This document shows positions 1-64,000 of a DNA stretch of 64,000 nucleotides, piece after piece. Where the stretch lies: contig NZ_JABXKL010000074.1 of assembly GCF_017114995.1 (NCBI RefSeq), positions 1-64,000 on the forward strand, given 5' to 3'. Each line of letters begins with the position of its first letter. Position 1 is the first letter of the stretch. This DNA is from Nostoc sp. NMS9 (GTDB taxonomy: Bacteria > Cyanobacteriota > Cyanobacteriia > Cyanobacteriales > Nostocaceae). The notes under the pieces are model-generated. The model had not been told where the DNA came from and did no database searches. It saw only the letters and a program-made list of their open reading frames with translations. Both the position numbers and the translations under genes were made by a program.

Positions 1-477
1 ACCGAAGCCTTAGAGCGCTACGAAACAGCATTGGCATTCTACCGCGAGATAGGCGCTCGCTTGGGTGAAGCTAATACATTAATAGCAATCGGCGATGTCT
101 TGCAGTTCCTCAAACGCAGCACCGAAGCCTTAGAGCGCTACGAAACAGCATTGGCATTCTACCGCGAGATAGGCGATCGCTTGGGTGAAGCTAATACTTT
201 ACAAGCAATTGGCATCTTGCAAGAAAATTTAACTTTGGGTTTAGAGTATTGTGAAGTAGCGTTAGAACTGTATACCCAAATTGGTGACAAGTATAGCCAA
301 AGTCGTAATTTGATTTACTTCACATCTGAAATTCTCTTAAAACTGGGACGGCAAAAAGAGGCTGTAGATGCGCTCAATCGCGCTATTGACCTTGCTAGAA
401 AGATTCCCTATGAAATCTTTGTAGAAGATGCCATAGCTAAACTCCAAGAAATCCAAGAAAATCACGAGTTTCATTAA
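1..477 (+). CDS. TPR-repeat protein, C-terminal part (5' end outside window)
   Basis: The reading frame is open from base 1, so this is the 3' end of a longer gene; the first ATG at 31 is internal. The translation is tetratricopeptide repeats with 40-residue spacing, of the kind with A-x-x-x-Y-R-E-I-G-D/A-R-L-G-E-A-N, followed by more divergent repeats and a stop at 475-477. Bases 1-78 and 121-198 are almost identical, differing at the Ala/Asp codon in IGARLG versus IGDRLG, so the unit was duplicated recently. TPR arrays are helical scaffolds for protein-protein contacts. The N-terminal effector or enzyme domain that would define its role is outside the window. Confidence 0.85.
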   Translation, partial: TEALERYETALAFYREIGARLGEANTLIAIGDVLQFLKRSTEALERYETALAFYREIGDRLGEANTLQAIGILQENLTLGLEYCEVALELYTQIGDKYSQSRNLIYFTSEILLKLGRQKEAVDALNRAIDLARKIPYEIFVEDAIAKLQEIQENHEFH

Positions 478-577
478 CAAAATCACGGTTTTCATTAACA
501 AACTCACGAGTTTCATTAACAAACTCACGATTTTCATTAACAAACTCACGAGTTTCATTAACAAAATCACGATTTTT
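460..577. repeat. 21-bp tandem repeat (about 5.6 units)
   Basis: Units of the form A-A/C-TCACGA-G/T-TTTCATTAACAA follow each other at 460, 481, 502, 523, 544 and 565 (the last partial). The array begins inside the last codons of the TPR gene, and every unit carries an in-frame TAA, so the gene's stop lies in the first unit. On the minus strand the period gives a spurious repetitive frame (337-570) with no gene-like features. Confidence 0.9.
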
Positions 578-694
578 GCGCCAAATACTTAATAAATTGT
601 TATATTAAATACTAATCCTTGAGGATTTCACTGAACTAAGATCCAGCTTTAGTGAGGCAAACTAGCTCTAAAGCAGAATAAAAAGGATACATTT

Positions 695-1090
695 ATGTCT
701 CGTCAAAAACGTACATACCGCGTTCTCGAAAAAGCTGAATTAAGAACAGCGGGACTTAAAGCCATCGATCCGACTATGGATTTTGGCGATGGGCGCAACT
801 TAGAAAGCATGACACAATTAATTGAGCAATACCGTACCAAGATAGATGCTTATAATACTGCTCTAGCCACCATCGACTCTTCTAAAACTGAGATGGACGA
901 ATTGGACAAAAATTTAAGCAATCTAACTGAGAAAATGCTCATTGGAGTTGCTTTTAAATACGGTAAAGATAGCCGTGAATATGAGATGGCGGGTGGTGTT
1001 CGCAAAAGCGATCGCATCCGTAAAAGCACAGCAACACGCTTGAAAGCGACTTTAGAGGAAGCTACTACTAAGGGTGCTACAACTGCATAA
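695..1090 (+). CDS. Conserved small protein of unknown function (131 aa)
   Basis: The ATG at 695 follows AAAAGGATACATTT, a good ribosome binding site. The product is soluble, begins MSRQKRTYRVLEKAE, has a predicted helical middle (about residues 35-80) and a basic C-terminal half with GGVRKSDRIRKS. I recall similar small proteins in Nostocales, many starting MARRKKNS.VLERAE, but no function is known to me. A truncated paralogue with that start lies at 60443-60487 on the minus strand. No membrane segment or catalytic motif is visible. It has its own ribosome binding site and about 220 bp of upstream sequence, so it is probably a single transcription unit. Confidence 0.8.
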   Translation: MSRQKRTYRVLEKAELRTAGLKAIDPTMDFGDGRNLESMTQLIEQYRTKIDAYNTALATIDSSKTEMDELDKNLSNLTEKMLIGVAFKYGKDSREYEMAGGVRKSDRIRKSTATRLKATLEEATTKGATTA

Positions 1091-1476
1091 AAGCGCCTCA
1101 GACTTAAGTCTGCACTATTGAAACAAAGCCTATTTTTAGCAGGTTTTTAGGCACGAACAGGAATTATGCAAAGTAGAACAAGAACTGCTAATCACTGTCA
1201 TGCTTGAATTTTACATTGTTCTGTTGTCTAAAACAGCAAAGAAGGCAAAATTTAAGTGATTTTTTATACTTTACATTTACTTTAGTCATCAGAAACTTTA
1301 CGTAACTCTATTGATATAATATATAAGTAAAGTCGGTAAAATTCGTGAGGTTTAACAGATAGAAATTAACTAAAATTGGCTTTAAATAAGAGTTAATATC
1401 TGTTAAACCAAACAAATTTGTAATAACCGCTCGATTCTTTATAAGCAATTATTGCTCAACATAACTTTATCTACTG
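1091..1476. other. Intergenic region with an inverted repeat
   Basis: I see no gene in these 386 bases, which are AT-rich. The notable structure is an interrupted inverted repeat: GGTTTAACAGATA (from 1349) pairs with TATCTGTTAAACC (to 1409), and the stem extends by TTAACT/AGTTAA after a four-base bulge. With a 19-base loop it could be an RNA hairpin or an operator for the downstream small genes. It lacks a T-tract, so it is not a classical terminator. Confidence 0.5.
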
Positions 1477-1689
1477 ATGAGCAACTTAAATAACCAAAGA
1501 CTCAAACTTAAACTTCATCAGTTGCGTTTAGTTCCATATCTAGCAATTGGTTCTCTGATTTTTTATTTCAATTCCAACTTAGATTTAAACTACATAGTTA
1601 AAGGATATTTAGTCTTAATGGAATCTCAGCTATGTATAATCGTTATTTATTTTTTGACGGAAAAAGTCACTAATAAACCACATAAATAA
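1477..1689 (+). CDS. Possible small membrane protein (70 aa)
   Basis: This short frame starting at ATG 1477 encodes a basic N-terminus (QRLKLKLHQLR) and two hydrophobic stretches, roughly residues 19-32 and 38-60, typical of a small two-helix membrane protein. It is co-oriented with the TM2 and HHH membrane proteins that follow. No clear Shine-Dalgarno is visible and I recognise no family, so it may be spurious. Confidence 0.4.
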   Translation: MSNLNNQRLKLKLHQLRLVPYLAIGSLIFYFNSNLDLNYIVKGYLVLMESQLCIIVIYFLTEKVTNKPHK

Positions 1690-1765
1690 TCAAAAAACGA
1701 CAGAATTTTTGCTTGTATTGTATGCCAATAAAGATTTATTAGAGTTAATTAAAAAAGGAAATACC

Positions 1766-2107
1766 ATGAAGACTAAATCTACAGCAATTCTGCTTTGCTT
1801 TTTTGGCGGAGGGCTGGGAATTCACAAATTTTATTTAGGAGAAAATGTAGCAGGAATTTTGTACTTATTGTTTTGCTGGACTTGTATTCCAGCTTTAATA
1901 GCCTTTGTTGAGTTTTTCGGGCTAATTATAATGTCAGATACCGAATTCAATACAAAATATAATAAAGGTCTAGCAAGCGCAAGTGGTCCGGTATCTGCTA
2001 AAGATGCAACCAGTGCCTTAGCTGATTTAAAAACTCTTTTTGATTCTGGGATAATTACCGCAGAAGAGTATGAAGAAAAGCGGCAAAAACTTCTAAAATC
2101 TTTGTAA
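1766..2107 (+). CDS. TM2 domain membrane protein with C-terminal SHOCT motif
   Basis: The start at 1766 is chosen because AAAAAAGGAAATACC precedes it; the frame is open further upstream without a good site. Residues 1-60 match a TM2 domain: a hydrophobic helix with FFGGGLGIHKFYLG, then a second helix ending before a polar segment. The last 25 residues, with LKTLFDSGIITAEEYEEKR, match a SHOCT motif, a short helical oligomerisation module common at the ends of bacterial membrane proteins. The family's role is not firmly known. The gene is 21 bp upstream of the next membrane protein gene and probably co-transcribed with it. Confidence 0.85.
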   Translation: MKTKSTAILLCFFGGGLGIHKFYLGENVAGILYLLFCWTCIPALIAFVEFFGLIIMSDTEFNTKYNKGLASASGPVSAKDATSALADLKTLFDSGIITAEEYEEKRQKLLKSL

Positions 2108-2128
2108 ATTAAAATTATTAGTCGATTT

Positions 2129-2833
2129 ATGATGTCACAATCTAAATCTTGGTTTCAACAAACTCCTGCTTGGGTGTGGTTATCATTAATTCCGACATTA
2201 GGGGGATTTGCGATTGTCTATGCAGGTTATAAATCTAAAACTAAAACTTGGGTTGTCATCGGGATTAGCATCTCTACTTTAGCTTTAGCTTTATCGGCAA
2301 ATAGTTTCGCATTAGCGATCTGGATGGCTCAAATTGGCGTTGCTTTTTACCTTAAAAAATCTTATTTAATTAAAACTTATCCGAAGAATTTACCAATTCC
2401 AGAAGAACAAGAGTTAGCAAAGTTAGTTGCGAATACTCGTGAGAAAATAGATATTAATGAATGCTCCAAACACGAACTAGTGAATTATTTAGGACTACCG
2501 ATAGTTTATGCAAATAACATCGAATCATTGATGAATGAGGGATATGTTTTCACTCATGTAGAAGAGTTAATAGAAATAGCCGGAATTCCCGAAAAGCAGG
2601 TAGCTCGAATTACACCACTGATTACTTTTAGCTACAACTACAAAAAAGAAGCTGATTTTTCTTGGAAACGATTAAACACATATTCAACTGATGAATTGAT
2701 TACCTGTGGATTGGATAGAGCGATCGCAGAACAAATTGTTGCCGAAAGGCAGCAACGAGGTGAGTATAAATCATTGATTGATGTGAAGCAGCGCACTGGA
2801 TTACCGTTCAATACCTATCGTCATATAGCTTAG
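2129..2833 (+). CDS. Membrane protein with helix-hairpin-helix repeats (ComEA-like DNA-binding fold)
   Basis: Residues 15-80 hold about three hydrophobic segments. The C-terminal 120 residues hold two degenerate helix-hairpin-helix modules: INECSKHELVNYLGLP and later TDELITCGLDRAIAEQIVAER followed by KSLIDVKQRTGLP. This resembles the ComEA/SLBB-type HHH fold, which binds DNA non-specifically, here anchored in the membrane. The start may be M1 or M2 (consecutive ATGs). Its TAG stop (2831-2833) sits in a 14-bp direct repeat, ATAGCTTAGAGGAT, that continues into the MITE left end. Function beyond a possible membrane-tethered nucleic-acid contact is unknown. Confidence 0.7.
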   Translation: MMSQSKSWFQQTPAWVWLSLIPTLGGFAIVYAGYKSKTKTWVVIGISISTLALALSANSFALAIWMAQIGVAFYLKKSYLIKTYPKNLPIPEEQELAKLVANTREKIDINECSKHELVNYLGLPIVYANNIESLMNEGYVFTHVEELIEIAGIPEKQVARITPLITFSYNYKKEADFSWKRLNTYSTDELITCGLDRAIAEQIVAERQQRGEYKSLIDVKQRTGLPFNTYRHIA

Positions 2834-2846
2834 AGGATATAGCTTA

Positions 2847-3090
2847 GAGGATGTTTGAAAAGTCATGATTGATGTATCAAATATTTTTTTACCCCACCCT
2901 AACCCTCCCCTTATAAAGGTGAGGGAACCGGATTTTCTTGTTTCCCCAATTGAAATGCACATACCAAATGAATATTAAAATCTTATAAAGGTGAGGGAAA
3001 CGGATTTTCTTGTTTCCCCCTTTATAAGGGGGGATTAAGGGGGGTAATAATTCGATTAAAATCACAACATACCACTTTTCAAACATCCTC
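2847..3090. mobile_element. MITE-like element, copy 1 (244 bp)
   Basis: The element has 17-bp perfect terminal inverted repeats, GAGGATGTTTGAAAAGT at the left and its reverse complement at the right, and is flanked by TTA on both sides (2844-2846 and 3091-3093), as expected for a 3-bp target duplication. It has no transposase. The interior holds two copies of a palindromic TTATAAAGGTGAGGGAA-type module and G/C-tract sequence that recurs elsewhere in the window. It is in opposite orientation to the copy at 18707-18871. From memory, ends starting GAGG with a TNA duplication recall the IS5 group (IS1031/ISL2 type), which may have mobilised it; this parentage is inference. Confidence 0.85.
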
Positions 3091-5736
3091 TTAGACTCTC
3101 GATTCTCCCGCCTTTTTCCAAAAAAGTTTAACTGTAAATCGACTACCTTTACCTAACTGGCTTTCGGCATGGACAGTTCCACCATGCAACTCGACAATTT
3201 TTTGCACCATTACTAATCCTAAACCCTTGCCTGAAGAACGACGGCTAGAAGTATTTTCAACTTGGACAAAAGGTTGAAATAATTTAAAAAGGTCATCAGA
3301 AAGCATCCCAATCCCCGTATCTACCACGCTGATAAAGATATATTCATGGGTAGAACTTGGCTGGACTTCAATCCAAACTTCGCCTCCTTCTTTAGTAAAC
3401 TCGATCGCGTTAGTCAATAAGTTGATAAATACTTGGCGAATGCGGCGTTCATCGACTTGGATGGGTTCGAGTTCTTCAGGTACTTCTACCCTCAGCCGAA
3501 TATTTTTCTGGAACGCCAGATGTTTGACAAAACTTAGGCTGGACTCACATATTTCTTGAATCGAAGTAGCACCTAGTTGCAGTTCGATTTTGCTGGATTC
3601 GGTGTCGGTAAAGTCGAGGATTTGGTTAATTAATTCTAGTAAGTTTTTACCGCTAGATTCGAGCATATTTAGAGACTGGCGCTGTTCTTCACTCACAGGT
3701 CCGTACACTTGATCCTTGAGTGCCTCTGTGATTCCTAGAATGGAGCTTAAGGGATTCCTCAGATCGTGGTTGATGTTTTCTAAAAAGGTGCTTCTAGCAC
3801 GATTTGCTACTTCGGCGATTTCTTTAGCCTCACGTAGCGCGGATTCTGCACGTTTGCGATCGCATACTTCTAAAGTTAGGGCGACAATTTCCGCGATTGA
3901 GCTAATGAAGTTTTGCTCACTCAGTTCCCATTTTCGGGGAATATCAACCTGTTCAGATAATACTGTTCCCACCATTTCGCCCCCAACCCAAAGACTGGTA
4001 TCAATTAGGGATACAATATTATTTGGTTCGAGCAATTTATCCCATAATTCTTGTACCCGTGGATCGGTGCGAGTATCGGAGACGGCAATGGTACGAGAAA
4101 CCACCAAGGCTTTAAAATAGATTAAATAATCTGCAAGGTTGCGTTCTAAACCTGCCGAATGTCTCTGATTGCTACGTTCATAGAGACTTATGCATTGTAG
4201 CTTGGTGCGCTCGCTATTGAATAACCACACACTCACTCGCTCTACTTCTAAGGCATTGGCTGCTTTTTGTGCGATCGCTTTGAATGCTGTTTCTAAATTT
4301 CCTTCAACAACCGCTTTGTGATTTGCCAGTTCTACTAGTACTTGATGATGCTGTCCCAGTTTTCGCTCGCTGTTAATGCGTTCTTGAATCTCTTGCTGTA
4401 ATTCTTGAGTTCGCTGCTTAATTTGCAGTTCTAAATCCTCATTTTTGCTAATCAGTGCAGTAAAGGTTTTGCGTAAATCTTGCGCCATCTCATTAAAAGA
4501 TCCACCCAGCACTTCTAATTCTTTAATGCCCTGTACTTTCACCACTGAGTCTTCGCCATTGGGAAAATCAGTTAAATCTTTTGTCGCCCTGCTGAAGTGC
4601 AAAATTGGTTGAGTAATCCACCGAGCGGTGACAATCCCCAATATAATAGCTAGTCCCAACACTCCCAAACAGAGAAAAATTGTCGTTTGAATGTTGCGAT
4701 TAATTTGTCCCATAAAGTCTGCTTCTGGGACAGCCACTATTATCAACCAATTGACATTTGGTTCGCCCTCGAAGGGTCTAACTTCTAAAAATTGCCGTTT
4801 GCCGTCTAAGGAAAAATCTAGTTGCTGTAAACGTTGAATTTGGTCAAAGTTATTAAATTTAGTTGCTAAATATTTAGCGGTTGCTTGAGTCAAAGAATTA
4901 CCGCTTTGGGAAGCTTTCAACCTAATGGGCTTACCATTTTGGAGGCGGAATGGTTCTTCGGTTGTAGAACTTGCAACTAATAGCCCCGATCGCTCGATAA
5001 TAAAAATTTGCCCAGATTTGCCAACTTTGATGTTTTGCAGCAAATCCCCAATTTGGGATAAGTGAGTCAGAGTGCTGTTGACTGCGAGTAGTTCGCCTTG
5101 GGAGTTATAGATGGGAAGAGAAGCACTAATTAGGAGTGTTGGTTCCGTGCGGGGTGTAAAAATCTGACTAAAGCTGAATTTTTTGGCGGTAACTGCTGTT
5201 TGATAATCAGGACGCGATCGCGCATCATAGTTTTTGATTACTTCTGGTAATTGAGTACGTTCACCTTGAGAGTCAATTATGTAGGTGTAGAGGTCGTACC
5301 CAGTTGACTTATCGGCTTTTCTGAGTAAAAATTGGCGATCGTTGAACTTCTCCACCGCTAAATATTCTTGCTCATTGCTTGCAGTTATTGCCAACGCATC
5401 TGGAAAAATCTTTAACTGCTCTATTAAGTATGACTCCCAGCTTGCCAGATTCTCTATTTTCAGCAACCCCATGTTAATCACATTTTGATTACTGCGTAGT
5501 ATCTGACGCGGAGTTACCAAGTAAGTTTGTAAATTCTGCTCGACTCGATTGGCAACTTCATGACGTAATTCCCTAGCTACCTCATTGACTGCCTTTTGCC
5601 CGTTTCCGATTGATAAGTATGCAGTCAATCCCACAGCTAGCAAGATTTGCAGCAGAAACAACGCTACCAAGATGCGACTTAGAGGTACGCCTTTAAACAG
5701 GGAAAAAACATTACTTTGCCCGGTATTTTTGTTCAT
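3091..5736 (-). CDS. Membrane sensor histidine kinase: Cache-type sensor, HAMP, GAF, HisKA, HATPase
   Basis: The 881-residue protein has a membrane helix near residues 17-42, an extracytoplasmic region of about 300 residues resembling a double Cache sensor, a second helix near 350-372, then HAMP (ITQPILHFSRATKDL), a coiled coil, a GAF domain (about 465-635), the dimerisation domain with phospho-acceptor His657 in NHDLRNPL, and an ATPase domain with N box (LLTNAIEFT), DTGIGM and GKGLGL. It should autophosphorylate in response to an external ligand and pass the phosphate to an unlinked regulator, since none lies next to it. Its TAA stop (3091-3093) is formed by the TTA flanking the MITE, so the insertion may have set the present C-terminus. 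Confidence 0.92.
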   Translation of the reverse strand: MNKNTGQSNVFSLFKGVPLSRILVALFLLQILLAVGLTAYLSIGNGQKAVNEVARELRHEVANRVEQNLQTYLVTPRQILRSNQNVINMGLLKIENLASWESYLIEQLKIFPDALAITASNEQEYLAVEKFNDRQFLLRKADKSTGYDLYTYIIDSQGERTQLPEVIKNYDARSRPDYQTAVTAKKFSFSQIFTPRTEPTLLISASLPIYNSQGELLAVNSTLTHLSQIGDLLQNIKVGKSGQIFIIERSGLLVASSTTEEPFRLQNGKPIRLKASQSGNSLTQATAKYLATKFNNFDQIQRLQQLDFSLDGKRQFLEVRPFEGEPNVNWLIIVAVPEADFMGQINRNIQTTIFLCLGVLGLAIILGIVTARWITQPILHFSRATKDLTDFPNGEDSVVKVQGIKELEVLGGSFNEMAQDLRKTFTALISKNEDLELQIKQRTQELQQEIQERINSERKLGQHHQVLVELANHKAVVEGNLETAFKAIAQKAANALEVERVSVWLFNSERTKLQCISLYERSNQRHSAGLERNLADYLIYFKALVVSRTIAVSDTRTDPRVQELWDKLLEPNNIVSLIDTSLWVGGEMVGTVLSEQVDIPRKWELSEQNFISSIAEIVALTLEVCDRKRAESALREAKEIAEVANRARSTFLENINHDLRNPLSSILGITEALKDQVYGPVSEEQRQSLNMLESSGKNLLELINQILDFTDTESSKIELQLGATSIQEICESSLSFVKHLAFQKNIRLRVEVPEELEPIQVDERRIRQVFINLLTNAIEFTKEGGEVWIEVQPSSTHEYIFISVVDTGIGMLSDDLFKLFQPFVQVENTSSRRSSGKGLGLVMVQKIVELHGGTVHAESQLGKGSRFTVKLFWKKAGESRV

Positions 5737-6415
5737 CTGCCCACTTCCCCTTCCTGTCCTGTAGTACTGAGTACAACACCTCTAGTTTGCTGTCCTGTGG
5801 GCTTATATCATGTCCGCTAAATTACTTATTAAACCTGAAGAACCCCACCCCGCCAAAGCTATGCTTTGTCTCCCCTCGCCGCAGGCGGGGAGGGGCTGGG
5901 GGTGGGGTGCAATGACTGTGGAAATCATAACTATTTATACGGACATGATATTATGCATAGTTTGTACTCGGTCGGGTCAAGTGCCAATATACCACTTCTG
6001 GTAAAAGAACAAAACGTTACTTAACTGCACCTGTAAATTTTACCAGCCAAAATATGACTAACGTCCATCACAAAGACAAAGACGCGATAAATCGCCGTCT
6101 CTACAATAATCAGTTCTTTGTAGAGACGGCGATTCATCGTGTCTTGCCTTAATTGTAAATATGAAAGAAATTGATGAAAGGCTGAATCAATTCGTAGTTA
6201 GTTGAGATTTATGAGTTATAACTGGCATTTTTGAATAAATCTAACTGTAGACAGATGAAATGTGAAACGTTACTCTTATCAGAAGCGTGTTTTTTGGCGT
6301 TCAGACTATTTTCTAGTCTAGGCGCTAAAAAAAAGGAGTTAATCATTTAAAGATTGCCTCCTAATTTTACTGCATCCTGCCCACAGCCACCCCCAAGACA
6401 TAGGTTTTATCACTC
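5737..6415. other. Intergenic region between divergent kinase and GH65 genes
   Basis: I see no credible gene in these 679 bases. A short frame at 5810-6004 is created by a C/G-tract palindromic repeat (about 5842-5912, ACCCCACCCCGCC against GGGGTGGGGTG) and is not coding. A long inverted repeat lies at 6079-6145 and is listed separately. Promoters for both divergent genes must lie here, but I could not place them with confidence. Confidence 0.5.
6079..6145. repeat. Long inverted repeat (27-bp arms)
   Basis: The arms at 6079-6105 and 6119-6145 are complementary over 27 bases with two mismatches, around a 13-base loop. The core is GCCGTCTCTACA / TGTAGAGACGGC. I recall this palindrome as a dispersed repeat in Nostocales genomes. 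It is far (about 270 bp) from the GH65 start and would form a very stable hairpin if transcribed. Confidence 0.85.
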
Positions 6416-8707
6416 ATGCTCAACGTATCCACTCACGATTCTCAACAAAATCAGCAATTAATTGACAATACTGACTGGAACGTTATTGAAACGGAGTTTA
6501 ACCCGACGCAGTTACATCATAAAGAAACTGTTTTCACTCTTGGTAATGGGTTGTTAGGAGTGCGGGGTACGTTTGAGGAAGGGTATTCCCAAGATTTTCC
6601 AGCCACACTCATCCACGGTGTTTATGATGATGTGACAATTGCTCATACCGAATTGGTAAACTGTCCCAACTGGCTACCATTGGTGGTAAAAGTTGCAGGC
6701 GATCGCTTTAGTATGGACAGTGGTGAGATTCTCAACTACGAACGTCGGCTCGATCTACGCTTAGGTTTAGTTAGCCGTGATGTGCGGTGGCGTAGTCCTA
6801 GTGGTCATACCTTAGATTTTCACTTCGAGCGTTTCGCCAGTTTAGCAGACCAACATGTTTTGGCGATTCGCGCTCAAATCACATCGGTAGACTTTGAGGG
6901 TGAAATTACCGTTGAAGCCGGATTTGATAGCGAACCAGATACTCAAGGCATCAACCATTGGCGAACCTTAAACCAAGGTGGCATAGATCAGATTATCTGG
7001 TTAAACAGTCAAACTCTCTACTCAAATATTCAACTTGGGATGGCAGCTAAGTTAGTGGTAGATGGTGACGAGACTAGACTCGTGAGCATCGAAAATGCTT
7101 CTAGTTCTCCCATTTTGACAACCACCTTAGAGTTATATCCCGGAAAAACGGTAACTGTAGAAAAGATTGTCACCCTGTTTACTTCACGAGAGACAGAAAT
7201 CCCGATTGCCACCGCCTTACAAAGACTCGCTGATGAACCGAGATATACTACCCTATTGGCAGCTCACATTACTGCATGGGAGCAAGTGTGGCAAGACAGT
7301 GACATTATAATAGAAGGCGATCGCTTGGCTCAATTGAGCGTCCGTTACAATCTCTTCCAATTACTAGCGGTGACACCGCGTCACGACAACCGGGTAAGCA
7401 TTCCTCCCAAAACCCTTTCCGGTTTTGCCTATAGCGGACATATCTTTTGGGATACAGAAATATTCATCCTGCCCTTCCTCACCTTAACTCAACCAGCCCT
7501 AGCGCGTAACTTGCTCACCTACCGCTACCACACCCTACCAGGAGCGAGACGCAAAGCTCAAGAAGCAGGTTATCAAGGAGCGATGTTTGCTTGGGAAAGT
7601 GCCACTACTGGCGATGAAGTCACTCCGCGCTGGGTTCCGGCTCCCAACGGTGAATTAATCCGTATCTGGTGCGGTGACATTGAAGTGCATATCACTGCTG
7701 ATATCGCTTATGCAATTTTGCACTACTGGCAGACTACTAATGATGATGACTGGATGCGCGATTATGGCGCGGAAATTATCCTTGATACGGCTGTTTTCTG
7801 GGAAAGTCGGGTGCAGTGGAATCAAGAGCGCCACAGCTATGACATCCTAGATGTAATTGGCCCGGATGAAAATCACGATCGTGTTGATAATAATGCCTTC
7901 ACCAATCTTATGGTACAGTGGCATTTGCAGTCAGCTTTGCGACTGTGGGATTGGCTCAAACAAGCTTATCCTGAAACCTCAGCACAACTAGAGCAAAAAC
8001 TCAACTTAACTACAGAGCGTCTGCACCATTGGGCAAAAATCCAAGAGCGTCTATTTGTCAATGAAGATGCTCAAACGGGTTTAATTGAGCAATTTGAAGG
8101 CTTTTTCCAGCTAGAAGACGTTAACCTCGCTGATTACGAACCGCGTAGCAAATCTCTGCAAGGTTTGTTGGGAATTGAAGCCACCAGCCAAAAGCAAATT
8201 CTCAAGCAGCCAGATGTATTGATGCTCTTGTATTTATTGCGCGATCGCTACGACTATAACACTCTCGTCAGCAACTGGAACTATTACAACCAACGCACCG
8301 ACCACAGTTATGGTTCTTCACTAGGCCCAGCCATTAACGCCATCTTAGCTTGTGACCTCAATCAACCAACCGAAGCTTATACACACTTTCTGCGATCGGC
8401 CTTGGTAGACTTAGAGGATGTCAGACTGAACGCAGCCGAAGGAATTCACGCTGCCAGTGCTGGAGGAGTATGGCAAGCAGTAGTTTTCGGGTTTGCCGGC
8501 ATTCGGATGACTCAATTTGGCCCCATTGCCTGTCCCAATCTACCACCTAACTGGACGCGTTTGAAGTTTCGTCTGCAATGGCGTAACGAGTGGTATGACT
8601 TCGACTTACAAGCTGAAACAGAAGTCAAAGTTCCCCCCTTGGCAGATACACGCTCGAAAATTAGTCAGGTTATCTTCGACTTGGATGAAGTTTTAACCGA
8701 TAGCTAA
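6416..8707 (+). CDS. GH65 glycoside phosphorylase (maltose/kojibiose/trehalose type) with a truncated beta-PGM tail
   Basis: The 763-residue protein matches the usual GH65 architecture: an N-terminal beta-sandwich (FTLGNGLLGVRGTFEEGY near residue 40), an (alpha/alpha)6 barrel with WDTEIFILPF, the catalytic acid Glu485 in GPDENHDRVDNNAFTN, and a C-terminal beta sheet. GH65 enzymes phosphorolyse alpha-glucosides to beta-glucose 1-phosphate. The last 13 residues read QVIFDLDEVLTDS and stop. This is the first strand and HAD motif I of beta-phosphoglucomutase (usually FDLDGVLTDT), the enzyme that uses the product. The rest of that domain is missing, replaced by a dispersed repeat. Exact substrate cannot be read from sequence. 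Confidence 0.92.
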   Translation: MLNVSTHDSQQNQQLIDNTDWNVIETEFNPTQLHHKETVFTLGNGLLGVRGTFEEGYSQDFPATLIHGVYDDVTIAHTELVNCPNWLPLVVKVAGDRFSMDSGEILNYERRLDLRLGLVSRDVRWRSPSGHTLDFHFERFASLADQHVLAIRAQITSVDFEGEITVEAGFDSEPDTQGINHWRTLNQGGIDQIIWLNSQTLYSNIQLGMAAKLVVDGDETRLVSIENASSSPILTTTLELYPGKTVTVEKIVTLFTSRETEIPIATALQRLADEPRYTTLLAAHITAWEQVWQDSDIIIEGDRLAQLSVRYNLFQLLAVTPRHDNRVSIPPKTLSGFAYSGHIFWDTEIFILPFLTLTQPALARNLLTYRYHTLPGARRKAQEAGYQGAMFAWESATTGDEVTPRWVPAPNGELIRIWCGDIEVHITADIAYAILHYWQTTNDDDWMRDYGAEIILDTAVFWESRVQWNQERHSYDILDVIGPDENHDRVDNNAFTNLMVQWHLQSALRLWDWLKQAYPETSAQLEQKLNLTTERLHHWAKIQERLFVNEDAQTGLIEQFEGFFQLEDVNLADYEPRSKSLQGLLGIEATSQKQILKQPDVLMLLYLLRDRYDYNTLVSNWNYYNQRTDHSYGSSLGPAINAILACDLNQPTEAYTHFLRSALVDLEDVRLNAAEGIHAASAGGVWQAVVFGFAGIRMTQFGPIACPNLPPNWTRLKFRLQWRNEWYDFDLQAETEVKVPPLADTRSKISQVIFDLDEVLTDS

Positions 8708-8874
8708 GAGTTTACCTGCGATCGTCGTTCGCGCAGCGTCTCGAAGAGAAGATGTTGGCGCAGCCATCGCTTTTACAAAAGAAACCTCTCCCTAGTTTTA
8801 GTAGGCAAAACCTTCCCTCTCCGATTCAGAGAGGGACAGACTTGAACTTTAGTTCAAGGCAGGGAGAGGTTCTT
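8708..8874. repeat. Dispersed repeats between convergent genes
   Basis: About 8716-8758 holds GCGCAGCGTCTCGAAGAGAAG, a repeat related to the GCGAGACGCTACGCG stretch near 12180. Then AACCTCTCCCT (about 8784) and AGGGAGAGGTT (about 8865) form an inverted repeat around an inner CCCTCTCC/GAGAGGG stem. The hairpin lies between the convergent GH65 and Roco-TIR genes and could stop transcription from either side. A 62-codon frame here is an artefact of the repeats. Confidence 0.6.
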
Positions 8875-11697
8875 CTAGCGAGTAACTGCTGTTTTAATCT
8901 TCTTACAGATATCCACCCAAGCTTTATTCTCTTGTGCTGAGTTCAGACTGTCTAAAGGTTGATTCGGAGGGTGCGCTGACTGATACTTTTCAATTTCTGT
9001 TTCCTCGTAGCTGCTAAAACTCAACGGTATCCAAATAATCGTAAGTCCTTCGGCTTCAGCCGCATCTAACAATGGCGGTAACTCATTCTCGGCAATAAAG
9101 TCTGATGCTAAAAAATCGGGGCTAACCAACAATACTGCCACTTTTGCTGCTGCTAAAGCATTTTCAATTTCTTTGCGCCACTCAGCACCGGGTTGAATTT
9201 TGGTATCGTCCCACACAAGCATATTTTGGTTACGAATCATTGGTTTGAGGTGTTTCTGGAGTTTGGTAAGCCACTCCTGATCTTGATGACTATAGCTGAT
9301 GAAAACTTGATTTCTGGTTATGGGTTCAGACATAGGTATTTGCAGAGTTGGTGACGTCGGTAAAACATCGTCAATTAGTCTGCGGACATCTACCATATCA
9401 CCGCTATCTTGGCACTGGATTTGGTCGCGATTATTTTCTCGGAATTTGTACAACACGTCTCGGCGGTAAAAATGAGGCGTTTGACTATCCTTACAGCTTT
9501 CACAGTTGCAGGGAACAAGTGTTTGATATTGCAGACGTTCGTAAGAGTTATGAATTTTTTCTAGTTCATGGATGATAACTGCTAGCCGTTCTTTCTTGTT
9601 TTTTCCTGCTACGCGGACTTTAATTTCTCGTTGATTGTAGTGTTCAATCACTTCAGCACGGGTTTGGTCTTTAGCAAGAACAACGCCTGTTTTCCAAACT
9701 AGGGTTTGTTGTTCAATATCAGAGTGCATTTCGACTATAAAGCGGGTGAGAATACCTTTCGGCATGAAGTCATATTTATAACGCAGGATTAGATTATTGG
9801 ATTCATCCCAATTGAAATCAGGTTGGTTGACAGAGAGTAATTGAGGTGCGATATAAGTGCCGGGACGACTAGGTATTTCGTAACACAGTTTAAATTTCAT
9901 CATTAGCCGCAACAGTTCTGGTCGCATATCGGCATATTTGTTTTCGTGCCAAATATTTTTTAAATCATTGCGATCAAATTTACCCAGGTTTTGAATTACT
10001 TGTGGATTATCTAACACTTTGTAAACGGCATCTGTACCCCAAGTGGGCTTGAGAATCACGGTTTTTATTAAAAAGTCATCATCTTGGAAGTGAAGGCATA
10101 CACCTAAATCATGCAGATAGTCACTGAGTTGGAGTTTTTCCTCCTGTTTAGTAAAACCATGTTGCTCACAGATGTTTAGATATTCTTCCAAGCTAATATA
10201 TTCGCGAGAGTTACCTTCTAAAGCTTCTCGCACTTTCACCCAGGTTTTAGGGAGTTCTATTCCTACATGAGGTAGGTTAGTAATATAATACTTAATTTGC
10301 TTTAAGATTTCCGGCAGACCTCGATTAGTGGCCAAGTTTGTAGTAAGTGTTTCTTGAAAATTAGTGAATTCACGCCGTAACTCCCGCTCATTTATTTCTC
10401 GTTTGCGCTCCTGCTTTTCATTTTTGATAATTAACAAAGGACTATTACCGCTCAGTAATTCAACTACATTTAACCAGTAGTAAAAATCTGTGTCTTCTTT
10501 GCGAGTATCAGCAACCAAGGCATAAAAAGAGCGTTTTGTAAGGAAAAATTGGTGGGTAGCATGGTAAATTTCTTGACCACCAAAGTCCCAAATGTTGACC
10601 TGAAATTCTCTGTTATTGTCAAGCAAGAACTTCCATTGAATAATATCAATGCCTTCGGTGGTATTTTCATCTTGTTGTAACGTATATTTATTGTCTTGAA
10701 TTTTTTTGGCTAGCGTAGTTTTACCTGCACCTCCTTCTCCTACAATGAGTAATTTGGCTTCGTAGAGGCGATCGGTTTGTTGTTCTATTTGTTGCCTGCA
10801 AAAGTCAAGAATTGCTTTAAACCCTTTCGTGATAATTTCTGGTGGAGGTGATTCTAAAGGATTACTGTCGAGGTTGAGGAATTGCAGGTTGGTGAGTTGG
10901 CCAAATTCCGGTGGCAGACTGCTCAGTTGATTATTGCTAAAGTTGAGGGATTGCAGGTTGGTGAGTTGGCCAAATTCCGGTGGCAGACTGCTCAGTTGAT
11001 TATTGCTAAAGTTGAGGGATTGCAGGTTGGTGAGTTGGCCAAATTCCGGTGGCAGACTGCTCAGTTGATTATTGCTAAAGTTGAGGGATTGCAGGTTGGT
11101 GAGTTGGCCAAATTCCGGTGGCAGACTGCTCAGTTGATTATTGCTAAAGTTGAGGGATTGCAGGTTGGTGAGTTGGCCAAATTCCGGTGGCAGACTGCTC
11201 AGTTGATTACTGAAGAGGTAGAGCGTTTGCAGGTTGGTGAGTTGGCCAAATTCCGGTGGCAGACTGCTCAGTTGATTACTGAAGAGGTAGAGCGTTTGCA
11301 GGTTGGTGAGTTGGCCAAATTCCGGTGGCAGACTGCTCAGTTGATTACTGAAGAGGTAGAGCGTTTGCAGGTTGGTGAGTTGGCCAAATTCCGGTGGCAG
11401 ACTGCTCAGTTGATTACTGAAGAGGTAGAGCGTTTGCAGGTTGGTGAGTTGGCCAAATTCCGGTGGCAGACTGCTCAGTTGATTACTGAAGAGGTAGAGC
11501 GTTTGCAGGTTGGTGAGTTGGCCAAATTCCGGTGGCAGACTGTTCAGTTGATTACTGCTGAGGTTGAGGTATTGCAGGTTGGTGAGTTGGCCAAATTCCG
11601 GTGGCAGGGTTGTTAAGCCTTTGCCAGAAAGGTCTAATTGTGTCTTCTTATCTCTGACAGCTTTTTCAATAATTTGCAGCAGTTCTTCGTTAGTCAT
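8875..11697 (-). CDS. LRR-Roc-COR-TIR protein (bacterial Roco with TIR effector)
   Basis: The 940-residue protein has, in order: eleven 23-residue leucine-rich repeats (about 25-285) of the form FGQLTNLQ.L.L.SNQLSSLPPE; a Roc GTPase domain with P-loop GEGGAGKTT at 320-328 and WDFGGQEIYH as switch II; a COR dimerisation region (about 490-720); a CNCESC cysteine motif (about 730); and a TIR domain from about 790 (VFISYSHQDQEWL) to about 910. The TIR keeps a glutamate pair (870/872) where NAD-cleaving TIRs have their catalytic Glu. Roco proteins are GTP-driven dimer switches. A TIR output suggests NAD depletion or signal production on ligand sensing, possibly antiphage; that role is inference. 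It is convergent with the GH65 gene. Confidence 0.93.
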   Translation of the reverse strand: MTNEELLQIIEKAVRDKKTQLDLSGKGLTTLPPEFGQLTNLQYLNLSSNQLNSLPPEFGQLTNLQTLYLFSNQLSSLPPEFGQLTNLQTLYLFSNQLSSLPPEFGQLTNLQTLYLFSNQLSSLPPEFGQLTNLQTLYLFSNQLSSLPPEFGQLTNLQTLYLFSNQLSSLPPEFGQLTNLQSLNFSNNQLSSLPPEFGQLTNLQSLNFSNNQLSSLPPEFGQLTNLQSLNFSNNQLSSLPPEFGQLTNLQSLNFSNNQLSSLPPEFGQLTNLQFLNLDSNPLESPPPEIITKGFKAILDFCRQQIEQQTDRLYEAKLLIVGEGGAGKTTLAKKIQDNKYTLQQDENTTEGIDIIQWKFLLDNNREFQVNIWDFGGQEIYHATHQFFLTKRSFYALVADTRKEDTDFYYWLNVVELLSGNSPLLIIKNEKQERKREINERELRREFTNFQETLTTNLATNRGLPEILKQIKYYITNLPHVGIELPKTWVKVREALEGNSREYISLEEYLNICEQHGFTKQEEKLQLSDYLHDLGVCLHFQDDDFLIKTVILKPTWGTDAVYKVLDNPQVIQNLGKFDRNDLKNIWHENKYADMRPELLRLMMKFKLCYEIPSRPGTYIAPQLLSVNQPDFNWDESNNLILRYKYDFMPKGILTRFIVEMHSDIEQQTLVWKTGVVLAKDQTRAEVIEHYNQREIKVRVAGKNKKERLAVIIHELEKIHNSYERLQYQTLVPCNCESCKDSQTPHFYRRDVLYKFRENNRDQIQCQDSGDMVDVRRLIDDVLPTSPTLQIPMSEPITRNQVFISYSHQDQEWLTKLQKHLKPMIRNQNMLVWDDTKIQPGAEWRKEIENALAAAKVAVLLVSPDFLASDFIAENELPPLLDAAEAEGLTIIWIPLSFSSYEETEIEKYQSAHPPNQPLDSLNSAQENKAWVDICKKIKTAVTR
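10865..11620 (-). repeat. 69-bp tandem repeats encoding the LRR array
   Basis: Eleven 69-bp units encode the LRRs. Five successive units of the TLYLFSNQLSSL type and four of the SLNFSNNQLSSL type are virtually identical within each type at DNA level, third codon positions included. The array is open on both strands, so a long spurious plus-strand frame (10882-11616) runs through it. Such identity means recent unit amplification or strong gene conversion, and a risk of miscounted copies in short-read assembly. Confidence 0.95.
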
Positions 11698-11852
11698 TTC
11701 GGGTTTTACAGAGGCGATGCCTGACGACGAGTTGCTGCTTGGACGCGCAGCAGAGAAATTGAGCTAATTAATAATGTAGCCCGTATCAAGCGATTGCATT
11801 GTGGCGATCGCAGGCTCCTACGCCTCTAGACTCGACCTCAAAACCTCACCAT

Positions 11853-12126
11853 TCCACCTGTGAACATCAACTGTCGAGCAAAAAGGGCGATCGCTCCACC
11901 TGTGAACACCAACTGTCGAGCAAAAAGGGCGATCGCTCCACCTTTGAACACCAACTGTCGAGCAAAAAGGGCGATCGTTCCACCTCTGAACACCAACTGT
12001 CGAGTAAAAACAGCGATCGTTCCACCTGTGAACACCAACTGTCGAGCAAAAAGGGCGATCGTTCCACCTGTGAACAGCAACTGTCGAGCAAAAAGGGCGA
12101 TCGCTCCACCTCTGAACACCAACTGT
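11853..12126. repeat. 42-bp tandem repeat, 6.5 units, each with a GCGATCG palindrome
   Basis: Units start at 11853, 11895, 11937, 11979, 12021, 12063 and 12105 (the last cut at 22 bp). The consensus runs TCCACCTGTGAACACCAACT then GTCGAGCAAAAAGGGCGATC then GC. Variation is limited to a few positions, such as CCTGTG/CCTTTG/CCTCTG and GCAAAAAGGGC/GTAAAAACAGC. There are no unique spacers, so it is not a CRISPR array. Confidence 0.95.
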
Positions 12127-12271
12127 AATAATTTATAAACTTTTCTGTTTCTTCTCTTGGCGCTCTTGGCGGCTTCTCTGCGAGACGCTACGCGAAAGCG
12201 GTTCGATAATTTTCATAATTTGCTTCAGATAATAGGTGCGATCGCGGTAAAATATTTAACTTGTTGCATTT

Positions 12272-12311
12272 GATTTTAAAAATCACAGCCAAACACTTTT
12301 AAAACATCTTC
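12272..12311. mobile_element. Decayed terminal fragment of the MITE
   Basis: Bases 12280-12311 (AAATCACAGCCAAACACTTT then TAAAACATCTTC) match the reverse complement of the left end of the 18707-18871 copy at 29 of 32 positions and are followed by TTA, as in the intact copies. No matching opposite end is seen nearby, so this is a solo or degraded end. Confidence 0.7.
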
Positions 12312-12466
12312 TTAATAAATGCTTGTGTTGTGAAGGTAATTTTCTCTGGTGATATACTCAACATCTAAGTATGATTCCGTACAGAAAGTTTTTGTTCAGA
12401 ACATTTACGAGATGGGAACTCTAGGTAATAAGCTTAATTACAGTATCCCACCCAACACTGCCAATC

Positions 12467-15277
12467 ATGTCCCATCCTGCTCACTCCACATTGGGCCAAT
12501 CTTCTTACCCTCGCTTGACTAGAAGCCTAAGTGCTGTTGAAAGTTGGGGCTTTGGTTTGACAGCTCATATTTCTTGGACAGCATTAGTTCCAGCGATTCA
12601 TGCTGCTCTCGGTTCCCAAGCTATTTTTGTCTGGATACCTGCGGTGATTTTCGGAATGCTGCTCAACTATCAGGTAAAACGCTTGGGTATGCATTTCATC
12701 AATGTAGCTGGAGGAACACCTAACTATGCTACCAAGCTACTGCAAAACTACCCAGGACTAGCTCGTTATGCAGCAATTGGATACCTCCTCAATTGGGTTT
12801 CTTACTTGTCAGTGAATACAATCGTACTCAGAGATTTAATTAAAGTAAATTTGCAGGCGCTGGGTATTACCTGTCCAGATATATTTCTGGATATTAGCTT
12901 TACACTGTTACCTTTTATCGTGGCGTTTAGTGGGACTCGCGCCCTGAGTATTTTACATTTGTTTTTTGTAATTCCAGCCTTTGGACTGCTAATGACCTTC
13001 TGTGTCCAAGGTCTTGGCTGGTTAGCGTTTTCTCCGGTGAGTCCTGGGTTTTTTCCTAGCAGTTGGTCATCTTTGAGCTTTGTAGATTGGGCAAAGTGGT
13101 TCTTTTTCGTCACTTATGCAACCTATAGCTGTGAAACGGCTTCTTCCTTTGTCGCCGATAGCCGCAACCCCACTCAAACGCTACGGTTTCTAGATGTTGC
13201 AGCCTGGATGATGCCACCCATCTTTTTGGGAGGTTCTTGGGTAGTGATGCGGTTAGCAACAAATCCCAACCTTAAAGACAATGCTTTTCTGAATCTTGCG
13301 GCAGCTTCCCTGCCCTTTTGGGGAAGATTCACTGGTGTAAGTGTTTCTTTTTTGCTAGTAGCTGCTTGTCTACTAGGTTCGGCAACGGTGGTTTCTAATT
13401 GCCCGCGAATTTTGTATCAACTGGCCTTAGATAACCACATTTCACCAGTATTTTCCGTTGTCTCGCGTCGGGGTGTGTTTGTCCCAGCATTGACATTAAC
13501 ACTGGTGTTGTGCTTAATCTATCTGATTTGGGGAGATGTCGCGCGAATTGTGGCTGTTGGTAACATTGGCTGGTTTGTCTCCTTTATGTTACTGCATTTG
13601 GGGCTTTGGCTCCGGCGCGCTCGCCCGGAAGTTTTGTTCCCTGGCATATCTCTGGCCATTCTGCTGTTAGAAGTTGTGGTGCTATTGGTGGGCGGATTTG
13701 CCTGGGGTTGGCTCAACTTGCTGATTGGGCTATTATTTCCCATTGGTGTTATGGGAATAGATGCAGTAATTCGCCGTATGGATTTCCCTGCTTTCCATCC
13801 TGATTGGTGGATGCGGCGATATCGCACGCGCCCTGTAGTAATTATCAAAGACTCAGTAATTCTTCAGGTAAGCATCCTGATTTTTTTACTGTGCAGCGCC
13901 GTGGCAGTTGGCTGGTTATTTGGCGTCAAACTTAATAAAGTGGCAACTGCCGGCGGTGAGAATATATTTGTGGTGCTACTGATGAGTGTGGCATTTGTGG
14001 GAGTAGCGATCGCTTGTTGGACAAGTTTACCACAAGTGGTAGCGATCGCAGAAGCGCGAGAAGCCGCCGAACACCTATTTACTGTCGCCCAAGATGGTAT
14101 TTTAGTCGTAGACGATCGAGGCATTATCCAGCAAGCTAACCCAGCCACCGAATCGTTTTTTGGTGTCAACCCATTTGAGTTGCGGGGAAATCACCTCAAC
14201 AAATGGCTACCCGCATTAGTCTACTATCCAGAGCAGTGGATAAAGCGTAGCGAACAAATTCTAATCGGCAATGGAAAAAACAGAACTCTGGAAGTTTCCA
14301 TCTCAGACCGACCCCATCGGGATTTTCAGGAATATGTCGTCATTCTCCACGACATTACCCAGCGCAAACAAGCTGAACAGATATTGCGATACTCAGAAGC
14401 ACAATTGCGCCAAGAAGCAAAGCAGCTAGTATCTCAATTGGTGCATAGTGAAAAAATGTCAAGTTTGGGGCAGTTAGTAGCAGGTGTAGCCCATGAAATC
14501 AACAACCCAGTCAACTTTATTTATGGCAATATCAATTATGCCAATCAATATATCCAAGATTTATTGAGACTGCTGCAATTATACCAGCAAAACTATCCTA
14601 ATCCAGCAAAGGAAATTCAAAAAGAAACAGAAGCGATCGACTTAGATTTTCTGATTGCAGACTTGCCCAACTTGCTAACTTCTATGACAGTTGGTGCGGA
14701 ACGAATCACAGAAATTGTCTTATCTCTGCGAAACTTTTCCCGGTTAGATGACGCAGAGATGAAAGCTGTGAATATCCATGAGGGTATAGATAATACGTTG
14801 ATGATTTTAGAACATCGCCTCAAACCTAAATCTAACAATCAAACAATTGAGGTGATTAAAGAATACGGCAATCTGCCATTAGTAGAATGTTATGCTGGAC
14901 AACTGAATCAAGTCTTTATGAATCTTCTCGCAAATGCGATCGATGCTTTAGAAGAGGCAGTGGAAAATGGTGAGTGGGAAGTAGGGGAAAAAGCGCTCTC
15001 TAATCCCCAGATACGCATTCAGACTAAACTCACTAGCGAAAATCAGGTAGTTATTCGTATTGGCGACAATGGTATTGGCATTCCAGAAAAGGTACAAAAA
15101 CAATTATTTGAACCATTTTTTACGACTAAACCAGTTAATAAAGGTACTGGGTTAGGTTTATCTATTAGTCATCAGATTATCACCCAAAAACATCAGGGAA
15201 AATTAGAATGTATTTCTGCTCCTGGAAAGGGGACAGAATTTGTAATTGTAATTCCGCTAAATCAGCAGGCTATATAA
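12467..15277 (+). CDS. APC-family permease fused to PAS-histidine kinase
   Basis: Residues 1 to about 515 form an APC-superfamily permease-like module with about 12-13 hydrophobic helices; the N-terminus with SAVESWGFGLTAHISW suggests an amino-acid permease-like fold. A PAS domain follows (about 531-640, LFTVAQDGILVVDDRGIIQQAN), then a HisKA domain with His676 in GVAHEINNP and an ATPase with MNLLANAIDALEEA, GDNGIGIPE and GTGLGLSIS. The layout parallels transporter-linked kinases such as CbrA, where transport or binding of a solute is coupled to kinase activity, though CbrA uses an SLC5-type module. It sits between two Roco genes. No receiver domain or adjacent regulator is present, and the substrate is unknown. 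Confidence 0.9.
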   Translation: MSHPAHSTLGQSSYPRLTRSLSAVESWGFGLTAHISWTALVPAIHAALGSQAIFVWIPAVIFGMLLNYQVKRLGMHFINVAGGTPNYATKLLQNYPGLARYAAIGYLLNWVSYLSVNTIVLRDLIKVNLQALGITCPDIFLDISFTLLPFIVAFSGTRALSILHLFFVIPAFGLLMTFCVQGLGWLAFSPVSPGFFPSSWSSLSFVDWAKWFFFVTYATYSCETASSFVADSRNPTQTLRFLDVAAWMMPPIFLGGSWVVMRLATNPNLKDNAFLNLAAASLPFWGRFTGVSVSFLLVAACLLGSATVVSNCPRILYQLALDNHISPVFSVVSRRGVFVPALTLTLVLCLIYLIWGDVARIVAVGNIGWFVSFMLLHLGLWLRRARPEVLFPGISLAILLLEVVVLLVGGFAWGWLNLLIGLLFPIGVMGIDAVIRRMDFPAFHPDWWMRRYRTRPVVIIKDSVILQVSILIFLLCSAVAVGWLFGVKLNKVATAGGENIFVVLLMSVAFVGVAIACWTSLPQVVAIAEAREAAEHLFTVAQDGILVVDDRGIIQQANPATESFFGVNPFELRGNHLNKWLPALVYYPEQWIKRSEQILIGNGKNRTLEVSISDRPHRDFQEYVVILHDITQRKQAEQILRYSEAQLRQEAKQLVSQLVHSEKMSSLGQLVAGVAHEINNPVNFIYGNINYANQYIQDLLRLLQLYQQNYPNPAKEIQKETEAIDLDFLIADLPNLLTSMTVGAERITEIVLSLRNFSRLDDAEMKAVNIHEGIDNTLMILEHRLKPKSNNQTIEVIKEYGNLPLVECYAGQLNQVFMNLLANAIDALEEAVENGEWEVGEKALSNPQIRIQTKLTSENQVVIRIGDNGIGIPEKVQKQLFEPFFTTKPVNKGTGLGLSISHQIITQKHQGKLECISAPGKGTEFVIVIPLNQQAI

Positions 15278-15534
15278 TTGTCAACATTATTTGACGTGGT
15301 TAAAATTTTAACCCAAATAAAATAAATAGGTACAGTTTTGTGTAAAAGCGTAGCGTTTTTAATACAATATAACGCATTAACAATGCAAGCCGACGCATTA
15401 ACAATGCAGGGTATGGCCAAATTTAATTCGCTATACAATTAATGAAATTCTGTACCAAGCTGAATCTACTTTTGACATTAGAATAAGAGTCTGGCTATTA
15501 CTCCGATTTTGGTAGTGAGAGAAAGGATTTGCTC
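15278..15534. other. Intergenic region with short direct repeats
   Basis: In these 257 bases the sequence GACGCATTAACAATGCA-type repeat occurs twice (about 15370-15410: CGCATTAACAATGCAAGC and CGCATTAACAATGCAGGG). The GCATT...AATGC core can form a small hairpin. The only other element is the ribosome binding site for the next gene (GAAAGGAT at 15521-15528). Confidence 0.5.
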
Positions 15535-18500
15535 ATGGCAAGAGATAAAGCTTATCAAGAAGCAGAGCAGCGTATTGAAAAGGCACGGCAAGAGGGAGCA
15601 ATAGAACTCGATCTCAGCAACATAGAACTCACTGAGATACCAGAAGCTGTTGCATCCCTGACTGGGTTGCAACAGCTTGACCTTGACAATAACCAACTGA
15701 CCGAACTGCCAGAAGCGATCGCATCCTTGACTGGGTTGCAACAGCTTGACCTCCACAATAACCAACTGACTCAACTGCCAGAAGCTGTTGCATCCCTGAC
15801 TGGGTTGCAACAGCTTGACCTCCACAATAACCAACTGACCGAACTGCCAGAAGCGATCGCATCCTTGACTGGGTTGCAACGGCTTTACCTCCGGAACAAC
15901 CAACTGATCGAACTGCCAGAAGCGATCGCATCCCTGACTGGGTTGCAACAGCTTTACCTCCAGAACAACCAACTGACTCAACTGCCAGAAGCGATCGCAT
16001 CCTTGACTGGGTTGCAACTGCTTTACCTCGACAACAACCAACTGATCGAACTGCCAGAAGCTTTTGCATCCCTGACTGGGTTGCAAAAGCTTTACCTCAA
16101 CAACAACCAACTGATTGAACTGCCAGAAACGATCACATCCCTGACTGGGTTGCAAACGCTTTTCCTCTCCGACAACCAACTGACCGAACTACCAGAAGCT
16201 TTTGCATCCCTGACTGGGTTGCAAAAGCTTAACCTTGAAAACAACCAACTGACCGAACTGCCAAAAGCAATCGCATCCCTGACTCAGTTGCAAGTGCTTT
16301 ACCTCCGCAACAACCCTCTTAACCCTGATCTTGCAGCCGCTTACAAACAAGGCACAGAAGCTGTTTTGCAATACCTGCGGGCAAAGGCAGAAGCCCAGAT
16401 AACTCTGAATGAAGCCAAACTGATTCTAGTTGGCGAGGGTGAGGTGGGCAAGAGTTGTCTGTTGGGTGCATTGCGGGGAGATGAATGGGAGGATGGTCGC
16501 CCCACGACTCACGGGATTGAAATTAAATCTGTAATCGTCACCGATCCCGACAGTGGCACAGAGATATCACTCAATGGTTGGGATTTTGGCGGTCAACGGG
16601 TTTATCGACCGACGCACCAGTTGTTTTTCAGTGCGCCAGCCGTGTATCTAGTTATCTGGAAACCACGGGAAGGCCCCCAGCAGGGCTTTGTCAAAGAGTG
16701 GATTACACTGATCAAAAATCGGGAACCGGATGCGAAGGTATTAGTAGTTGCAACCCACGGTGGCCCTGGACAGCGACAACCAGACATTGACAGACAAGAA
16801 ATTCTCGCTCAATTCGGCAAAGATACGGTAATCAATTTCTTCCATGTAGACAGCAAACCCAACCAAGATACGACACATTGCAGTGGGATTGCAGAATTAA
16901 AAGATGCTATTGCTCGTGTCGCTGCATCTCTTCCCGAAATGGGGCGTTCCGTTCCAGGAAAGTGGCAGCGGGTGCGGGAAACCTTACAGACAAGTGACAA
17001 AGCCTATCTCCCCTACAATGATGTCATTGCCATCTGCGCTAAAGAGGGAATCGATGAGGAGCAAGCAGAACTGTTCCTTCGCATCTCCCATATATTAGGG
17101 CATTTTATCCATTATCATAACGACCCAACACTACGCGATATCGTCATCCTCAAACCCGACTGGCTGGCAAAGGCGATCAGTTTCGTGCTAGATGATGAAA
17201 CGACACGCAAACGCAACGGTTTAGTGGAATTTCAGCATCTCAGCCAGTTGTGGAGCCATCCCCCATTTGCAGGCGAGGAAGGCTACCCCTCAAAATTGCA
17301 TCCAATCTTTCTGCGGCTGATGGAACGCTTTGATCTATCCTACAAAGTGGTTTTCGATCCATCAGAAACTAGCAACACCAGCCTGATTGCTCAACTTGTT
17401 CCTGACACACGCCCGGAGCCATTGCCCAATTGGGGAGAGCAACCAGAAGCGGGAGATAGACAACAGGTGCAAATCTGCCGCATTGTGGACAGTCGCGGAC
17501 AGTTTGCAGTTGCAGAAGGATTGTTTTACCAGTTGATTGTCCGGTTGCACAAATACTCACTGGGACGGGCGAATTATGAAGACAGCATCCACTGGCAACG
17601 GGGCTTAATGCTTGACAATGATTACAACGGTCGGGCATTGCTGGAATATGTTGGCACTGATGTAAAAATTACGGTGCGGGCAGCTTATCCAGAAAGGTTC
17701 CTGTCATATCTCACGGAAGAGATTAAATGGCTAGTCGAGAATTTCTGGGAAGGATTGCGTTGTAATGTGATGGTTCCCTGCATTGAAACTTGCGGTATGA
17801 ATGCGCCTGGAAACGGACTGTTTGAGGTACAAAAACTAATTGAAAGCAAAAAGAAAAATCGCCATGAGTTCCCGTGTCCCATTTCCGGGTGTGGCGAATG
17901 GCAAAACATCGATCAATTGCTGAATAACGCGCCAACTGCTCAACACCCATCCCAAGCAATTGGCATTGAGCAGTTCCGAGGTATTGTGAAAGAGGAGTTA
18001 AAGGTCATTCGCCGATATTTAGTTATCTTGGATCGTCGAGATGAAGAACGCTTTCAGAAATTAACTCAGGATCAGCGTATAATTTTAAGTCAAGTCGATC
18101 AGCAGTTTGCAACACTCATGCAGATGCTCACCGATGAAGCAAAAGACGGCCCGCGCCTGTTCAGCTTTAAGCCTATCGATCCAAAATTTTTTGATAGCCG
18201 CAGATGGGTCAGAGCTAAGTTTCAACTTACCCTCTGGTGTGAACACGCTCGTCTACCACTTCCAGCCTTAAATCCCGATGATCAGACGAAAGGAGTCTAT
18301 GAATTAGAGTTTCCCCGCGAGTGGTTCACCAAAGCAGCCCCCTTTCTCAAACTGTTGACGACAACTCTCAGCCTAGTCTTACCTGTCGCAGCTTCCGCAA
18401 CCAAGTTGATGCTTGATGACACTTCATACAAAGGCATTGAAGAACAACTCGATCTGGGACAGAAAACTACCGAGTCTTTCTTGAAAGGAAGCGATATCGC

Positions 18501-18690
18501 TTTGGCTGGGAAGTCTAAGAGTGAATCTTCTTTGTTGGAAGGCGATGCAATCCGCGCCCAAGGCTCTATCTTACGAGAATTACACGCCCTTCTGAAAGGA
18601 AAAGATCCTAGTTTTGGTGGTCTAGTGCGGGTGCAAAACAAACGCCGTGAATTTCTCTGGGTTCATCCTCAATTTGTAGATGAATATTAA
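15535..18690 (+). CDS. LRR-Roc-COR protein (second Roco), C-terminal domain of unknown function
   Basis: ATG 15535 is chosen because AAAGGA lies 7 bases upstream; a TTG at 15529 is also possible. The 1051-residue protein has ten 23-residue LRRs (.AIASLTGLQ.LYL.NNQL.ELPE), a Roc GTPase with P-loop GEGEVGKS from residue 300 and WDFGGQRVYRPTH, a COR region (about 440-700), cysteine pairs near 760-790 (CIETCG, CPISGCGEW), a predicted helical stretch and a C-terminal domain of about 200 residues. The last part carries a 23-residue hydrophobic stretch (LKLLTTTLSLVLPVAASATK) that might insert in a membrane, followed by a polar region. No TIR or kinase domain is present. It probably works as a GTP-regulated sensor; its link to the Roco-TIR gene 4 kb away is inference. 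Confidence 0.9.
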   Translation: MARDKAYQEAEQRIEKARQEGAIELDLSNIELTEIPEAVASLTGLQQLDLDNNQLTELPEAIASLTGLQQLDLHNNQLTQLPEAVASLTGLQQLDLHNNQLTELPEAIASLTGLQRLYLRNNQLIELPEAIASLTGLQQLYLQNNQLTQLPEAIASLTGLQLLYLDNNQLIELPEAFASLTGLQKLYLNNNQLIELPETITSLTGLQTLFLSDNQLTELPEAFASLTGLQKLNLENNQLTELPKAIASLTQLQVLYLRNNPLNPDLAAAYKQGTEAVLQYLRAKAEAQITLNEAKLILVGEGEVGKSCLLGALRGDEWEDGRPTTHGIEIKSVIVTDPDSGTEISLNGWDFGGQRVYRPTHQLFFSAPAVYLVIWKPREGPQQGFVKEWITLIKNREPDAKVLVVATHGGPGQRQPDIDRQEILAQFGKDTVINFFHVDSKPNQDTTHCSGIAELKDAIARVAASLPEMGRSVPGKWQRVRETLQTSDKAYLPYNDVIAICAKEGIDEEQAELFLRISHILGHFIHYHNDPTLRDIVILKPDWLAKAISFVLDDETTRKRNGLVEFQHLSQLWSHPPFAGEEGYPSKLHPIFLRLMERFDLSYKVVFDPSETSNTSLIAQLVPDTRPEPLPNWGEQPEAGDRQQVQICRIVDSRGQFAVAEGLFYQLIVRLHKYSLGRANYEDSIHWQRGLMLDNDYNGRALLEYVGTDVKITVRAAYPERFLSYLTEEIKWLVENFWEGLRCNVMVPCIETCGMNAPGNGLFEVQKLIESKKKNRHEFPCPISGCGEWQNIDQLLNNAPTAQHPSQAIGIEQFRGIVKEELKVIRRYLVILDRRDEERFQKLTQDQRIILSQVDQQFATLMQMLTDEAKDGPRLFSFKPIDPKFFDSRRWVRAKFQLTLWCEHARLPLPALNPDDQTKGVYELEFPREWFTKAAPFLKLLTTTLSLVLPVAASATKLMLDDTSYKGIEEQLDLGQKTTESFLKGSDIALAGKSKSESSLLEGDAIRAQGSILRELHALLKGKDPSFGGLVRVQNKRREFLWVHPQFVDEY
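15650..16315 (+). repeat. 69-bp repeats encoding the second LRR array
   Basis: The repeat GCATCC(C/T)TGACTGGGTTGCAA recurs every 69 bp, usually after GCGATC or GCTGTT/GCTTTT, and encodes IASLTGLQ. The units are more diverged than in the Roco-TIR gene. Variation is concentrated at the codons for the exposed LRR positions (LDLDN, LDLHN, LYLRN, LYLQN, LYLNN), the pattern expected of a recognition surface. Confidence 0.9.
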
Positions 18691-18706
18691 TTGACAACGG
18701 ATATTA

Positions 18707-18871
18707 GAGGATGTTTGAAAAGTGTTTGACTGTGATTTTAATCACCCCCCTTAATCCCCCCTTTACAAGGGGGGAAACCAGAAAATCCAGTCTTCTCCCC
18801 TTTACAAGGGGAGGGTTAGGGAGGGGTAAAAAAATATTTGATACATCAATCACGACTTTTCAAACATCCTC
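18707..18871. mobile_element. MITE-like element, copy 2 (165 bp)
   Basis: It has the same 17-bp terminal inverted repeats as the element at 2847-3090, again flanked by TTA on both sides (18704-18706, 18872-18874), in the opposite orientation. The end sequence ATATTTGATACATCAATCAC matches the left end of copy 1 in reverse complement. The interior is shorter, with one CCCCCCTTTACAAGGGGGG-like palindrome and a second related half. No coding capacity. Confidence 0.88.
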
Positions 18872-18917
18872 TTAGAGCTATTTCGTAATTTTTCATGATT
18901 ATACAGGAAACAGAGTA

Positions 18918-21008
18918 ATGTTGAAGATTTTTGCTGACCGAGGTGGTACATTCACAGATATTGTTGCTGTTACTAATAATCAAGCAATTATCGATAGACT
19001 TTCAAAATATCCTGAACGTTTTTTAATTGTGACTCTGCCTAATCAGCAATGGATTATAGTCTACAAACTCCTTTCTGAAAATCCCGAACAATATCAAGAT
19101 GCAGCCATCAAAGGTATTCGAGATATCATGGGTATTGCTAGCAACGAACCTATTCCTACTGAGGCGATAGAAGTGGTAAAAATGGGGACAACAGTAGCAA
19201 CAAATGCGCTGTTAGAAAGAAAGGGAGACAGAGTTGTTCTTCTGATAACCAAAGGATTTAAAGATGCGCTGCGAATTGGCTACCAAAACCGTCCTAATAT
19301 CTTTGCCCGTCAGATAATTTTACCAACGATGCTTTATGAGCAGGTGATTGAAATAGATGAACGCTATGATGCTAACGGAAATGAATTAATATCTATAAAT
19401 ATTGAACAAGTTAAAAGTGAATTACAAGCAGTTTACCATACAGGAGTTCGGAGTTGTGCTATTGTTTTTATGCACAGCGATCGCTATCCTAAACATGAAC
19501 AACAAATAGCCCAGCTTGCCCAAGAAATCGGCTTTACTCAAATATCCATATCCCATCAAGTTAGTCCGTTAATGAAGTTGGTTAGCCGGGGAGATACAAC
19601 AGTAGTCGATGCTTATTTAACTCCTATTTTACGCCGCTACGTTAATCAAGTAGCGAGTCAGTTACCCAACGTCAACTTAATGTTTATGAAATCTGACGGG
19701 GGTTTAGTTGCAGCCGAACACTTTCAAGGAAAAGATAGTATTTTAAGTGGCCCGGCTGGTGGTATTGTTGGCGCAGTTCAAACTAGTAAAAGAGCAGGTT
19801 TCGAGTTAGTTATTACCTTTGATATGGGAGGAACAAGTACAGATGTTGCCCATTTTAAAGGAGAGTATGAACGACAACTAGATTCAGAAATAGCTGGGGC
19901 GCGGATGCGAGTTCCTGTATTAGCAATTAATACCATTGCTGCTGGTGGTGGTTCAGTTCTGTTTTTTGATGGTTCTAGCTATCGTGTTGGTCCTAAATCT
20001 GCTGGATCAAATCCTGGGCCTGCTTGTTATCGACGTGGCGGGCCATTAACGGTTACTGATGCCAATGTGATGTTAGGTAAAATTCACCCACAATATTTTC
20101 CCTCAGTTTTTGGCATTGATGTTAATTTACCTTTAGATAAAGATATTGTTATTCAAAAATTTACACAATTAACTCAAGACATTCAAGCAGCTACATTAAA
20201 TCATTCTACTCCCGAAGAGGTAGCTGCTGGATTTATTGCGATCGCAGTGGAAAATATGGCAAATGCAATTAAAAAAATCAGTCTACAACGCGGTTATGAT
20301 GTTACCCAATATGTGCTTTGTTGTTTTGGTGGTGCAGGTGGGCAAGTCGCTTGTTTAATTGCTGATACCTTGGGAATTAAAAAAATATTTTTACATCCTT
20401 ATGCTGGTGTTCTCTCTGCTTACGGAATGGGATTAGCTGATGTGCGGGCAATTAGAGAAGGAGGTGTAGAACAGCCTTTAAAGCAAGCATTAATCCCGAA
20501 ATTACAGCAGTTAATGGAATATTTAGAAGCTCAAGCTATAAGTGAAACAAATGAAGCTAACGATCAAACAGAAATAGTCGAAAAAGTCAACTTAAAATAT
20601 GAAGGGACTAACTCTACATTGACTGTCAACTTTGCTGATAATGTGGTAATTATGCGACAAGAGTTTGAGGTTGAACATAAATCCCGTTATGGTTTCATTC
20701 AATTAGAAAAAACTTTGATTGTCGAATCAGCTTCAGTGGAAGTAATTCAGAAAATGGAGACTCCTGAAGAACCCTTAATTACTCGTACTCGCCCTTTAAA
20801 TGAAGCTCCTACATCTCTTGAGATAGTAAGGATGTTTAGTAGCGGTAGATGGTATGATACTATTGTTTACCGACGAGAAGATTTACAACCAGAAGATAGT
20901 ATTAATGGACCTGCGATCATTGTCGAAAAAATTAGCACAATTGTAGTGGAACTTAATTGGCAAGCAAGATTAACTGAGAACAATTATTTAATTTTACAGC
21001 ATCTATAA
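18918..21008 (+). CDS. hyuA: Hydantoinase/oxoprolinase subunit A
   Basis: The 696-residue protein matches the HyuA half of 5-oxoprolinases: N-terminal FADRGGTFTDIVAV, MGTTVATNALLERKG, FDMGGTSTDVAHF, AINTIAAGGGS and GPACYRRGGPLTVTDAN are all present. This subunit carries the ATP-binding, actin-like fold. With HyuB it hydrolyses cyclic amides such as 5-oxoproline or hydantoins with ATP. The start follows CAGGAAACAGAGTA. The B subunit gene is on the same strand 543 bp downstream, with a minus-strand GNAT pseudogene in between, so the pair may need a second promoter or a long transcript. The true substrate is not readable from sequence. Confidence 0.92.
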   Translation: MLKIFADRGGTFTDIVAVTNNQAIIDRLSKYPERFLIVTLPNQQWIIVYKLLSENPEQYQDAAIKGIRDIMGIASNEPIPTEAIEVVKMGTTVATNALLERKGDRVVLLITKGFKDALRIGYQNRPNIFARQIILPTMLYEQVIEIDERYDANGNELISINIEQVKSELQAVYHTGVRSCAIVFMHSDRYPKHEQQIAQLAQEIGFTQISISHQVSPLMKLVSRGDTTVVDAYLTPILRRYVNQVASQLPNVNLMFMKSDGGLVAAEHFQGKDSILSGPAGGIVGAVQTSKRAGFELVITFDMGGTSTDVAHFKGEYERQLDSEIAGARMRVPVLAINTIAAGGGSVLFFDGSSYRVGPKSAGSNPGPACYRRGGPLTVTDANVMLGKIHPQYFPSVFGIDVNLPLDKDIVIQKFTQLTQDIQAATLNHSTPEEVAAGFIAIAVENMANAIKKISLQRGYDVTQYVLCCFGGAGGQVACLIADTLGIKKIFLHPYAGVLSAYGMGLADVRAIREGGVEQPLKQALIPKLQQLMEYLEAQAISETNEANDQTEIVEKVNLKYEGTNSTLTVNFADNVVIMRQEFEVEHKSRYGFIQLEKTLIVESASVEVIQKMETPEEPLITRTRPLNEAPTSLEIVRMFSSGRWYDTIVYRREDLQPEDSINGPAIIVEKISTIVVELNWQARLTENNYLILQHL

Positions 21009-21013
21009 ACTGC

Positions 21014-21496
21014 TTATACAGCAAGTATTTGTGGTGTCCAGGTTAAAAAACAGCGATTACCTTTCTGCTTTGTAACTTTTGCACCTAGCCGATCATAAAA
21101 ACTAAGTCCGCGAATGTTGCGAACATCAGCATTCCAAGCAAGATGGGTACAGTCATTGTCCTTTGCAACTTGAGCTAAATAACTCATTAACGCGGCTCCT
21201 GCTCCCTGATTTCTCATATCTTCATCCACATACAAATCATCAAGCTAAATACTCGGTTGCCCTATAAAAGATGAGTATCTGAATCCATATAAAGCAAACC
21301 CAACCACACACTCTGAAATTTCTGCAAATAAAACGTAAGAGAAAGGTACTGCTCCAAAAATTGTTTTACGTATTTTATCCTCAGTAACTTGAAGTACACC
21401 AGAATAAGCACCAATGTTTCTATTAAAATCAGACTTTTTTTGGATAAAGGAAAAAATTAGTAATACATCATCAGGTGTAGCAGACCGAATATTCAT
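21014..21496 (-). pseudogene. GNAT N-acetyltransferase gene with one in-frame nonsense codon
   Basis: Starting at ATG 21496 (MNIRSATPDDVLLIFSFI) the frame encodes a 160-codon GNAT protein, normal for the family, but a TAG at 21245-21247 (plus-strand CTA) divides it. The parts before (GQPSI) and after (LDDLYVDEDMRNQGAGAAL) stay in the same frame and together form GNAT motif A; related proteins have Tyr at the stop position (PS.YLDDLYV). One base change (TAT/TAC to TAG) explains it. The acetyl-CoA loop (RNQGAG) and the C-terminal NIRGLSFYDRLGA are intact, so the mutation looks recent. The gene lies antisense between hyuA and hyuB. Suppression or a sequencing error are alternatives. Confidence 0.85.
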
Positions 21497-21551
21497 TGAA
21501 CTACTTGCAATCACTTTAGTAGATAATTTTAGCAAAGAATAGGAGTCAAAT

Positions 21552-23114
21552 ATGTACACAACATCTCAACCCAATCCCGTCCGCTTAGAAATATTCAAAA
21601 ATCTCTATCAATTTATCGCCGAGCAAATGGGAATTGTGTTACAAAACACAGCAACATCTGTAAATATCAAAGAAAGGCTGGATTTCTCCTGCGCTATTTT
21701 TGATTCTTCGGGATTATTAGTAGCAAATGCCCCCCATATTCCTGTACATTTAGGCTCAATGAGTGAAAGTGTGCGCAGTTTAATTAATGATAAAGGGTAC
21801 ACCCTAAAACCGGGAAGTGTCTATCTATCTAATAACCCCTATAACGGCGGAACCCACCTACCTGATGTCACTGCAATTACACCAGTTTTTTTGGAAAACA
21901 GTGAAAATAATCCATGCCCAATCCCCCTATTTTTTGTTGCTTCTCGTGGACACCAAGCAGATATCGGGGGAATTACTCCCGGTTCAATGCCTCCCCACAG
22001 TACTACAGTAGAAGAAGAAGGAATTATTTTTGATAATTTCCTCTTGGTTGAAGAGGGAAATTTTCGAGAAACCGCAGTAAAACAGCACCTCTCAAATCAT
22101 ACTTATCCTGCTCGTAACCCTGACCAAAATATCGCTGATTTTAAAGCACAAATTGCTGCAAATGAAAGGGGAGTTCAAGAACTTCGTAAAATGGTTTCAC
22201 AATACAAGCTCGATACTGTTCAAGCTTATATGAGCTTTGTGCAAGCTAATGCTGAGGAGTCGGTTAGACGAGCGATCGCAGTTCTCAAGGATGGCTCATT
22301 TACTTATAAAATGGATAATGGAGCAAAAATTCAAGTTAAAGTGACGATTCACTCAGAAAACCGTAGTGCTACCATTGATTTTACTGGTACTTCTCTACAA
22401 CTAAATAGTAATTTCAATGCTCCTAAAGCTGTAACTCAAGCAGCAGTCTTATATGTCTTCCGTACTTTAGTTGATGATAATATTCCTCTCAATGCTGGGT
22501 GTCTTAATCCTCTAGAAATTATTATCCCGGTTGGCTGTATGCTCAACCCAACTTATCCAGCCGCAGTAGTTGCGGGTAATGTAGAAACTTCTCAAACTAT
22601 TGTTGATGCTTTATATGGTGCTTTGGGTGTTATGTCCGCTTCTCAAGGAACGATGAATAATTTTACTTTTGGTAATGAACAATATCAATATTATGAAACT
22701 ATTTGCGGCGGCTCTGGGGCAGGAATTGATTTTGATGGCACTGATACTGTTCATTCTCACATGACTAACTCCCGCTTGACCGATCCAGAAGTTTTAGAAA
22801 CCCGTTATCCTGTACTTTTAGAAAGCTTTAGTTTTCGTCCCGATAGCGGTGGCAAAGGAAAATATTCGGGTGGTAATGGAGTTGTCCGCCGCATTCGATT
22901 TCTAGAACCGATGACAGCTAATATTCTCTCTGGTCATCGGGTTATTCCTCCCTTTGGATTAAATGGTGGGGAGGCAGGAAAAGTAGGACGCAACTGGATA
23001 CAACGTCAGAATGGAATTGAAGAGAATTTAGACAGCACAGCAACAGTAGAAATGAAAACTGGGGATGTTTTTGTCATAGAAACTCCTGGCGGCGGTGGTT
23101 TTGGTAAATCCTAA
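21552..23114 (+). CDS. hyuB: Hydantoinase/oxoprolinase subunit B
   Basis: ATG 21552 follows AGGAGTCAAAT. The 520-residue protein matches HyuB throughout: RLEIFKNLYQFIAEQMG, a VHLGSMSESV segment, SNNPYNGGTHLPDVT, SRGHQADIGGITPGSMP, and near the end GGKGKYSGGNGVVRRI with ETPGGGGFG at the C-terminus. The conserved Asp/His residues of the metal site are in the second and third of these. It should form the hydrolytic subunit with HyuA. In many bacteria and eukaryotes the two are fused in one protein; here they are separate. Confidence 0.93.
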   Translation: MYTTSQPNPVRLEIFKNLYQFIAEQMGIVLQNTATSVNIKERLDFSCAIFDSSGLLVANAPHIPVHLGSMSESVRSLINDKGYTLKPGSVYLSNNPYNGGTHLPDVTAITPVFLENSENNPCPIPLFFVASRGHQADIGGITPGSMPPHSTTVEEEGIIFDNFLLVEEGNFRETAVKQHLSNHTYPARNPDQNIADFKAQIAANERGVQELRKMVSQYKLDTVQAYMSFVQANAEESVRRAIAVLKDGSFTYKMDNGAKIQVKVTIHSENRSATIDFTGTSLQLNSNFNAPKAVTQAAVLYVFRTLVDDNIPLNAGCLNPLEIIIPVGCMLNPTYPAAVVAGNVETSQTIVDALYGALGVMSASQGTMNNFTFGNEQYQYYETICGGSGAGIDFDGTDTVHSHMTNSRLTDPEVLETRYPVLLESFSFRPDSGGKGKYSGGNGVVRRIRFLEPMTANILSGHRVIPPFGLNGGEAGKVGRNWIQRQNGIEENLDSTATVEMKTGDVFVIETPGGGGFGKS

Positions 23115-23183
23115 TACCATTTACCAAAATTTTTGCAACAATGGATTTACAACGCTACTTCACCAAAATCTAAAATCCCAAAT

Positions 23184-24005
23184 CTAAAATCCAAAATTGC
23201 TATAAGCTGGCTTCGACTTCCCCAAAAAATTGAGCATGGCTGAAACCACAGCATCCGGCGACTCAATCAAGAAGCCATGACCACCACGTTCGATGACTAC
23301 AAGTTCAGCATTGGGAATACCTTGAGCAAGTTCTTGGGAAAACTTTAGCGGGGTGAGAATATCTTGTTTACCAACCATAACTAAGGTAGGACAATGAATT
23401 TCTTGAAGGCGGTCTATTGTGTTACTACTAAGGATCGCTTGGCTGTGATGATAAAGTGAATGAGTTGCAGGTGGAAAAGGATATCTGATAGCAAATTCAA
23501 TCAGACCTTCGATCATGTCAGGAATTGAGTAGAAGGCATCTGTAAATATCCAGGGTAATATGACTTTTTCGTAAAGTTTTAGGTCTACATTACTAGGAAG
23601 TTCGCCCCAAGTCTCGATGATGCTGTTGAATAATGCATCACCTTTTGCTAAAGATGAGAGTAACATTAGACTTTTTACCTTTTCAGGGTGTGCTAACACT
23701 AACTCTTGGGCTATCTGACTACCCATTGAATGACCTGCTAGATGCACCTGATTAATTCCGATGCGATCGAGCAATGCTGCAACGTCACTAGCCATCTGTT
23801 TCAGGCTATAGGGGTTTTCGGGAGCAGAGCTTCTCCCCATACCTCGGTTATCCAAGCGAATGACTTGATACTGCGAAACCAGCGATGGCATAATCAGCGA
23901 CCAATAGGCATGATCGCAAAGAAAGCCAGCTATTAATAGCAAAGGCTCACCCGTTCCCTTAATGTCGTAGAACAAATCAATCCCGTTAATCTGAACCTTG
24001 GGCAT
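23184..24005 (-). CDS. Alpha/beta-fold hydrolase
   Basis: The 273-residue protein begins MPKVQINGIDLFYDIKGTGE and has the oxyanion HG-like segment LIAGFLCDH, the nucleophile Ser93 in GHSMGS, an acid in VGKQDILTP (about residue 215) and the catalytic His in GGHGF (about 244). The length and motif spacing match the 3-oxoadipate enol-lactonase/chloroperoxidase-like branch. The neighbouring carboxymuconolactone decarboxylase-like gene is suggestive of the same aromatic-acid context, but both families are broad and a specific substrate cannot be assigned. A MITE-like element separates the two genes. Confidence 0.85.
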   Translation of the reverse strand: MPKVQINGIDLFYDIKGTGEPLLLIAGFLCDHAYWSLIMPSLVSQYQVIRLDNRGMGRSSAPENPYSLKQMASDVAALLDRIGINQVHLAGHSMGSQIAQELVLAHPEKVKSLMLLSSLAKGDALFNSIIETWGELPSNVDLKLYEKVILPWIFTDAFYSIPDMIEGLIEFAIRYPFPPATHSLYHHSQAILSSNTIDRLQEIHCPTLVMVGKQDILTPLKFSQELAQGIPNAELVVIERGGHGFLIESPDAVVSAMLNFLGKSKPAYSNFGF

Positions 24006-24054
24006 AGTAAATAATTCTGCTAAACCTTATTTTTAAGCAGGGATAGACAAGGTT

Positions 24055-24249
24055 CATTGGTGTCAACTTAAAGTAAAACTCCTTTAAAACCTCGTTTCCA
24101 GCCTCTGGGTGGAAATGCTGCTCCTGGCGGCAGAGCCGCCAGCAAGGGAGGCGGAGCCTCTAGGACGGCATTCCCAGTCTCCGACTGGGAACGAGACAAT
24201 ATCTAAAAGCTTGTTCTAGGCTGGCTTTCACGTTAAGTTGACACCAATA
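24055..24249. mobile_element. Second MITE-like family, 195 bp, with 9-bp target duplication
   Basis: Terminal inverted repeats CATTGGTGTCAACTTAA (24055-24071) and TTAAGTTGACACCAATA (24233-24249) pair over 17 bases with a mismatch at the outermost position. The element is flanked by GACAAGGTT on both sides (24046-24054 and 24250-24258), a perfect 9-bp direct repeat. The interior carries stacked palindromes (GGCGGCAGAGCCGCC near 24127, TTCCCAGTCTCCGACTGGGAA near 24171) and no gene. Confidence 0.82.
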
Positions 24250-24264
24250 GACAAGGTTAAACTC

Positions 24265-24657
24265 CTACGTCTTGAATTTTTCATCCACGGGAATTTGATA
24301 GCCGTTGGCGAGGCGATTGGTCATATTGGCAGTAGCTGCGATCGCCATTAGTTCCCCAAACATAGTATCATTCATACCCTTGGCACGTGCTGCCGCTGTG
24401 TGCGAGGCGATGCAATACTCACAGCCATTCGTCGCACTCACGGCAATGTAAATCAGTTCGCGCATCAGTGGATCAATTTCACCAGGGCTAACCATCACTT
24501 CCTTTACAGCTTGCCACGTTCGTTGCAGGGTGGGGGGATGATTGGCTATGGCTTTCCAAAAGTTATTGATGTAATCATTCTGACGTGTAACGCGGATGTC
24601 GTCATACACTGCACGTACTTCGTCGCTGGCTTCTTCGTATTCGATCAGCTTAGTCAT
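24265..24657 (-). CDS. Carboxymuconolactone decarboxylase/AhpD-like protein
   Basis: The 130-residue helical protein has the AhpD-type active site Cys79-x-x-Cys82 followed by His86 (NGCEYCIASH), with upstream LMRELIYIAVSATNG and a typical single-domain length. Such proteins act as peroxide-reducing thiol enzymes or as decarboxylases; the Cys pair favours alkylhydroperoxidase-type redox chemistry. It is on the same strand as the alpha/beta hydrolase, 259 bp upstream of it, with a MITE-like element between, so co-transcription is possible but interrupted. Confidence 0.88.
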   Translation of the reverse strand: MTKLIEYEEASDEVRAVYDDIRVTRQNDYINNFWKAIANHPPTLQRTWQAVKEVMVSPGEIDPLMRELIYIAVSATNGCEYCIASHTAAARAKGMNDTMFGELMAIAATANMTNRLANGYQIPVDEKFKT

Positions 24658-24806
24658 ATTTAAATTCCATATAGTCTCCCCAGCGAGTGGGAACCCCTAG
24701 ATTGTAATACTGAGTTGCAATTAAAGATAGTAACTTGAGTCTTTGAGGCTGAAACTTTTAGCTAGCCAATGTCAGGTTAGTGAAACGACACATTGACAGC
24801 GCACTA

Positions 24807-25479
24807 CTAAAGCGCTTTCTCAATCCAAGCAACACGAGTTAGTATCCAACCATCTACTTCTTGAGCGATAACACTCCCTTCTACTTGAAATCCAAGCTGT
24901 TGTAAATCCAAGCTGTTGTAAATATGTTTCAATGTCCAGAGGAATTATTCCTTGGCTGCGACTACTGTAGCTGCTGACAATTAATCGTCCTGCTGGTGCA
25001 ACCAGTTGTTCAAGCAGTCGCCTCAAGTACTCTAGGTGTAAGTTTTCGGGGACATATTCCAGTAATGTGTGTACAAAGTCATACTGCATAGGTGTTTGCA
25101 AAGTGAAGGCATTCGCAACTACTAAGTTAGTTGCAAACGCAGGTAATCTCCTACGTGCTAGTTCAACAAGCTGGAGTGAAATATCTACACCATACGGAGT
25201 TAGATAAAACCCTTGCTCACCTGCCCATTGCATCAAACACTCCAACAATAGCCCATTAGCACAGCCCAAATCGAGAAAAGTACCACTTTTATTGACTGCC
25301 TTTAGAATCAGCTTTCGCGCAAATTGCCAGCGTTCAGGTGTACTTCCCCAACCCGATTGTTGATAAGAATTTTTTGAAGATAGATAGGCAACTTCAATCT
25401 CGTTTTGTTGAGCATCAAACCAAGCTTTTAGTTGAGAGCTATTGGAAGCTTGTTCACTTTGATAGTCATTACTCTCCAT
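24807..25479 (-). pseudogene. SAM-dependent methyltransferase with a C-terminal frameshift (16-bp duplication)
   Basis: The intact frame runs 25479 to 24820 and encodes 219 residues with class I methyltransferase motif I FLDLGCANG at 68-76 and a Rossmann fold order. The last residues are abnormal. The cause is a perfect 16-bp tandem duplication (24888-24903 and 24904-24919, AAATCCAAGCTGTTGT), which shifts the frame. Removing one copy restores a tail LQQLGFQVEGSVIAQEVDGW ending in RVAWIEKAL with a TAG at 24807-24809. Most catalytic elements precede the shift, so the protein may still fold. Substrate unknown. Confidence 0.8.
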
Positions 25480-25571
25480 ATACGGGCATGAATCAGTTAG
25501 TTATCTACTTGAACAGACTAAACGGGAAACTTATATTATTCTGTCAGAGAGAGAAATAGGTGGGGTTGTTC

Positions 25572-25988
25572 ATGAAAAAACTGATCCAGCGTATTAAGAG
25601 ATTGCTCAAACGTATCCTCAAGGGGTCTGCATCCAATTCTCAGCAACCATCGCCCCTAATAAATTCTCGATTAGAAACTTCTATTCCAACCGTTTCTCCC
25701 CGATGGGAATCTGGTTTGGTGCTTGTATGTTCACAATGTGCAAACGAGCGGTCAGGCTCAACGGCTTCCGAAGACTTAGAGAATTGGTTGAAATCTCGTT
25801 TAAAGTTTGAGGGATTATGGGGTGAATTTCGGGTTGTTAGCAGCAGTTGTTTAGGGGTTTGTCCACGGACGGGCATTACTGTTGTTCTTGTAAGTAATGG
25901 AAGTTACGGAAATAGTCCATGCTTAATTGTAAATCCTCGGAGCGATCGCGAACTTCTCTATTCATATATCAAACAGAATAAAGGCTGA
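25572..25988 (+). CDS. (2Fe-2S) ferredoxin-like thioredoxin-fold protein
   Basis: ATG 25572 is preferred over GTG 25560 because AGGTGGGG lies 8 bases upstream. The N-terminus is strongly basic (MKKLIQRIKRLLKRILK), possibly amphipathic and membrane-attached. The core has a Cys-x-x-Cys (VCSQCANER) and, about 45 residues on, SSSCLGVCPRTG, the four-cysteine pattern of thioredoxin-like (2Fe-2S) ferredoxins. Such proteins carry one electron; the partner is not identifiable. It is divergent from the methyltransferase gene. Confidence 0.75.
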   Translation: MKKLIQRIKRLLKRILKGSASNSQQPSPLINSRLETSIPTVSPRWESGLVLVCSQCANERSGSTASEDLENWLKSRLKFEGLWGEFRVVSSSCLGVCPRTGITVVLVSNGSYGNSPCLIVNPRSDRELLYSYIKQNKG

Positions 25989-26070
25989 CTGCAAAGGTAT
26001 ACTAAAGCTTAAAGTTATTCAATTCAGAACTGTATGTTATCTCGTACTATATTTTGCTCAAGTGGCAAAT

Positions 26071-26107
26071 AAAAAAGGGTGTGAATATTTTAATTCACCC
26101 CTTTTTT
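26071..26107. terminator. Bidirectional rho-independent terminator
   Basis: AAAAAAGGG(T)GTGAAT / ATTCACCCCTTTTTT forms a stable stem with an A-tract on one side and a T-tract on the other, between the convergent ends of the ferredoxin-like gene (25988) and the NTF2-like gene (26172). It can serve both strands. Confidence 0.85.
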
Positions 26108-26171
26108 CAGGTCATAAGGGAGGTAAAGAATACTTATCCAACCCGTATTAGTGTTATTCCAATCTAAAGAA

Positions 26172-26834
26172 TTATTCTTTTAAACGAGGTATATTTGGTC
26201 TTACAAAGGTAGCTGAGGAATTAGTGCTTCGGGCATTAGTGCTTGAAGAAGCTGTAGTTGGCGAACTGAGATTCAAGAAATCAATGAGTTTAAGGGTACG
26301 ATTACGAATTTTCCAGCGCCCATTTCTGTTGACGACTTGATCTTCATAAGTGCCATTAGCGACATCAATGCTGGTTTCCGAGCGTTTGTGAGTCGCATGG
26401 AGGTAAGAAGTCATCGTTGCTTGATTATTTTGAACTGAAATGTTTATTGTACCCATCAAGTGTTGAGTAGCTGTATAACCATTTCCTTGAAATACTGAAT
26501 AGACAAAATCTGCCCAAGAATCTGTCCCATAACTTGTTTGAGTTGCCCCATCAGGAAAAATAGCAGTGAGGACTGAATCTTGAGTAAAACAATCTCGATA
26601 AATATTCTTTCCCTGTAGTAGATTTCCTCTACCAATAGCGTCAGTTCCCAGGGCGTAACAGGATGTTAATTTTTGAATTTCTAATTCTGCATTAGGTTGA
26701 GTTGCACTTGCTAGTTCAAACCTACCTCCAACAAACATCACAAGAGTGATTGCAAGCACAATCAAAGTTATACGATTTAACAGAAACGAAATAGCCTTTG
26801 AAACTATTCCCCCATTTTCTCTTCTTTTGTCCAC
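26172..26834 (-). CDS. Exported NTF2/SnoaL-like protein
   Basis: The 220-residue protein has a basic start and one hydrophobic segment (about 16-41: AISFLLNRITLIVLAITLVM) ending in ASA, a possible signal peptidase site, so the rest is probably extracytoplasmic. Residues 50-190 resemble a cone-shaped NTF2/SnoaL_4 domain: LEIQKLTSCYALGTDAIGRG, a DCFTQDSV segment, ATQHLMGTINISV, and DQVVNRNGRWKIRNRTLKLI. This family includes dehydratases and hydroxylating enzymes, but many members only bind ligands. The C-terminus is Ser/Thr-rich and low-complexity. Confidence 0.75.
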   Translation of the reverse strand: MDKRRENGGIVSKAISFLLNRITLIVLAITLVMFVGGRFELASATQPNAELEIQKLTSCYALGTDAIGRGNLLQGKNIYRDCFTQDSVLTAIFPDGATQTSYGTDSWADFVYSVFQGNGYTATQHLMGTINISVQNNQATMTSYLHATHKRSETSIDVANGTYEDQVVNRNGRWKIRNRTLKLIDFLNLSSPTTASSSTNARSTNSSATFVRPNIPRLKE

Positions 26835-27269
26835 AAGATGACTCCCTTAAATATTTACGATTTTCGCATCTTGTACTTTACCAAAAACTCAAGTTTTGGC
26901 TAATAATTTTAGCTCGTAAAATCTAGCTAATATGCTTGCATATTTTGCTAGCAATTATATTTGATATCCGCTAGAAAATCTCTTTTCTAGTAAACGAGCA
27001 AGCTAGTACATACAAGATTTGGTGTATACAATTAGTTATAACAGTTAATTAATAAGTTACAAGTGTTAATTGTAACTAAATATATGTTGATTTGATTAAG
27101 TAATAAAGTTACCACTTACATAGTTTGATTAATAGCAAAATGAATTTTAGTTTACCAATTTTCAAAAATCAAATAGAATTACTATAGCAATCCTGGAAGA
27201 TTCGTGATAAACTCCTCAACTTCTTTGGTAAGTCGAGAATCTGCTGCTAAAACTGTCAACAATTCCTTA
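26835..27269. other. AT-rich intergenic region
   Basis: These 435 bases are very AT-rich. They include AAAATCTCTTTTCTAGTAAAC and several TTGCTAGC/CTAGC stretches, with small palindromes (GCTAGAAAATCTCTTTTCTAG). The part at 27181-27269 looks coding on the minus strand in the +1 frame relative to the adjacent kinase (see findings). I see no other gene. Confidence 0.45.
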
Positions 27270-30200
27270 TTATCCCAAAATCGGAATAGAAATTATAAAT
27301 TGTGTTCCTTGTCCCAATACTGATTCACAAATCAAATTTCCACCATGATTTTCAACTATAATTTGCCGACTAATAGATAATCCTAATCCCGTACCTTTTC
27401 CTACGCATTTGGTAGTAAACAAATTTTCAAAAATGCATTCTTTAACTTCTTCAGGCATTCCTTTGGCATTATCTTGAATCTTAATTACCACCTTGTCATT
27501 ATCTACTTGTAGATAAGTCTCAATAGTAATAATATTAGGATACTTTTCTTGAATTTCTAAAAAATCACGACCGATATTTGCTTCTTCTAAAGCATCGATT
27601 GCATTTGCAATAATATTCATAAATACCTGATTCAATTGTCCCAAATAGCATTTTACTGATGGAATATCTGCATAGTGCTTAATAATCTTAATTGCTGGAC
27701 GATTATGATCAGCTTTCAGACGATGTTGTAAAATCATCAATGTACTATCAATACCTTCATGGATATTAGCTAATACTTTAGAGGTAGTATCAGCACGAGA
27801 AAAAGTACGGAGAGAGGTACTAATATTACGAATGCGCTGTGTCCCTACTGTCATACCATCAATCATTTTTGGTAAATCTTTTAGCAGGAAATCTATATCT
27901 ATCTCTTCGGCTTTTTCTTCAATTTCAGCGCCAGGATTGGGGAATTTTTCTCGGTACAGTTGCAGATAGTTTATTAAATCTTTAACAATATGTTTTGCTT
28001 GGGTAATACTACCTGTGATAAAACCAATAGGGTTATTTATTTCGTGTGCTACACCTGCAACTAAATTACCCAAAGAAGACATTTTTTCACTTTGGATAAG
28101 TTGTAGTTGTGCCTCTTGTAAATCTTTTATCGATTGTTCTAATTCTTTAGATTTCTCTTGCGCCCTTGTGTACAAACTGGCATTTTCTATGGCAATAGCC
28201 ATTTGAGAAACTAAGACTTTTAATACCTCTACCCTTTCTAGAACAAAAGCTCCTGATGATAACTGGTTTTCTAAATAAATAATACCAGTAAGCTGTGATT
28301 GGTACATAATGGGCAAACAAAAGATTGATTTTGTTTGAGATTTTTGGATATAGATATCAAAATTAAAAGGCTCTGTAGCTATTGCATCATTTAATACAAT
28401 ATATTGCTGAGTTCGGAGAACGTAATTAATCACAGACAGCGGTAAATCTTCATAGGTTTCAACAGGAATAGAACGTAAAACCGTCACCACATCGTCAGTA
28501 GCATTTCCAGAAGCTTCAATATACAGGTGATTATCTTTAAGTAGGAGTAGTGCTGCTTTTTGTGCGGCAGCATTTTCTAGTAAAATTTGGATCAGCTTAC
28601 CCAATAAATTTTCTAAAACAATTTCATTAGTAATCGCTTGTGAAAACTTGATGAATGCATTAAAATCTAGAAAATCGCTCAAGCTGATATTGGTAGTAGT
28701 GTTAGTAGTAATATGAGTTGTATCAATTTTTGAACTAGTGTTTTCTATGGTAGTAGTTTGTCCTACTAGAAAAACATACTTTGATTCTAAGTGTTTAACT
28801 TTAGCGATCGCACCCCAACGAATATAGGCATAATAGGCTTTAGTTATATAAGTTTGATGAATTAATTCTTTACCTAGAGACTGATAGAATTTTCCAGCTA
28901 ACTCATAGGCTAAAGCTTCTTCTTGGAGGAAACCGTTTGCTTGAGATTTGGCAATAGAGTTTTCATAATAGTCCATTGCTTCTAGCTTTTGACCCAAAAC
29001 CTGATACCGTTCTGCCTCCACGAGATAAAATCTATGTAAGTGATTGGTGGGAGCATGAGTAGCCCAGAGTTCCATCTTTTGCTGATTAGCTTGGACTTTT
29101 TCTAGAATAGCTTGCTTCTCAGACTCTTTAGCACTATTATATATTGCCAAGTGAGCTAAAGAATCGTAGAAATAAAACACTGGAACAACAAACAACCCTG
29201 TAACACCACCTAAAGATTTTTCTGCGATCGCAGCATTTTCTACAGCTTTAAAATACTCCCCAAATATGTAAGAGAGCATTAGCTTATTAACAAATAAATG
29301 GTTAATTGTGTAAAGGTCATTTACTTGCTGATGAATTGGCAGCATACTTTGTTCGTCGTAAGCTTCTCCAATTAAACAGTCCACATTTTCAAAACTTCCT
29401 TTCAAGTTCAGCACTGTTTGCAAATACACTGAGTTCCAAGTAAAAGCTACTTGTTGCTTGATTTTTTTCAGCGAATCACAATAAGCTATCAGTTCTTTTT
29501 CTAGAACCCAAAGTTCCTTACCCAGCCAAAATGAATGATAGGGATAAATGTAACCACAATAACCAGCATATTCTAAATCTCCAGTCTCCAGACCACTAGA
29601 ATATCCTGACATTGATGATGTTAATGTCTCTCTAACATGCTCTTTCCAATGCATAACATGGGCACTAACAACCGTCAGAATTTTTGCCTTGAGTTCTTCA
29701 GCATTAAATTGTGACACCAGACGTGAAGCTAATTTCCCAAATTCATAGCCAGAATCAATTTCTCCTTGAATTCCACAAAGAAGTAATCCATAAAGACTAT
29801 AACCATAGGCAGATACAGCCGTATTTCCATACCTTAAGGACAAATTGACCATTTTACAAACAATAATTGGCATCATTGCAGGAGCAGTTTGAAAAGCCGC
29901 AGGGAGAACTCCCATTAAGATTCTCATAGCTGCAATCTTGTTAGGATCGGTCATTAATGGTAAGTTAATTAAATCCGCAATAGCTTTCCCTTTCAAAGAA
30001 GCAGCGATTTCATCCATCCCCTGTTGAATATCAGTTGATGTCGGTTCGTCTGGAAAACTTATTCCTAACAATTGCAAAATTGATACTGCGGTTTGAATAG
30101 CTTCCAATTGCTTGCTTTGAATGATACAAGCAATAATCTGTACTTCATAGACTTTCACTTTATCTAAAAGAGTTTTGGCTTCTTGCTGCACCACCTCAGC

Positions 30201-32693
30201 CCATTTTTGCATCTGCTCAAAATCACCGCCCAGATAGGCTACCTCTGCGGCTCCTTCATATAAACCAATGGTTAAGGTATATTCCGTTTGCCAAGCATCT
30301 ATATTTAAAAGTTCTATCCCATTTGTGAAGTATTTAAGAGCAGCTTCGTAAGCTGTAGAAGCTTTAGCTTTTCGTCCTGCAACTAAATTTAATCGTGCCA
30401 ATTCAGTTTTTTCAGATTGCTCTATCAGGTTAACAATACCTACATTTAACTGATTGACGATATCAAAAATATTAGCTTCTATTTCCTCTTTAGGTATATT
30501 TTGAAGAAGCAATTGCCCAATTCTCAGGTGAGTAGATTTCTTGAGTTCTTCTGGAATTAAGGAATATGCTGCTTGTTGTACTCTGTCATGCAAGAACTTG
30601 TAACCCACCCGTGAAGTGTCAAAATTTAAATTAACCGCTTCTTCTTGATTAAAAACTAAGGGAATGCGGTAAGCTTCACTTAAAGGCAGAATTAATCCCG
30701 CTTGCAAAGCTGAGTGTAAATCATTTGCTGTCAAAGAAGGTGATTTTTCATTGACTATCGATAAAATATCCAGACTAAATCTGTCGCCTACACAAGCTGC
30801 TAATTTTAAAACATCTTGGGTGAACTTTGGTAATTTTTCAACTCGACTGGCAACTAACTCAACTACATTTTTATCAGTAATTCCAATTGCGTGAATATCC
30901 TCTAGGCTCCATTGCCATTTAGCATTATTAAAGTCAAATGTTAACAGTTTTTCTTGATGAAGTGCCTGAATTAGTTGTGTTATAAAAAATGGGTTTCCGC
31001 CTGTTTTGTTACAAATTAACTCAGCTAGCTTAATAATTTCCTTGTTAAAGATTTCGATTTCTTCACCCTGCTTAACCTCTATTTCTTGAAGAGTTTCGGT
31101 AACTAGCTGAGTTACATTATCTAAATTTAAAGGTTGCAATACAAGATTATTAACAACCGTACCACTATTTCTAATCTCTTCTATTTTTTGGATTAAAGGA
31201 TGTGCTGAACTAACTTCATTATCTCTATATGCACCAATAAATAAAAAGTATTTGCTATCAGTATCAGTTATCAGCAGTTGAATTAGATTTAAAGTGGCTG
31301 AATCTGCCCATTGTAAATCATCTAAAAATATGACTAATGGGTGCTCTTTTTGAGTAAAAACTTGGATAAATTCTTTAAAAACATGATTGAATCGATTTTG
31401 TGATTCTGTTGCACCAATTTGCGCAACTTCCGGCTGTGTACCGATGATTAATTCTACTTCTGGAATTACATCAGTAATAACTTTTCCATTTGTTCCTAAA
31501 GCTGATAAGATTTTATTACGCCATATTTCTATTTTTTCATTATTCTCGGTCAGCAAATACCGCATTAAATATGCAAAAGCTTGAATTAAAGAAGCATAAG
31601 GTATATTTCGTTTTAACTGATCAAATTTACCAGAAATAAAGTATCCTTGTCTGCGAGTAATGGGTTTATTAACTTCGTTGACTAGAACTGATTTGCCAAT
31701 TCCAGAATAACCAGAAACTAGCATCATTTCACTAGTTCCAGATGTAACTCGCTCAAATGCAGCTAAAAGTTCATTAACTTGTTCTTCACGACCATATAAT
31801 TTTTGAGGAATTAATAACTGGCTCAATATATCCAAACGACCTGGAACAAAATCAGTAATGATTCCCTTCGTTTCTAACTGCTTGAGACATAATTCTAAAT
31901 CTGCTAATAAACCTGTAGCACTTTGATATCTATCTTCTGCATTTTTCGCCATCAGCTTCATCACAATTTCAGAGACAGCAGTAGGAATTTGTGAATTTAA
32001 TGATTGCGGGTTTATCGCTCGAACTGCAATATGGCTATAAACTACTTCTAGGGGGTCTTGGCTAAAAAATGGTATTTTATCAGTGAGCATTTCATATAAA
32101 GTCACGCCAAGGGAATAAAAGTCGGTGCGATAATCAAGAATGCGATTCATTCTCCCAGTTTGTTCAGGAGACATGTAGGCAAGTGTGCCTTCAACGCAGT
32201 TAGGGTTATTAAATTGGGGATTTTCCTTATTGAGCCGGGAGGCTATACCAAAGTCAGCGAGTTTAACAATACCTGTCTGGGAGTTAATTATGATGTTATT
32301 GGGTTTGATGTCTTTATGAATAATCTGGTTATTATGCAAATAATCTAAAGCTTTAGTCAGTTGAATAGCAATCTTTAAATGGTTAATTAAGTCAAGTTTT
32401 TTTGTTTGTAGCAGTTGAGCTAAAGACTGACCACCAAAGTCTTCTAACAACAGTCCTAAACGGTTTTCAAAGGTTTCTAGACTGATAGCTTTAACTATAT
32501 TGGGATGGTCTAAACCTTGCTGAATTTGATACTCATTTTTAAGGCGAGTAAAGGCTTCAAGGGTCGGATATTCATTTTTAAGCAGCTTGAGGATAACTCG
32601 CTGTTGCGTCTTTGGCGTTTGTGCTTGATAAATAATTGTTTGGATTCCTTCGTGGAGAGTCGAGTTGATTTGGTATCCAGTACGATTTGGCAT
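27270..32693 (-). CDS. Giant hybrid Ser/Thr kinase - ATPase - GAF - histidine kinase (1807 aa)
   Basis: Domains in order: a Ser/Thr protein kinase (about 5-270) with HKDIKPNN (Asp128) and ADFGIAS; an ATPase domain with P-loop GYSGIGKS from residue 328 and LDDLQWAD as Walker B; a long helical TPR-like region (about 740-1300); a GAF domain (about 1345-1500); HisKA with His1550 in GVAHEINNP; and an ATPase with MNIIANAIDALEEA, IQDNAKGMPEE and GTGLGLSIS. This architecture is typical of large cyanobacterial two-type kinases. It begins MPNRTGYQI; the kinase lacks a clear glycine-rich loop but keeps the Lys (VILKLL). It has no receiver domain. A related 2376-residue protein is at 45362. It is flanked by AT-rich intergenic sequence and appears monocistronic. 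Confidence 0.93.
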   Translation of the reverse strand: MPNRTGYQINSTLHEGIQTIIYQAQTPKTQQRVILKLLKNEYPTLEAFTRLKNEYQIQQGLDHPNIVKAISLETFENRLGLLLEDFGGQSLAQLLQTKKLDLINHLKIAIQLTKALDYLHNNQIIHKDIKPNNIIINSQTGIVKLADFGIASRLNKENPQFNNPNCVEGTLAYMSPEQTGRMNRILDYRTDFYSLGVTLYEMLTDKIPFFSQDPLEVVYSHIAVRAINPQSLNSQIPTAVSEIVMKLMAKNAEDRYQSATGLLADLELCLKQLETKGIITDFVPGRLDILSQLLIPQKLYGREEQVNELLAAFERVTSGTSEMMLVSGYSGIGKSVLVNEVNKPITRRQGYFISGKFDQLKRNIPYASLIQAFAYLMRYLLTENNEKIEIWRNKILSALGTNGKVITDVIPEVELIIGTQPEVAQIGATESQNRFNHVFKEFIQVFTQKEHPLVIFLDDLQWADSATLNLIQLLITDTDSKYFLFIGAYRDNEVSSAHPLIQKIEEIRNSGTVVNNLVLQPLNLDNVTQLVTETLQEIEVKQGEEIEIFNKEIIKLAELICNKTGGNPFFITQLIQALHQEKLLTFDFNNAKWQWSLEDIHAIGITDKNVVELVASRVEKLPKFTQDVLKLAACVGDRFSLDILSIVNEKSPSLTANDLHSALQAGLILPLSEAYRIPLVFNQEEAVNLNFDTSRVGYKFLHDRVQQAAYSLIPEELKKSTHLRIGQLLLQNIPKEEIEANIFDIVNQLNVGIVNLIEQSEKTELARLNLVAGRKAKASTAYEAALKYFTNGIELLNIDAWQTEYTLTIGLYEGAAEVAYLGGDFEQMQKWAEVVQQEAKTLLDKVKVYEVQIIACIIQSKQLEAIQTAVSILQLLGISFPDEPTSTDIQQGMDEIAASLKGKAIADLINLPLMTDPNKIAAMRILMGVLPAAFQTAPAMMPIIVCKMVNLSLRYGNTAVSAYGYSLYGLLLCGIQGEIDSGYEFGKLASRLVSQFNAEELKAKILTVVSAHVMHWKEHVRETLTSSMSGYSSGLETGDLEYAGYCGYIYPYHSFWLGKELWVLEKELIAYCDSLKKIKQQVAFTWNSVYLQTVLNLKGSFENVDCLIGEAYDEQSMLPIHQQVNDLYTINHLFVNKLMLSYIFGEYFKAVENAAIAEKSLGGVTGLFVVPVFYFYDSLAHLAIYNSAKESEKQAILEKVQANQQKMELWATHAPTNHLHRFYLVEAERYQVLGQKLEAMDYYENSIAKSQANGFLQEEALAYELAGKFYQSLGKELIHQTYITKAYYAYIRWGAIAKVKHLESKYVFLVGQTTTIENTSSKIDTTHITTNTTTNISLSDFLDFNAFIKFSQAITNEIVLENLLGKLIQILLENAAAQKAALLLLKDNHLYIEASGNATDDVVTVLRSIPVETYEDLPLSVINYVLRTQQYIVLNDAIATEPFNFDIYIQKSQTKSIFCLPIMYQSQLTGIIYLENQLSSGAFVLERVEVLKVLVSQMAIAIENASLYTRAQEKSKELEQSIKDLQEAQLQLIQSEKMSSLGNLVAGVAHEINNPIGFITGSITQAKHIVKDLINYLQLYREKFPNPGAEIEEKAEEIDIDFLLKDLPKMIDGMTVGTQRIRNISTSLRTFSRADTTSKVLANIHEGIDSTLMILQHRLKADHNRPAIKIIKHYADIPSVKCYLGQLNQVFMNIIANAIDALEEANIGRDFLEIQEKYPNIITIETYLQVDNDKVVIKIQDNAKGMPEEVKECIFENLFTTKCVGKGTGLGLSISRQIIVENHGGNLICESVLGQGTQFIISIPILG

Positions 32694-32878
32694 TGATTTT
32701 TGCCTATAAAGTTATAAAATTAGTATCATCCCTGTTCTATCGTGAAAGGGGTTCTAGTTTAATTATTCCCAGTACGTAGAAAATTATTAACATTGCGTTT
32801 CGGTATTCAAGGGTTGTAAATTAAAAAGCGATTATTTGCTTGTAACGGAAACTAGCGGCTAAAATCTGACTGTAACTT

Positions 32879-33415
32879 TTACGCCAACCGCAGATAAGGA
32901 CACTTCTGTAAAAATCCAGATGCCTTGTTGTGGGCATGTAAATTATGAGTATGCGTTGGCGTAGGTCGAATAATGCCACCAAATAGGTCATCCAACCCGT
33001 AAGGGGTGAAAAATTGCCATTGTCCTTGAGCATTTAGTCGAACTCCCACAGCAGTAGCGGTGTGCAGCCAATCTGTGATGCCATCCTCTGTACTAGTATA
33101 AGGTCTACTACCAAGACGCCAACGAGCAAAACTGGCTTGATTTTTGACATCAAACTCGTCATCAGGAAATTGTTCTGTGAGAGTCGCTTTTGCTGCTAGT
33201 TCCTGGGAACGGTTCCCCTCTATATCAAAGAATGCAATATCGAAATCTTTAATAATTAACCCATAGTCATTGCCAAAAATTGAAGACCAAACGGTGTTTC
33301 GGACTGCACCCCCTGCTAACCACCAGTTAGGTAGATTTAGTTGAGCGATCGCAGGTAATACTGTATTAATACCTGTATCAGCTAAAATCATCTGTAGACG
33401 AGTGTTACTATTCAT
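32879..33415 (-). CDS. Nucleotidyltransferase-like protein (COG3575 type)
   Basis: The 178-residue product has NWWLAGGAVRNTVW and DFDIAFFD, the two motifs of the nucleotidyltransferase-like family represented by COG3575 (the second holds the Asp-x-Asp metal site). It continues with NQASFARWRLG and DWLHTATAVGVRL, conserved in that group. The family's biological substrate is not known. The gene has a start at ATG 33415 with a purine-rich upstream stretch (TAGGAATGTG). It is co-oriented with the large kinase 186 bp downstream. Confidence 0.8.
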   Translation of the reverse strand: MNSNTRLQMILADTGINTVLPAIAQLNLPNWWLAGGAVRNTVWSSIFGNDYGLIIKDFDIAFFDIEGNRSQELAAKATLTEQFPDDEFDVKNQASFARWRLGSRPYTSTEDGITDWLHTATAVGVRLNAQGQWQFFTPYGLDDLFGGIIRPTPTHTHNLHAHNKASGFLQKCPYLRLA

Positions 33416-33609
33416 ATCACATTCCTAGGATTGTCAAGTAGAAGGTGAAAATATTATCATTCATATTTCATTAAACTTACGGTGTTGATAGTCCTGTTGT
33501 GATACTTTGCAGGTCAATGTTTATCACCAGAACTTCTGTAGTCATAGTATAAATAAAACAGGTTGCACAGAAGGTTAAATTGTGAATTTAGAATTTAGAA
33601 TATTTATTT

Positions 33610-34878
33610 ATGGAAGATTTATTTGCGCGACTAGAACGCACACTCAATCCTGAACTGCCTTCCCTAACAGAGTCACAACAAAAACTCCTCCAAGAACTCA
33701 GTATTGATGAAAATAAACCCGGTACGATTCTACATGACTTTCAAACTCTGATAGATTTCTTACAACCAAATGGAGTAGAAGTTAGTAGTGTTAATAACCT
33801 TCTACCGCTAAAAGTACTATCAGAAGTTAATTCTCGGTTAAGTCATCCAATTGAAACTAAACTCAAACGCCCCGTACAGAAATCATACCCCTACATTAAT
33901 GGACTATATCTGTTATTACGCAGTTCTGGAATAGCCCAAATTAAATCCCAAGGGAAGAAGCAGGTTTTAGTTTTAGATGCCGCAACTTTGCAATCATGGT
34001 CAAGCCTCAATCCAACCGAACGCTATTTCAACTTATTAGAAGCCTGGTTGATTTGGGGAAATAACGAAGTTTTGGGTGAACATCAAGATTCATTAGGGAA
34101 TTTATTTAGATGTATTCAACTTTGGCCCCGCGTCCCAGATAAAGGTTTAAAATTTCCTAAATATGAAGATCAAAATAATATTAGTTATTACCCCGCTCTG
34201 CATAATGTTGCTCTATTAGAGTTATTTGGATTGTTATCTACCAAACATGGGAAACCACAAGAAGGCAAAGGGTGGCGCATTACTAGTTTACAACGCTTAC
34301 CCTTTGGTGATGCTCTGTTGCAATTCCTCTTTCCCTTAGGTATACGAGGAGAATTACAGGATGATGTAAATGTTAGTTTTGGAAAATTACAGTCACATTT
34401 TCAACCATTTTTTCCAGAATGGGAGCATAATTTACTTGTTCCCAAGCAAGGCTTCACTGATGGTATTTATATTTTCAAAGTATCCCTTTTTGAGCCTTGG
34501 CGACGCATTGCCATACCAGCAAAAAAACCATTAAGCTGGCTAGCAGAGATAATTCTCGATGCTTTTGACTTTGATTACGATCACCTGTACGAGTTTAGTT
34601 ATAAAGACCATTTTGGTCGCATAATAAAAATCGGTCATGCTTACATGGAAACACCCCCATTTGCCGACCAAGTACAGATTGGTGATTTGTCTCTAGAACC
34701 AGGTGGTAAAATGACCTATCTTTATGATTTTGGTGACAACTGGAAATTTGATGTGCAGTTAGAAGCAATTAATCCACCTGATAACAAAATCAAGAAACCG
34801 AAGATTTTAGAAGTTTACGGAAATGCACCTCAACAGTATTGGAGTGAGGATGATGAATTGGATGAAGATGAAGGATGA
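33610..34878 (+). CDS. Plasmid pRiA4b ORF-3-like protein
   Basis: Residues about 283-415 match the pRiA4b ORF-3-like domain: IYIFKVSLFEPWRRIAIPA, DAFDFDYDHLYEF, and KMTYLYDFGDNWKFDVQLE. The N-terminal 280 residues form an uncharacterised mostly helical region (FQTLIDFLQPNGVEVS; YFNLLEAWLIWG), a common partner of this domain. The C-terminus is acidic (SEDDELDEDEG). The domain occurs in transposon and plasmid passenger genes, and its activity is unknown to me. No mobile element ends are visible beside it. Confidence 0.85.
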   Translation: MEDLFARLERTLNPELPSLTESQQKLLQELSIDENKPGTILHDFQTLIDFLQPNGVEVSSVNNLLPLKVLSEVNSRLSHPIETKLKRPVQKSYPYINGLYLLLRSSGIAQIKSQGKKQVLVLDAATLQSWSSLNPTERYFNLLEAWLIWGNNEVLGEHQDSLGNLFRCIQLWPRVPDKGLKFPKYEDQNNISYYPALHNVALLELFGLLSTKHGKPQEGKGWRITSLQRLPFGDALLQFLFPLGIRGELQDDVNVSFGKLQSHFQPFFPEWEHNLLVPKQGFTDGIYIFKVSLFEPWRRIAIPAKKPLSWLAEIILDAFDFDYDHLYEFSYKDHFGRIIKIGHAYMETPPFADQVQIGDLSLEPGGKMTYLYDFGDNWKFDVQLEAINPPDNKIKKPKILEVYGNAPQQYWSEDDELDEDEG

Positions 34879-35016
34879 GGAAGATTTAAAAAAGTGTAGA
34901 TAATGAAAATTTCCTCGTGTCCCCGTGTCTTTTGTTTGTGTCTACTAAAACCCGCTTTAAGATTGAAATAGTTTTAGTTACAATAAAGTAATACAAATTG
35001 TCAGGAGATAAAAGCT

Positions 35017-35472
35017 GTGAATCTTCCATATACTGGAGGTTGTCAATGTGGACAGATTCGTTATGAAATTCATGCTCAACCTTTAACCCTATACCTATGC
35101 CACTGCAAGGAGTGTCAGAAACAATCTTCTAGTGCCTTTGGTATGTCTCTTACAGTATTACGAGATGCTGTTGTAATTGTTCAGGGAAAACCGAAAGCTT
35201 GGACTCGGAAAAATGATAGCGGACGTGAAGTAAATAATCTGTTCTGTGGCGACTGCGGAACGCGATTATTCCATGAAAGGACTTACAATCCAAATACTAT
35301 CAATGTCAAAGCTGGAACCTTAGATGATACAAGTTGGTTACGCCCAGTGGGTAATATTTGGACACGTAGTGCCCAGTCATGGGTGATAATTTCAGACCAA
35401 TTGCTCAACTATGACGGGCAACCAGAAGATACGCAGGCTTTATGGGAAAAATGGAAACAACAACATCCATAA
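35017..35472 (+). CDS. GFA-family (glutathione-dependent formaldehyde-activating-like) zinc protein
   Basis: GTG 35017 is the start, with AGGAGATAAAAGCT upstream. The 151-residue protein has the GFA/CENP-V pattern: Cys9-x-Cys11 (GGCQCGQIRYE), Cys28-x-Cys30-x-x-Cys33 (CHCKECQ) and Cys77-x-x-Cys80 (FCGDCGTR), which bind two zinc ions. Members bind S-hydroxymethyl-glutathione or related adducts, but most are uncharacterised. No operon partner is visible. Confidence 0.88.
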   Translation: MNLPYTGGCQCGQIRYEIHAQPLTLYLCHCKECQKQSSSAFGMSLTVLRDAVVIVQGKPKAWTRKNDSGREVNNLFCGDCGTRLFHERTYNPNTINVKAGTLDDTSWLRPVGNIWTRSAQSWVIISDQLLNYDGQPEDTQALWEKWKQQHP

Positions 35473-35829
35473 ATGCATAACTCCTGATATTAGACATCAT
35501 ATTCCTGACACTTAAATCAATGCCCTTGATTGTTAGTCTAACTCATGACTGTACCAAAGAAGATAATGATAATATTTTACTGGGAAAGTGCTTTAATGAA
35601 CATATTAAATTATTTAAAAAAGTAATAGTAAACTCAAATTATAAGTTCAGCTTGTGTATCATATATATTTCCACTTGTCTGCAAATCATTAATAAAGCTA
35701 ACACACTATTAATATTTCACATGAAAAATTACTGGATATTTTCAATCAAGTAATTTAAGTGAAATTGGATAAGTAAGACGATTTTGGTTCATTTTCAACA
35801 CTTTTAACAGCTATTTCTAGACAAGCTTG
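35473..35829. other. AT-rich intergenic region
   Basis: A 77-codon frame (35520-35753) runs here but has no ribosome binding site, no recognisable domain and poor codon character (Ile/Asn/Lys-rich), so I do not call it a gene. I see no RNA structure; a cobalamin riboswitch for the downstream adenosyltransferase is not evident. Confidence 0.4.
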
Positions 35830-36498
35830 ATGAAAAACGATACACCGAACCCAGACCAAGAAATTGGGCGCTTGATTGATGAGGTAATGTCTTCATCTCT
35901 GACTGATGAACAGTACCGCAAAAAGATGCAGCGACGCAAAGAAGTGCAAGACAAGCGCATAGCAGAAGCTGTACCAGAAAAAGGGTTAATTATTGTAAAT
36001 ACTGGTAACGGTAAGGGTAAAACCACTGCGGCTTTGGGGATGGTATTGCGATCGCTCGGTCACGGGTATAAAGTAGCGATCATTCAATTCATCAAAGGTA
36101 GCTGGGAACCTTCCGAAAAAAGGGTTTTCAGCTATTGGGAAGACCAGATAGAATTTCACGCAATGGGCGAAGGCTTTACCTGGGAAACTCAAGACCGCGA
36201 TCGCGATCTTGACAAAGCTAGCGCCGCATGGGAGAAATCGTTAGAGTACATTCGCAACCCAGACTTTCATCTAGTGTTATTAGACGAAATCAATATCGCC
36301 CTCAAAATGGCTTACTTACCAGTAGAAGACGTTTTAGCAGGTTTGGCGCAAAAACCCGCTAACAAACACGTTATTCTCACAGGTAGAGGCGCACCACCTG
36401 CTTTAATTGAGCGTGCTGACTTAGTAACTGAAATGACCCTAGTTAAGCACCCTTTCCGAGATCAAGGTGTGAAAGCACAACCGGGAATTGAGTATTGA
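35830..36498 (+). CDS. cobO: Cob(I)yrinic acid a,c-diamide adenosyltransferase
   Basis: ATG 35830 is used (TTG at 35827 is also possible). The 222-residue protein has the P-loop GNGKGKT at 59-65, then AALGMVLRSLGHG, a VAIIQFIKG strand, WEPSEKRVFSYW, DLVLLDEINIA-like LVLLDEINIALKM and HVILTGRGAPPALIERADLVTEM, all diagnostic of CobO/CobA/BtuR. It transfers the adenosyl group of ATP to cob(I)yrinic acid derivatives in adenosylcobalamin synthesis. It stands alone, not in a cob operon. Confidence 0.95.
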   Translation: MKNDTPNPDQEIGRLIDEVMSSSLTDEQYRKKMQRRKEVQDKRIAEAVPEKGLIIVNTGNGKGKTTAALGMVLRSLGHGYKVAIIQFIKGSWEPSEKRVFSYWEDQIEFHAMGEGFTWETQDRDRDLDKASAAWEKSLEYIRNPDFHLVLLDEINIALKMAYLPVEDVLAGLAQKPANKHVILTGRGAPPALIERADLVTEMTLVKHPFRDQGVKAQPGIEY

Positions 36499-36988
36499 AC
36501 TAGGAACTGGGGACTGGGAAGATTTAGATATGGATTCAGACCCCAACCAAATCTTAAAGTAATTTTTTGCCCATTCCTTTGCAACTTGCTGCGCCAAATG
36601 CGAGTGCATCTCGTAGAAAAGTTGGGAAATCCTGGGCACGACCTGTTTATTCTGAATTGTGATTTTGTTAAAAACTAGGTTTCCTACTCAGCAGAGATCA
36701 GAAACCTGGTTTTTAATTCTCGTATGTCATATCAATTTGAAAAAAGAATGCAACACATAGATAATACCCTTCCCCAACCCTGCCCTTGCTAAGGGGTGCG
36801 CGTCAGCGCAGGTGGGCTTATCTGTCGTAAACATTTTTTGAATTGGTATCAGATGTGGAAAAGCAGATTATGCCTATATACAGCAGATTTCAAATTAATG
36901 AGGTACAAAAGCTAAGTCTGTTATCGAGGTATAAAGTGTGTTTTAGTTCTGAATTCTGAATTCTGAATTCTGCTGTAAGTTCCATTTG
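36499..36988. other. Intergenic region with hairpin and 7-bp repeats
   Basis: No gene seen. An inverted repeat AAAAACTAGGTTTC (36670-36683) / GAAACCTGGTTTTT (36701-36714) followed by T-rich sequence is terminator-like and may end cobO transcription. From about 36770 a dispersed GC-rich repeat (CTTCCCCAACCC... GCGCGTCAGCGCAGGTGGGC) is present. At about 36948-36972 TTCTGAA is tandemly repeated about 3.5 times. Confidence 0.55.
36670..36714. terminator. Terminator-like hairpin downstream of cobO
   Basis: A 14-bp stem (AAAAACTAGGTTTC / GAAACCTGGTTTTT, one G-T wobble) surrounds a 17-base loop and ends in a T-run. A similar AAACCTGGTTTTT hairpin occurs widely in cyanobacterial intergenic DNA, so it may be a repeat used as a terminator. 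Confidence 0.55.
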
Positions 36989-37726
36989 TTACTTTTTATT
37001 CCAGAGACTTAAAAATGCTTGATAGATGGCTGGAGTCATCTGACTTTGTAAATGATTTAATGCATCACGATGGTTTGCATTATTGTCATCATAATAAGTA
37101 AACAGATTCGTGAGCTTGACAATCTCAGGATTTTGATCGTTTGTTCCCCTCCATTTGTTAGTAACTTTGTGTAAAACATCCTTGGGTAAATTTTGTTGTA
37201 AGTTATTTAATGCTGCGATGTAAGAAGGATTTTGAGGATTCTTTTTGAATTGGAAACACAAATCTATCAGCTTGACTTGTGACTGGGGCTGGGGCTTATC
37301 TGTTAGACTAGATTGCTGTAGAATTTGACGCTGTTCAAAAGTAGCAATACCATTTTCAGTTAAACCCTGAGATTTCTGAAATTTCTTGACTGCTGTATAA
37401 GTAGCTGGGCCATAAAAAGGCTTGTCTGGAGGAATTTCGGCATTGGTTGCAAAACCGTGAAACTTCAATCTATTTTGAAGCCCTTTGACTGTTTCTTCCA
37501 TTACAGTTCGAGTATCTACATCAGCGTTACCATTAACCGTAAGTTTTTGTGAGTACTGTTTCTGAAACTTTTTAATCGCTTCTTCAGTAGGATCGTCTGT
37601 CAAAAAGTCGCTATTCCGCTTCCAGGGAGCAAATTTAGTGAGATCCGGCTTAGGATCAATCTCAGGAGCTAAATATCCCAATCCGATCAATATATGACGG
37701 ATGACTTCAGGGCTACTAACGGCCAT
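36989..37726 (-). CDS. Peptidoglycan-binding-domain protein
   Basis: The start at 37726 is chosen because AAAGGAACCAAAAAGC precedes the ATG; the frame is open a further 47 codons upstream. The 245-residue product has two peptidoglycan-binding-like helical segments, with EEAIKKFQKQYSQKLTVNGNADVDTRT (about residues 46-72) and YTAVKKFQKSQGLTENGIA (about 110-128), the usual PG_binding_1 pattern. The C-terminal half is helical with no known domain. No signal peptide is visible at this start, which is odd for a wall-binding protein, so it may be exported differently or act inside. Confidence 0.7.
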   Translation of the reverse strand: MAVSSPEVIRHILIGLGYLAPEIDPKPDLTKFAPWKRNSDFLTDDPTEEAIKKFQKQYSQKLTVNGNADVDTRTVMEETVKGLQNRLKFHGFATNAEIPPDKPFYGPATYTAVKKFQKSQGLTENGIATFEQRQILQQSSLTDKPQPQSQVKLIDLCFQFKKNPQNPSYIAALNNLQQNLPKDVLHKVTNKWRGTNDQNPEIVKLTNLFTYYDDNNANHRDALNHLQSQMTPAIYQAFLSLWNKK

Positions 37727-38111
37727 GCTTTTTGGTTCCTTTGCGATTAAACTACCATTTAATGTATCTTGTTTTACAAAAATTAGGTAAGTAGAAATAA
37801 ATAAATCTAGCATTTCTTGTTTGCAAGGCGTTCCGAAAGTTAAGCGATGTGTGACAACAAGCTGCAACTCTTTGAGACCTTCGGCGTATGCAACTACAGA
37901 GAGTGAAAAAGAAAGAGATGCGATCGCTTATTCTCAACTATTAATGATACTACGTGTTAAGGGCACACATCTGTGCGCCCCTACTGCTCTATCCACTGCA
38001 AATTTCTAATATTCATCGAAAGCGGCGGGAAACTCCATCCCCTTGTGGGTGGAGAGGGGCAGTCGCCCCGCTGCTTGGGGCATTGGGGATTGGGCATTGG
38101 TAACTTCTTCC

Positions 38112-38160
38112 CCATGCCCCATGCCCCATGCCCCATGCCCCATTCCCCATTCCCCATGCC
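38112..38160. repeat. 7-bp tandem repeat CCCCATG
   Basis: CCCCATG recurs in tandem (CCCCATGCCCCATGCCCC and so on), with CCCCATT variants at the right end. It is a simple minisatellite found commonly in cyanobacterial intergenic DNA. Confidence 0.85.
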
Positions 38161-38161
38161 C

Positions 38162-38194
38162 AAAAACTCCATCCCCTTGTGGGTGGAGTTTTTT
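38162..38194. terminator. Terminator-like hairpin
   Basis: AAAAACTCCATCCC / GGGTGGAGTTTTTT forms a stem (one bulged base) around CTTGT and ends in TTTTTT. It could terminate transcription rightwards. No gene immediately upstream on the plus strand requires it. Confidence 0.5.
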
Positions 38195-38342
38195 ATAATA
38201 TTTAACAAACCTGATTTCAGGAAAAGCACATCTTATCTTTGTAGCACCCTCTTGAGTGAAGTAGATATTTTGGCTGCATATTATAGGCGCTAACTACTGA
38301 CTATTACTTTATGAGTGTACGTACAAAACTTAAGGGACAGTA

Positions 38343-39131
38343 ATGAATCCACTACAACGCAGGCGCAAACGGGGTGTTATTCTTACACCTCAAGGATTTG
38401 AGAAACTTCAAACAGCGAAATGTCAGGCACAAAGTTGGGAAAACTTAGATAAACGTTATACTTTGGAAGATTTAAGCGATCGCACTGGCTTAGATCCAGA
38501 TACCCTGATGAAGGTATTTCATTGCCAAGTAGGAGTTGACAAGCAAACTCTAAACACCTGTTTCAGAGCTTTTAATTTATTACTTGAACCAAGTGATTAT
38601 CAACTACCTCGGACTAGTGATTTGCATCAACTCATTGAGAGCTATGCCGATAATCCATTGGCATTAAATATAGCTTTTAACAAAATTGATAAGTTATTTG
38701 ATGGTAATATTTCGGAGTTTTTAAACCAAAAAACATTAGTTTTTGGAGAGATTAGCCAGCTTTTAAAAGAGCATTTTAAACACGTGTCAGATACCGAAAA
38801 TCTAATTATTGGGTGGTTAGCAGGTAATTCTCAGCCAGCTTCACTTTCAGAACTGCGATCGCAAATATCACCTACTATACCAACACCACAATTACTAGAT
38901 GCTTTAGAATCTTTGCAAGAGCGTTCTCTAGTAGAGAAGAATGCTTATCTTTTCTCTGTTTCCCCAATGATTAGAGAATATATAAATCACCAATTAATCC
39001 AAAAGCAAATTAGCTCCAATATCAAACAGCAGCAGCGTCCATCACAAAAACATCGCTCAATTACTACTAGAGAAAAAAGCAAACTCTCGTTTAATATTCC
39101 AGCGCTTCCCGTCGTGAAGCAGCAAGGTTAA
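38343..39131 (+). CDS. Remnant STAND/NB-ARC protein lacking the P-loop
   Basis: Residues 1-90 (RRRKRGVILTPQGFEKLQ; YTLEDLSDRTGLDPDTLMKV; NTCFRAFNLLLEPSDYQLP) match the helical N-terminal domain found before NB-ARC/NACHT ATPases in cyanobacterial WD40 proteins. Residues about 94-225 (LIESYADNPLALNIA; LFDGNISEFL; LSELRSQISP; SLQERSLVEKN) match the ARC/winged-helix part of such ATPases. The nucleotide-binding core between them, with Walker A and B, is absent: it is spliced out cleanly in frame. WD40 repeats are also missing. It could be a decayed defence gene or an ATPase-less adaptor. Its 3' end overlaps the antisense 2H phosphodiesterase gene by 75 bp. Confidence 0.7.
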   Translation: MNPLQRRRKRGVILTPQGFEKLQTAKCQAQSWENLDKRYTLEDLSDRTGLDPDTLMKVFHCQVGVDKQTLNTCFRAFNLLLEPSDYQLPRTSDLHQLIESYADNPLALNIAFNKIDKLFDGNISEFLNQKTLVFGEISQLLKEHFKHVSDTENLIIGWLAGNSQPASLSELRSQISPTIPTPQLLDALESLQERSLVEKNAYLFSVSPMIREYINHQLIQKQISSNIKQQQRPSQKHRSITTREKSKLSFNIPALPVVKQQG

Positions 39132-39608
39132 TTTGTCAGCAGTAAACTCAAAATGCAACTGACGATTTTCAAATTCTGGCCAAGCAGCTTTAAAATTATG
39201 CTTTGTTAAATCCCGAAATGCAACCGTTAAATGGGGTGCAAAAGGGCGGGTTTTAGAAACCTTGTCAACAATTCTCAAGTTGCTTTCTGTATAAGCCATT
39301 AAATCAGCTTGTAAAGTTAAAAGCTCTTGACTTCTGACGACATTAATGTAAATGACACGAGGTGCAAAGGCATCAAACCCTTTGAGTGTAATTGCTACTG
39401 GCTGTTGTCCACTGGCAAACTCCTTCAAGGATGCTTCTAACAGTGGCAAGTTAGTATCTGCCCATTCAAAGGGCGGTTGCAGGGTAATATGAGGCGGAGA
39501 CTTTAGCGCCCCGCTACTAGCATAGCGATCGGCAAAGTACTGCTTAATCTCGTTGGCGTAGTCTTGAATATCTTGCGGTGGTAGGAGGGCGACAAAAAAA
39601 CGGCTCAT
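39057..39608 (-). CDS. thpR: 2H phosphoesterase / RNA 2',3'-cyclic phosphodiesterase
   Basis: The 183-residue protein has both catalytic HxTx motifs, His40-Ile-Thr-Leu (PPHITLQPP) and His126-Leu-Thr-Val (APHLTVAFRD), at the spacing of the LigT/ThpR family. These enzymes hydrolyse 2',3'-cyclic phosphate RNA ends (and ligate in vitro). Start ATG 39608. The C-terminal 25 codons overlap the end of the convergent STAND remnant gene, probably because that neighbour's end drifted into it. Confidence 0.9.
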   Translation of the reverse strand: MSRFFVALLPPQDIQDYANEIKQYFADRYASSGALKSPPHITLQPPFEWADTNLPLLEASLKEFASGQQPVAITLKGFDAFAPRVIYINVVRSQELLTLQADLMAYTESNLRIVDKVSKTRPFAPHLTVAFRDLTKHNFKAAWPEFENRQLHFEFTADKLTLLLHDGKRWNIKREFAFFSSSN

Positions 39609-39727
39609 ATATCTATATTAAATTAATTAGTAAATCACTATAGTTTGTGTCTATTGCTACTCAAATGCTACCCAAAAATACTCATAACTAAAGCAGGATG
39701 TTTGTTGTAACTGGAGTTAAGAAGCTA

Positions 39728-39994
39728 ATGCCGTGGTTTGTAAAAATTGAAGAAGGGAAAGTCGATAAATCTACCTTTGACCAATATGTACCTGCTCACA
39801 AAGCCTACATTCGGGAATTGATTACTAAAGGACACAAAGCGCGAACAGGCTATTGGGTGGAGCAAAGAGGCGGGATGTTACTGTTTGAGGCAGCCTCAAA
39901 AGAGGAAGCAGAAGCGATTATAGCTGATGACCCCTTGGTAAAACACGGCTGCGTCAACTATCAGCTTTATGAATGGCGAATTGTTATGGAATAA
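39728..39994 (+). CDS. YciI-like protein (88 aa)
   Basis: ATG 39728 follows GGAG at 39713-39716. The product matches the YciI/YCII ferredoxin-like fold: PWFVKIEEGKVDKSTFDQYVPAHKAYIREL and a GGMLLFEAASKEEAEAII segment, with the conserved His-Lys (AHKAYI) and DDPLVKHG. Function in the family is mostly unknown; enzymatic roles in degradation pathways are known for a few members. It lies just upstream of the SRP RNA gene. Confidence 0.82.
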   Translation: MPWFVKIEEGKVDKSTFDQYVPAHKAYIRELITKGHKARTGYWVEQRGGMLLFEAASKEEAEAIIADDPLVKHGCVNYQLYEWRIVME

Positions 39995-40030
39995 CACACA
40001 CTTACTGAATTTTAATGTTATGCTTATAGA

Positions 40031-40126
40031 AGACCTGGATCTATGCGATCGCAACACCCAAATCTTGTCAGAACCGGAAGGTAGCAGCAACACGGGAGGC
40101 TTGTGGTAGGCGTAGTCTCCGGGTCG
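40031..40126 (+). ncRNA. ffs: Signal recognition particle RNA (4.5S/scRNA)
   Basis: The SRP core is unmistakable: GTCAGAACCGGAAGGTAGCAGC at 40066-40087, i.e. a GGAA tetraloop closed by ACC/GGT and flanked by the conserved internal loop bases GTCAG and AGCAGC. Outer pairing supports the ends: GACCTGGA (40032-40039) with TCCGGGTC (40118-40125), and CTATGC (40041) with GCGTAG (40110-40115). The RNA binds Ffh and directs membrane protein targeting. ATTTTT follows at 40131, a possible terminator tail. Confidence 0.93.
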
Positions 40127-40153
40127 CCCTATTTTTAGGAGCGGTCAGCAACC

Positions 40154-40540
40154 ATGCCTGGTTTTGGAGATATTGTTCAAAAAGCTTTTTACCTCGGAGT
40201 TGGATTAGCTTCTTACGCAGGTGAGAAAGCAGGGGGAAAATTAGCCGAAGTGCGATCGCAAGTCCAAAAACTGGCAGATGAAATGGTTGCAAAGGGCGAA
40301 ATGAACACAGAAGAAGCCCGCCGCTTTGTTGAGGACATGATGAAGCAAGCCCAACAAGCCCAAGCATCTGGTGAAACCTCACCAGAAACGCCCCCTTCTC
40401 AACCTCGCCGCATTGAAATTTTAGAGGACGATGAAGAGCCAACGGTGAAAGAGGCGTCAAATGATGAGAATGTAGATAAATTACGCCAAGAAGTGCTAAA
40501 CCTGCAAGACGAGTTAAAACGATTGCAACGCGATCAATAA
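40154..40540 (+). CDS. Phasin-like helical protein
   Basis: ATG 40154 begins a 128-residue protein: a short hydrophobic segment (FGDIVQKAFYLGVGLASYAG), then a helix (ADEMVAKGEMNTEEARRFVEDMMKQ) as in phasin-like/PHA-associated proteins, a Pro-rich acidic linker and a C-terminal coiled coil (VDKLRQEVLNLQDELKRLQ). It sits directly downstream of ffs, an arrangement I recall in other cyanobacteria. The role is not established; the helix suggests surface binding or oligomerisation. Confidence 0.75.
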   Translation: MPGFGDIVQKAFYLGVGLASYAGEKAGGKLAEVRSQVQKLADEMVAKGEMNTEEARRFVEDMMKQAQQAQASGETSPETPPSQPRRIEILEDDEEPTVKEASNDENVDKLRQEVLNLQDELKRLQRDQ

Positions 40541-40696
40541 AAACCATTCTTTGAGCGAAATATCAGTAATAAGTGGCATTTTGACATGACACTTCGGATA
40601 AAAACTTGATAAGATACATTGCTTAGTGTGTGTTTTAGTGCTTCAAGGCAGATAACACAAAGCGTCCTGTTTATAGCCTGCAAAGGTGTCAAGTTT

Positions 40697-41098
40697 ATGG
40701 AACAGTGGCAAAAAGATTTAGTAGAAATCGTCGAAACAGTGGCTGATGAAGTAGAGCGCTTCTTCCTGGGAATGAGTGAAGTGGTAGACGCATTTTTTGA
40801 GCTAACGGAAGAAGTCAGCGAGCAAGTACACAATAATATTGTTACTGAAGTCGATCAGTATCTACAGGATTTGGCTGAACCAATGTTGGAAGCTTACTGG
40901 GAACTGGAAGACATTGTAGCAGATGTCGATCCGGGTTTTCCTTATTCAGTTGAACCTACATCTGAAAAAAATCCTGCCTGTATCGGTTGTAGTCACTACC
41001 ACGGTCAAGTTTATGGTGGTAATTTATTAGTTTGTGCTATGCATCCCCACGGTTGTGAAGATGAGAATTGTCCAGACTGGGAGAAGGAAGAGTATTGA
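40697..41098 (+). CDS. Small acidic protein with C-terminal Cys cluster
   Basis: ATG 40697 is chosen as AAAGGTG lies 11-17 bases upstream; the frame is open to 40619. The 133-residue protein is strongly acidic in its N-terminal helix (VEIVETVADEVERFF; VDQYLQDLAEPML) and ends in a motif with cysteines (CIGCSHYHGQ, CAMHPHGCEDENC) that likely binds zinc or iron. I recall homologues in cyanobacteria only, without known function. Confidence 0.75.
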   Translation: MEQWQKDLVEIVETVADEVERFFLGMSEVVDAFFELTEEVSEQVHNNIVTEVDQYLQDLAEPMLEAYWELEDIVADVDPGFPYSVEPTSEKNPACIGCSHYHGQVYGGNLLVCAMHPHGCEDENCPDWEKEEY

Positions 41099-41101
41099 GG
41101 G

Positions 41102-41275
41102 GGAGTTAGGAGTTAGGAGTTAGGAGTTAACAAGCTACAAAATTACTAAAAGGACGTAAAGATAAGTAGAATAACTAATGACAAATGACAAATGACAAGT
41201 GACAAATGACAAGTGACAAATAAGAAATGACAAATGACAAATGACAAATGACAAGTGACAAATAAGAAATGACAA
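41102..41275. repeat. Tandem microsatellites upstream of queF
   Basis: GGAGTTA recurs four times from 41102. From about 41178 to 41275 ATGACAA-type units of 7-9 bp repeat (ATGACAAATGACAAGTGAC with AATAAGAA interruptions), the last one abutting the queF ATG at 41269. The array is Nostoc-type intergenic DNA and would contain any queF leader. Confidence 0.85.
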
Positions 41276-41682
41276 CTGATAAATTATCTGAAAGTGCATC
41301 CCAGGCAAACCAAGAAATGAAGTATGGCGAACGCGACATTGCGGAAGGTAAACTAATTACCTTTGGGAATCCGCGTGTGGGGAGGCGATATGACATTAAC
41401 ATTACTTTGCCGGAATTTACTTGTAAATGTCCGTTTTCCGGTTATCCTGACTTTGCGACAATTTATGTTAGCTATGTGCCTGATGAACGGGTAGTGGAAT
41501 TGAAGGCGCTCAAACTTTATATTAATAGTTACCGCGATCGCTACATTTCCCACGAAGAATCTGCCAATCAAATTTTGGATGATTTTGTGGCTGCTTGCGA
41601 TCCGTTGGAAGTGACGGTGAAAGCAGATTTCACGCCTCGCGGTAATGTACATACCGTAGTTGAAGTGCGTCACCAAAAGTAA
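41269..41682 (+). CDS. queF: NADPH-dependent 7-cyano-7-deazaguanine reductase
   Basis: The 137-residue protein is the short QueF type: catalytic Cys54 in FTCKCPFSGYPDFATIY and a substrate-binding ELKALKLYINSYRD segment, followed by HEESANQILDDF. It reduces preQ0 to preQ1 in queuosine synthesis. ATG 41269 lies in the microsatellite, so the ribosome binding site is weak or atypical (AAGAA). No preQ1 riboswitch is seen upstream. Other queuosine genes are not adjacent. Confidence 0.93.
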   Translation: MTTDKLSESASQANQEMKYGERDIAEGKLITFGNPRVGRRYDINITLPEFTCKCPFSGYPDFATIYVSYVPDERVVELKALKLYINSYRDRYISHEESANQILDDFVAACDPLEVTVKADFTPRGNVHTVVEVRHQK

Positions 41683-41719
41683 CCTCATTACTGATGAGCA
41701 CAGATGGCATTAATCGGCT

Positions 41720-42799
41720 TCATTCAGCAATTTTCTTCACGGCAGATTGCACTTGAAGCACAACTTTTTTTGATAAAGGAATATACCCAAGTTCCAAACT
41801 GGATTTTTGCCCGTCAATCACAGCCCAATTCACAAAATTTTTCAGCGCTTGAGCTTTGACTCGGTTTGGATATTGGTGATAAGTTAAAAGCCAGCTGTAA
41901 GTGACGATGGGATAAGACTGGGCACCTGTAGGATCGGGGATAAAAGCAATCAAGTTATCATCTGGTAATTCCACTGCTTCTAAAGTTTGTGCTACAGATT
42001 CTGGTGTTGGTATAATATAATTGCCAGATTTATTTTCTAAAGCAGCCACAGAAAGTTTATTTTGTTTGGCGTAAATGTATTCTACATAGCCAATAGCTCC
42101 TGGTATCTGTTGAATCAGGGCGGTAACACCTTCGTTACCCTTTCCACCAATTCCTACTCGCCATACTACAGATTTACCAGCCCCAACTTTGCTTTTCCAT
42201 TCTGGACTTATGGTGCTTAGGTGTTTCGTCAACACGCTCGTAGTTCCACTACCATCAGTTCGGTATACAACTTGAATCGGTAAATCGGGCAAACTTGCTC
42301 CTGGGTTAGCTGCGGCTATTCTAGGGTGATTCCAATTCTTAATTTTTCCAAGAAAGATATCTACGTAAACTTGGCGTGGTAGCCTTAGAGCAGTTGGCAC
42401 ATTGACTTGAGACGACTGCTGTGCAACTGATTTGAGATTATAAGCTAGCACAATAGAACCAGCAGTTATTGGCAAAGCAATTACTCCCCGTTTTATCTTG
42501 GCTGCTTGTTCACTTGTAATTCCTACATCACTAGCTGCAAAATCCACAGTACCATCGATAAGCTGTTGCACTCCAGCACTGCTTCCTATAGCTTGATAGT
42601 TAATTTCTATATTGGGATTTTGCTGGTTGTAATCTGAAAGCCAACGCTCATACAAAGGTGCGGGAAAACTTGCCCCAGTTCCAACAAGGGAAACACGCTT
42701 TATGTTTTTCTGCTCGGCAGTGCAAGAAGCAATACTCAACAAGATAGCGATTAAAGGTAGAAGGCAAACCCGTCCCTGAGATTGAAGTTTAGCAGACAT
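41720..42799 (-). CDS. pstS: Phosphate ABC transporter substrate-binding lipoprotein
   Basis: ATG 42799 is preferred to TTG 42817. The 359-residue protein has a lipobox ending at Cys26 (LSIASC), so it is a lipoprotein on the periplasmic side. Conserved phosphate-binding motifs follow: GTGASFPAPLYERW, QAIGSSAGVQQLIDGTVDFAASD, and VVYRTDGSGTTSVL. It delivers phosphate to a PstCAB permease, which is not next to it, so it is an orphan copy. Phosphate regulation is likely, but I could not place a Pho box. Confidence 0.93.
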   Translation of the reverse strand: MSAKLQSQGRVCLLPLIAILLSIASCTAEQKNIKRVSLVGTGASFPAPLYERWLSDYNQQNPNIEINYQAIGSSAGVQQLIDGTVDFAASDVGITSEQAAKIKRGVIALPITAGSIVLAYNLKSVAQQSSQVNVPTALRLPRQVYVDIFLGKIKNWNHPRIAAANPGASLPDLPIQVVYRTDGSGTTSVLTKHLSTISPEWKSKVGAGKSVVWRVGIGGKGNEGVTALIQQIPGAIGYVEYIYAKQNKLSVAALENKSGNYIIPTPESVAQTLEAVELPDDNLIAFIPDPTGAQSYPIVTYSWLLTYHQYPNRVKAQALKNFVNWAVIDGQKSSLELGYIPLSKKVVLQVQSAVKKIAE

Positions 42800-42839
42800 A
42801 GAAATCTTTTGTTCCAATGTTTAATAAATACCTCTAGTA

Positions 42840-43011
42840 ATTTTCCAATTTGTAGCTGTGTGGGCGTAATTAATTGTAAATAACTTTAAAACGCAGAGCT
42901 TAACGCAAAGGTACGCAAAGTAATCCTCTGCGTACCTCTGCGATTTCCTTTGCGCGACGGCAGTCGCTACAACGGGGGGAACCCCCGCAACGCGCTGCCT
43001 CCCCTTTGCGT
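42840..43011. repeat. Dispersed GC-rich repeats
   Basis: The stretch holds imperfect inverted sequence around CTCTGCGTACC and CGTACCTCTGCG, then GACGGCAGTCGCTAC and GGGGGAACCCCCGC, all of which I recall as dispersed Nostocales repeats. No gene. Confidence 0.6.
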
Positions 43012-44409
43012 TTAAACTTCAATCGCCGCCTCTTTCTCTTCACCTTTTGGCTGTGAACTCAGCCGATCTAAAATCTCCAAAACTTCTTGTTCAAAAGCAA
43101 CTTGGGCACGATTAGTTTTGCCACCTACATACAAGCGATCGCCTTTTTGCAATGCCCAGATTTGCGAGTGGGAAAAGTAACTCATCACCACACCCAGCAT
43201 GAGCAAGCCAAACCCTGTGTAAACAATTGGTATGCCTGGATCGGCTTTAATTTGTAAGCCTGTGCTACCAATGACATCCAAAATTTTCAGCTTCACGCCA
43301 TTAACTTCGGTGAACATCCCAGCGCGGACTGTATCAACAAGTTTGCCAGTGGCATCATAAATTAATACCATCCCTTGCAAGTCTTTCGCTAACAGGGAGA
43401 CACCCTCACTCAAATCTGGTTTCGTTGGAACCCAGGTTCCCCAAATGCGCCCGTTACCGTTGGTGTTCAATTGCGCCATTGGAAGCTGAAAAATCGGGCT
43501 GTTATTAAATTGGACGCGAACACCTGCAATTCCCCAATCAGTTTGATAGAAAGTTATGCCATGATAGCGCAGAGGCTCGTTGACAAAAATCTTCTTGTGG
43601 TCAATTTCCTTTCCCTGATTATTCAAAACAGACATATCTGAATAAAATTGATTAATGCCGCCAGATGGTGTGTAGTCAATCCAAAAACGATTGACGCGCA
43701 CAGACCAATCTTTCGGGATTTTTGCGGCTATTGGGCCAGCATCGACAATATTTGTCACTTGAAATGTATCGCCACTAGCAACCATTTCCTGAGCGAGAAA
43801 CCCAGTCATCGCCCCCCAAATTCCCCCTAGCAAAATAGCGACGATGCCAATATGAACGATAATTGGGCCGATGCGTCCGACTATTCCTTTGCGGGCGTAA
43901 AGGAGATTTTCTTTTTCTCGATCTGGAAAAATTTTATAGCGGTGTTTCTGTAATATTTCACTGAGAGAATTCAGGGAACCAGTATCTAGTTCTGTACTTA
44001 AAGCTAACTTTTGAAATTGTCGGGGTTCTTCGTAATATTTCCAGCGCTGGGCAGCTTTTAAGGCCGGTAACTGACGGGTAAATGAACAAGCAGTTAAGCT
44101 AGTGCCAAATAAGATGAGTAATGCCAGAAACCACCAGGTACGATATACGTGGTCTAATCCAACTACTTGAATTACCTTCCAAGTTAAGAAACCAAATAAA
44201 GCTGGATGTTCTGGGTAATTGGCTTGGTAAAATGCGGGTGATTGACCTTGCTCGATTACAGTACCGGTGGAGCTAAAGATGGCAATCAATAGCAGTAGTG
44301 CGATCGCTAGTCGTAAGTTGGTCAGTACAGGCAAAAGCTCTTGGCGTAAGAACTGCCCAGGTACTGCCCACCATTTTAATTCTTTGGACGCCGAATCTTC
44401 TAAAGTCAT
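43012..44409 (-). CDS. ccs1: Cytochrome c biogenesis protein Ccs1 (ResB-like)
   Basis: The 465-residue protein has membrane helices near residues 28-48, 75-98 and 180-200, a long hydrophilic loop and a final helix near 405-425, as in Ccs1/ResB. Motifs [26 protein letters not shown], a [14 protein letters not shown] segment and the [13 protein letters not shown] segment match cyanobacterial Ccs1. It works with CcsA to deliver and attach haem to apocytochromes c in the thylakoid lumen. The ccdA gene is 30 bp upstream on the same strand, so the two form an operon. Confidence 0.94.
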
Positions 44410-44439
44410 TATGTGTAAAATCTAACAAAGGTATTGATA

Positions 44440-45180
44440 TTAAAAACTGCCGAGCGGAATCCGAGAAATTAAGGAAAACACACCGAATCCTACCAACAGC
44501 GCCCCACTAACTGGGTTAATCCAACCAGACCAGCGACGCAATTCTAGTAATTTTTTAATTGAAGCTGTAAAAGTACCTGCCAAAATCAACGGTGCTACAT
44601 AACCGGCTGTATAAGAAAGTAGCAAAACAGCCCCTAAAATTAAGTCTTGTGTATTGGCAATCCAACCCAGTAAGCTGGCTAAAACAGGTGTGCTACAAGG
44701 GGATGCGACTAAGCCGAAAGTCAGTCCCAGCAAATAGGAACGCAATCCTGCTGGCAAATCCGGCGAAATCCAATTCGTTTCGCCCAAGGATGGAAATTGC
44801 AGAGGCAGTGCTTCTAATAAGTTCAGCCCCATGAGAATGGCGATAATGCTGACGATAATCGGCAAACCAATTCCTACTTGACCGTAGACTTTTCCGACAA
44901 AACCTGCTAATATACCTAATCCTGCCAATGTAGTTGCTAAACCTAAAGCAAACCAAGTTGATTGGGCAGCTGCTTGCAAGCGGCTTTTGGCTTCATAACC
45001 ACCGATGTAACCAATGGTAATTGGCAGCATGGAAAGCATACAGGGTGTGAGACTGGTGAGCAAACCAGCTGCAAAGATGATACCAATACTCACCACGCTA
45101 AGGTGTGTTAGTTGGTTAGAAACGAGGCTGTTGGCAAATTGTTCTAGTTGGTAAATTTGGGTTTGCAGATTATCAAACAT
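44440..45180 (-). CDS. ccdA: Thiol-disulfide transporter CcdA
   Basis: The 246-residue protein has about six hydrophobic helices and the two Cys-containing motifs of CcdA: GLLTSLTPCMLSMLP in the first helix and GLVASPCSTPVLASLL in the fourth. It moves reducing equivalents across the membrane to keep apocytochrome c thiols reduced. The ATG at 45180 opens the operon with ccs1. It is divergent from the large kinase gene. Confidence 0.94.
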   Translation of the reverse strand: MFDNLQTQIYQLEQFANSLVSNQLTHLSVVSIGIIFAAGLLTSLTPCMLSMLPITIGYIGGYEAKSRLQAAAQSTWFALGLATTLAGLGILAGFVGKVYGQVGIGLPIIVSIIAILMGLNLLEALPLQFPSLGETNWISPDLPAGLRSYLLGLTFGLVASPCSTPVLASLLGWIANTQDLILGAVLLLSYTAGYVAPLILAGTFTASIKKLLELRRWSGWINPVSGALLVGFGVFSLISRIPLGSF

Positions 45181-45361
45181 GGGGAGTTTCTGAGCGGGAA
45201 ATGCTTACTCTGCTTGAATGGTAGCTTATTTTTGGTTTTTGAGTCAGCAGAAGTGATTATCCAAACCTAATATCATCTAAATTTCATCTGCCCAAAGAAA
45301 TGTATTTAAAATACAATTAAGCTCAGATTATCCCTGAAGAAGCACGGCTGGAGTATTTGGC

Positions 45362-48300
45362 ATGATGATTGCATTACCCGGATTTCAGATTGTCACTTTG
45401 TTAAAAGCAGGGGTAAAAGCAGTCATATACCGTGGAATTAAGGTTAAAGATCAGTGTCCGGTAATTATCAAAGGGCTACGTCCAGAACAGTGTACACCCA
45501 ATAATATTGAACAACTCAAACATGAGTATGCGATCGCTCAAAGGTTAAATAGCGCCGCCGCCCTCATTGTCTACGCCTTAGAAATGCATCAGGGAATCCC
45601 TTATTTAATTATGGAGGATTTTCAGGCGCGATCGCTCGATCAATTGCTAGACCAATTTCAACAGCCTGTGCCGTTTCTGAAGATTGCGATTGAAATCACT
45701 AGCAAACTTGCACAAATTCACACTTATCATATTGTCCACAAGGATATTAAGCCGCAAAATATCTTAATTAACCTCGAAACTAGTCAGGTCAAAATTGCTG
45801 ATTTTGGAATTGCTACGTTCATTCCATACCAGCAGCAAATGGTTAGCAGTTCCAGTCGCATTGAAGGCAGTCTACCTTATTTATCACCTGAGCAAACCGG
45901 GCGGATGAATCGAGGAATTGACCATCGCAGCGATTTGTATTCTCTGGGAATCACCTTTTATGAGATGCTGACAGGTCAGCTACCATTTCAAGGCAAAGAC
46001 CCCTTAGAATGGGTGCATTGTCATATTGCCAAATCTCCACCATCCCCGAAAAAGCTAAACTCTGATATTCCCCAAATGCTCTGTGACATCATCATCAAAT
46101 TGCTGTCGAAGGTTGCAGAACAGAGGTATCAGAGCGCTTTAGGTTTGCAATTTGATCTGGAACGGTGCTTAAAGCAATTGGAGACAACTGGACAAATCCA
46201 ATCCTTTGTTTTGGGTGAGCAAGATATCTCAGAGCGCTTTCAAATTCCTCAAAAATTGTATGGGCGAGAACCAGAGATTGCCAAGCTTTTACAAGCATTT
46301 GAACGAGTTGTTAGTCAAGGGAAACCAGAACTGGTGTTAGTTTCTGGCTATGCTGGGGTTGGTAAATCTTCTCTGGTGAAGGAGATTCACAAGCCCATTG
46401 TTAGAGAACGCGGGGTTTTTATCTCTGGTAAATTTGATCAGTACAAACGAGATATTCCTTACTCCACCATTGTTCAAGCTTTTCAAACACTGGCTCGACA
46501 AATTTTAACGCAGCCTGAAAATCAACTTGCTACCTGGAAAAAGCGAATACAAGCAGCATTAGGGAACAATGGTAGATTAATCACAGATGTAATTCCAGAA
46601 GTTGAACTAATCGTTGGAGAACAGCCTCCTATACCAGAGTTGGGGCCTGCCGAATCTCAAAACCGATTCAATTTGGTGTTTCAAAATTTTATCAGCGTCT
46701 TTGCTCAAAAAGAGCATCCACTCACTGTCTTTTTAGATGATATGCAGTGGGCAGACAGCGCTACTTTAAATTTAATTCAAACCGTCATTACTGGGTCTAG
46801 TATCCAATATCTCTGCTTCATTTTGGCTTTTCGAGATAACGAAGTAGATGTTGTGCATCCCTTTAGTTTGATGATGGACAAGATTTGCCAGTATGGAGCC
46901 AGAACAACTGAAATTCTCCTTACTCCCTTGAATATTGTTTATATAAATCAGTTGATTGCTGATACCTTGCATAGTTCAGTAGAACGAGTAGAACCTCTTG
47001 CTCAATTGATTATCCAAAAAACTGACGGTAATCCCTTTTTTGTCAATGAGTTTCTGAAAACACTCCATCAAGAAAATCTGCTGAATTTTGACCCCCCTCA
47101 ATCCCCCACCCCCCTTGGTAAGGGGGGACAGAGGGGGGTAAAAGGGGGGTGGCAATGGAATTTAGCTCAGATTGAAGCCCAAGGTATGACAGATAATATT
47201 GTCAGTTTGATGATTGGGCGGATGCAAAAACTGCCAGCCGCAACTCAACAGGTGCTGAAGTTAGCCTCCTGTATTGGTAATCGCTTTGATTTAGAAGTTT
47301 TAGCAATCGTTGGTGAACAATCTATTGAAGAAACAGCGAATGCACTTGTTGATGCAATTTTAAGAGGATTAATTATCCCCATAGAGTCAGATGAAACTGC
47401 CCAGAAAAACTATCGTTTCTATCATGACCGAGTTCAACAAGCTGCATACTCCTTAATTGCTGATGAATCAAAGTCGGCAGTTCACCTGACAATTGGACGG
47501 CTTTTGCTGAAAAATGCTAGTCCTGAACAAATGAACGAGCAAATATTTGATTTAGTCAATCAACTCAATTTCGCTGTGGATCTAATTATTGAGCAGACAG
47601 AAAAAGATGAATTGCTACGGTTGAATTTAATCGCTGCTAAGAAAGCAAAAGCCTCTACAGCCTATACTCCTGCTAAAAAGTTTTTTAGCGTTGCCATGAA
47701 TCTTTTACCTAAAAATTCCTGGATTGAACAATATGAACAAACATTTACTCTATTCAGAGAACTAGCTGAGTGTGAATTCTTAATAGGAAATTTAGGACAA
47801 GCGGAAGAATTATTTGAATTACTATTTATTAAAGCAGCATCTTATGTAGATAAATCTAATATTTATATGCTGCAAATCAGACTCTATCAAGTTGCAGGGA
47901 GGTATGAAGAGGCGCTGACATTGGGATTAGAAGCTTTAAAACTTTTTGGGGTGACATTCCCTGACACAAATGAGGAAGTGCAGGCTGCGATCGCAATTGA
48001 AAAAAACCAGGTATTAACCAATTTAGGTAACAGACAAGTCTCTGATATAATTAATGCTATAGTAATCCAAGATCCAAATATTAAAACAGTGATTAGTCTG
48101 TTGACAACTTTGGGGCCACCTACTTATCTCGGTAGACCTGATCTCTTTCCCTTAGTCGTACTTAAAGCAGTTAACTACTCACTCAAGTTTGGTAATACGG
48201 AAGATTCCTGCTTTGCCTACAGCATGTATGCCATGTTATTGGTTTCCATCTTCCATGATATTCCCACAGGGTACGCATTTTCTGAGATGACAATTCAATT

Positions 48301-51300
48301 AAATGAAAAGTTGCATGACTTGAAACTTAGAGGAGTTGTTCTGCACATTCATGGAAGTCATATTAATGTTTGGCGTAACCATATTGCTACCGATATTCCC
48401 TTTTTAGAGCGGGGATTTATCGGCTGTGTGGAAGCCGGTGATGTGACGATGGCAAACTACAATGGTTATCAAGGCTCGTGGCAAATTATCCAATTAGGTT
48501 TTCCACTTACAGAAACATACAAATCTCTAGAAAAATATACTGCATTCGCCCGCCAGTCTAAACATGAGACTGTCTATCAGACAATCAAACTACAGCAGAT
48601 GCTACTGATGAATCTGCGCGGACTGACTCACCAAAATCTAACTCTAAGTAATGATGAATTTGATGAATCATCTGCTTTATCTATCATTACAGATGCAGGT
48701 TTTGTCAGTGGAATTATTTTTTATCATATTATAAAAGTAATTATATTTTTTACTTATGACCAATATCCAGAGGCATTGAATTCTGCCTTGAAATTGTCTA
48801 ATTTTCCAGTTACAACACTGGCATTACCAATTGAAACAGATTACATTTTATATTACTCCCTGACTCTCACGGCTCTTTATTCAAGAGTATCTTATCAAGA
48901 GCAAGAGCAGTTTTTACAAACCCTAAAATCCCATCAGCAGCAATTGCAATATTGGGCTAATCACTGCCCTGCAAACTTTTTACATAAGTCTCAGTTAGTA
49001 GCTGCTGAAATAGCTCGAATTGAAAATCGTGACTTGGAAGCAATGCGTCTGTATGAGCAATCAATTGCTTCAGCCCGTGAGCAAGGATTTGTACAATATG
49101 AAGCTTTAGCTCATGAGTTAGGCGCTAAGTTTTACTTAGAGCAGAAGTTTGAATTAATTGCCAAAACTTACTTGCAAGAAGCTAAAAATGCTTATGTACG
49201 CTGGGAGGCATCTGCTAAAGTTAAGCACCTCGAAGAGTACTATCCCCAGCTATTGCCACAACAACAGCTTCTCTCTAACGGAACGTTTTTCAGCACAGGT
49301 GAATACCTAGACTTCTTATCGGTCGTTAAAGCCTCTCAAACCATATCTAGTGAAATTGTGCTTTCGCAGTTGTTGAAGACATTAATGCAGATTGTCATTG
49401 AGCAAGCAGGAGCAGAGATTGGTTATTTATTGCTTGAATATGAGCAAAAATTGGCGATCGAAGTAGAAGCTAAATTTAATCCCCAAGCTGAAAAAATCAA
49501 TGTTTATCGACCTGTATTGGAGGGTGAAATTTCACAGGTTATTCCTCAATCAATACTGAATTATGTTCAGCGAACTCAAGAAACAGTGATTTTGCAGAAT
49601 GCCACTGAGCAGAATATGTTTTCCAAAGACGAGTATGTAATTAAAAAGCAACCTAAATCTGTACTTTGTTTACCAATCACCCATCAGTCGAAATTACTTG
49701 GTATTTTATATTTAGAAAACAATCTGATTTCCAGCGCCTTTACACAGGAGAAACTTTCCGTACTGGAAATATTGACAGTTCAAATTGCTATTTCTCTAGA
49801 AAATGCTCGTCTTTTTCAAGGTCTAGAAAATAGTCAAGAAAAACTCAATCTGGCGTTAAAATCTGCCCAAATCGGTGTTTGGAGTTGGGATATTGCCAAC
49901 GATCGCTTTGATTGGGATGAGCAAATTTATCAACTATTTGGGTTAACACCTGAAACTTTTGCTGGAACTTCCGAAGCAATTTTAGTTCGCCTGCATCCAG
50001 ATGATCGAGCATTGCTGGTTCAATCGTTGAGCCGAGCGATTAACGAAGGTGTGGAACATGATTTAGAATATCGAATTATTCAAGATGACGGCAGTATCGG
50101 CTACCTAGCCTGCCGAGGAAAAGCCTTTTTCAATGAAGCTGGTAAAGCCACACACATGAGTGGTGTTGTGCTTGATATTACACATCGCAAACAATCTGAG
50201 GCAGAACGAATCCAACTGATTCAAGAGCAAACCGCCCGACAAGAAGCAGAAGCCGATCAACAACGGGCAGCGTTTTTGGCTCAAATCAGTGCAATACTCG
50301 CCTCTTCCCTTGATTACGAAAGGACGCTAACAAGCGTGGCAAACCTGGCTGTGCCTTACTTTGCCGATTGGTGCAGCGTTGATCTGCTGCAAGACAACCA
50401 ATCAATTAATCGGGTAGCAGTTACTCACCGTGATCTAGAGAAAGTTAAGCTCGGTTGGGAACTTCATCAGCGTTATCCCAGAGGGTTGGATGCAGCTGAA
50501 GGTGTGCCGAAAGTGGTGCGTACAGGAGTTGCAGAAATGGTAGCAGAAATTTCAGATGCAGCCCTAGCAGCAGCCATCAAAGATCCAGAACATCTCCAGA
50601 TTCTGCGTGAACTTGGCTTAAAGTCATGTATAGTAGTTCCCTTGATGGCACGCGGACGGATTTTTGGTGCAATTTCCTTTGTGACTGCTGAATCAGAACG
50701 TCGTTACAGCACGGCTGACTTGTCACTAGCAAAAGATGTTGCCCATCGAGGTGCGATCGCCATTGATAATGCCCGCCTTTACCAAGAAGCGCAGCAAGCA
50801 CAAACAACAGCAGAGCGAGCATTAGAGCGAATTGCCCGTCTTCAATCCATCACAGCTGCTCTTTCAGAATCCCTGACACCAGCCCAAGTATCTGAAGTCA
50901 TTGTAGAGCAGAGCATGGCTGCCTTGGGAGCCAGTTCTGCCCTTGTTGCCTTGGTGAATGACAGTAAAACTGAACTGGAAATTGTGCGGGCGGTTGGCTA
51001 TAAACAGGATTTGATAGATGCTTGGCGTATTTTTGCCATCGATTCACCCTCTCCACTAGCAGAAGCTGTGCGAACTGGGAAACCTATTTGGGCACAAGCA
51101 ACAGAAAATCGGGTAGCTCATTACCCACATTTAGCAGAAATTTATGCTCAATATGATTTTAATGCCTGGATTTCTATTCCTTTGATGGTAGAAGGTTGGG
51201 CAGTTGGCGGTATAAGTTTGGGATTTACTCAGCCTCAACAACTGAGTGGAGAAGATCAAGCATTTATTTTGGCTGTTGCTCAACAATGCGCCCAAGCGAT

Positions 51301-52492
51301 CGCTCGCGCCCATCTCTATGAAGCCGAACAAATGGCACGAAGCGCTGCTGAATCAGCAAACCGCATCAAAGATGAATTTCTCGCTGTGCTATCCCATGAA
51401 TTGAGAACACCGCTTAATCCAATTCTGGGATGGACAAAACTGATGCGAACCCGCAAGCTCGACCAAGCAACAAGCGATCGCGCCCTAGAAACCATTGAGC
51501 GTAATGCGAAGTTACAAACCCAATTAATTGAAGATTTGCTCGATGTCTCCCGCATCCTTCAGGGTAAACTTAACCTCAACTTCTACCGGATTAATTTGGT
51601 ATCAGTCATTGAAGTTGCGATCGAGACAGTGCGTTTATCGGCGGAGGCTAAGTCTATCCAGATTCAGACAATTCTTGAATCCGGTGTCGGGGAAGTTTTA
51701 GGCGATGCCAATCGATTGCAACAAGTCATTTGGAATATCCTTTCTAATGCCATTAAGTTTACTCCCATCGGTGGACAGGTAAAAATTAAATTAGAGCAAG
51801 TTGGCTCACAGGTACAAATCTGTGTAACTGACACAGGAAAGGGAATTGCACCGGAGTTTTTACCTTATGTCTTTGATTATTTCCGTCAAGCAGATGGTGC
51901 GACAACTCGAAAATTTGGCGGTTTAGGTTTAGGATTAGCGATCGTCCGCCATCTTGTGGAACTTCACGGGGGAACTGTGCAAGCAGAAAGTCTGGGTGAA
52001 GGACAAGGAGCAAGTTTTACCGTCAGACTTCCATACTTACAGGATGAAAACAAAGGAATCAAGGATGCAAAAGATAACTACTCACTGGTGGCGGCTCAGT
52101 CTTCGCCCTTGTCTGGCTTAGAGATTCTGGTGGTGGATGATGATGCAGATATGCAAGAATTTTTGCCCTTCATGCTAGAGCAGTATGGTGCAACTGTTAC
52201 CGTTGTCGCTTCAGCTATTGAAGCTTTAACTGCATTGAGTCAATCCCAGCCAAATCTAATTATCAGTGATATCGGGATGCCAGAAATGGATGGCTATATG
52301 CTGATGCGACAGATAAGGAGTCTAGAACCAGAGCAAGGAGGGACAATTCCCGCGATCGCTTTAACTGCTTATGCTGGTGAGATGGATCGTCAACAAGCGA
52401 TCGCTGTGGGATTTCAACAGCATATTTCCAAACCTGTAGATCCAGAAGAATTGGTGAAGGCGATCGCGTCATTGGTTCCCGATTTGGCATGA
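45362..52492 (+). CDS. Giant hybrid Ser/Thr kinase - ATPase - GAF - PAS - GAF - GAF - histidine kinase - receiver (2376 aa)
   Basis: Domains: Ser/Thr kinase (about 5-270; HKDIKPQN with Asp128; ADFGIAT); ATPase with P-loop GYAGVGKS from 329 and LDDMQWAD; TPR-like helical region (about 770-1290); GAF (about 1310-1485); PAS (about 1489-1610); two more GAF domains (about 1634-1800 and 1826-1980); HisKA with His2012 in LSHELRTPL; HATPase (about 2112-2225; DTGKGIAPE; GLGLGLAIV); and a receiver with Asp2303 (SDIGMPEMDG). It is the larger relative of the protein at 27270-32693. A G-rich repeat is inserted in frame at 47088-47152 and encodes about 19 extra residues. Start is M1 or M2 of the double ATG. 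Confidence 0.94.
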   Translation: MMIALPGFQIVTLLKAGVKAVIYRGIKVKDQCPVIIKGLRPEQCTPNNIEQLKHEYAIAQRLNSAAALIVYALEMHQGIPYLIMEDFQARSLDQLLDQFQQPVPFLKIAIEITSKLAQIHTYHIVHKDIKPQNILINLETSQVKIADFGIATFIPYQQQMVSSSSRIEGSLPYLSPEQTGRMNRGIDHRSDLYSLGITFYEMLTGQLPFQGKDPLEWVHCHIAKSPPSPKKLNSDIPQMLCDIIIKLLSKVAEQRYQSALGLQFDLERCLKQLETTGQIQSFVLGEQDISERFQIPQKLYGREPEIAKLLQAFERVVSQGKPELVLVSGYAGVGKSSLVKEIHKPIVRERGVFISGKFDQYKRDIPYSTIVQAFQTLARQILTQPENQLATWKKRIQAALGNNGRLITDVIPEVELIVGEQPPIPELGPAESQNRFNLVFQNFISVFAQKEHPLTVFLDDMQWADSATLNLIQTVITGSSIQYLCFILAFRDNEVDVVHPFSLMMDKICQYGARTTEILLTPLNIVYINQLIADTLHSSVERVEPLAQLIIQKTDGNPFFVNEFLKTLHQENLLNFDPPQSPTPLGKGGQRGVKGGWQWNLAQIEAQGMTDNIVSLMIGRMQKLPAATQQVLKLASCIGNRFDLEVLAIVGEQSIEETANALVDAILRGLIIPIESDETAQKNYRFYHDRVQQAAYSLIADESKSAVHLTIGRLLLKNASPEQMNEQIFDLVNQLNFAVDLIIEQTEKDELLRLNLIAAKKAKASTAYTPAKKFFSVAMNLLPKNSWIEQYEQTFTLFRELAECEFLIGNLGQAEELFELLFIKAASYVDKSNIYMLQIRLYQVAGRYEEALTLGLEALKLFGVTFPDTNEEVQAAIAIEKNQVLTNLGNRQVSDIINAIVIQDPNIKTVISLLTTLGPPTYLGRPDLFPLVVLKAVNYSLKFGNTEDSCFAYSMYAMLLVSIFHDIPTGYAFSEMTIQLNEKLHDLKLRGVVLHIHGSHINVWRNHIATDIPFLERGFIGCVEAGDVTMANYNGYQGSWQIIQLGFPLTETYKSLEKYTAFARQSKHETVYQTIKLQQMLLMNLRGLTHQNLTLSNDEFDESSALSIITDAGFVSGIIFYHIIKVIIFFTYDQYPEALNSALKLSNFPVTTLALPIETDYILYYSLTLTALYSRVSYQEQEQFLQTLKSHQQQLQYWANHCPANFLHKSQLVAAEIARIENRDLEAMRLYEQSIASAREQGFVQYEALAHELGAKFYLEQKFELIAKTYLQEAKNAYVRWEASAKVKHLEEYYPQLLPQQQLLSNGTFFSTGEYLDFLSVVKASQTISSEIVLSQLLKTLMQIVIEQAGAEIGYLLLEYEQKLAIEVEAKFNPQAEKINVYRPVLEGEISQVIPQSILNYVQRTQETVILQNATEQNMFSKDEYVIKKQPKSVLCLPITHQSKLLGILYLENNLISSAFTQEKLSVLEILTVQIAISLENARLFQGLENSQEKLNLALKSAQIGVWSWDIANDRFDWDEQIYQLFGLTPETFAGTSEAILVRLHPDDRALLVQSLSRAINEGVEHDLEYRIIQDDGSIGYLACRGKAFFNEAGKATHMSGVVLDITHRKQSEAERIQLIQEQTARQEAEADQQRAAFLAQISAILASSLDYERTLTSVANLAVPYFADWCSVDLLQDNQSINRVAVTHRDLEKVKLGWELHQRYPRGLDAAEGVPKVVRTGVAEMVAEISDAALAAAIKDPEHLQILRELGLKSCIVVPLMARGRIFGAISFVTAESERRYSTADLSLAKDVAHRGAIAIDNARLYQEAQQAQTTAERALERIARLQSITAALSESLTPAQVSEVIVEQSMAALGASSALVALVNDSKTELEIVRAVGYKQDLIDAWRIFAIDSPSPLAEAVRTGKPIWAQATENRVAHYPHLAEIYAQYDFNAWISIPLMVEGWAVGGISLGFTQPQQLSGEDQAFILAVAQQCAQAIARAHLYEAEQMARSAAESANRIKDEFLAVLSHELRTPLNPILGWTKLMRTRKLDQATSDRALETIERNAKLQTQLIEDLLDVSRILQGKLNLNFYRINLVSVIEVAIETVRLSAEAKSIQIQTILESGVGEVLGDANRLQQVIWNILSNAIKFTPIGGQVKIKLEQVGSQVQICVTDTGKGIAPEFLPYVFDYFRQADGATTRKFGGLGLGLAIVRHLVELHGGTVQAESLGEGQGASFTVRLPYLQDENKGIKDAKDNYSLVAAQSSPLSGLEILVVDDDADMQEFLPFMLEQYGATVTVVASAIEALTALSQSQPNLIISDIGMPEMDGYMLMRQIRSLEPEQGGTIPAIALTAYAGEMDRQQAIAVGFQQHISKPVDPEELVKAIASLVPDLA
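47088..47152 (+). repeat. Dispersed G/C-tract repeat inserted in a coding region
   Basis: ACCCCCCTCAATCCCCCACC with CCCCTTGGTAAGGGGGGAC and GGGGGGTAAAAGGGGGGT is the same palindromic type as in both MITE copies and the intergenic regions. Here it is in frame and encodes PPQSPTPLGKGGQRGVKGG between NFD and WQWN. The paralogue at 27270 has only five residues (FNNAK) at that place. Confidence 0.85.
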
Positions 52493-52603
52493 TGGTGGAA
52501 TATAGCAGGTTACAATTTTGCCAGAGTCAATTGCTTCACTCCAACCGATTAAAAGTCAATAAGGTTCAGTTAGACTTGATCCTGCTAGAGGAGGTCAGCG
52601 ATC

Positions 52604-52684
52604 ATGTACAACAAAATAAGGAGGTCATTTGACCCAAGAAAAACAGCCAAGCGACGGTATAAAACGCTCTCAGGGCAAATTTGA
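52604..52684 (+). CDS. Possible 26-aa leader peptide
   Basis: ATG 52604 has a near-perfect site, AGGAGGTCAGCGATC, 8 bases before it, and encodes the basic peptide MYNKIRRSFDPRKTAKRRYK then TLSGQI. It overlaps the next small frame in another phase. Too short to judge as a gene. Confidence 0.3.
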   Translation: MYNKIRRSFDPRKTAKRRYKTLSGQI

Positions 52685-52823
52685 CCCCTTCCAAGAAACT
52701 AGGCAATGGTCAGCAGCAGCATCCGAGGAACGCTGTAAAAGAATAGCCAGAAACATAGGTAAACGATTAGTTGAAATAATCGATAACAGAAGACGAACCC
52801 CTACCAATAATTTGTATTTTTGA
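52629..52823 (+). CDS. Possible small soluble protein (64 aa), TTG start
   Basis: The frame begins with TTG at 52629, 3-4 bases after AAGGAGGT (52618-52625), which is short spacing. The product is polar, basic and without recognised motif (IKRSQGKFDPFQETRQW; RCKRIARNIGKRLVEIID). The upstream 26-codon frame overlaps it, so translational coupling is possible. I cannot say which of the two is real. Confidence 0.4.
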   Translation: MTQEKQPSDGIKRSQGKFDPFQETRQWSAAASEERCKRIARNIGKRLVEIIDNRRRTPTNNLYF

Positions 52824-52834
52824 GGACTACCCAG

Positions 52835-53074
52835 ATGACTGAGACAGCAACCCAAATACCGTTAACCGCCTTACTTCCTATGCTGACAGCGATCAGTGAA
52901 CGGGACTACCCACGTTTTAAGGAGCTTGAGATTGATTTTGCCTCTACTCACGGCGTAGAAGTGTGGGAGGATGTTTTTAATTTTCGTCTCAAGCCAGCAC
53001 TAGACAAAGACTCTGATCATTGGCTATTAATTCAAAAATGCAGTAAAGGTTTTACAGTAGTATCAACGATATAG
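52835..53074 (+). CDS. Small hypothetical protein (79 aa)
   Basis: ATG 52835 follows GAGGACTACCCAG; the frame extends to TTG 52820. It is a soluble acidic protein ([32 protein letters not shown]) that I do not recognise. Its last 12 bp overlap the end of the convergent poly-HAMP kinase gene. Confidence 0.55.
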
Positions 53075-56000
53075 CCAAACACGCAACAGCGACAGCAATT
53101 GCTCAGTATCTACGGGTTTAGTAATATAATCTGATGCGCCAGCTTCAATACACTTCTCGCGATCGCCTTGCATGGCTTTTGCGGTCAGTGCAATAATCGG
53201 CAAAGACTTAAATTGCTCGTTTTGGCGGATCGTGCGTGTTGTTTCGTAACCATCCATTTCTGGCATCATTACGTCCATCAAAACAACATCAATATCTGGT
53301 GTATTTTCTAACATGGTAATCCCCTCTCTACCATTTTCAGCATATAAAACCTGGATTTGATAACGCTCTAGCATACTGGTAAGGGCAAAGATATTCCGCA
53401 TATCGTCGTCTACAATTAGCGCTTTTTTGCCAGTGAGTAAGTAGTCTTGTGAATGCAGTTGTTCGAGTATTTGTCGCTTCGGTGCAGGTAAATTTGCTTG
53501 GACTCGGTGTAAAAATAATGCTGTTTCATCGAGGAGACGTTCGGGCGATCGCACATCTTTAATAATGATTGTCTCGGCAATCCGTCTGAGTTCTGTTTCT
53601 TGAGCTTTGCTAATTTCTCTACCTGTGTAGACAATAATTGGCAAACTTTTGCCGTTAGGTAGAAGCTTGATCTGCTCAATTAGTTCAAACCCGGTCATGT
53701 CGGGTAGCCCTAAATCAAGAACGAGGCAATCAAAATGCTGGGTGCGAATAGCTTCTAGAGCAGCTGCACCGTCAGCCACAGCAGTGGTCGAAACATCGCT
53801 GTTACCAATCAACTCAACAATACTCAGCCGTTGAGTGTCGTCGTCTTCGACTACCAATAAATTTTTCACTTGGCGCTCAACAAAACCTTTAATTTTGGTC
53901 AACGCCTCAGATATTGTCTCGCTGGTTAAAGGTTTTTGCAGATATGCGATCGCACCTAGTTGCAAACCACGTTGTCTCCCTTCTTCAACAGTCATGATAT
54001 GTACGGGAATGTGACGGGTATTTGGGTCATGTTTCAGACGATCCAATACTGTCCAACCATCCATTTCTGGCAACCGGATATCTAGCAAAACGGCTGAAGG
54101 TAGGAATTGCTGCGCTAGCATCAAACCTGTACTACCGGTTTGGGCGGCTATCACCTTGAATCCTTGTTGTTGCGCCATATCTAGAAGGATACGCGCAAAA
54201 TTAACATCATCTTCGACAATTAGTAACACGCGATCGCCTCTTTCTATAGTCGTGCGATCGTCATTAATCAGTGCAGAGTGCTGAGTGAGGAGTGAGGAGT
54301 GGGGAGTGAGGAGTGAGGAGTGGGGAGTGGGGAGTCCAAAGTAGGGAGTACTGGATTGTGTCGATGTCAACTCAGAACTCAGCACTCGTGACTCAGCACT
54401 CAATTGTGGTAGATAGAATGTAAAAGTGCTACCTTCACCGGGTTGACTGATTAGTTTAATTTCGCCGCCGAAGAGACGGGCAATTTCGCGGCTAATTGAT
54501 AAGCCCAATCCGGTACCGCCGTATCTCCGACTGGTAGAGCCATCGGCTTGCTGGAATGCTTCAAAAATCACTTTCTGTTTTTCGGGGGCAATCCCAATGC
54601 CTGTATCGCTGACTGAGAAAGCAATCACCAGCTGGGCACGATTTAAGGTTTCGTTGTCGTTGCTCCACCCTAGCTTGGCCACCGCAATCCGTAAGCGTAC
54701 CTCCCCTTGCTCTGTAAATTTAAAAGCGTTGGAGAGGAGATTTTTCAACACCTGTTGTATACGTTTGACATCTGTATAAATGCTGTTTGGCAATTCGGGA
54801 GTAAATTCGATTGCGAAAGTAAGTCCTTTGCTCTGAGCGATTTGCCGGAAGGTGCGCTCAATCTGTTCACCCAACTCTGCCAATGGCATTTGAGTCATGT
54901 CAATGGACATGGTTCCAGATTCAATTTTAGCGAGATCCAGAATGTCATTAATCAATGCCAACAAGTCAGTACCGGCTGAGTAAATTGTCTGGCTGTATTC
55001 GACTTGCTTGGCGGTGAGGTTGCGATCGATATTATCTGTCAATAATTTCGCCAAAATCAACAAGCTATTTAGCGGTGTCCGCAGTTCATGGGACATATTG
55101 GCGAGAAATTCTGATTTGTATTTTGAGGAGAGGGCGAGTTGTTCAGCCTTGTCTTCTAAAGACAGTCTTGCTTGTTCGATTTCTCGATTTTTGCGCTCGA
55201 CTTCTTTCTTCTGCATTGCCAACAACTCTGCCTTTTCTTCTAATTCGGCGTTGGTTTGTTGCAGTTCCTCTTGCTGTCCTTTGAGTAAATCCTCAGAGGT
55301 TTTGAGTGATTGGGCTTGTTGTTCTAGACGCTTGTTGGTTTCGCGGAGTTCGCTTTGCTGGGTTTGAAGTTCTTCAGCTAAAGATTGCGATTGTTTGAGT
55401 AATTCTTCAGTTCGCATCGATGCTGCGATCGTGTTGAGGACGATCGCGATACTTTCGGTAAGCTGGTCGAAGAATGTCAGATGAATTTCGCTAAAGCGGC
55501 GGAAGGATGCTAATTCAATCACTGCTGTCACCTGTCCTTCAAAAAGTACAGGTAAGACTACGGCATTCAGGGGCGTGGCTTCTCCTAACCCAGAGGCAAT
55601 TCTGACATAATCACTTGGCACTTCCGTCAGCAGAATTCGCTCTTTTTCTAAAGCGCATTGTCCCACCAAACCTTCACCCAAGTGGAAGCGGTTAGCTAGA
55701 TGTCTGCGTTCGCGGTAAGCGTAGCTACTGATTAGTTTCAAATACGGTGTATTTTCCAGAGAGTCCATCAGGAAGAATACGCCGTGTTGCGCTCCTACCA
55801 GGGGTGCTAGTTCTGAGAGAATTAGTTTAGATACGGTTTCTAAGTCTCGCTGCCCTTGCAGCATTCGGGTAAACTTGGCTAAGTTAGTTTTCAACCAGTC
55901 TTGTTCGGTATTTTTCTGCGTTGTCTCCCGCAGATTAGCAATCATCTGGTTGATGTTGTCTTTGAGTATTGCTACTTCCCCTAGTGCTTCGACGGCAATT

Positions 56001-59000
56001 GAACGAGTTAAATCACCTTTGGTTACAGCTGTAGCAACTTCTGCGATCGCTCGCAACTGAGTTGTCAGTGTAGCAGCAAGTTCGTTCACATTATCCGTCA
56101 AATCTTTCCAAGTTCCAGCCGCCCCAGGTACTCTAGCTTGTCCGCCTAACTTCCCTTCAATTCCCACTTCCCTTGCTACCGTGGTTACTTGATTGGCAAA
56201 TGTCGCTAGAGTATCAATCATCTCGTTGATTGTCTCTGCCAAAGTTTCAATTTCTCCCTTGGCATCTAACATTAGTTTCCGTTTCAAGTCACCGTTAGCA
56301 ACTGCGGTTACAACTCTAGCGATACCGCGTACTTGTGCCGTTAAGTTCCCCGCCATCGAGTTAACGTTGTCTGTTAAATCTTTCCAAGTACCCGCGACAC
56401 CTTGGACTTGTGCTTGTCCGCCCAATTTTCCTTCAGTTCCCACTTCCCGCGCTACCCGCGTTACTTCACTGGCAAAGGAACTGAGTTGATCTACCATCGT
56501 GTTGGTGGTGTTCTTCAAATCCAAAATTTCACCTTTGGCATCGACGGTAATTTTCTTGGATAGGTCGCCATTTGCTACCGCTTTCGTAACTTCCGCGATG
56601 TTGCGAACTTGTCCAGTAAGGTTCCCCGCCATTGAGTTAACGTTGTCTGTTAAATCTTTCCAAGTCCCAGCCACTCCTCTGACGTAAGCTTGCACGCCTA
56701 ATTTACCTTCCGTTCCCACCTCACGGGCAACCCTGGTAACTTCTGATGCAAAGGAATTTAGCTGATCCACCATTGTATTAATGGTGTTTTTAAGTTCCTG
56801 GATTTCGCCTTTGACATCCACGGTGATTTTTTTAGATAAGTCGCCGTTAGCTACTGCTGTGGTAACTTCGGCAATATTCCGCACTTGCGCCGTCAAACTT
56901 CCCGCCATGAAGTTTACGCTGTCGGTTAAATCTTTCCAAGTACCGGCTACACCTTTAACTTCTGCTTGTACACCCAATTTTCCTTCAGTTCCCACCTCAC
57001 GGGCAACCCGCGTTACTTCACTTGCAAAAGAATTGAGTTGATCTACCATTGTATTAACAGTGTTTTTCAACTCTAAAATTTCACCTTTGACATCAACGGA
57101 GATTTTCTTAGATAAGTCGCCATTAGCTACAGCTGTGGTAACGGCGGCAATGTTTCGCACCTGTGCCGTTAAGCTTCCCGCCATGAAGTTTACGCTGTCA
57201 GTTAAATCTTTCCAAGTGCCAGCCACGCCGCGCACATCTGCTTGGACGCCCAGTTTACCCTCACTTCCCACTTCACGAGCAACTCGCGTTACTTCACTTG
57301 CAAAGGAGTTGAGTTGATCCACCATGATATTGATGGTATTCTTGAGTTCTAAAATTTCGCCTTTGACAGCAACAGTAATTTTCTTGGATAAGTCACCATT
57401 AGCGATCGCAGTCGTAACTTCGGCAATATTGCGCACCTGTGCTGTCAAGCTTCCCGCCATGAAGTTCACACTGTCGGTTAAATCTTTCCAAGTGCCGGCA
57501 ACGTCTTTCACTTCCGCTTGTACACCCAATTTCCCTTCAGTTCCCACTTCACGGGCAACTCTTGTAACTTCACTTGCAAAGGAACTAAGTTGATCCACCA
57601 TTGTATTAATGGTATTTTTCAACTCCAGAATTTCACCTTTGACATCAACAGTGATTTTCTTGGATAAATCGCCAGTTGCCACCGCCGTAGTTACTTCGGC
57701 AATATTCCGCACCTGTGCCGTTAAACTTCCCGCCATGAAGTTCACGCTGTCAGTTAAATCTTTCCACGTACCCGCTACACCGCGCACTTCTGCTTGCACA
57801 CCAAGTTTACCTTCGCTTCCCACCTCACGGGCAACTCTTGTTACTTCACTTGCAAAGGAATTGAGTTGATCCACCATTGTGTTGATGGTATTTTTAAGTT
57901 CCAGAATTTCACCTTTGACATCGACGGTGATTTTCTTGGATAAGTCGCCTGTTGCAACCGCCGTAGTCACTTCGGCAATGTTCCGCACCTGTGCCGTTAA
58001 ACTTCCCGCCATGAAATTCACACTATCGGTAAGGTCCTTCCAAGTTCCAGCCACGCCGCGCACATCGGCTTGCACACCCAGTTTACCTTCACTGCCCACT
58101 TCACGGGCAACTCTTGTTACTTCACTAGCAAAAGAACTAAGTTGATCCACCATGATATTGATGGTATTTTTGAGTTCAAGAATTTCACCTCTGACATCGA
58201 CGGTGATTTTCTTAGATAGATCGCCATTTGCGATCGCAGTGGCAACTTCAGCAATATTTCGCACCTGTCCGGTGAGATTACCCGCCATTAAGTTAACGTT
58301 ATCAGTTAAATCTTTCCAAGTCCCCGCTACTCCCCGGACTTCTGCTTGTACACCCAACTTCCCTTCAGTTCCCACCTCACGGGCAACTCTTGTTACTTCT
58401 GATGCAAAGGAATTGAGTTGATCCACCATTGTATTGATGGTGTTTTTCAACTCTAAAATTTCACCTTTGACATCCACAGTGATTTTCTTAGATAAATCGC
58501 CATTAGCTACCGCCGTAGTCACTTCGGCAATATTCCGCACCTGTGCCGTCAAGCTTCCCGCCATGAAATTCACACTATCGGTAAGGTCTTTCCATGTACC
58601 CGCTACCCCGCGCACTTCTGCTTGACCGCCCAATTTACCTTCTGCACCTACTTCACGGGCAACTCTTGTTACTTCCGATGCAAAGGAATTAAGTTGATCC
58701 ACCATGATGTTGACGGTGTTTTTCAACTCTAAAATTTCGCCTTTGACATCCACAGTGATTTTCTTGGAAAGGTCCCCATTAGCTACCGCCGTTGTCACTT
58801 CCGCAATGTTACGAACTTGGGCTGTTAAATTCCCTGCCATCAAGTTAACGTTGTCTGTGAGATCCTTCCAAGTTCCTGCTACACCCTTAACTTCTGCTTG
58901 TACGCCCAACTTCCCTTCAGTTCCTACTTCACGGGCAACTCGCGTCACTTCCGATGCAAAAGAATTCAGTTGATCCACCATCGTGTTGACAGTGTTTTTG

Positions 59001-59701
59001 AGTTCCAGAATTTCGCCTTTGACATCGACGGTGATTTTTTTGGATAAGTCACCATTTGCGATCGCAGTGGCAACTTCGGCAATGTTACGAACTTGTCCGG
59101 TGAGATTACCCGCCATCAAGTTAACGTTATCAGTCAAATCTTTCCAAGTGCCAGCTACACCTTGCACTTCGGCTTGGACACCCAACTTACCTTCAGTTCC
59201 TACTTCACGCGCCACCCGCGTTACTTCCGATGCAAAAGAACCAAGCCGATCTACCATCGTGTTGACGATATTAGCAGTTTGGAGAAACTCACCTTGGAGA
59301 GGTCTGCCATCAATTTCTGTAGCGATCGTTTGGGATAAGTCACCATTGGCGACTGACCGAATTACCCGGGTAGTTTCAGCTGTTGGTTGAACTAAATCTG
59401 TAATTAGAGTATTGACAGAAGCAACACAATCTGACCAAGAACCTCGAACATCTCCGAGAGAGGCGCGATCGGCAATTTTACCTTCTTTGCCGACAACATT
59501 ACCAATCCGTTGTAGTTCGGCCGCCATCCGCTCATTTTGATCAATAATACCATTGAGCGTATCAGCGATTTTCCCCGCAACACCAGTATGGTCTATGGGC
59601 ATCCGAGCCGAGAAGTCACCCTGTTTAACAGCATTCAGCGTTCTTAGTAGCTGATTTAAATCGAGATTGTCGCTGTCTCTAGTTAACTGTTCGGTTGCCA
59701 T
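53063..59701 (-). CDS. Poly-HAMP hybrid histidine kinase with three receiver domains (2212 aa)
   Basis: From N to C: two divergent HAMP-like units (about 12-150), twelve 92-residue units (about 153-1256) with [28 protein letters not shown] and [17 protein letters not shown], a GAF domain (about 1285-1440), a coiled coil (about 1440-1525), HisKA with His1538 in MSHELRTPL, HATPase ([22 protein letters not shown]; about 1640-1760), and receivers with Asp1874 ([11 protein letters not shown]), Asp1996 ([11 protein letters not shown]) and Asp2143 ([11 protein letters not shown]). No membrane helix is present, so it is cytoplasmic. HAMP arrays relay conformational signals, as in fungal group III kinases (Nik1), which have far fewer units. 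The 3' end of the convergent small gene overlaps its stop by 12 bp. Confidence 0.94.
54275..54400 (-). repeat. Minisatellite inside the kinase linker (HATPase to first receiver)
   Basis: GAGTGAGGAGTGGGGAGTGAG-like 7-bp units repeat in the plus-strand orientation at about 54281-54335, with AGCACTC-type flanks on both sides. Read on the minus strand it is in frame and encodes a Ser/Thr/Leu/Pro-rich linker ([19 protein letters not shown]). The repeat type is the common intergenic GGAGTTAGGAGT kind. Confidence 0.85.
55931..59243 (-). repeat. Twelve tandem 276-bp repeats encoding HAMP units
   Basis: Each 276-bp unit encodes 92 residues. Units 1-10 differ at only a few positions (e.g. [14 protein letters not shown] versus NTIN; ADV, AEV or AYV; GNLTGQ or GSLTAQ), and DNA similarity is also high. 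Units 11 and 12 at the C-terminal side are more divergent. Alternating types ([11 protein letters not shown] and [11 protein letters not shown]) suggest duplication of multi-unit blocks or gene conversion. Confidence 0.93.
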
Positions 59702-60061
59702 AGCCTTATCCTTAATCTTGAATATTGAGGAATTTTTTGTATTTTTTGCACCCCGTACCTAGTGAGATAACTTTTAGGTAATGCGGATCAAAATAGAGAG
59801 TAGGGAATAGAAAGTGGATCAAACTAATTTTTATGGGTGCGAGTGTAAGCAGTTGATAAAGACTGCTAACTAAATGGTATTGCCGTCGATGTATCTGGCA
59901 TACCACTTAGCTAATGATAGCTAGTACAGGTCGGCGATGCCTAACTTGGGCGAGTAAGCGATCGCACAGTAGAACACAAGATGACAATTAACATTACGTT
60001 TTTTGATTTTTGGAATTTGAGGAAAGCAGCAAATCAATAAATTCTAACTGATAACTGAGGT
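59702..60061. other. Intergenic region upstream of the poly-HAMP kinase
   Basis: No gene seen. AAGGATAAGGCT just before the ATG at 59701 (minus strand) is a possible ribosome binding site. The region also supplies the upstream sequence of the Uma2 fragment; I could place no promoter. Confidence 0.4.
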
Positions 60062-60457
60062 TTGCTAAAGTCAGAAATATCCGGCAACTCCAAGGATTGG
60101 CAAATGGTTAGAGAGTACTCAGCCCAGAGACATCTGCCTCCGCTTGAAAGTGGCGATCGCTTAACTCGCCCTGAATTTGAACGGCGTTATGCGGCTGCAC
60201 CCCATATCAAGAAAGCAGAACTGATTGAACGAATCGTTTACATCGCATCTCCTGTAAGACATGAGCAACATGGCAAACCCCACAGTCGGGTCATAACTTG
60301 GTTAGGAGTCTACCAATCACTGACTCCTGGCGTTGACTTAAGCGTTGAACCAACCGTCAGACTAGATTTAGACAATGAACCCCAGCCAGATGTAGTGCTG
60401 TTTATTGAACCAGACGCAGGCGGACAAATGCGTTTGAGCAGCGTCGGCTCGTTCTAA
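60062..60457 (+). pseudogene. Uma2-family endonuclease fragment, C-terminally truncated
   Basis: The 131-codon frame starting MLKSEISGNSKD (likely TTG) or an internal M matches the N-terminal half of Uma2/DUF820 PD-(D/E)XK proteins: PPLESGDRLTRPEFERRYAA, KKAELIERIVYIASPVRHEQHG, EPTVRLDLDNEPQPDVVLFI and EPDAGGQMRLSS. The full family is about 190-250 residues; the catalytic E.K part (usually following APELIVEV) is missing. The frame leaves the family at about 60443 and continues five codons into reverse-complement sequence of another gene. Confidence 0.8.
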
Positions 60458-60487
60458 AACGCTGGAATTTTTTTTACGACGTGCCAT
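60443..60487 (-). pseudogene. 5' fragment of a paralogue of the gene at 695
   Basis: Read from ATG 60487 on the minus strand, 15 codons encode MARRKKNSSVLERAD, matching the start of the family represented at 695-1090 (MSRQKRTYRVLEKAE). After 60443 the frame runs into Uma2 antisense sequence, so the rest of the gene is lost. It abuts the broken Uma2 end exactly, marking a recombination junction. Confidence 0.65.
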
Positions 60488-60692
60488 AATGCATCTCTGC
60501 TACTAGGCTATTGATATTTTTTTATACCAAAATATTTCTGATTGTCATGGGAAAATATAGCAAATCAGTTGCCTAGGCGTAGCCCGTCGTAGACATCGTA
60601 TCTCTAAAAGTTTAGTTAATTTCACGTAGACTATATTTTATTCCGGGTAGTAAATAAATTCATAAGTTCATTACAACAATTGCTGCAATGAT

Positions 60693-60883
60693 TTAAGCGT
60701 TTCTTATATATGTCAGAGCATTTGTTGCAAAGTATTAAGCAATTGCAGCAACGGTTTATACATCTGCAAGAAAGACTTAAGCCTTTCTTATACATGTCAG
60801 AGTATTTGTTGCAAAGTATTAAGCAATTGCAGCAACGGCTTATACATTTGCAAGAAAAACTTAAGCCTTTCTTATAAATGAAG
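60693..60883 (+). repeat. 84-bp tandem repeat (2.3 units)
   Basis: Units start at 60693 and 60777, with a partial third at 60861 (TTAAGCCTTTCTTATAAATG). The two full units differ at six of 84 positions. The period is divisible by three, so an open frame is maintained. Confidence 0.92.
60710..60877 (+). CDS. Possible 55-aa microprotein of two 28-residue repeats
   Basis: ATG 60710 starts MSEHLLQSIKQLQQRFIHLQ and ERLKPFLY, followed by a second unit MSEYLLQSIKQLQQRLIHLQ and EKLKPFL, then TAA at 60875-60877. The repeat is an amphipathic, leucine-rich helix with heptad-like spacing. There is no clear ribosome binding site, and four of six differences between the units change the residue, so coding is uncertain. 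Confidence 0.35.
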   Translation: MSEHLLQSIKQLQQRFIHLQERLKPFLYMSEYLLQSIKQLQQRLIHLQEKLKPFL

Positions 60884-60982
60884 TAATATTAGCTGCAAAG
60901 GTTTAAATTTTCACAGTCTCAAGCGGAAAAAATCTAAGTATTTGTAGTAGCGTGGCACAGCTAAATTGATGCATTCTAAATC

Positions 60983-61171
60983 TTAGAAACCGGAGAGTTG
61001 CTGCTCTGCGAGTTCCCGATTTGATATTAGAATTAACTCTATCGCTTCCCGTAGGCTTTCTCTAGCTTCTTCCAGAGTTCTCTGTTGGAAATTTGCACCA
61101 GGTAACTCTTGAACGTAGCCAATATACCAGTCATCTAACTTTTCATATACAGCAGTAAAAGAGTTTTCCAT
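60983..61171 (-). CDS. HicB-like antitoxin-type protein, no HicA partner
   Basis: ATG 61171 is preferred over GTG 61192. The 62-residue product (TAVYEKLDDWYIGYVQELPG; TLEEARESLREAIELIL) has the HicB partial RNase H-like fold. Canonical HicB sits beside HicA, a small RNase toxin, but no HicA frame is seen on either side. Orphan HicB-like proteins are common in cyanobacteria. The next minus-strand gene upstream is the HEPN-like protein, 35 bp away, so they may be one operon. Confidence 0.8.
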   Translation of the reverse strand: MENSFTAVYEKLDDWYIGYVQELPGANFQQRTLEEARESLREAIELILISNRELAEQQLSGF

Positions 61172-61205
61172 ACCCAACCCCAAATACTTCACTTCAAGTC
61201 TATAA

Positions 61206-62000
61206 CTATATTAGCTTTTGCATTCCAGCCACAACAATTTCTGCCAGGTTATCTGATAAAGTTAGAAGCGGCTTTTGAAGTCCCCATTCTTTAACTTTAC
61301 TTGCTGAAAGAGCGCCATGAGCCGTTGCATTCCGCAGTGCTTTTGCGAGTCTTACAGCTTCAACCCAGGTAGAAACAGGTTGAGATTTCACTATCCAATG
61401 TTCGATGATTTCTTGATCTCCATTTCCCAGACTGAGAAAATCTGCAAGTGCGCTCTTTCCTTGAATTGATGGATTTTTATTAAGCCATCTTTCAAGATTG
61501 ACCCTTGTTGAATCGGGTGGATTTAATGAATTATAATTGTTTGGTAAATCACATTTAACCGTGAAAGATTTAATATTTTCTGTCTTTAGACCTCCATTAC
61601 TTTTTTTCAATAGCAATGTTTTTGTAATTGTTTCAAATCCACCCCAAGTCATCACAAGTCGCCACTGAATACCACGTGCTTTATGTGTATCATTGGGTTT
61701 GTCAACTAAGCTATGACCAACAGCCGGCTCCTGCCATTCTAAGCCAGATTTAATCAGATAAAATCCTTTTGATAAGCCTTGGATAACATCATAGATATGG
61801 TCTGAGTTGTCTGAATGAGTCTGGTTGAAGTGTGAGAGCTTCTGGTGTATATGCTTGCACTTGCCTGGATCATTTATGCAAGATTCATAGGAACCAATAA
61901 ATTGCCATAGTTCGCGCGAGACATCTTCAAGACGTGTAGATATATTCAGAGAATTTTGGATAACCATCATTATGAATAATATTTGTTTGTTGTCATCCAA
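61206..62000 (-). CDS. Protein of unknown function with a HEPN-like R-x4-H motif
   Basis: The frame begins with TTG 62000; ATG ATG at 61970/61967 is an alternative start. I do not recognise the 264-residue protein. It is mostly helical, and near its C-terminus carries Arg223-N-A-T-A-His228, the R-x4-6-H motif of HEPN ribonucleases, within a LAKALRNATAHGALS helix. A Trp-rich middle (GIQWRLVMTWGGFETITKTLL) is also present. HEPN assignment is by motif only. Its position 5' of a HicB-like gene suggests a possible toxin-antitoxin or defence pairing. Confidence 0.5.
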   Translation of the reverse strand: MDDNKQILFIMMVIQNSLNISTRLEDVSRELWQFIGSYESCINDPGKCKHIHQKLSHFNQTHSDNSDHIYDVIQGLSKGFYLIKSGLEWQEPAVGHSLVDKPNDTHKARGIQWRLVMTWGGFETITKTLLLKKSNGGLKTENIKSFTVKCDLPNNYNSLNPPDSTRVNLERWLNKNPSIQGKSALADFLSLGNGDQEIIEHWIVKSQPVSTWVEAVRLAKALRNATAHGALSASKVKEWGLQKPLLTLSDNLAEIVVAGMQKLI

Positions 62001-62105
62001 AAATATAGACAGAAACAGCCTATTTTTAGAGAGGTATTCTGCATATAAATTGGTTTAATTATTCTATTTAGATAATTTAAATATTAATCCAGTATAAATA
62101 CTGAA

Positions 62106-64000
62106 TTAAACCACGACCCCTTCCAACTCCTCATCTGTCAACTCATATAATTGCCGCAATTTATCTAACTTCTCACCATCAGCTTCCCAGAAACCCCGCC
62201 CATACGCCTCTAACATTCTCCCTAAAATATTGCGAAAAGCTTCAGGATTTGCCTTACGTAATTTCTCCGCCATCTCTGCATCTAACGCATAAGTATCAGC
62301 TGCTTGATCGTAAACCCAATCATCAGTAAAATCAGCAGTACCACCCCAACCAATCAACGCCGTCATCCGTTGGGAAATTTCAAAAGCACCACCAGAACCT
62401 TGATTTGCCATCGCTTGCGCCCATTTGGGATTTACCAATTTGGTACGATACTCCATTCGTAGTAAATCATCTAAATTGCGGGGTGTAGTATCTTTCGAGA
62501 AACTTTCTACAAAGCTGGTTGTAACCTTTTTCCCACCTTGTTTTTCTGCCGCCTTTTTCAAACCGCCAGTATTAGCGTAATATTCTTGAATATCAGTTAA
62601 ACCATATTCTACCGAATCAATTTCTTGAACAATGCGATCGCTAGTTTTTAACAAAGTATTCAACACTTCCGGTCTAGCTTCACCTTTATCTTCTCTCCCA
62701 TAGCTGAATACATTGCGACTTTGCCAAGTATTACCTAACTCCTCACCAGATTCCCAGTTACCATCCACAACTCTATCATTCACCAAAGAACCAAAATCAC
62801 CCGCCGGATTAGAAAACAATCTCGCCGATGCATTTTCTACACCTTGGGCTTTTAAAGCTAAAGCGTGTCTTCTAATAAAATTTTGATCTTCCGATTCATC
62901 AGCATCAGCCGCCCGTTGAAATAAATCATCCAACAATTCGATGATATTGACAAAACTATCCCGGAAAATTCCAGACAAATTACCCAACACATCAATACGG
63001 GGATGTCCCGCCTCGACCAACGGCTTCAACTCATAACGAACAACTCTACCAGTTCCTTCCTTAACAGGTTCAGCCCCCACCAATTCCAAAAGAATCCCCA
63101 AAGATTCACCCTTAGTTTTAATCGCATCCAATCCCCATAACATCACCGCCACCGTTTCTGGATATTTACCATATTCATCCAAATGCTGGGCGATAATTTT
63201 TTGAGCAATTTCCCGTCCCCGTTCATAAGCAGCAGGTGAAGGCATCCGATAAGGATCTAAAGCATGAATATTCCTTCCAGTCGGTAACACACCAGCCCCA
63301 TCCCGTAACAAATCACCACCAGGCGCAGGCGGAATATACTCTCCATTCAACCCTCTTAACAAATTCGTTAACTCATCTGTAGATTGCATTAACAAATCCC
63401 TTATTAGTTTTTCCTCTTCTTCTCTTTCTTCCTTTATTCTTTCCTCCTCCCCAAAATATGCCTCCAAATAAGAAGCCAATTCCTCTTCATTCGGTGCCTC
63501 CCCCAAAGTATGCAACCCAGAAGAAAACAACCGATTTTCTAAAACCTGCAAATATCCATACAACTCCACCAAATAATCATCAAAAGCATGACTGCTAAAC
63601 ATCCGCACATTTTCAGGAGTAAACGCAATTCCCAACCGTTTAGCATCTTCAAACGGACAATCGGCATCTAAACCAGAATCCACAATTTTTTTACAAATTC
63701 CTTCCTTCAAGACATAATTCTTTTGCGGATCTTCACGATACTCCGAAATCAAATCTCGTAATGCCACCAATTCTTTATACAAACCTGCACGACCATAAGG
63801 CGGTACATTATGAGAAATCAACACACCATAACCGCGACGTTTTGCCAACATCGATTCAGACGGATTATTCGCCGCATATATATATAGATTAGGCAAATTT
63901 CCTAACAGAATATCCGACCAAGAATAACCCGTATTACCCAACGGAGAACCAGGCAACCATTCAACAGTTCCATGCATTCCAAAGTGAACTAAAGCATCAG
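62106..64000 (-). CDS. chlH: Magnesium chelatase subunit H, C-terminal part (5' end outside window)
   Basis: The frame is open to the window edge (DALVHFGMHGTVEWLPG), so the N-terminus lies beyond 64000. The visible part (631 codons) covers the C-terminal half: GTVEWLPGSPLGNTGYSW, NNPSESMLAKRRGYGVLIS, NVPPYGRAGLYKELV, LQVLENRLFSSGLHTLG, and RYELKPLVEAGHPRIDVLGN, all typical of BchH/ChlH. It ends in ELTDEELEGVVV. ChlH binds protoporphyrin IX and forms the metal insertion site with ChlI and ChlD in the first committed step of chlorophyll synthesis. An acidic insertion (EEERIKEEREEEEK) is present near residue 180 of the visible part. Confidence 0.95.
   Translation of the reverse strand, partial: DALVHFGMHGTVEWLPGSPLGNTGYSWSDILLGNLPNLYIYAANNPSESMLAKRRGYGVLISHNVPPYGRAGLYKELVALRDLISEYREDPQKNYVLKEGICKKIVDSGLDADCPFEDAKRLGIAFTPENVRMFSSHAFDDYLVELYGYLQVLENRLFSSGLHTLGEAPNEEELASYLEAYFGEEERIKEEREEEEKLIRDLLMQSTDELTNLLRGLNGEYIPPAPGGDLLRDGAGVLPTGRNIHALDPYRMPSPAAYERGREIAQKIIAQHLDEYGKYPETVAVMLWGLDAIKTKGESLGILLELVGAEPVKEGTGRVVRYELKPLVEAGHPRIDVLGNLSGIFRDSFVNIIELLDDLFQRAADADESEDQNFIRRHALALKAQGVENASARLFSNPAGDFGSLVNDRVVDGNWESGEELGNTWQSRNVFSYGREDKGEARPEVLNTLLKTSDRIVQEIDSVEYGLTDIQEYYANTGGLKKAAEKQGGKKVTTSFVESFSKDTTPRNLDDLLRMEYRTKLVNPKWAQAMANQGSGGAFEISQRMTALIGWGGTADFTDDWVYDQAADTYALDAEMAEKLRKANPEAFRNILGRMLEAYGRGFWEADGEKLDKLRQLYELTDEELEGVVV

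Follow-up and report, generated by a model that had tools for sequence, protein, structure and literature searches.

Exchange of C-terminal effectors at fixed sites on the conserved Roc-COR core of a Nostoc Roco family

Roco proteins of the genus Nostoc exchange their C-terminal effectors at fixed chromosomal sites, while their arrays of leucine-rich repeats (LRRs) change in copy number. The case that led us here is Roco1, a protein of 940 amino acids with the architecture LRR-Roc-COR-TIR, coded on the minus strand at positions 8875-11697 of the window (the whole stretch of 64,000 nucleotides of Nostoc sp. NMS9 analysed here). On balance we favour the reading that Roco1 is an alarm receptor inside the cell, a single protein resembling NLRs, with a GTPase as its switch and an exchangeable TIR as its output. 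An earlier note had placed two LRR-Roc-COR genes within 10 kb, and this was borne out: both ORFs, Roco1 and Roco2 (15529-18690, plus strand), were found as placed, each with Pfam matches to LRR, Roc, COR-A and COR-B. The whole genome contains nine Roc matches over the Pfam cut-off, so their proximity is less striking.

Effector exchange on the Roc-COR core

The Roc GTPase domain of Roco1 (10417-10755, minus strand) carries the P-loop GEGGAGKT at residue 320, DFGGQE at 371 and a non-canonical G4-like motif, NEK, at 426. It is followed by COR-A and COR-B (residues 483-777; 9367-10251, minus strand), the succession that defines a Roco, with Pfam scores of 86.9, 167.2 and 162.2 bits for Roc, COR-A and COR-B. 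The P-loop and the switch II motif DxxGQ are intact in the family, the K of GEGGAGKT and the D of DFGGQE being each present in 51 of the 52 cores. Pfam detected neither NACHT nor NB-ARC in Roco1 and found Roc instead, so Roco1 is not an NLR, although it may function in a similar way. It is a cyanobacterial relative of LRRK2, the Parkinson-disease protein. The segment that carries the gene (8714-12365) is present in some relatives and absent from others, the empty site in one genome (G029) being 184 bp long, and the divergent intergenic region upstream contains 6.5 copies of a 42-bp tandem repeat (11853-12126).

We have compared 53 proteins of this Nostoc family, a subset of Rocos from loci chosen among the best matches listed. 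On a conserved Roc-COR core they carry TIRs of two types, tails that are hydrophobic, a tail that is helical, or other outputs, classes named from short sequence motifs ("hydrophobic" was judged by eye for L126, and the eight "others" are mixed, including L142, with a TIR-B coded further downstream, and L153, without a tail). In 11 genomes a Roco occupies one and the same site. There the DNA identity of the core is 86-92% (pairs read), four different tails follow, and then the flank resumes; the tails are of different kinds and DNA comparison found no match between them. At the site of Roco1 itself, one relative has core and flanks at approximately 90% identity but a different TIR (58% protein identity). 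Conversely, the TIR cassette of Roco1 (residues 797-938, 423 bp; 8886-9308, minus strand) is 90.1-91.5% identical in DNA to those of four Rocos (L118-L121), despite cores with only 63-69% protein identity to that of Roco1.

Recombination is supported by synonymous sites and by AU tests, the rejection on the TIR data resting on two long branches (L114 and L115). The AU p-values are valid only for groups fixed ahead of the trees; here the tails defined the TIR-A group and the core tree defined the orthologue clade. Purifying selection could act more strongly on the TIR than on the core, and core and TIR identities do correlate somewhat (Spearman 0.38, 171 pairs), but unequal selection is an extremely improbable source of the discordance, which runs both ways (core 91% and TIR 58% in G015, core 63% and TIR 90% in G016), appears also at fourfold sites and extends to tails of different kinds, unmatched in DNA, at one site. 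Exchange is not free, since effector type still clusters along the core tree, with 14 changes where shuffling gives 26.7 on average, and since the identities of core and TIR are correlated. A near-identical receptor core with differing output domains at one place is typical of immune receptor evolution. The available excerpts of PMC4104024, PMC4316618, PMC4986451, PMC6337361, PMC7159879, PMC8195603 and PMC11378527 yielded no description of effector exchange in bacterial Rocos.

A CHAT-domain gene beside the 11-genome site was considered as a partner and rejected, as each of the 35 Nostoc genomes has one match to it. In the other 24 genomes no intact Roco adjoined it among the matches listed, and remnants were seen in G017 and G030; the CHAT tree comprised 11 rows only.

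The TIR domain and the LRR array of Roco1

Pfam TIR_2 matches residues 798-895 of Roco1 (1.7e-14), and the model of this region is a well-formed TIR fold. The earlier note had proposed a TIR output with a retained pair of glutamates. The output holds well, with this modelled fold and one conserved candidate catalytic residue; of the pair, both Glu870 and Glu872 are present in Roco1, but across the 20 TIRs of its type only Glu872 (codon at 9082-9084, minus strand) is invariant, position 870 being E, D, K, Q or R. Glu872 falls within a predicted helix (866-883) and aligns, one residue further along, with the EL-motif Glu of other bacterial TIRs, where that residue is catalytic. Roco1 probably acts through TIR NAD+ chemistry. 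The same TIR type is found, at 63-74% identity, in bacterial TIR-STAND/AAA proteins, where a P-loop STAND/AAA domain stands in the place of Roc-COR. PADLOC gave matches to TIR models and a weak one to mad8; the TIR scored 57.8 bits against ThsB1 of Thoeris, and the search for a ThsA partner covered part of the ORFs of the window.

Alternatively, the TIR could lack NADase activity and serve as an adaptor that binds proteins and recruits a further effector, such as a separate TIR protein. The one-residue shift at the Glu site would fit this, TIR adaptors have the same fold (TLRs and MyD88 appear in our fold list), and four Roco loci with TIR-B adjoin two separate TIR genes. Nevertheless, the invariance of Glu872 (20/20) and its location inside the predicted helix argue against an adaptor, and the genes flanking Roco1, a GH65 and a kinase, have no TIR. 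We consider this explanation rather unlikely.

The LRR array of Roco1 (10819-11577, minus strand) consists of 11 units of 23 amino acids, only four of them distinct, units 2-6 being identical in DNA and likewise units 7-10. Ten or more near-identical LRRs had been claimed for both proteins; this is true of Roco1 and less so of Roco2, in which the same regular expression found nine units. Near-identity had also been taken as the mark of a fast-evolving recognition surface. Actually, in Roco1 it reflects recent tandem expansion, and what survives of the idea is that exposed positions vary among the units of the Roco1 clade, as is usual for LRRs. Copy number varies across the Nostoc Roco family, counts being based on a single regular expression and mostly on draft genomes, in which it may be misassembled.

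Roco1 as a candidate alarm receptor

Beside the observed architecture and the conserved Glu, we infer ligand sensing, GTP-driven switching, NAD+ chemistry and defence. In the proposed mechanism the LRR array would bind a ligand, most likely some mark of infecting phage or of other non-self, the Roc-COR GTPase unit would be the switch and the C-terminal TIR the output. Once activated, Roco1 would gather TIRs, NAD+ would be cleaved or cyclised and the cell stopped. Effector cassettes are swapped through recombination, on one side close to where COR-B ends and on the other within approximately 20-180 nt beyond the stop codon, with LRR arrays growing and shrinking alongside. The earlier receptor interpretation persists for one LRR-Roc-COR-TIR protein, whose family shows the evolutionary pattern of recognition receptors, and loses its two-gene system and the role given to the kinase. 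A search of 50,697 phage records gave no match, which we count against this reading.

The family could instead consist of GTPases that signal outside immunity (in development, stress or motility), with outputs reshuffled by drift and recombination. Rocos of Dictyostelium have roles in chemotaxis, cell division and development (excerpt of PMC4104024), and our literature search, in partial texts, found no phage assay of these Rocos. The patchy presence, the empty sites, the turnover of LRRs and an exchange of outputs that extends to both TIR types fit conflict genes better than housekeeping signalling, and we hold non-immune signalling to be improbable, to about the same degree as the adaptor. 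Output exchange as such could equally suit non-immune signalling.

Known prokaryotic Rocos (for example the Chlorobium tepidum Roco; LRRK2 family) share LRR, Roc, COR-A and COR-B with Roco1, in which all four exceed the Pfam cut-offs and which differs by its C-terminal TIR. The excerpted 2019 review places those identified so far in the LRR-RocCOR group and states that very little is known of bacterial Roco function (PMC6337361). A figure legend of PMC4104024 lists TIR among the domains of Trichoplax ROC-COR proteins, and a TPR-ROCO-TIR is reported from Chondrus (excerpt of PMC11378527). The same paper describes brown algal candidate immune receptors that are, like Roco1, LRR-ROC-COR proteins with shuffling of LRR units; there LRR exons are shuffled, whereas in the Roco1 family it is the effector that is swapped, and duplication copies entire 69-bp LRR units within an exon-less gene. 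Fungal NLRs likewise combine various effectors with similar switch domains and show high internal repeat conservation and changes in repeat number (excerpt of PMC4986451), but with NACHT or NB-ARC and WD, ANK or TPR repeats in place of the Roc GTPase and LRRs; Roco1 is bacterial and its effector C-terminal. Compared with plant TIR-NLRs (RPP1, RUN1, Roq1), Roco1 lacks NB-ARC and has the reverse domain order.

It is possible, and we suggest it tentatively, that the bacterial LRR-Roc-COR proteins of this family form a class of innate immune receptors, functionally NLR-like on a Ras-type GTPase, with effectors swapped as cassettes at fixed receptor sites. If so, NLR-like receptors could be built on a small-GTPase switch as well as on NACHT or NB-ARC, and an early role in immunity would be plausible for the LRRK2-containing family. 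Within one genus, nearly the same core is joined to four outputs at one site, a natural experiment on whether the switch is generic, what is sensed and whether these are immune receptors.

Roco2 and the kinase between the two Rocos

Roco2 is an independent neighbour of Roco1, a protein of 1053 amino acids from another Roco subfamily with its own conserved C-terminal region (residues 806-1053; 17944-18687, plus strand), found together with Roc-COR in the relatives listed. Its segment (15288-18904) is also present or absent among relatives, with an empty site of 319 bp in G014. The C-terminal region matched no Pfam family and had no convincing PDB relative by sequence, a designed TIM barrel (profile match of 2.5e-4) not being credible; a fold missing from our fold list may still apply. 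The possible membrane helix suggested earlier is marginal: the best 19-residue Kyte-Doolittle mean was 1.59, whereas a stretch of the Roco1 TIR already reaches 1.62 and the hydrophobic tail in related Rocos 2.62, and with such hydropathy we discarded a membrane toxin. Kinship with LRR-bearing secreted effectors was also rejected, the NCBIfam matches being below the cut-off and confined to the LRRs. In this strain the identity of the C-terminal region trails that of the core (74-82% vs 94-96%); the synonymous signal is weak, so we claim no effector exchange for it.

Roco1 and Roco2 had been proposed as one recognition system, sensor and executor with the kinase between them, and they are indeed divergently oriented, with 3.8 kb between them. 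Checking neighbourhood conservation, we found the pair not conserved among the Nostoc genomes, an outcome that the earlier note had itself listed as refuting. By hand counts among the matches listed, a Roco1 orthologue occurs in 9 of 35 genomes (in one of them with a different TIR type), a Roco2 orthologue in 10 of 35 (two broken) and both in four, where about 2.6 would be expected (Fisher p = 0.39, or 0.35 with only TIR-A orthologues and intact Roco2). The two are neighbours in this genome only among the 35 (again among the matches listed), lie 2.17 Mb apart in G007 and do not share a contig in G015 or G028, and each site is empty in some relatives. With neither co-occurrence nor linkage in this set, a joint system is very unlikely. 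The gene between them (12467-15277, plus strand) codes for a PAS-histidine kinase, its N-terminal half without a Pfam match, then PAS, HisKA (just below the cut-off) and HATPase_c. We rejected it as a third partner; it is a chromosomal bystander, with an orthologue (at least 82% identity) in 21 of the 34 other Nostoc genomes, irrespective of the Rocos, four of the 21 being partial, in pieces or with a stop.

Two Roco genes and the kinase between them

The ORFs and Pfam domains found in the window agree with the two Roco genes claimed in the earlier note. Roco1 (8875-11697, minus strand) codes for 940 aa with LRR, Roc, COR-A, COR-B and a C-terminal TIR_2 domain, while Roco2 (15529-18690, plus strand, with a TTG start in the ORF list) codes for 1053 aa with LRR, Roc, COR-A and COR-B, and a Pfam search gave no family for its C-terminal region. 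The latter matched 981 proteins in a search whose length limit covered only longer proteins; COR domains were present in the 120 best, and the names among these 120 of 981 were mainly of Nostoc, Microcoleus and kin. It also shared 21-25% identity with the C-terminal parts of Rocos from a paralogous group (seven rows). It appears to be a stable component of its subfamily, in which it differs from the tails (what follows COR) of the Roco1 family. The gene in the middle is a PAS-histidine kinase with a long N-terminal half that has no Pfam name. There were 11 Roc matches in the window's genome (8.09 Mb, 110 contigs), nine of them above the family cut-off; one of the two below came from translation factor IF-2. 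Tandem repeats of 42 bp are found upstream of Roco1 (11853-12126), and ORFs over similar repeats lie beside two other Roco loci (L113 and L139).

The two Rocos had been proposed to form a single recognition system. The LRR-free part of each protein was searched for in 59 related genomes, of which 34 are Nostoc and make 35 Nostoc genomes together with the window's own. A Roco1-clade gene appeared in 9 of the 35 (with a different TIR in genome G028) and a Roco2 orthologue in 10, two of them broken (G019 and G023). Both were present in four, giving a Fisher p of 0.39, or 0.35 when only intact Roco2 and orthologues with the Roco1 type of TIR (TIR-A) were counted (tables counted by hand). The neighbourhood of the pair was not conserved either: the orthologues were 2.17 Mb apart on the single contig of G007 and on separate contigs in G015 and G028. 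Each site is a present/absent polymorphism, window positions 8714-12365 (Roco1) corresponding to 184 bp in G029 and 15288-18904 (Roco2) to 319 bp in G014. With no excess of co-occurrence, no linkage and variably empty sites among the 35 Nostoc genomes, the two-gene system was rejected. In G002, G029 and G006 the genes GH65, kinase, Roco2 and hydantoinase stand in this order with no Roco1, which makes the kinase a chromosomal neighbour of the Rocos. The kinase copy of G015 has one in-frame stop.

Exchange of tails behind the Roc-COR core

We compared 53 Roc-COR proteins, including the window's, taken from the regions around the sequences that matched Roco1 best. Cores (the Roc-COR part) 34-91% identical to that of Roco1 carry differing tails: TIR-A in 20 of the 53, a second TIR type (TIR-B) in 18, a strongly hydrophobic tail in four, a helical one in three and others in eight. 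Pfam found TIR_2 in both TIR-B tails tested and no family above the cut-off in seven non-TIR tails. The tail label must change at least 14 times on a tree of 52 Roc-COR rows, where 4 changes would be the minimum, and for TIR-A the starred branches require at least seven. Effector exchange is thus recurrent yet not free, since the label is still clustered (shuffled labels need 26.7 changes on average, and none of 200 shuffles went as low).

The core data reject TIR-A as a single group (p 2.8e-8; 48 rows, after a fragment and four distant rows had been removed). The TIR data rejected the orthologue clade (p 0.0012, 20 rows), due to loci L114 and L115, whose TIRs form a long branch. The discordance goes both ways and is also seen at fourfold sites. 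Against L121, L131 and L146, the window's core was 63-66% identical in protein (0.31-0.37 at fourfold sites) and its TIR 90-92% (0.73-0.79); against L114 (G015), the core was 91% identical (0.83) and the TIR 58% (0.55, from 31 such sites). At the DNA level, Roco1 residues 797-938 correspond to 423 bp that are 90.1-91.5% identical to four Rocos with foreign cores (L118-L121), and the match stops at the TIR domain limits. The signal is a mixture of inheritance and exchange, since core and TIR identity correlate at a Spearman coefficient of 0.38 (171 pairs).

The same pattern was found at fixed sites. In 11 genomes a Roco adjoins a CHAT-domain gene, with MurT/GatD-type genes also adjacent in seven. 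The tail here is TIR-A in G009, G015, G016 and G022, hydrophobic in G005, G013 and G033, helical in G024, G029 and G032, and of another hydrophobic kind in G019. In the pairs involving L118 and L124, the Roc-COR DNA is collinear at 86-92%. Between tail classes the core match ends 1433-1482 nt from the Roc start (one exception, 1328), and the flank match restarts 111-183 nt past the stop in the query and 17-177 nt in the other sequence, at 83-91%. The CHAT gene tree needs five changes of tail type (least possible three; shuffling gives 6.0 on average and as low a count in 46 of 200 cases) and rejects TIR-A as one clade (p 0.02), showing, over 11 rows and with low power, a history without link to tail type. 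The CHAT gene was rejected as a Roco partner and taken as a marker, because each of the 35 Nostoc genomes has one match. At the window's own Roco1 site the flanking genes are shared with G015, and identity per 150 bases, mostly 0.82-0.97 across flanks and core, drops to 0.69-0.75 over 8816-9265, the TIR.

Two unusual tails were also found. The Roco of L142 (G016), an interrupted allele, has a tail of 61 aa, and the sequence coding for its TIR-B is found apart from it, beyond the stop codon (6332-6931). In P0121 (Nostoc minutum NIES-26, 1359 aa) Roc-COR is followed by two tandem TIR domains, perhaps an intermediate of effector exchange.

Turnover of the LRR array

With a mean within-array identity of 0.80 (next 0.79), the Roco1 array was the most uniform of the 44 with at least five units, owing to two blocks of DNA-identical copies; only four of its 11 units are distinct. 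Unit numbers are 5-6 in the three nearest orthologues, five in G015 at the same site, and between 5 and 17 among the eight clade members that have TIR-A. The core of L112 is 85% identical to the window's, and the best matches of its units to those of the window average 0.54. The spread in unit number, the divergence of the L112 units and the identical blocks show that the array turns over fast. The rapid evolution of near-identical LRRs suggested in the earlier note holds to that extent, but the window's copy is newly expanded rather than newly diversified, misassembly being possible with identical repeats. The most variable unit positions in the clade were 2, 3, 5, 7 and 8 of the LxxLxLxxN strand, and also 12 and 16.

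Receptor-like anatomy and related genes

By its domains, Roco1 fits a single-chain receptor in which the LRR would act as sensor, Roc-COR as switch and the TIR as output; a role in defence and NAD+ chemistry may be supposed. With effectors exchanged at fixed sites, turnover of repeats and a patchy distribution, the Roco1 family evolves in a way that resembles the description of fungal NLRs (PMC4986451). Roco1 does not itself count as an NLR, since Pfam finds Roc where NLRs have NACHT or NB-ARC. Within the portions of the literature searched we found no description of effector exchange in bacterial Rocos; there are mentions of TIR-bearing Rocos for a placozoan (PMC4104024) and a red alga (PMC11378527), and COR proteins with TIR are already present in databases.

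Further genes were noted. In four genomes (L132, L139, L148 and, on contig C31 of the window's own genome, L145) a TIR-B Roco is accompanied by two opposite-strand TIR genes, the nearer at 0.5-0.8 kb, and these could be a Roco-TIR-TPR module; those of L145 code for 546 aa (TIR and TPR) and 246 aa (TIR), with similar or larger sizes in the others. One record, P0272 (Nostoc sp. DedSLP03 MAG, 1108 aa), an HsdM/N6-methylase fused to Roc-COR with the helical tail, connects Roc-COR with restriction-type genes. Plasmids of Nostoc, Calothrix, Acaryochloris and Pseudanabaena carry Roc-COR relatives at 57-71% identity (five matches, H1-H5) and are a possible vehicle of Roc-COR spread. Another receptor-like design, TIR - WD40 repeats - Ras-like GTPase, is coded at L171:2228-5530 (contig C51 of the window's own genome). 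The window also codes for a 2376-aa protein (45362-52492, plus strand) with Ser/Thr kinase, AAA_16, GAF and PAS domains, histidine kinase and receiver, and for a 2212-aa hybrid histidine kinase (53063-59701, minus strand) with a long HAMP tandem array (12-13 Pfam stretches), inside whose gene lies a 276-bp repeat in about 10.5 copies.
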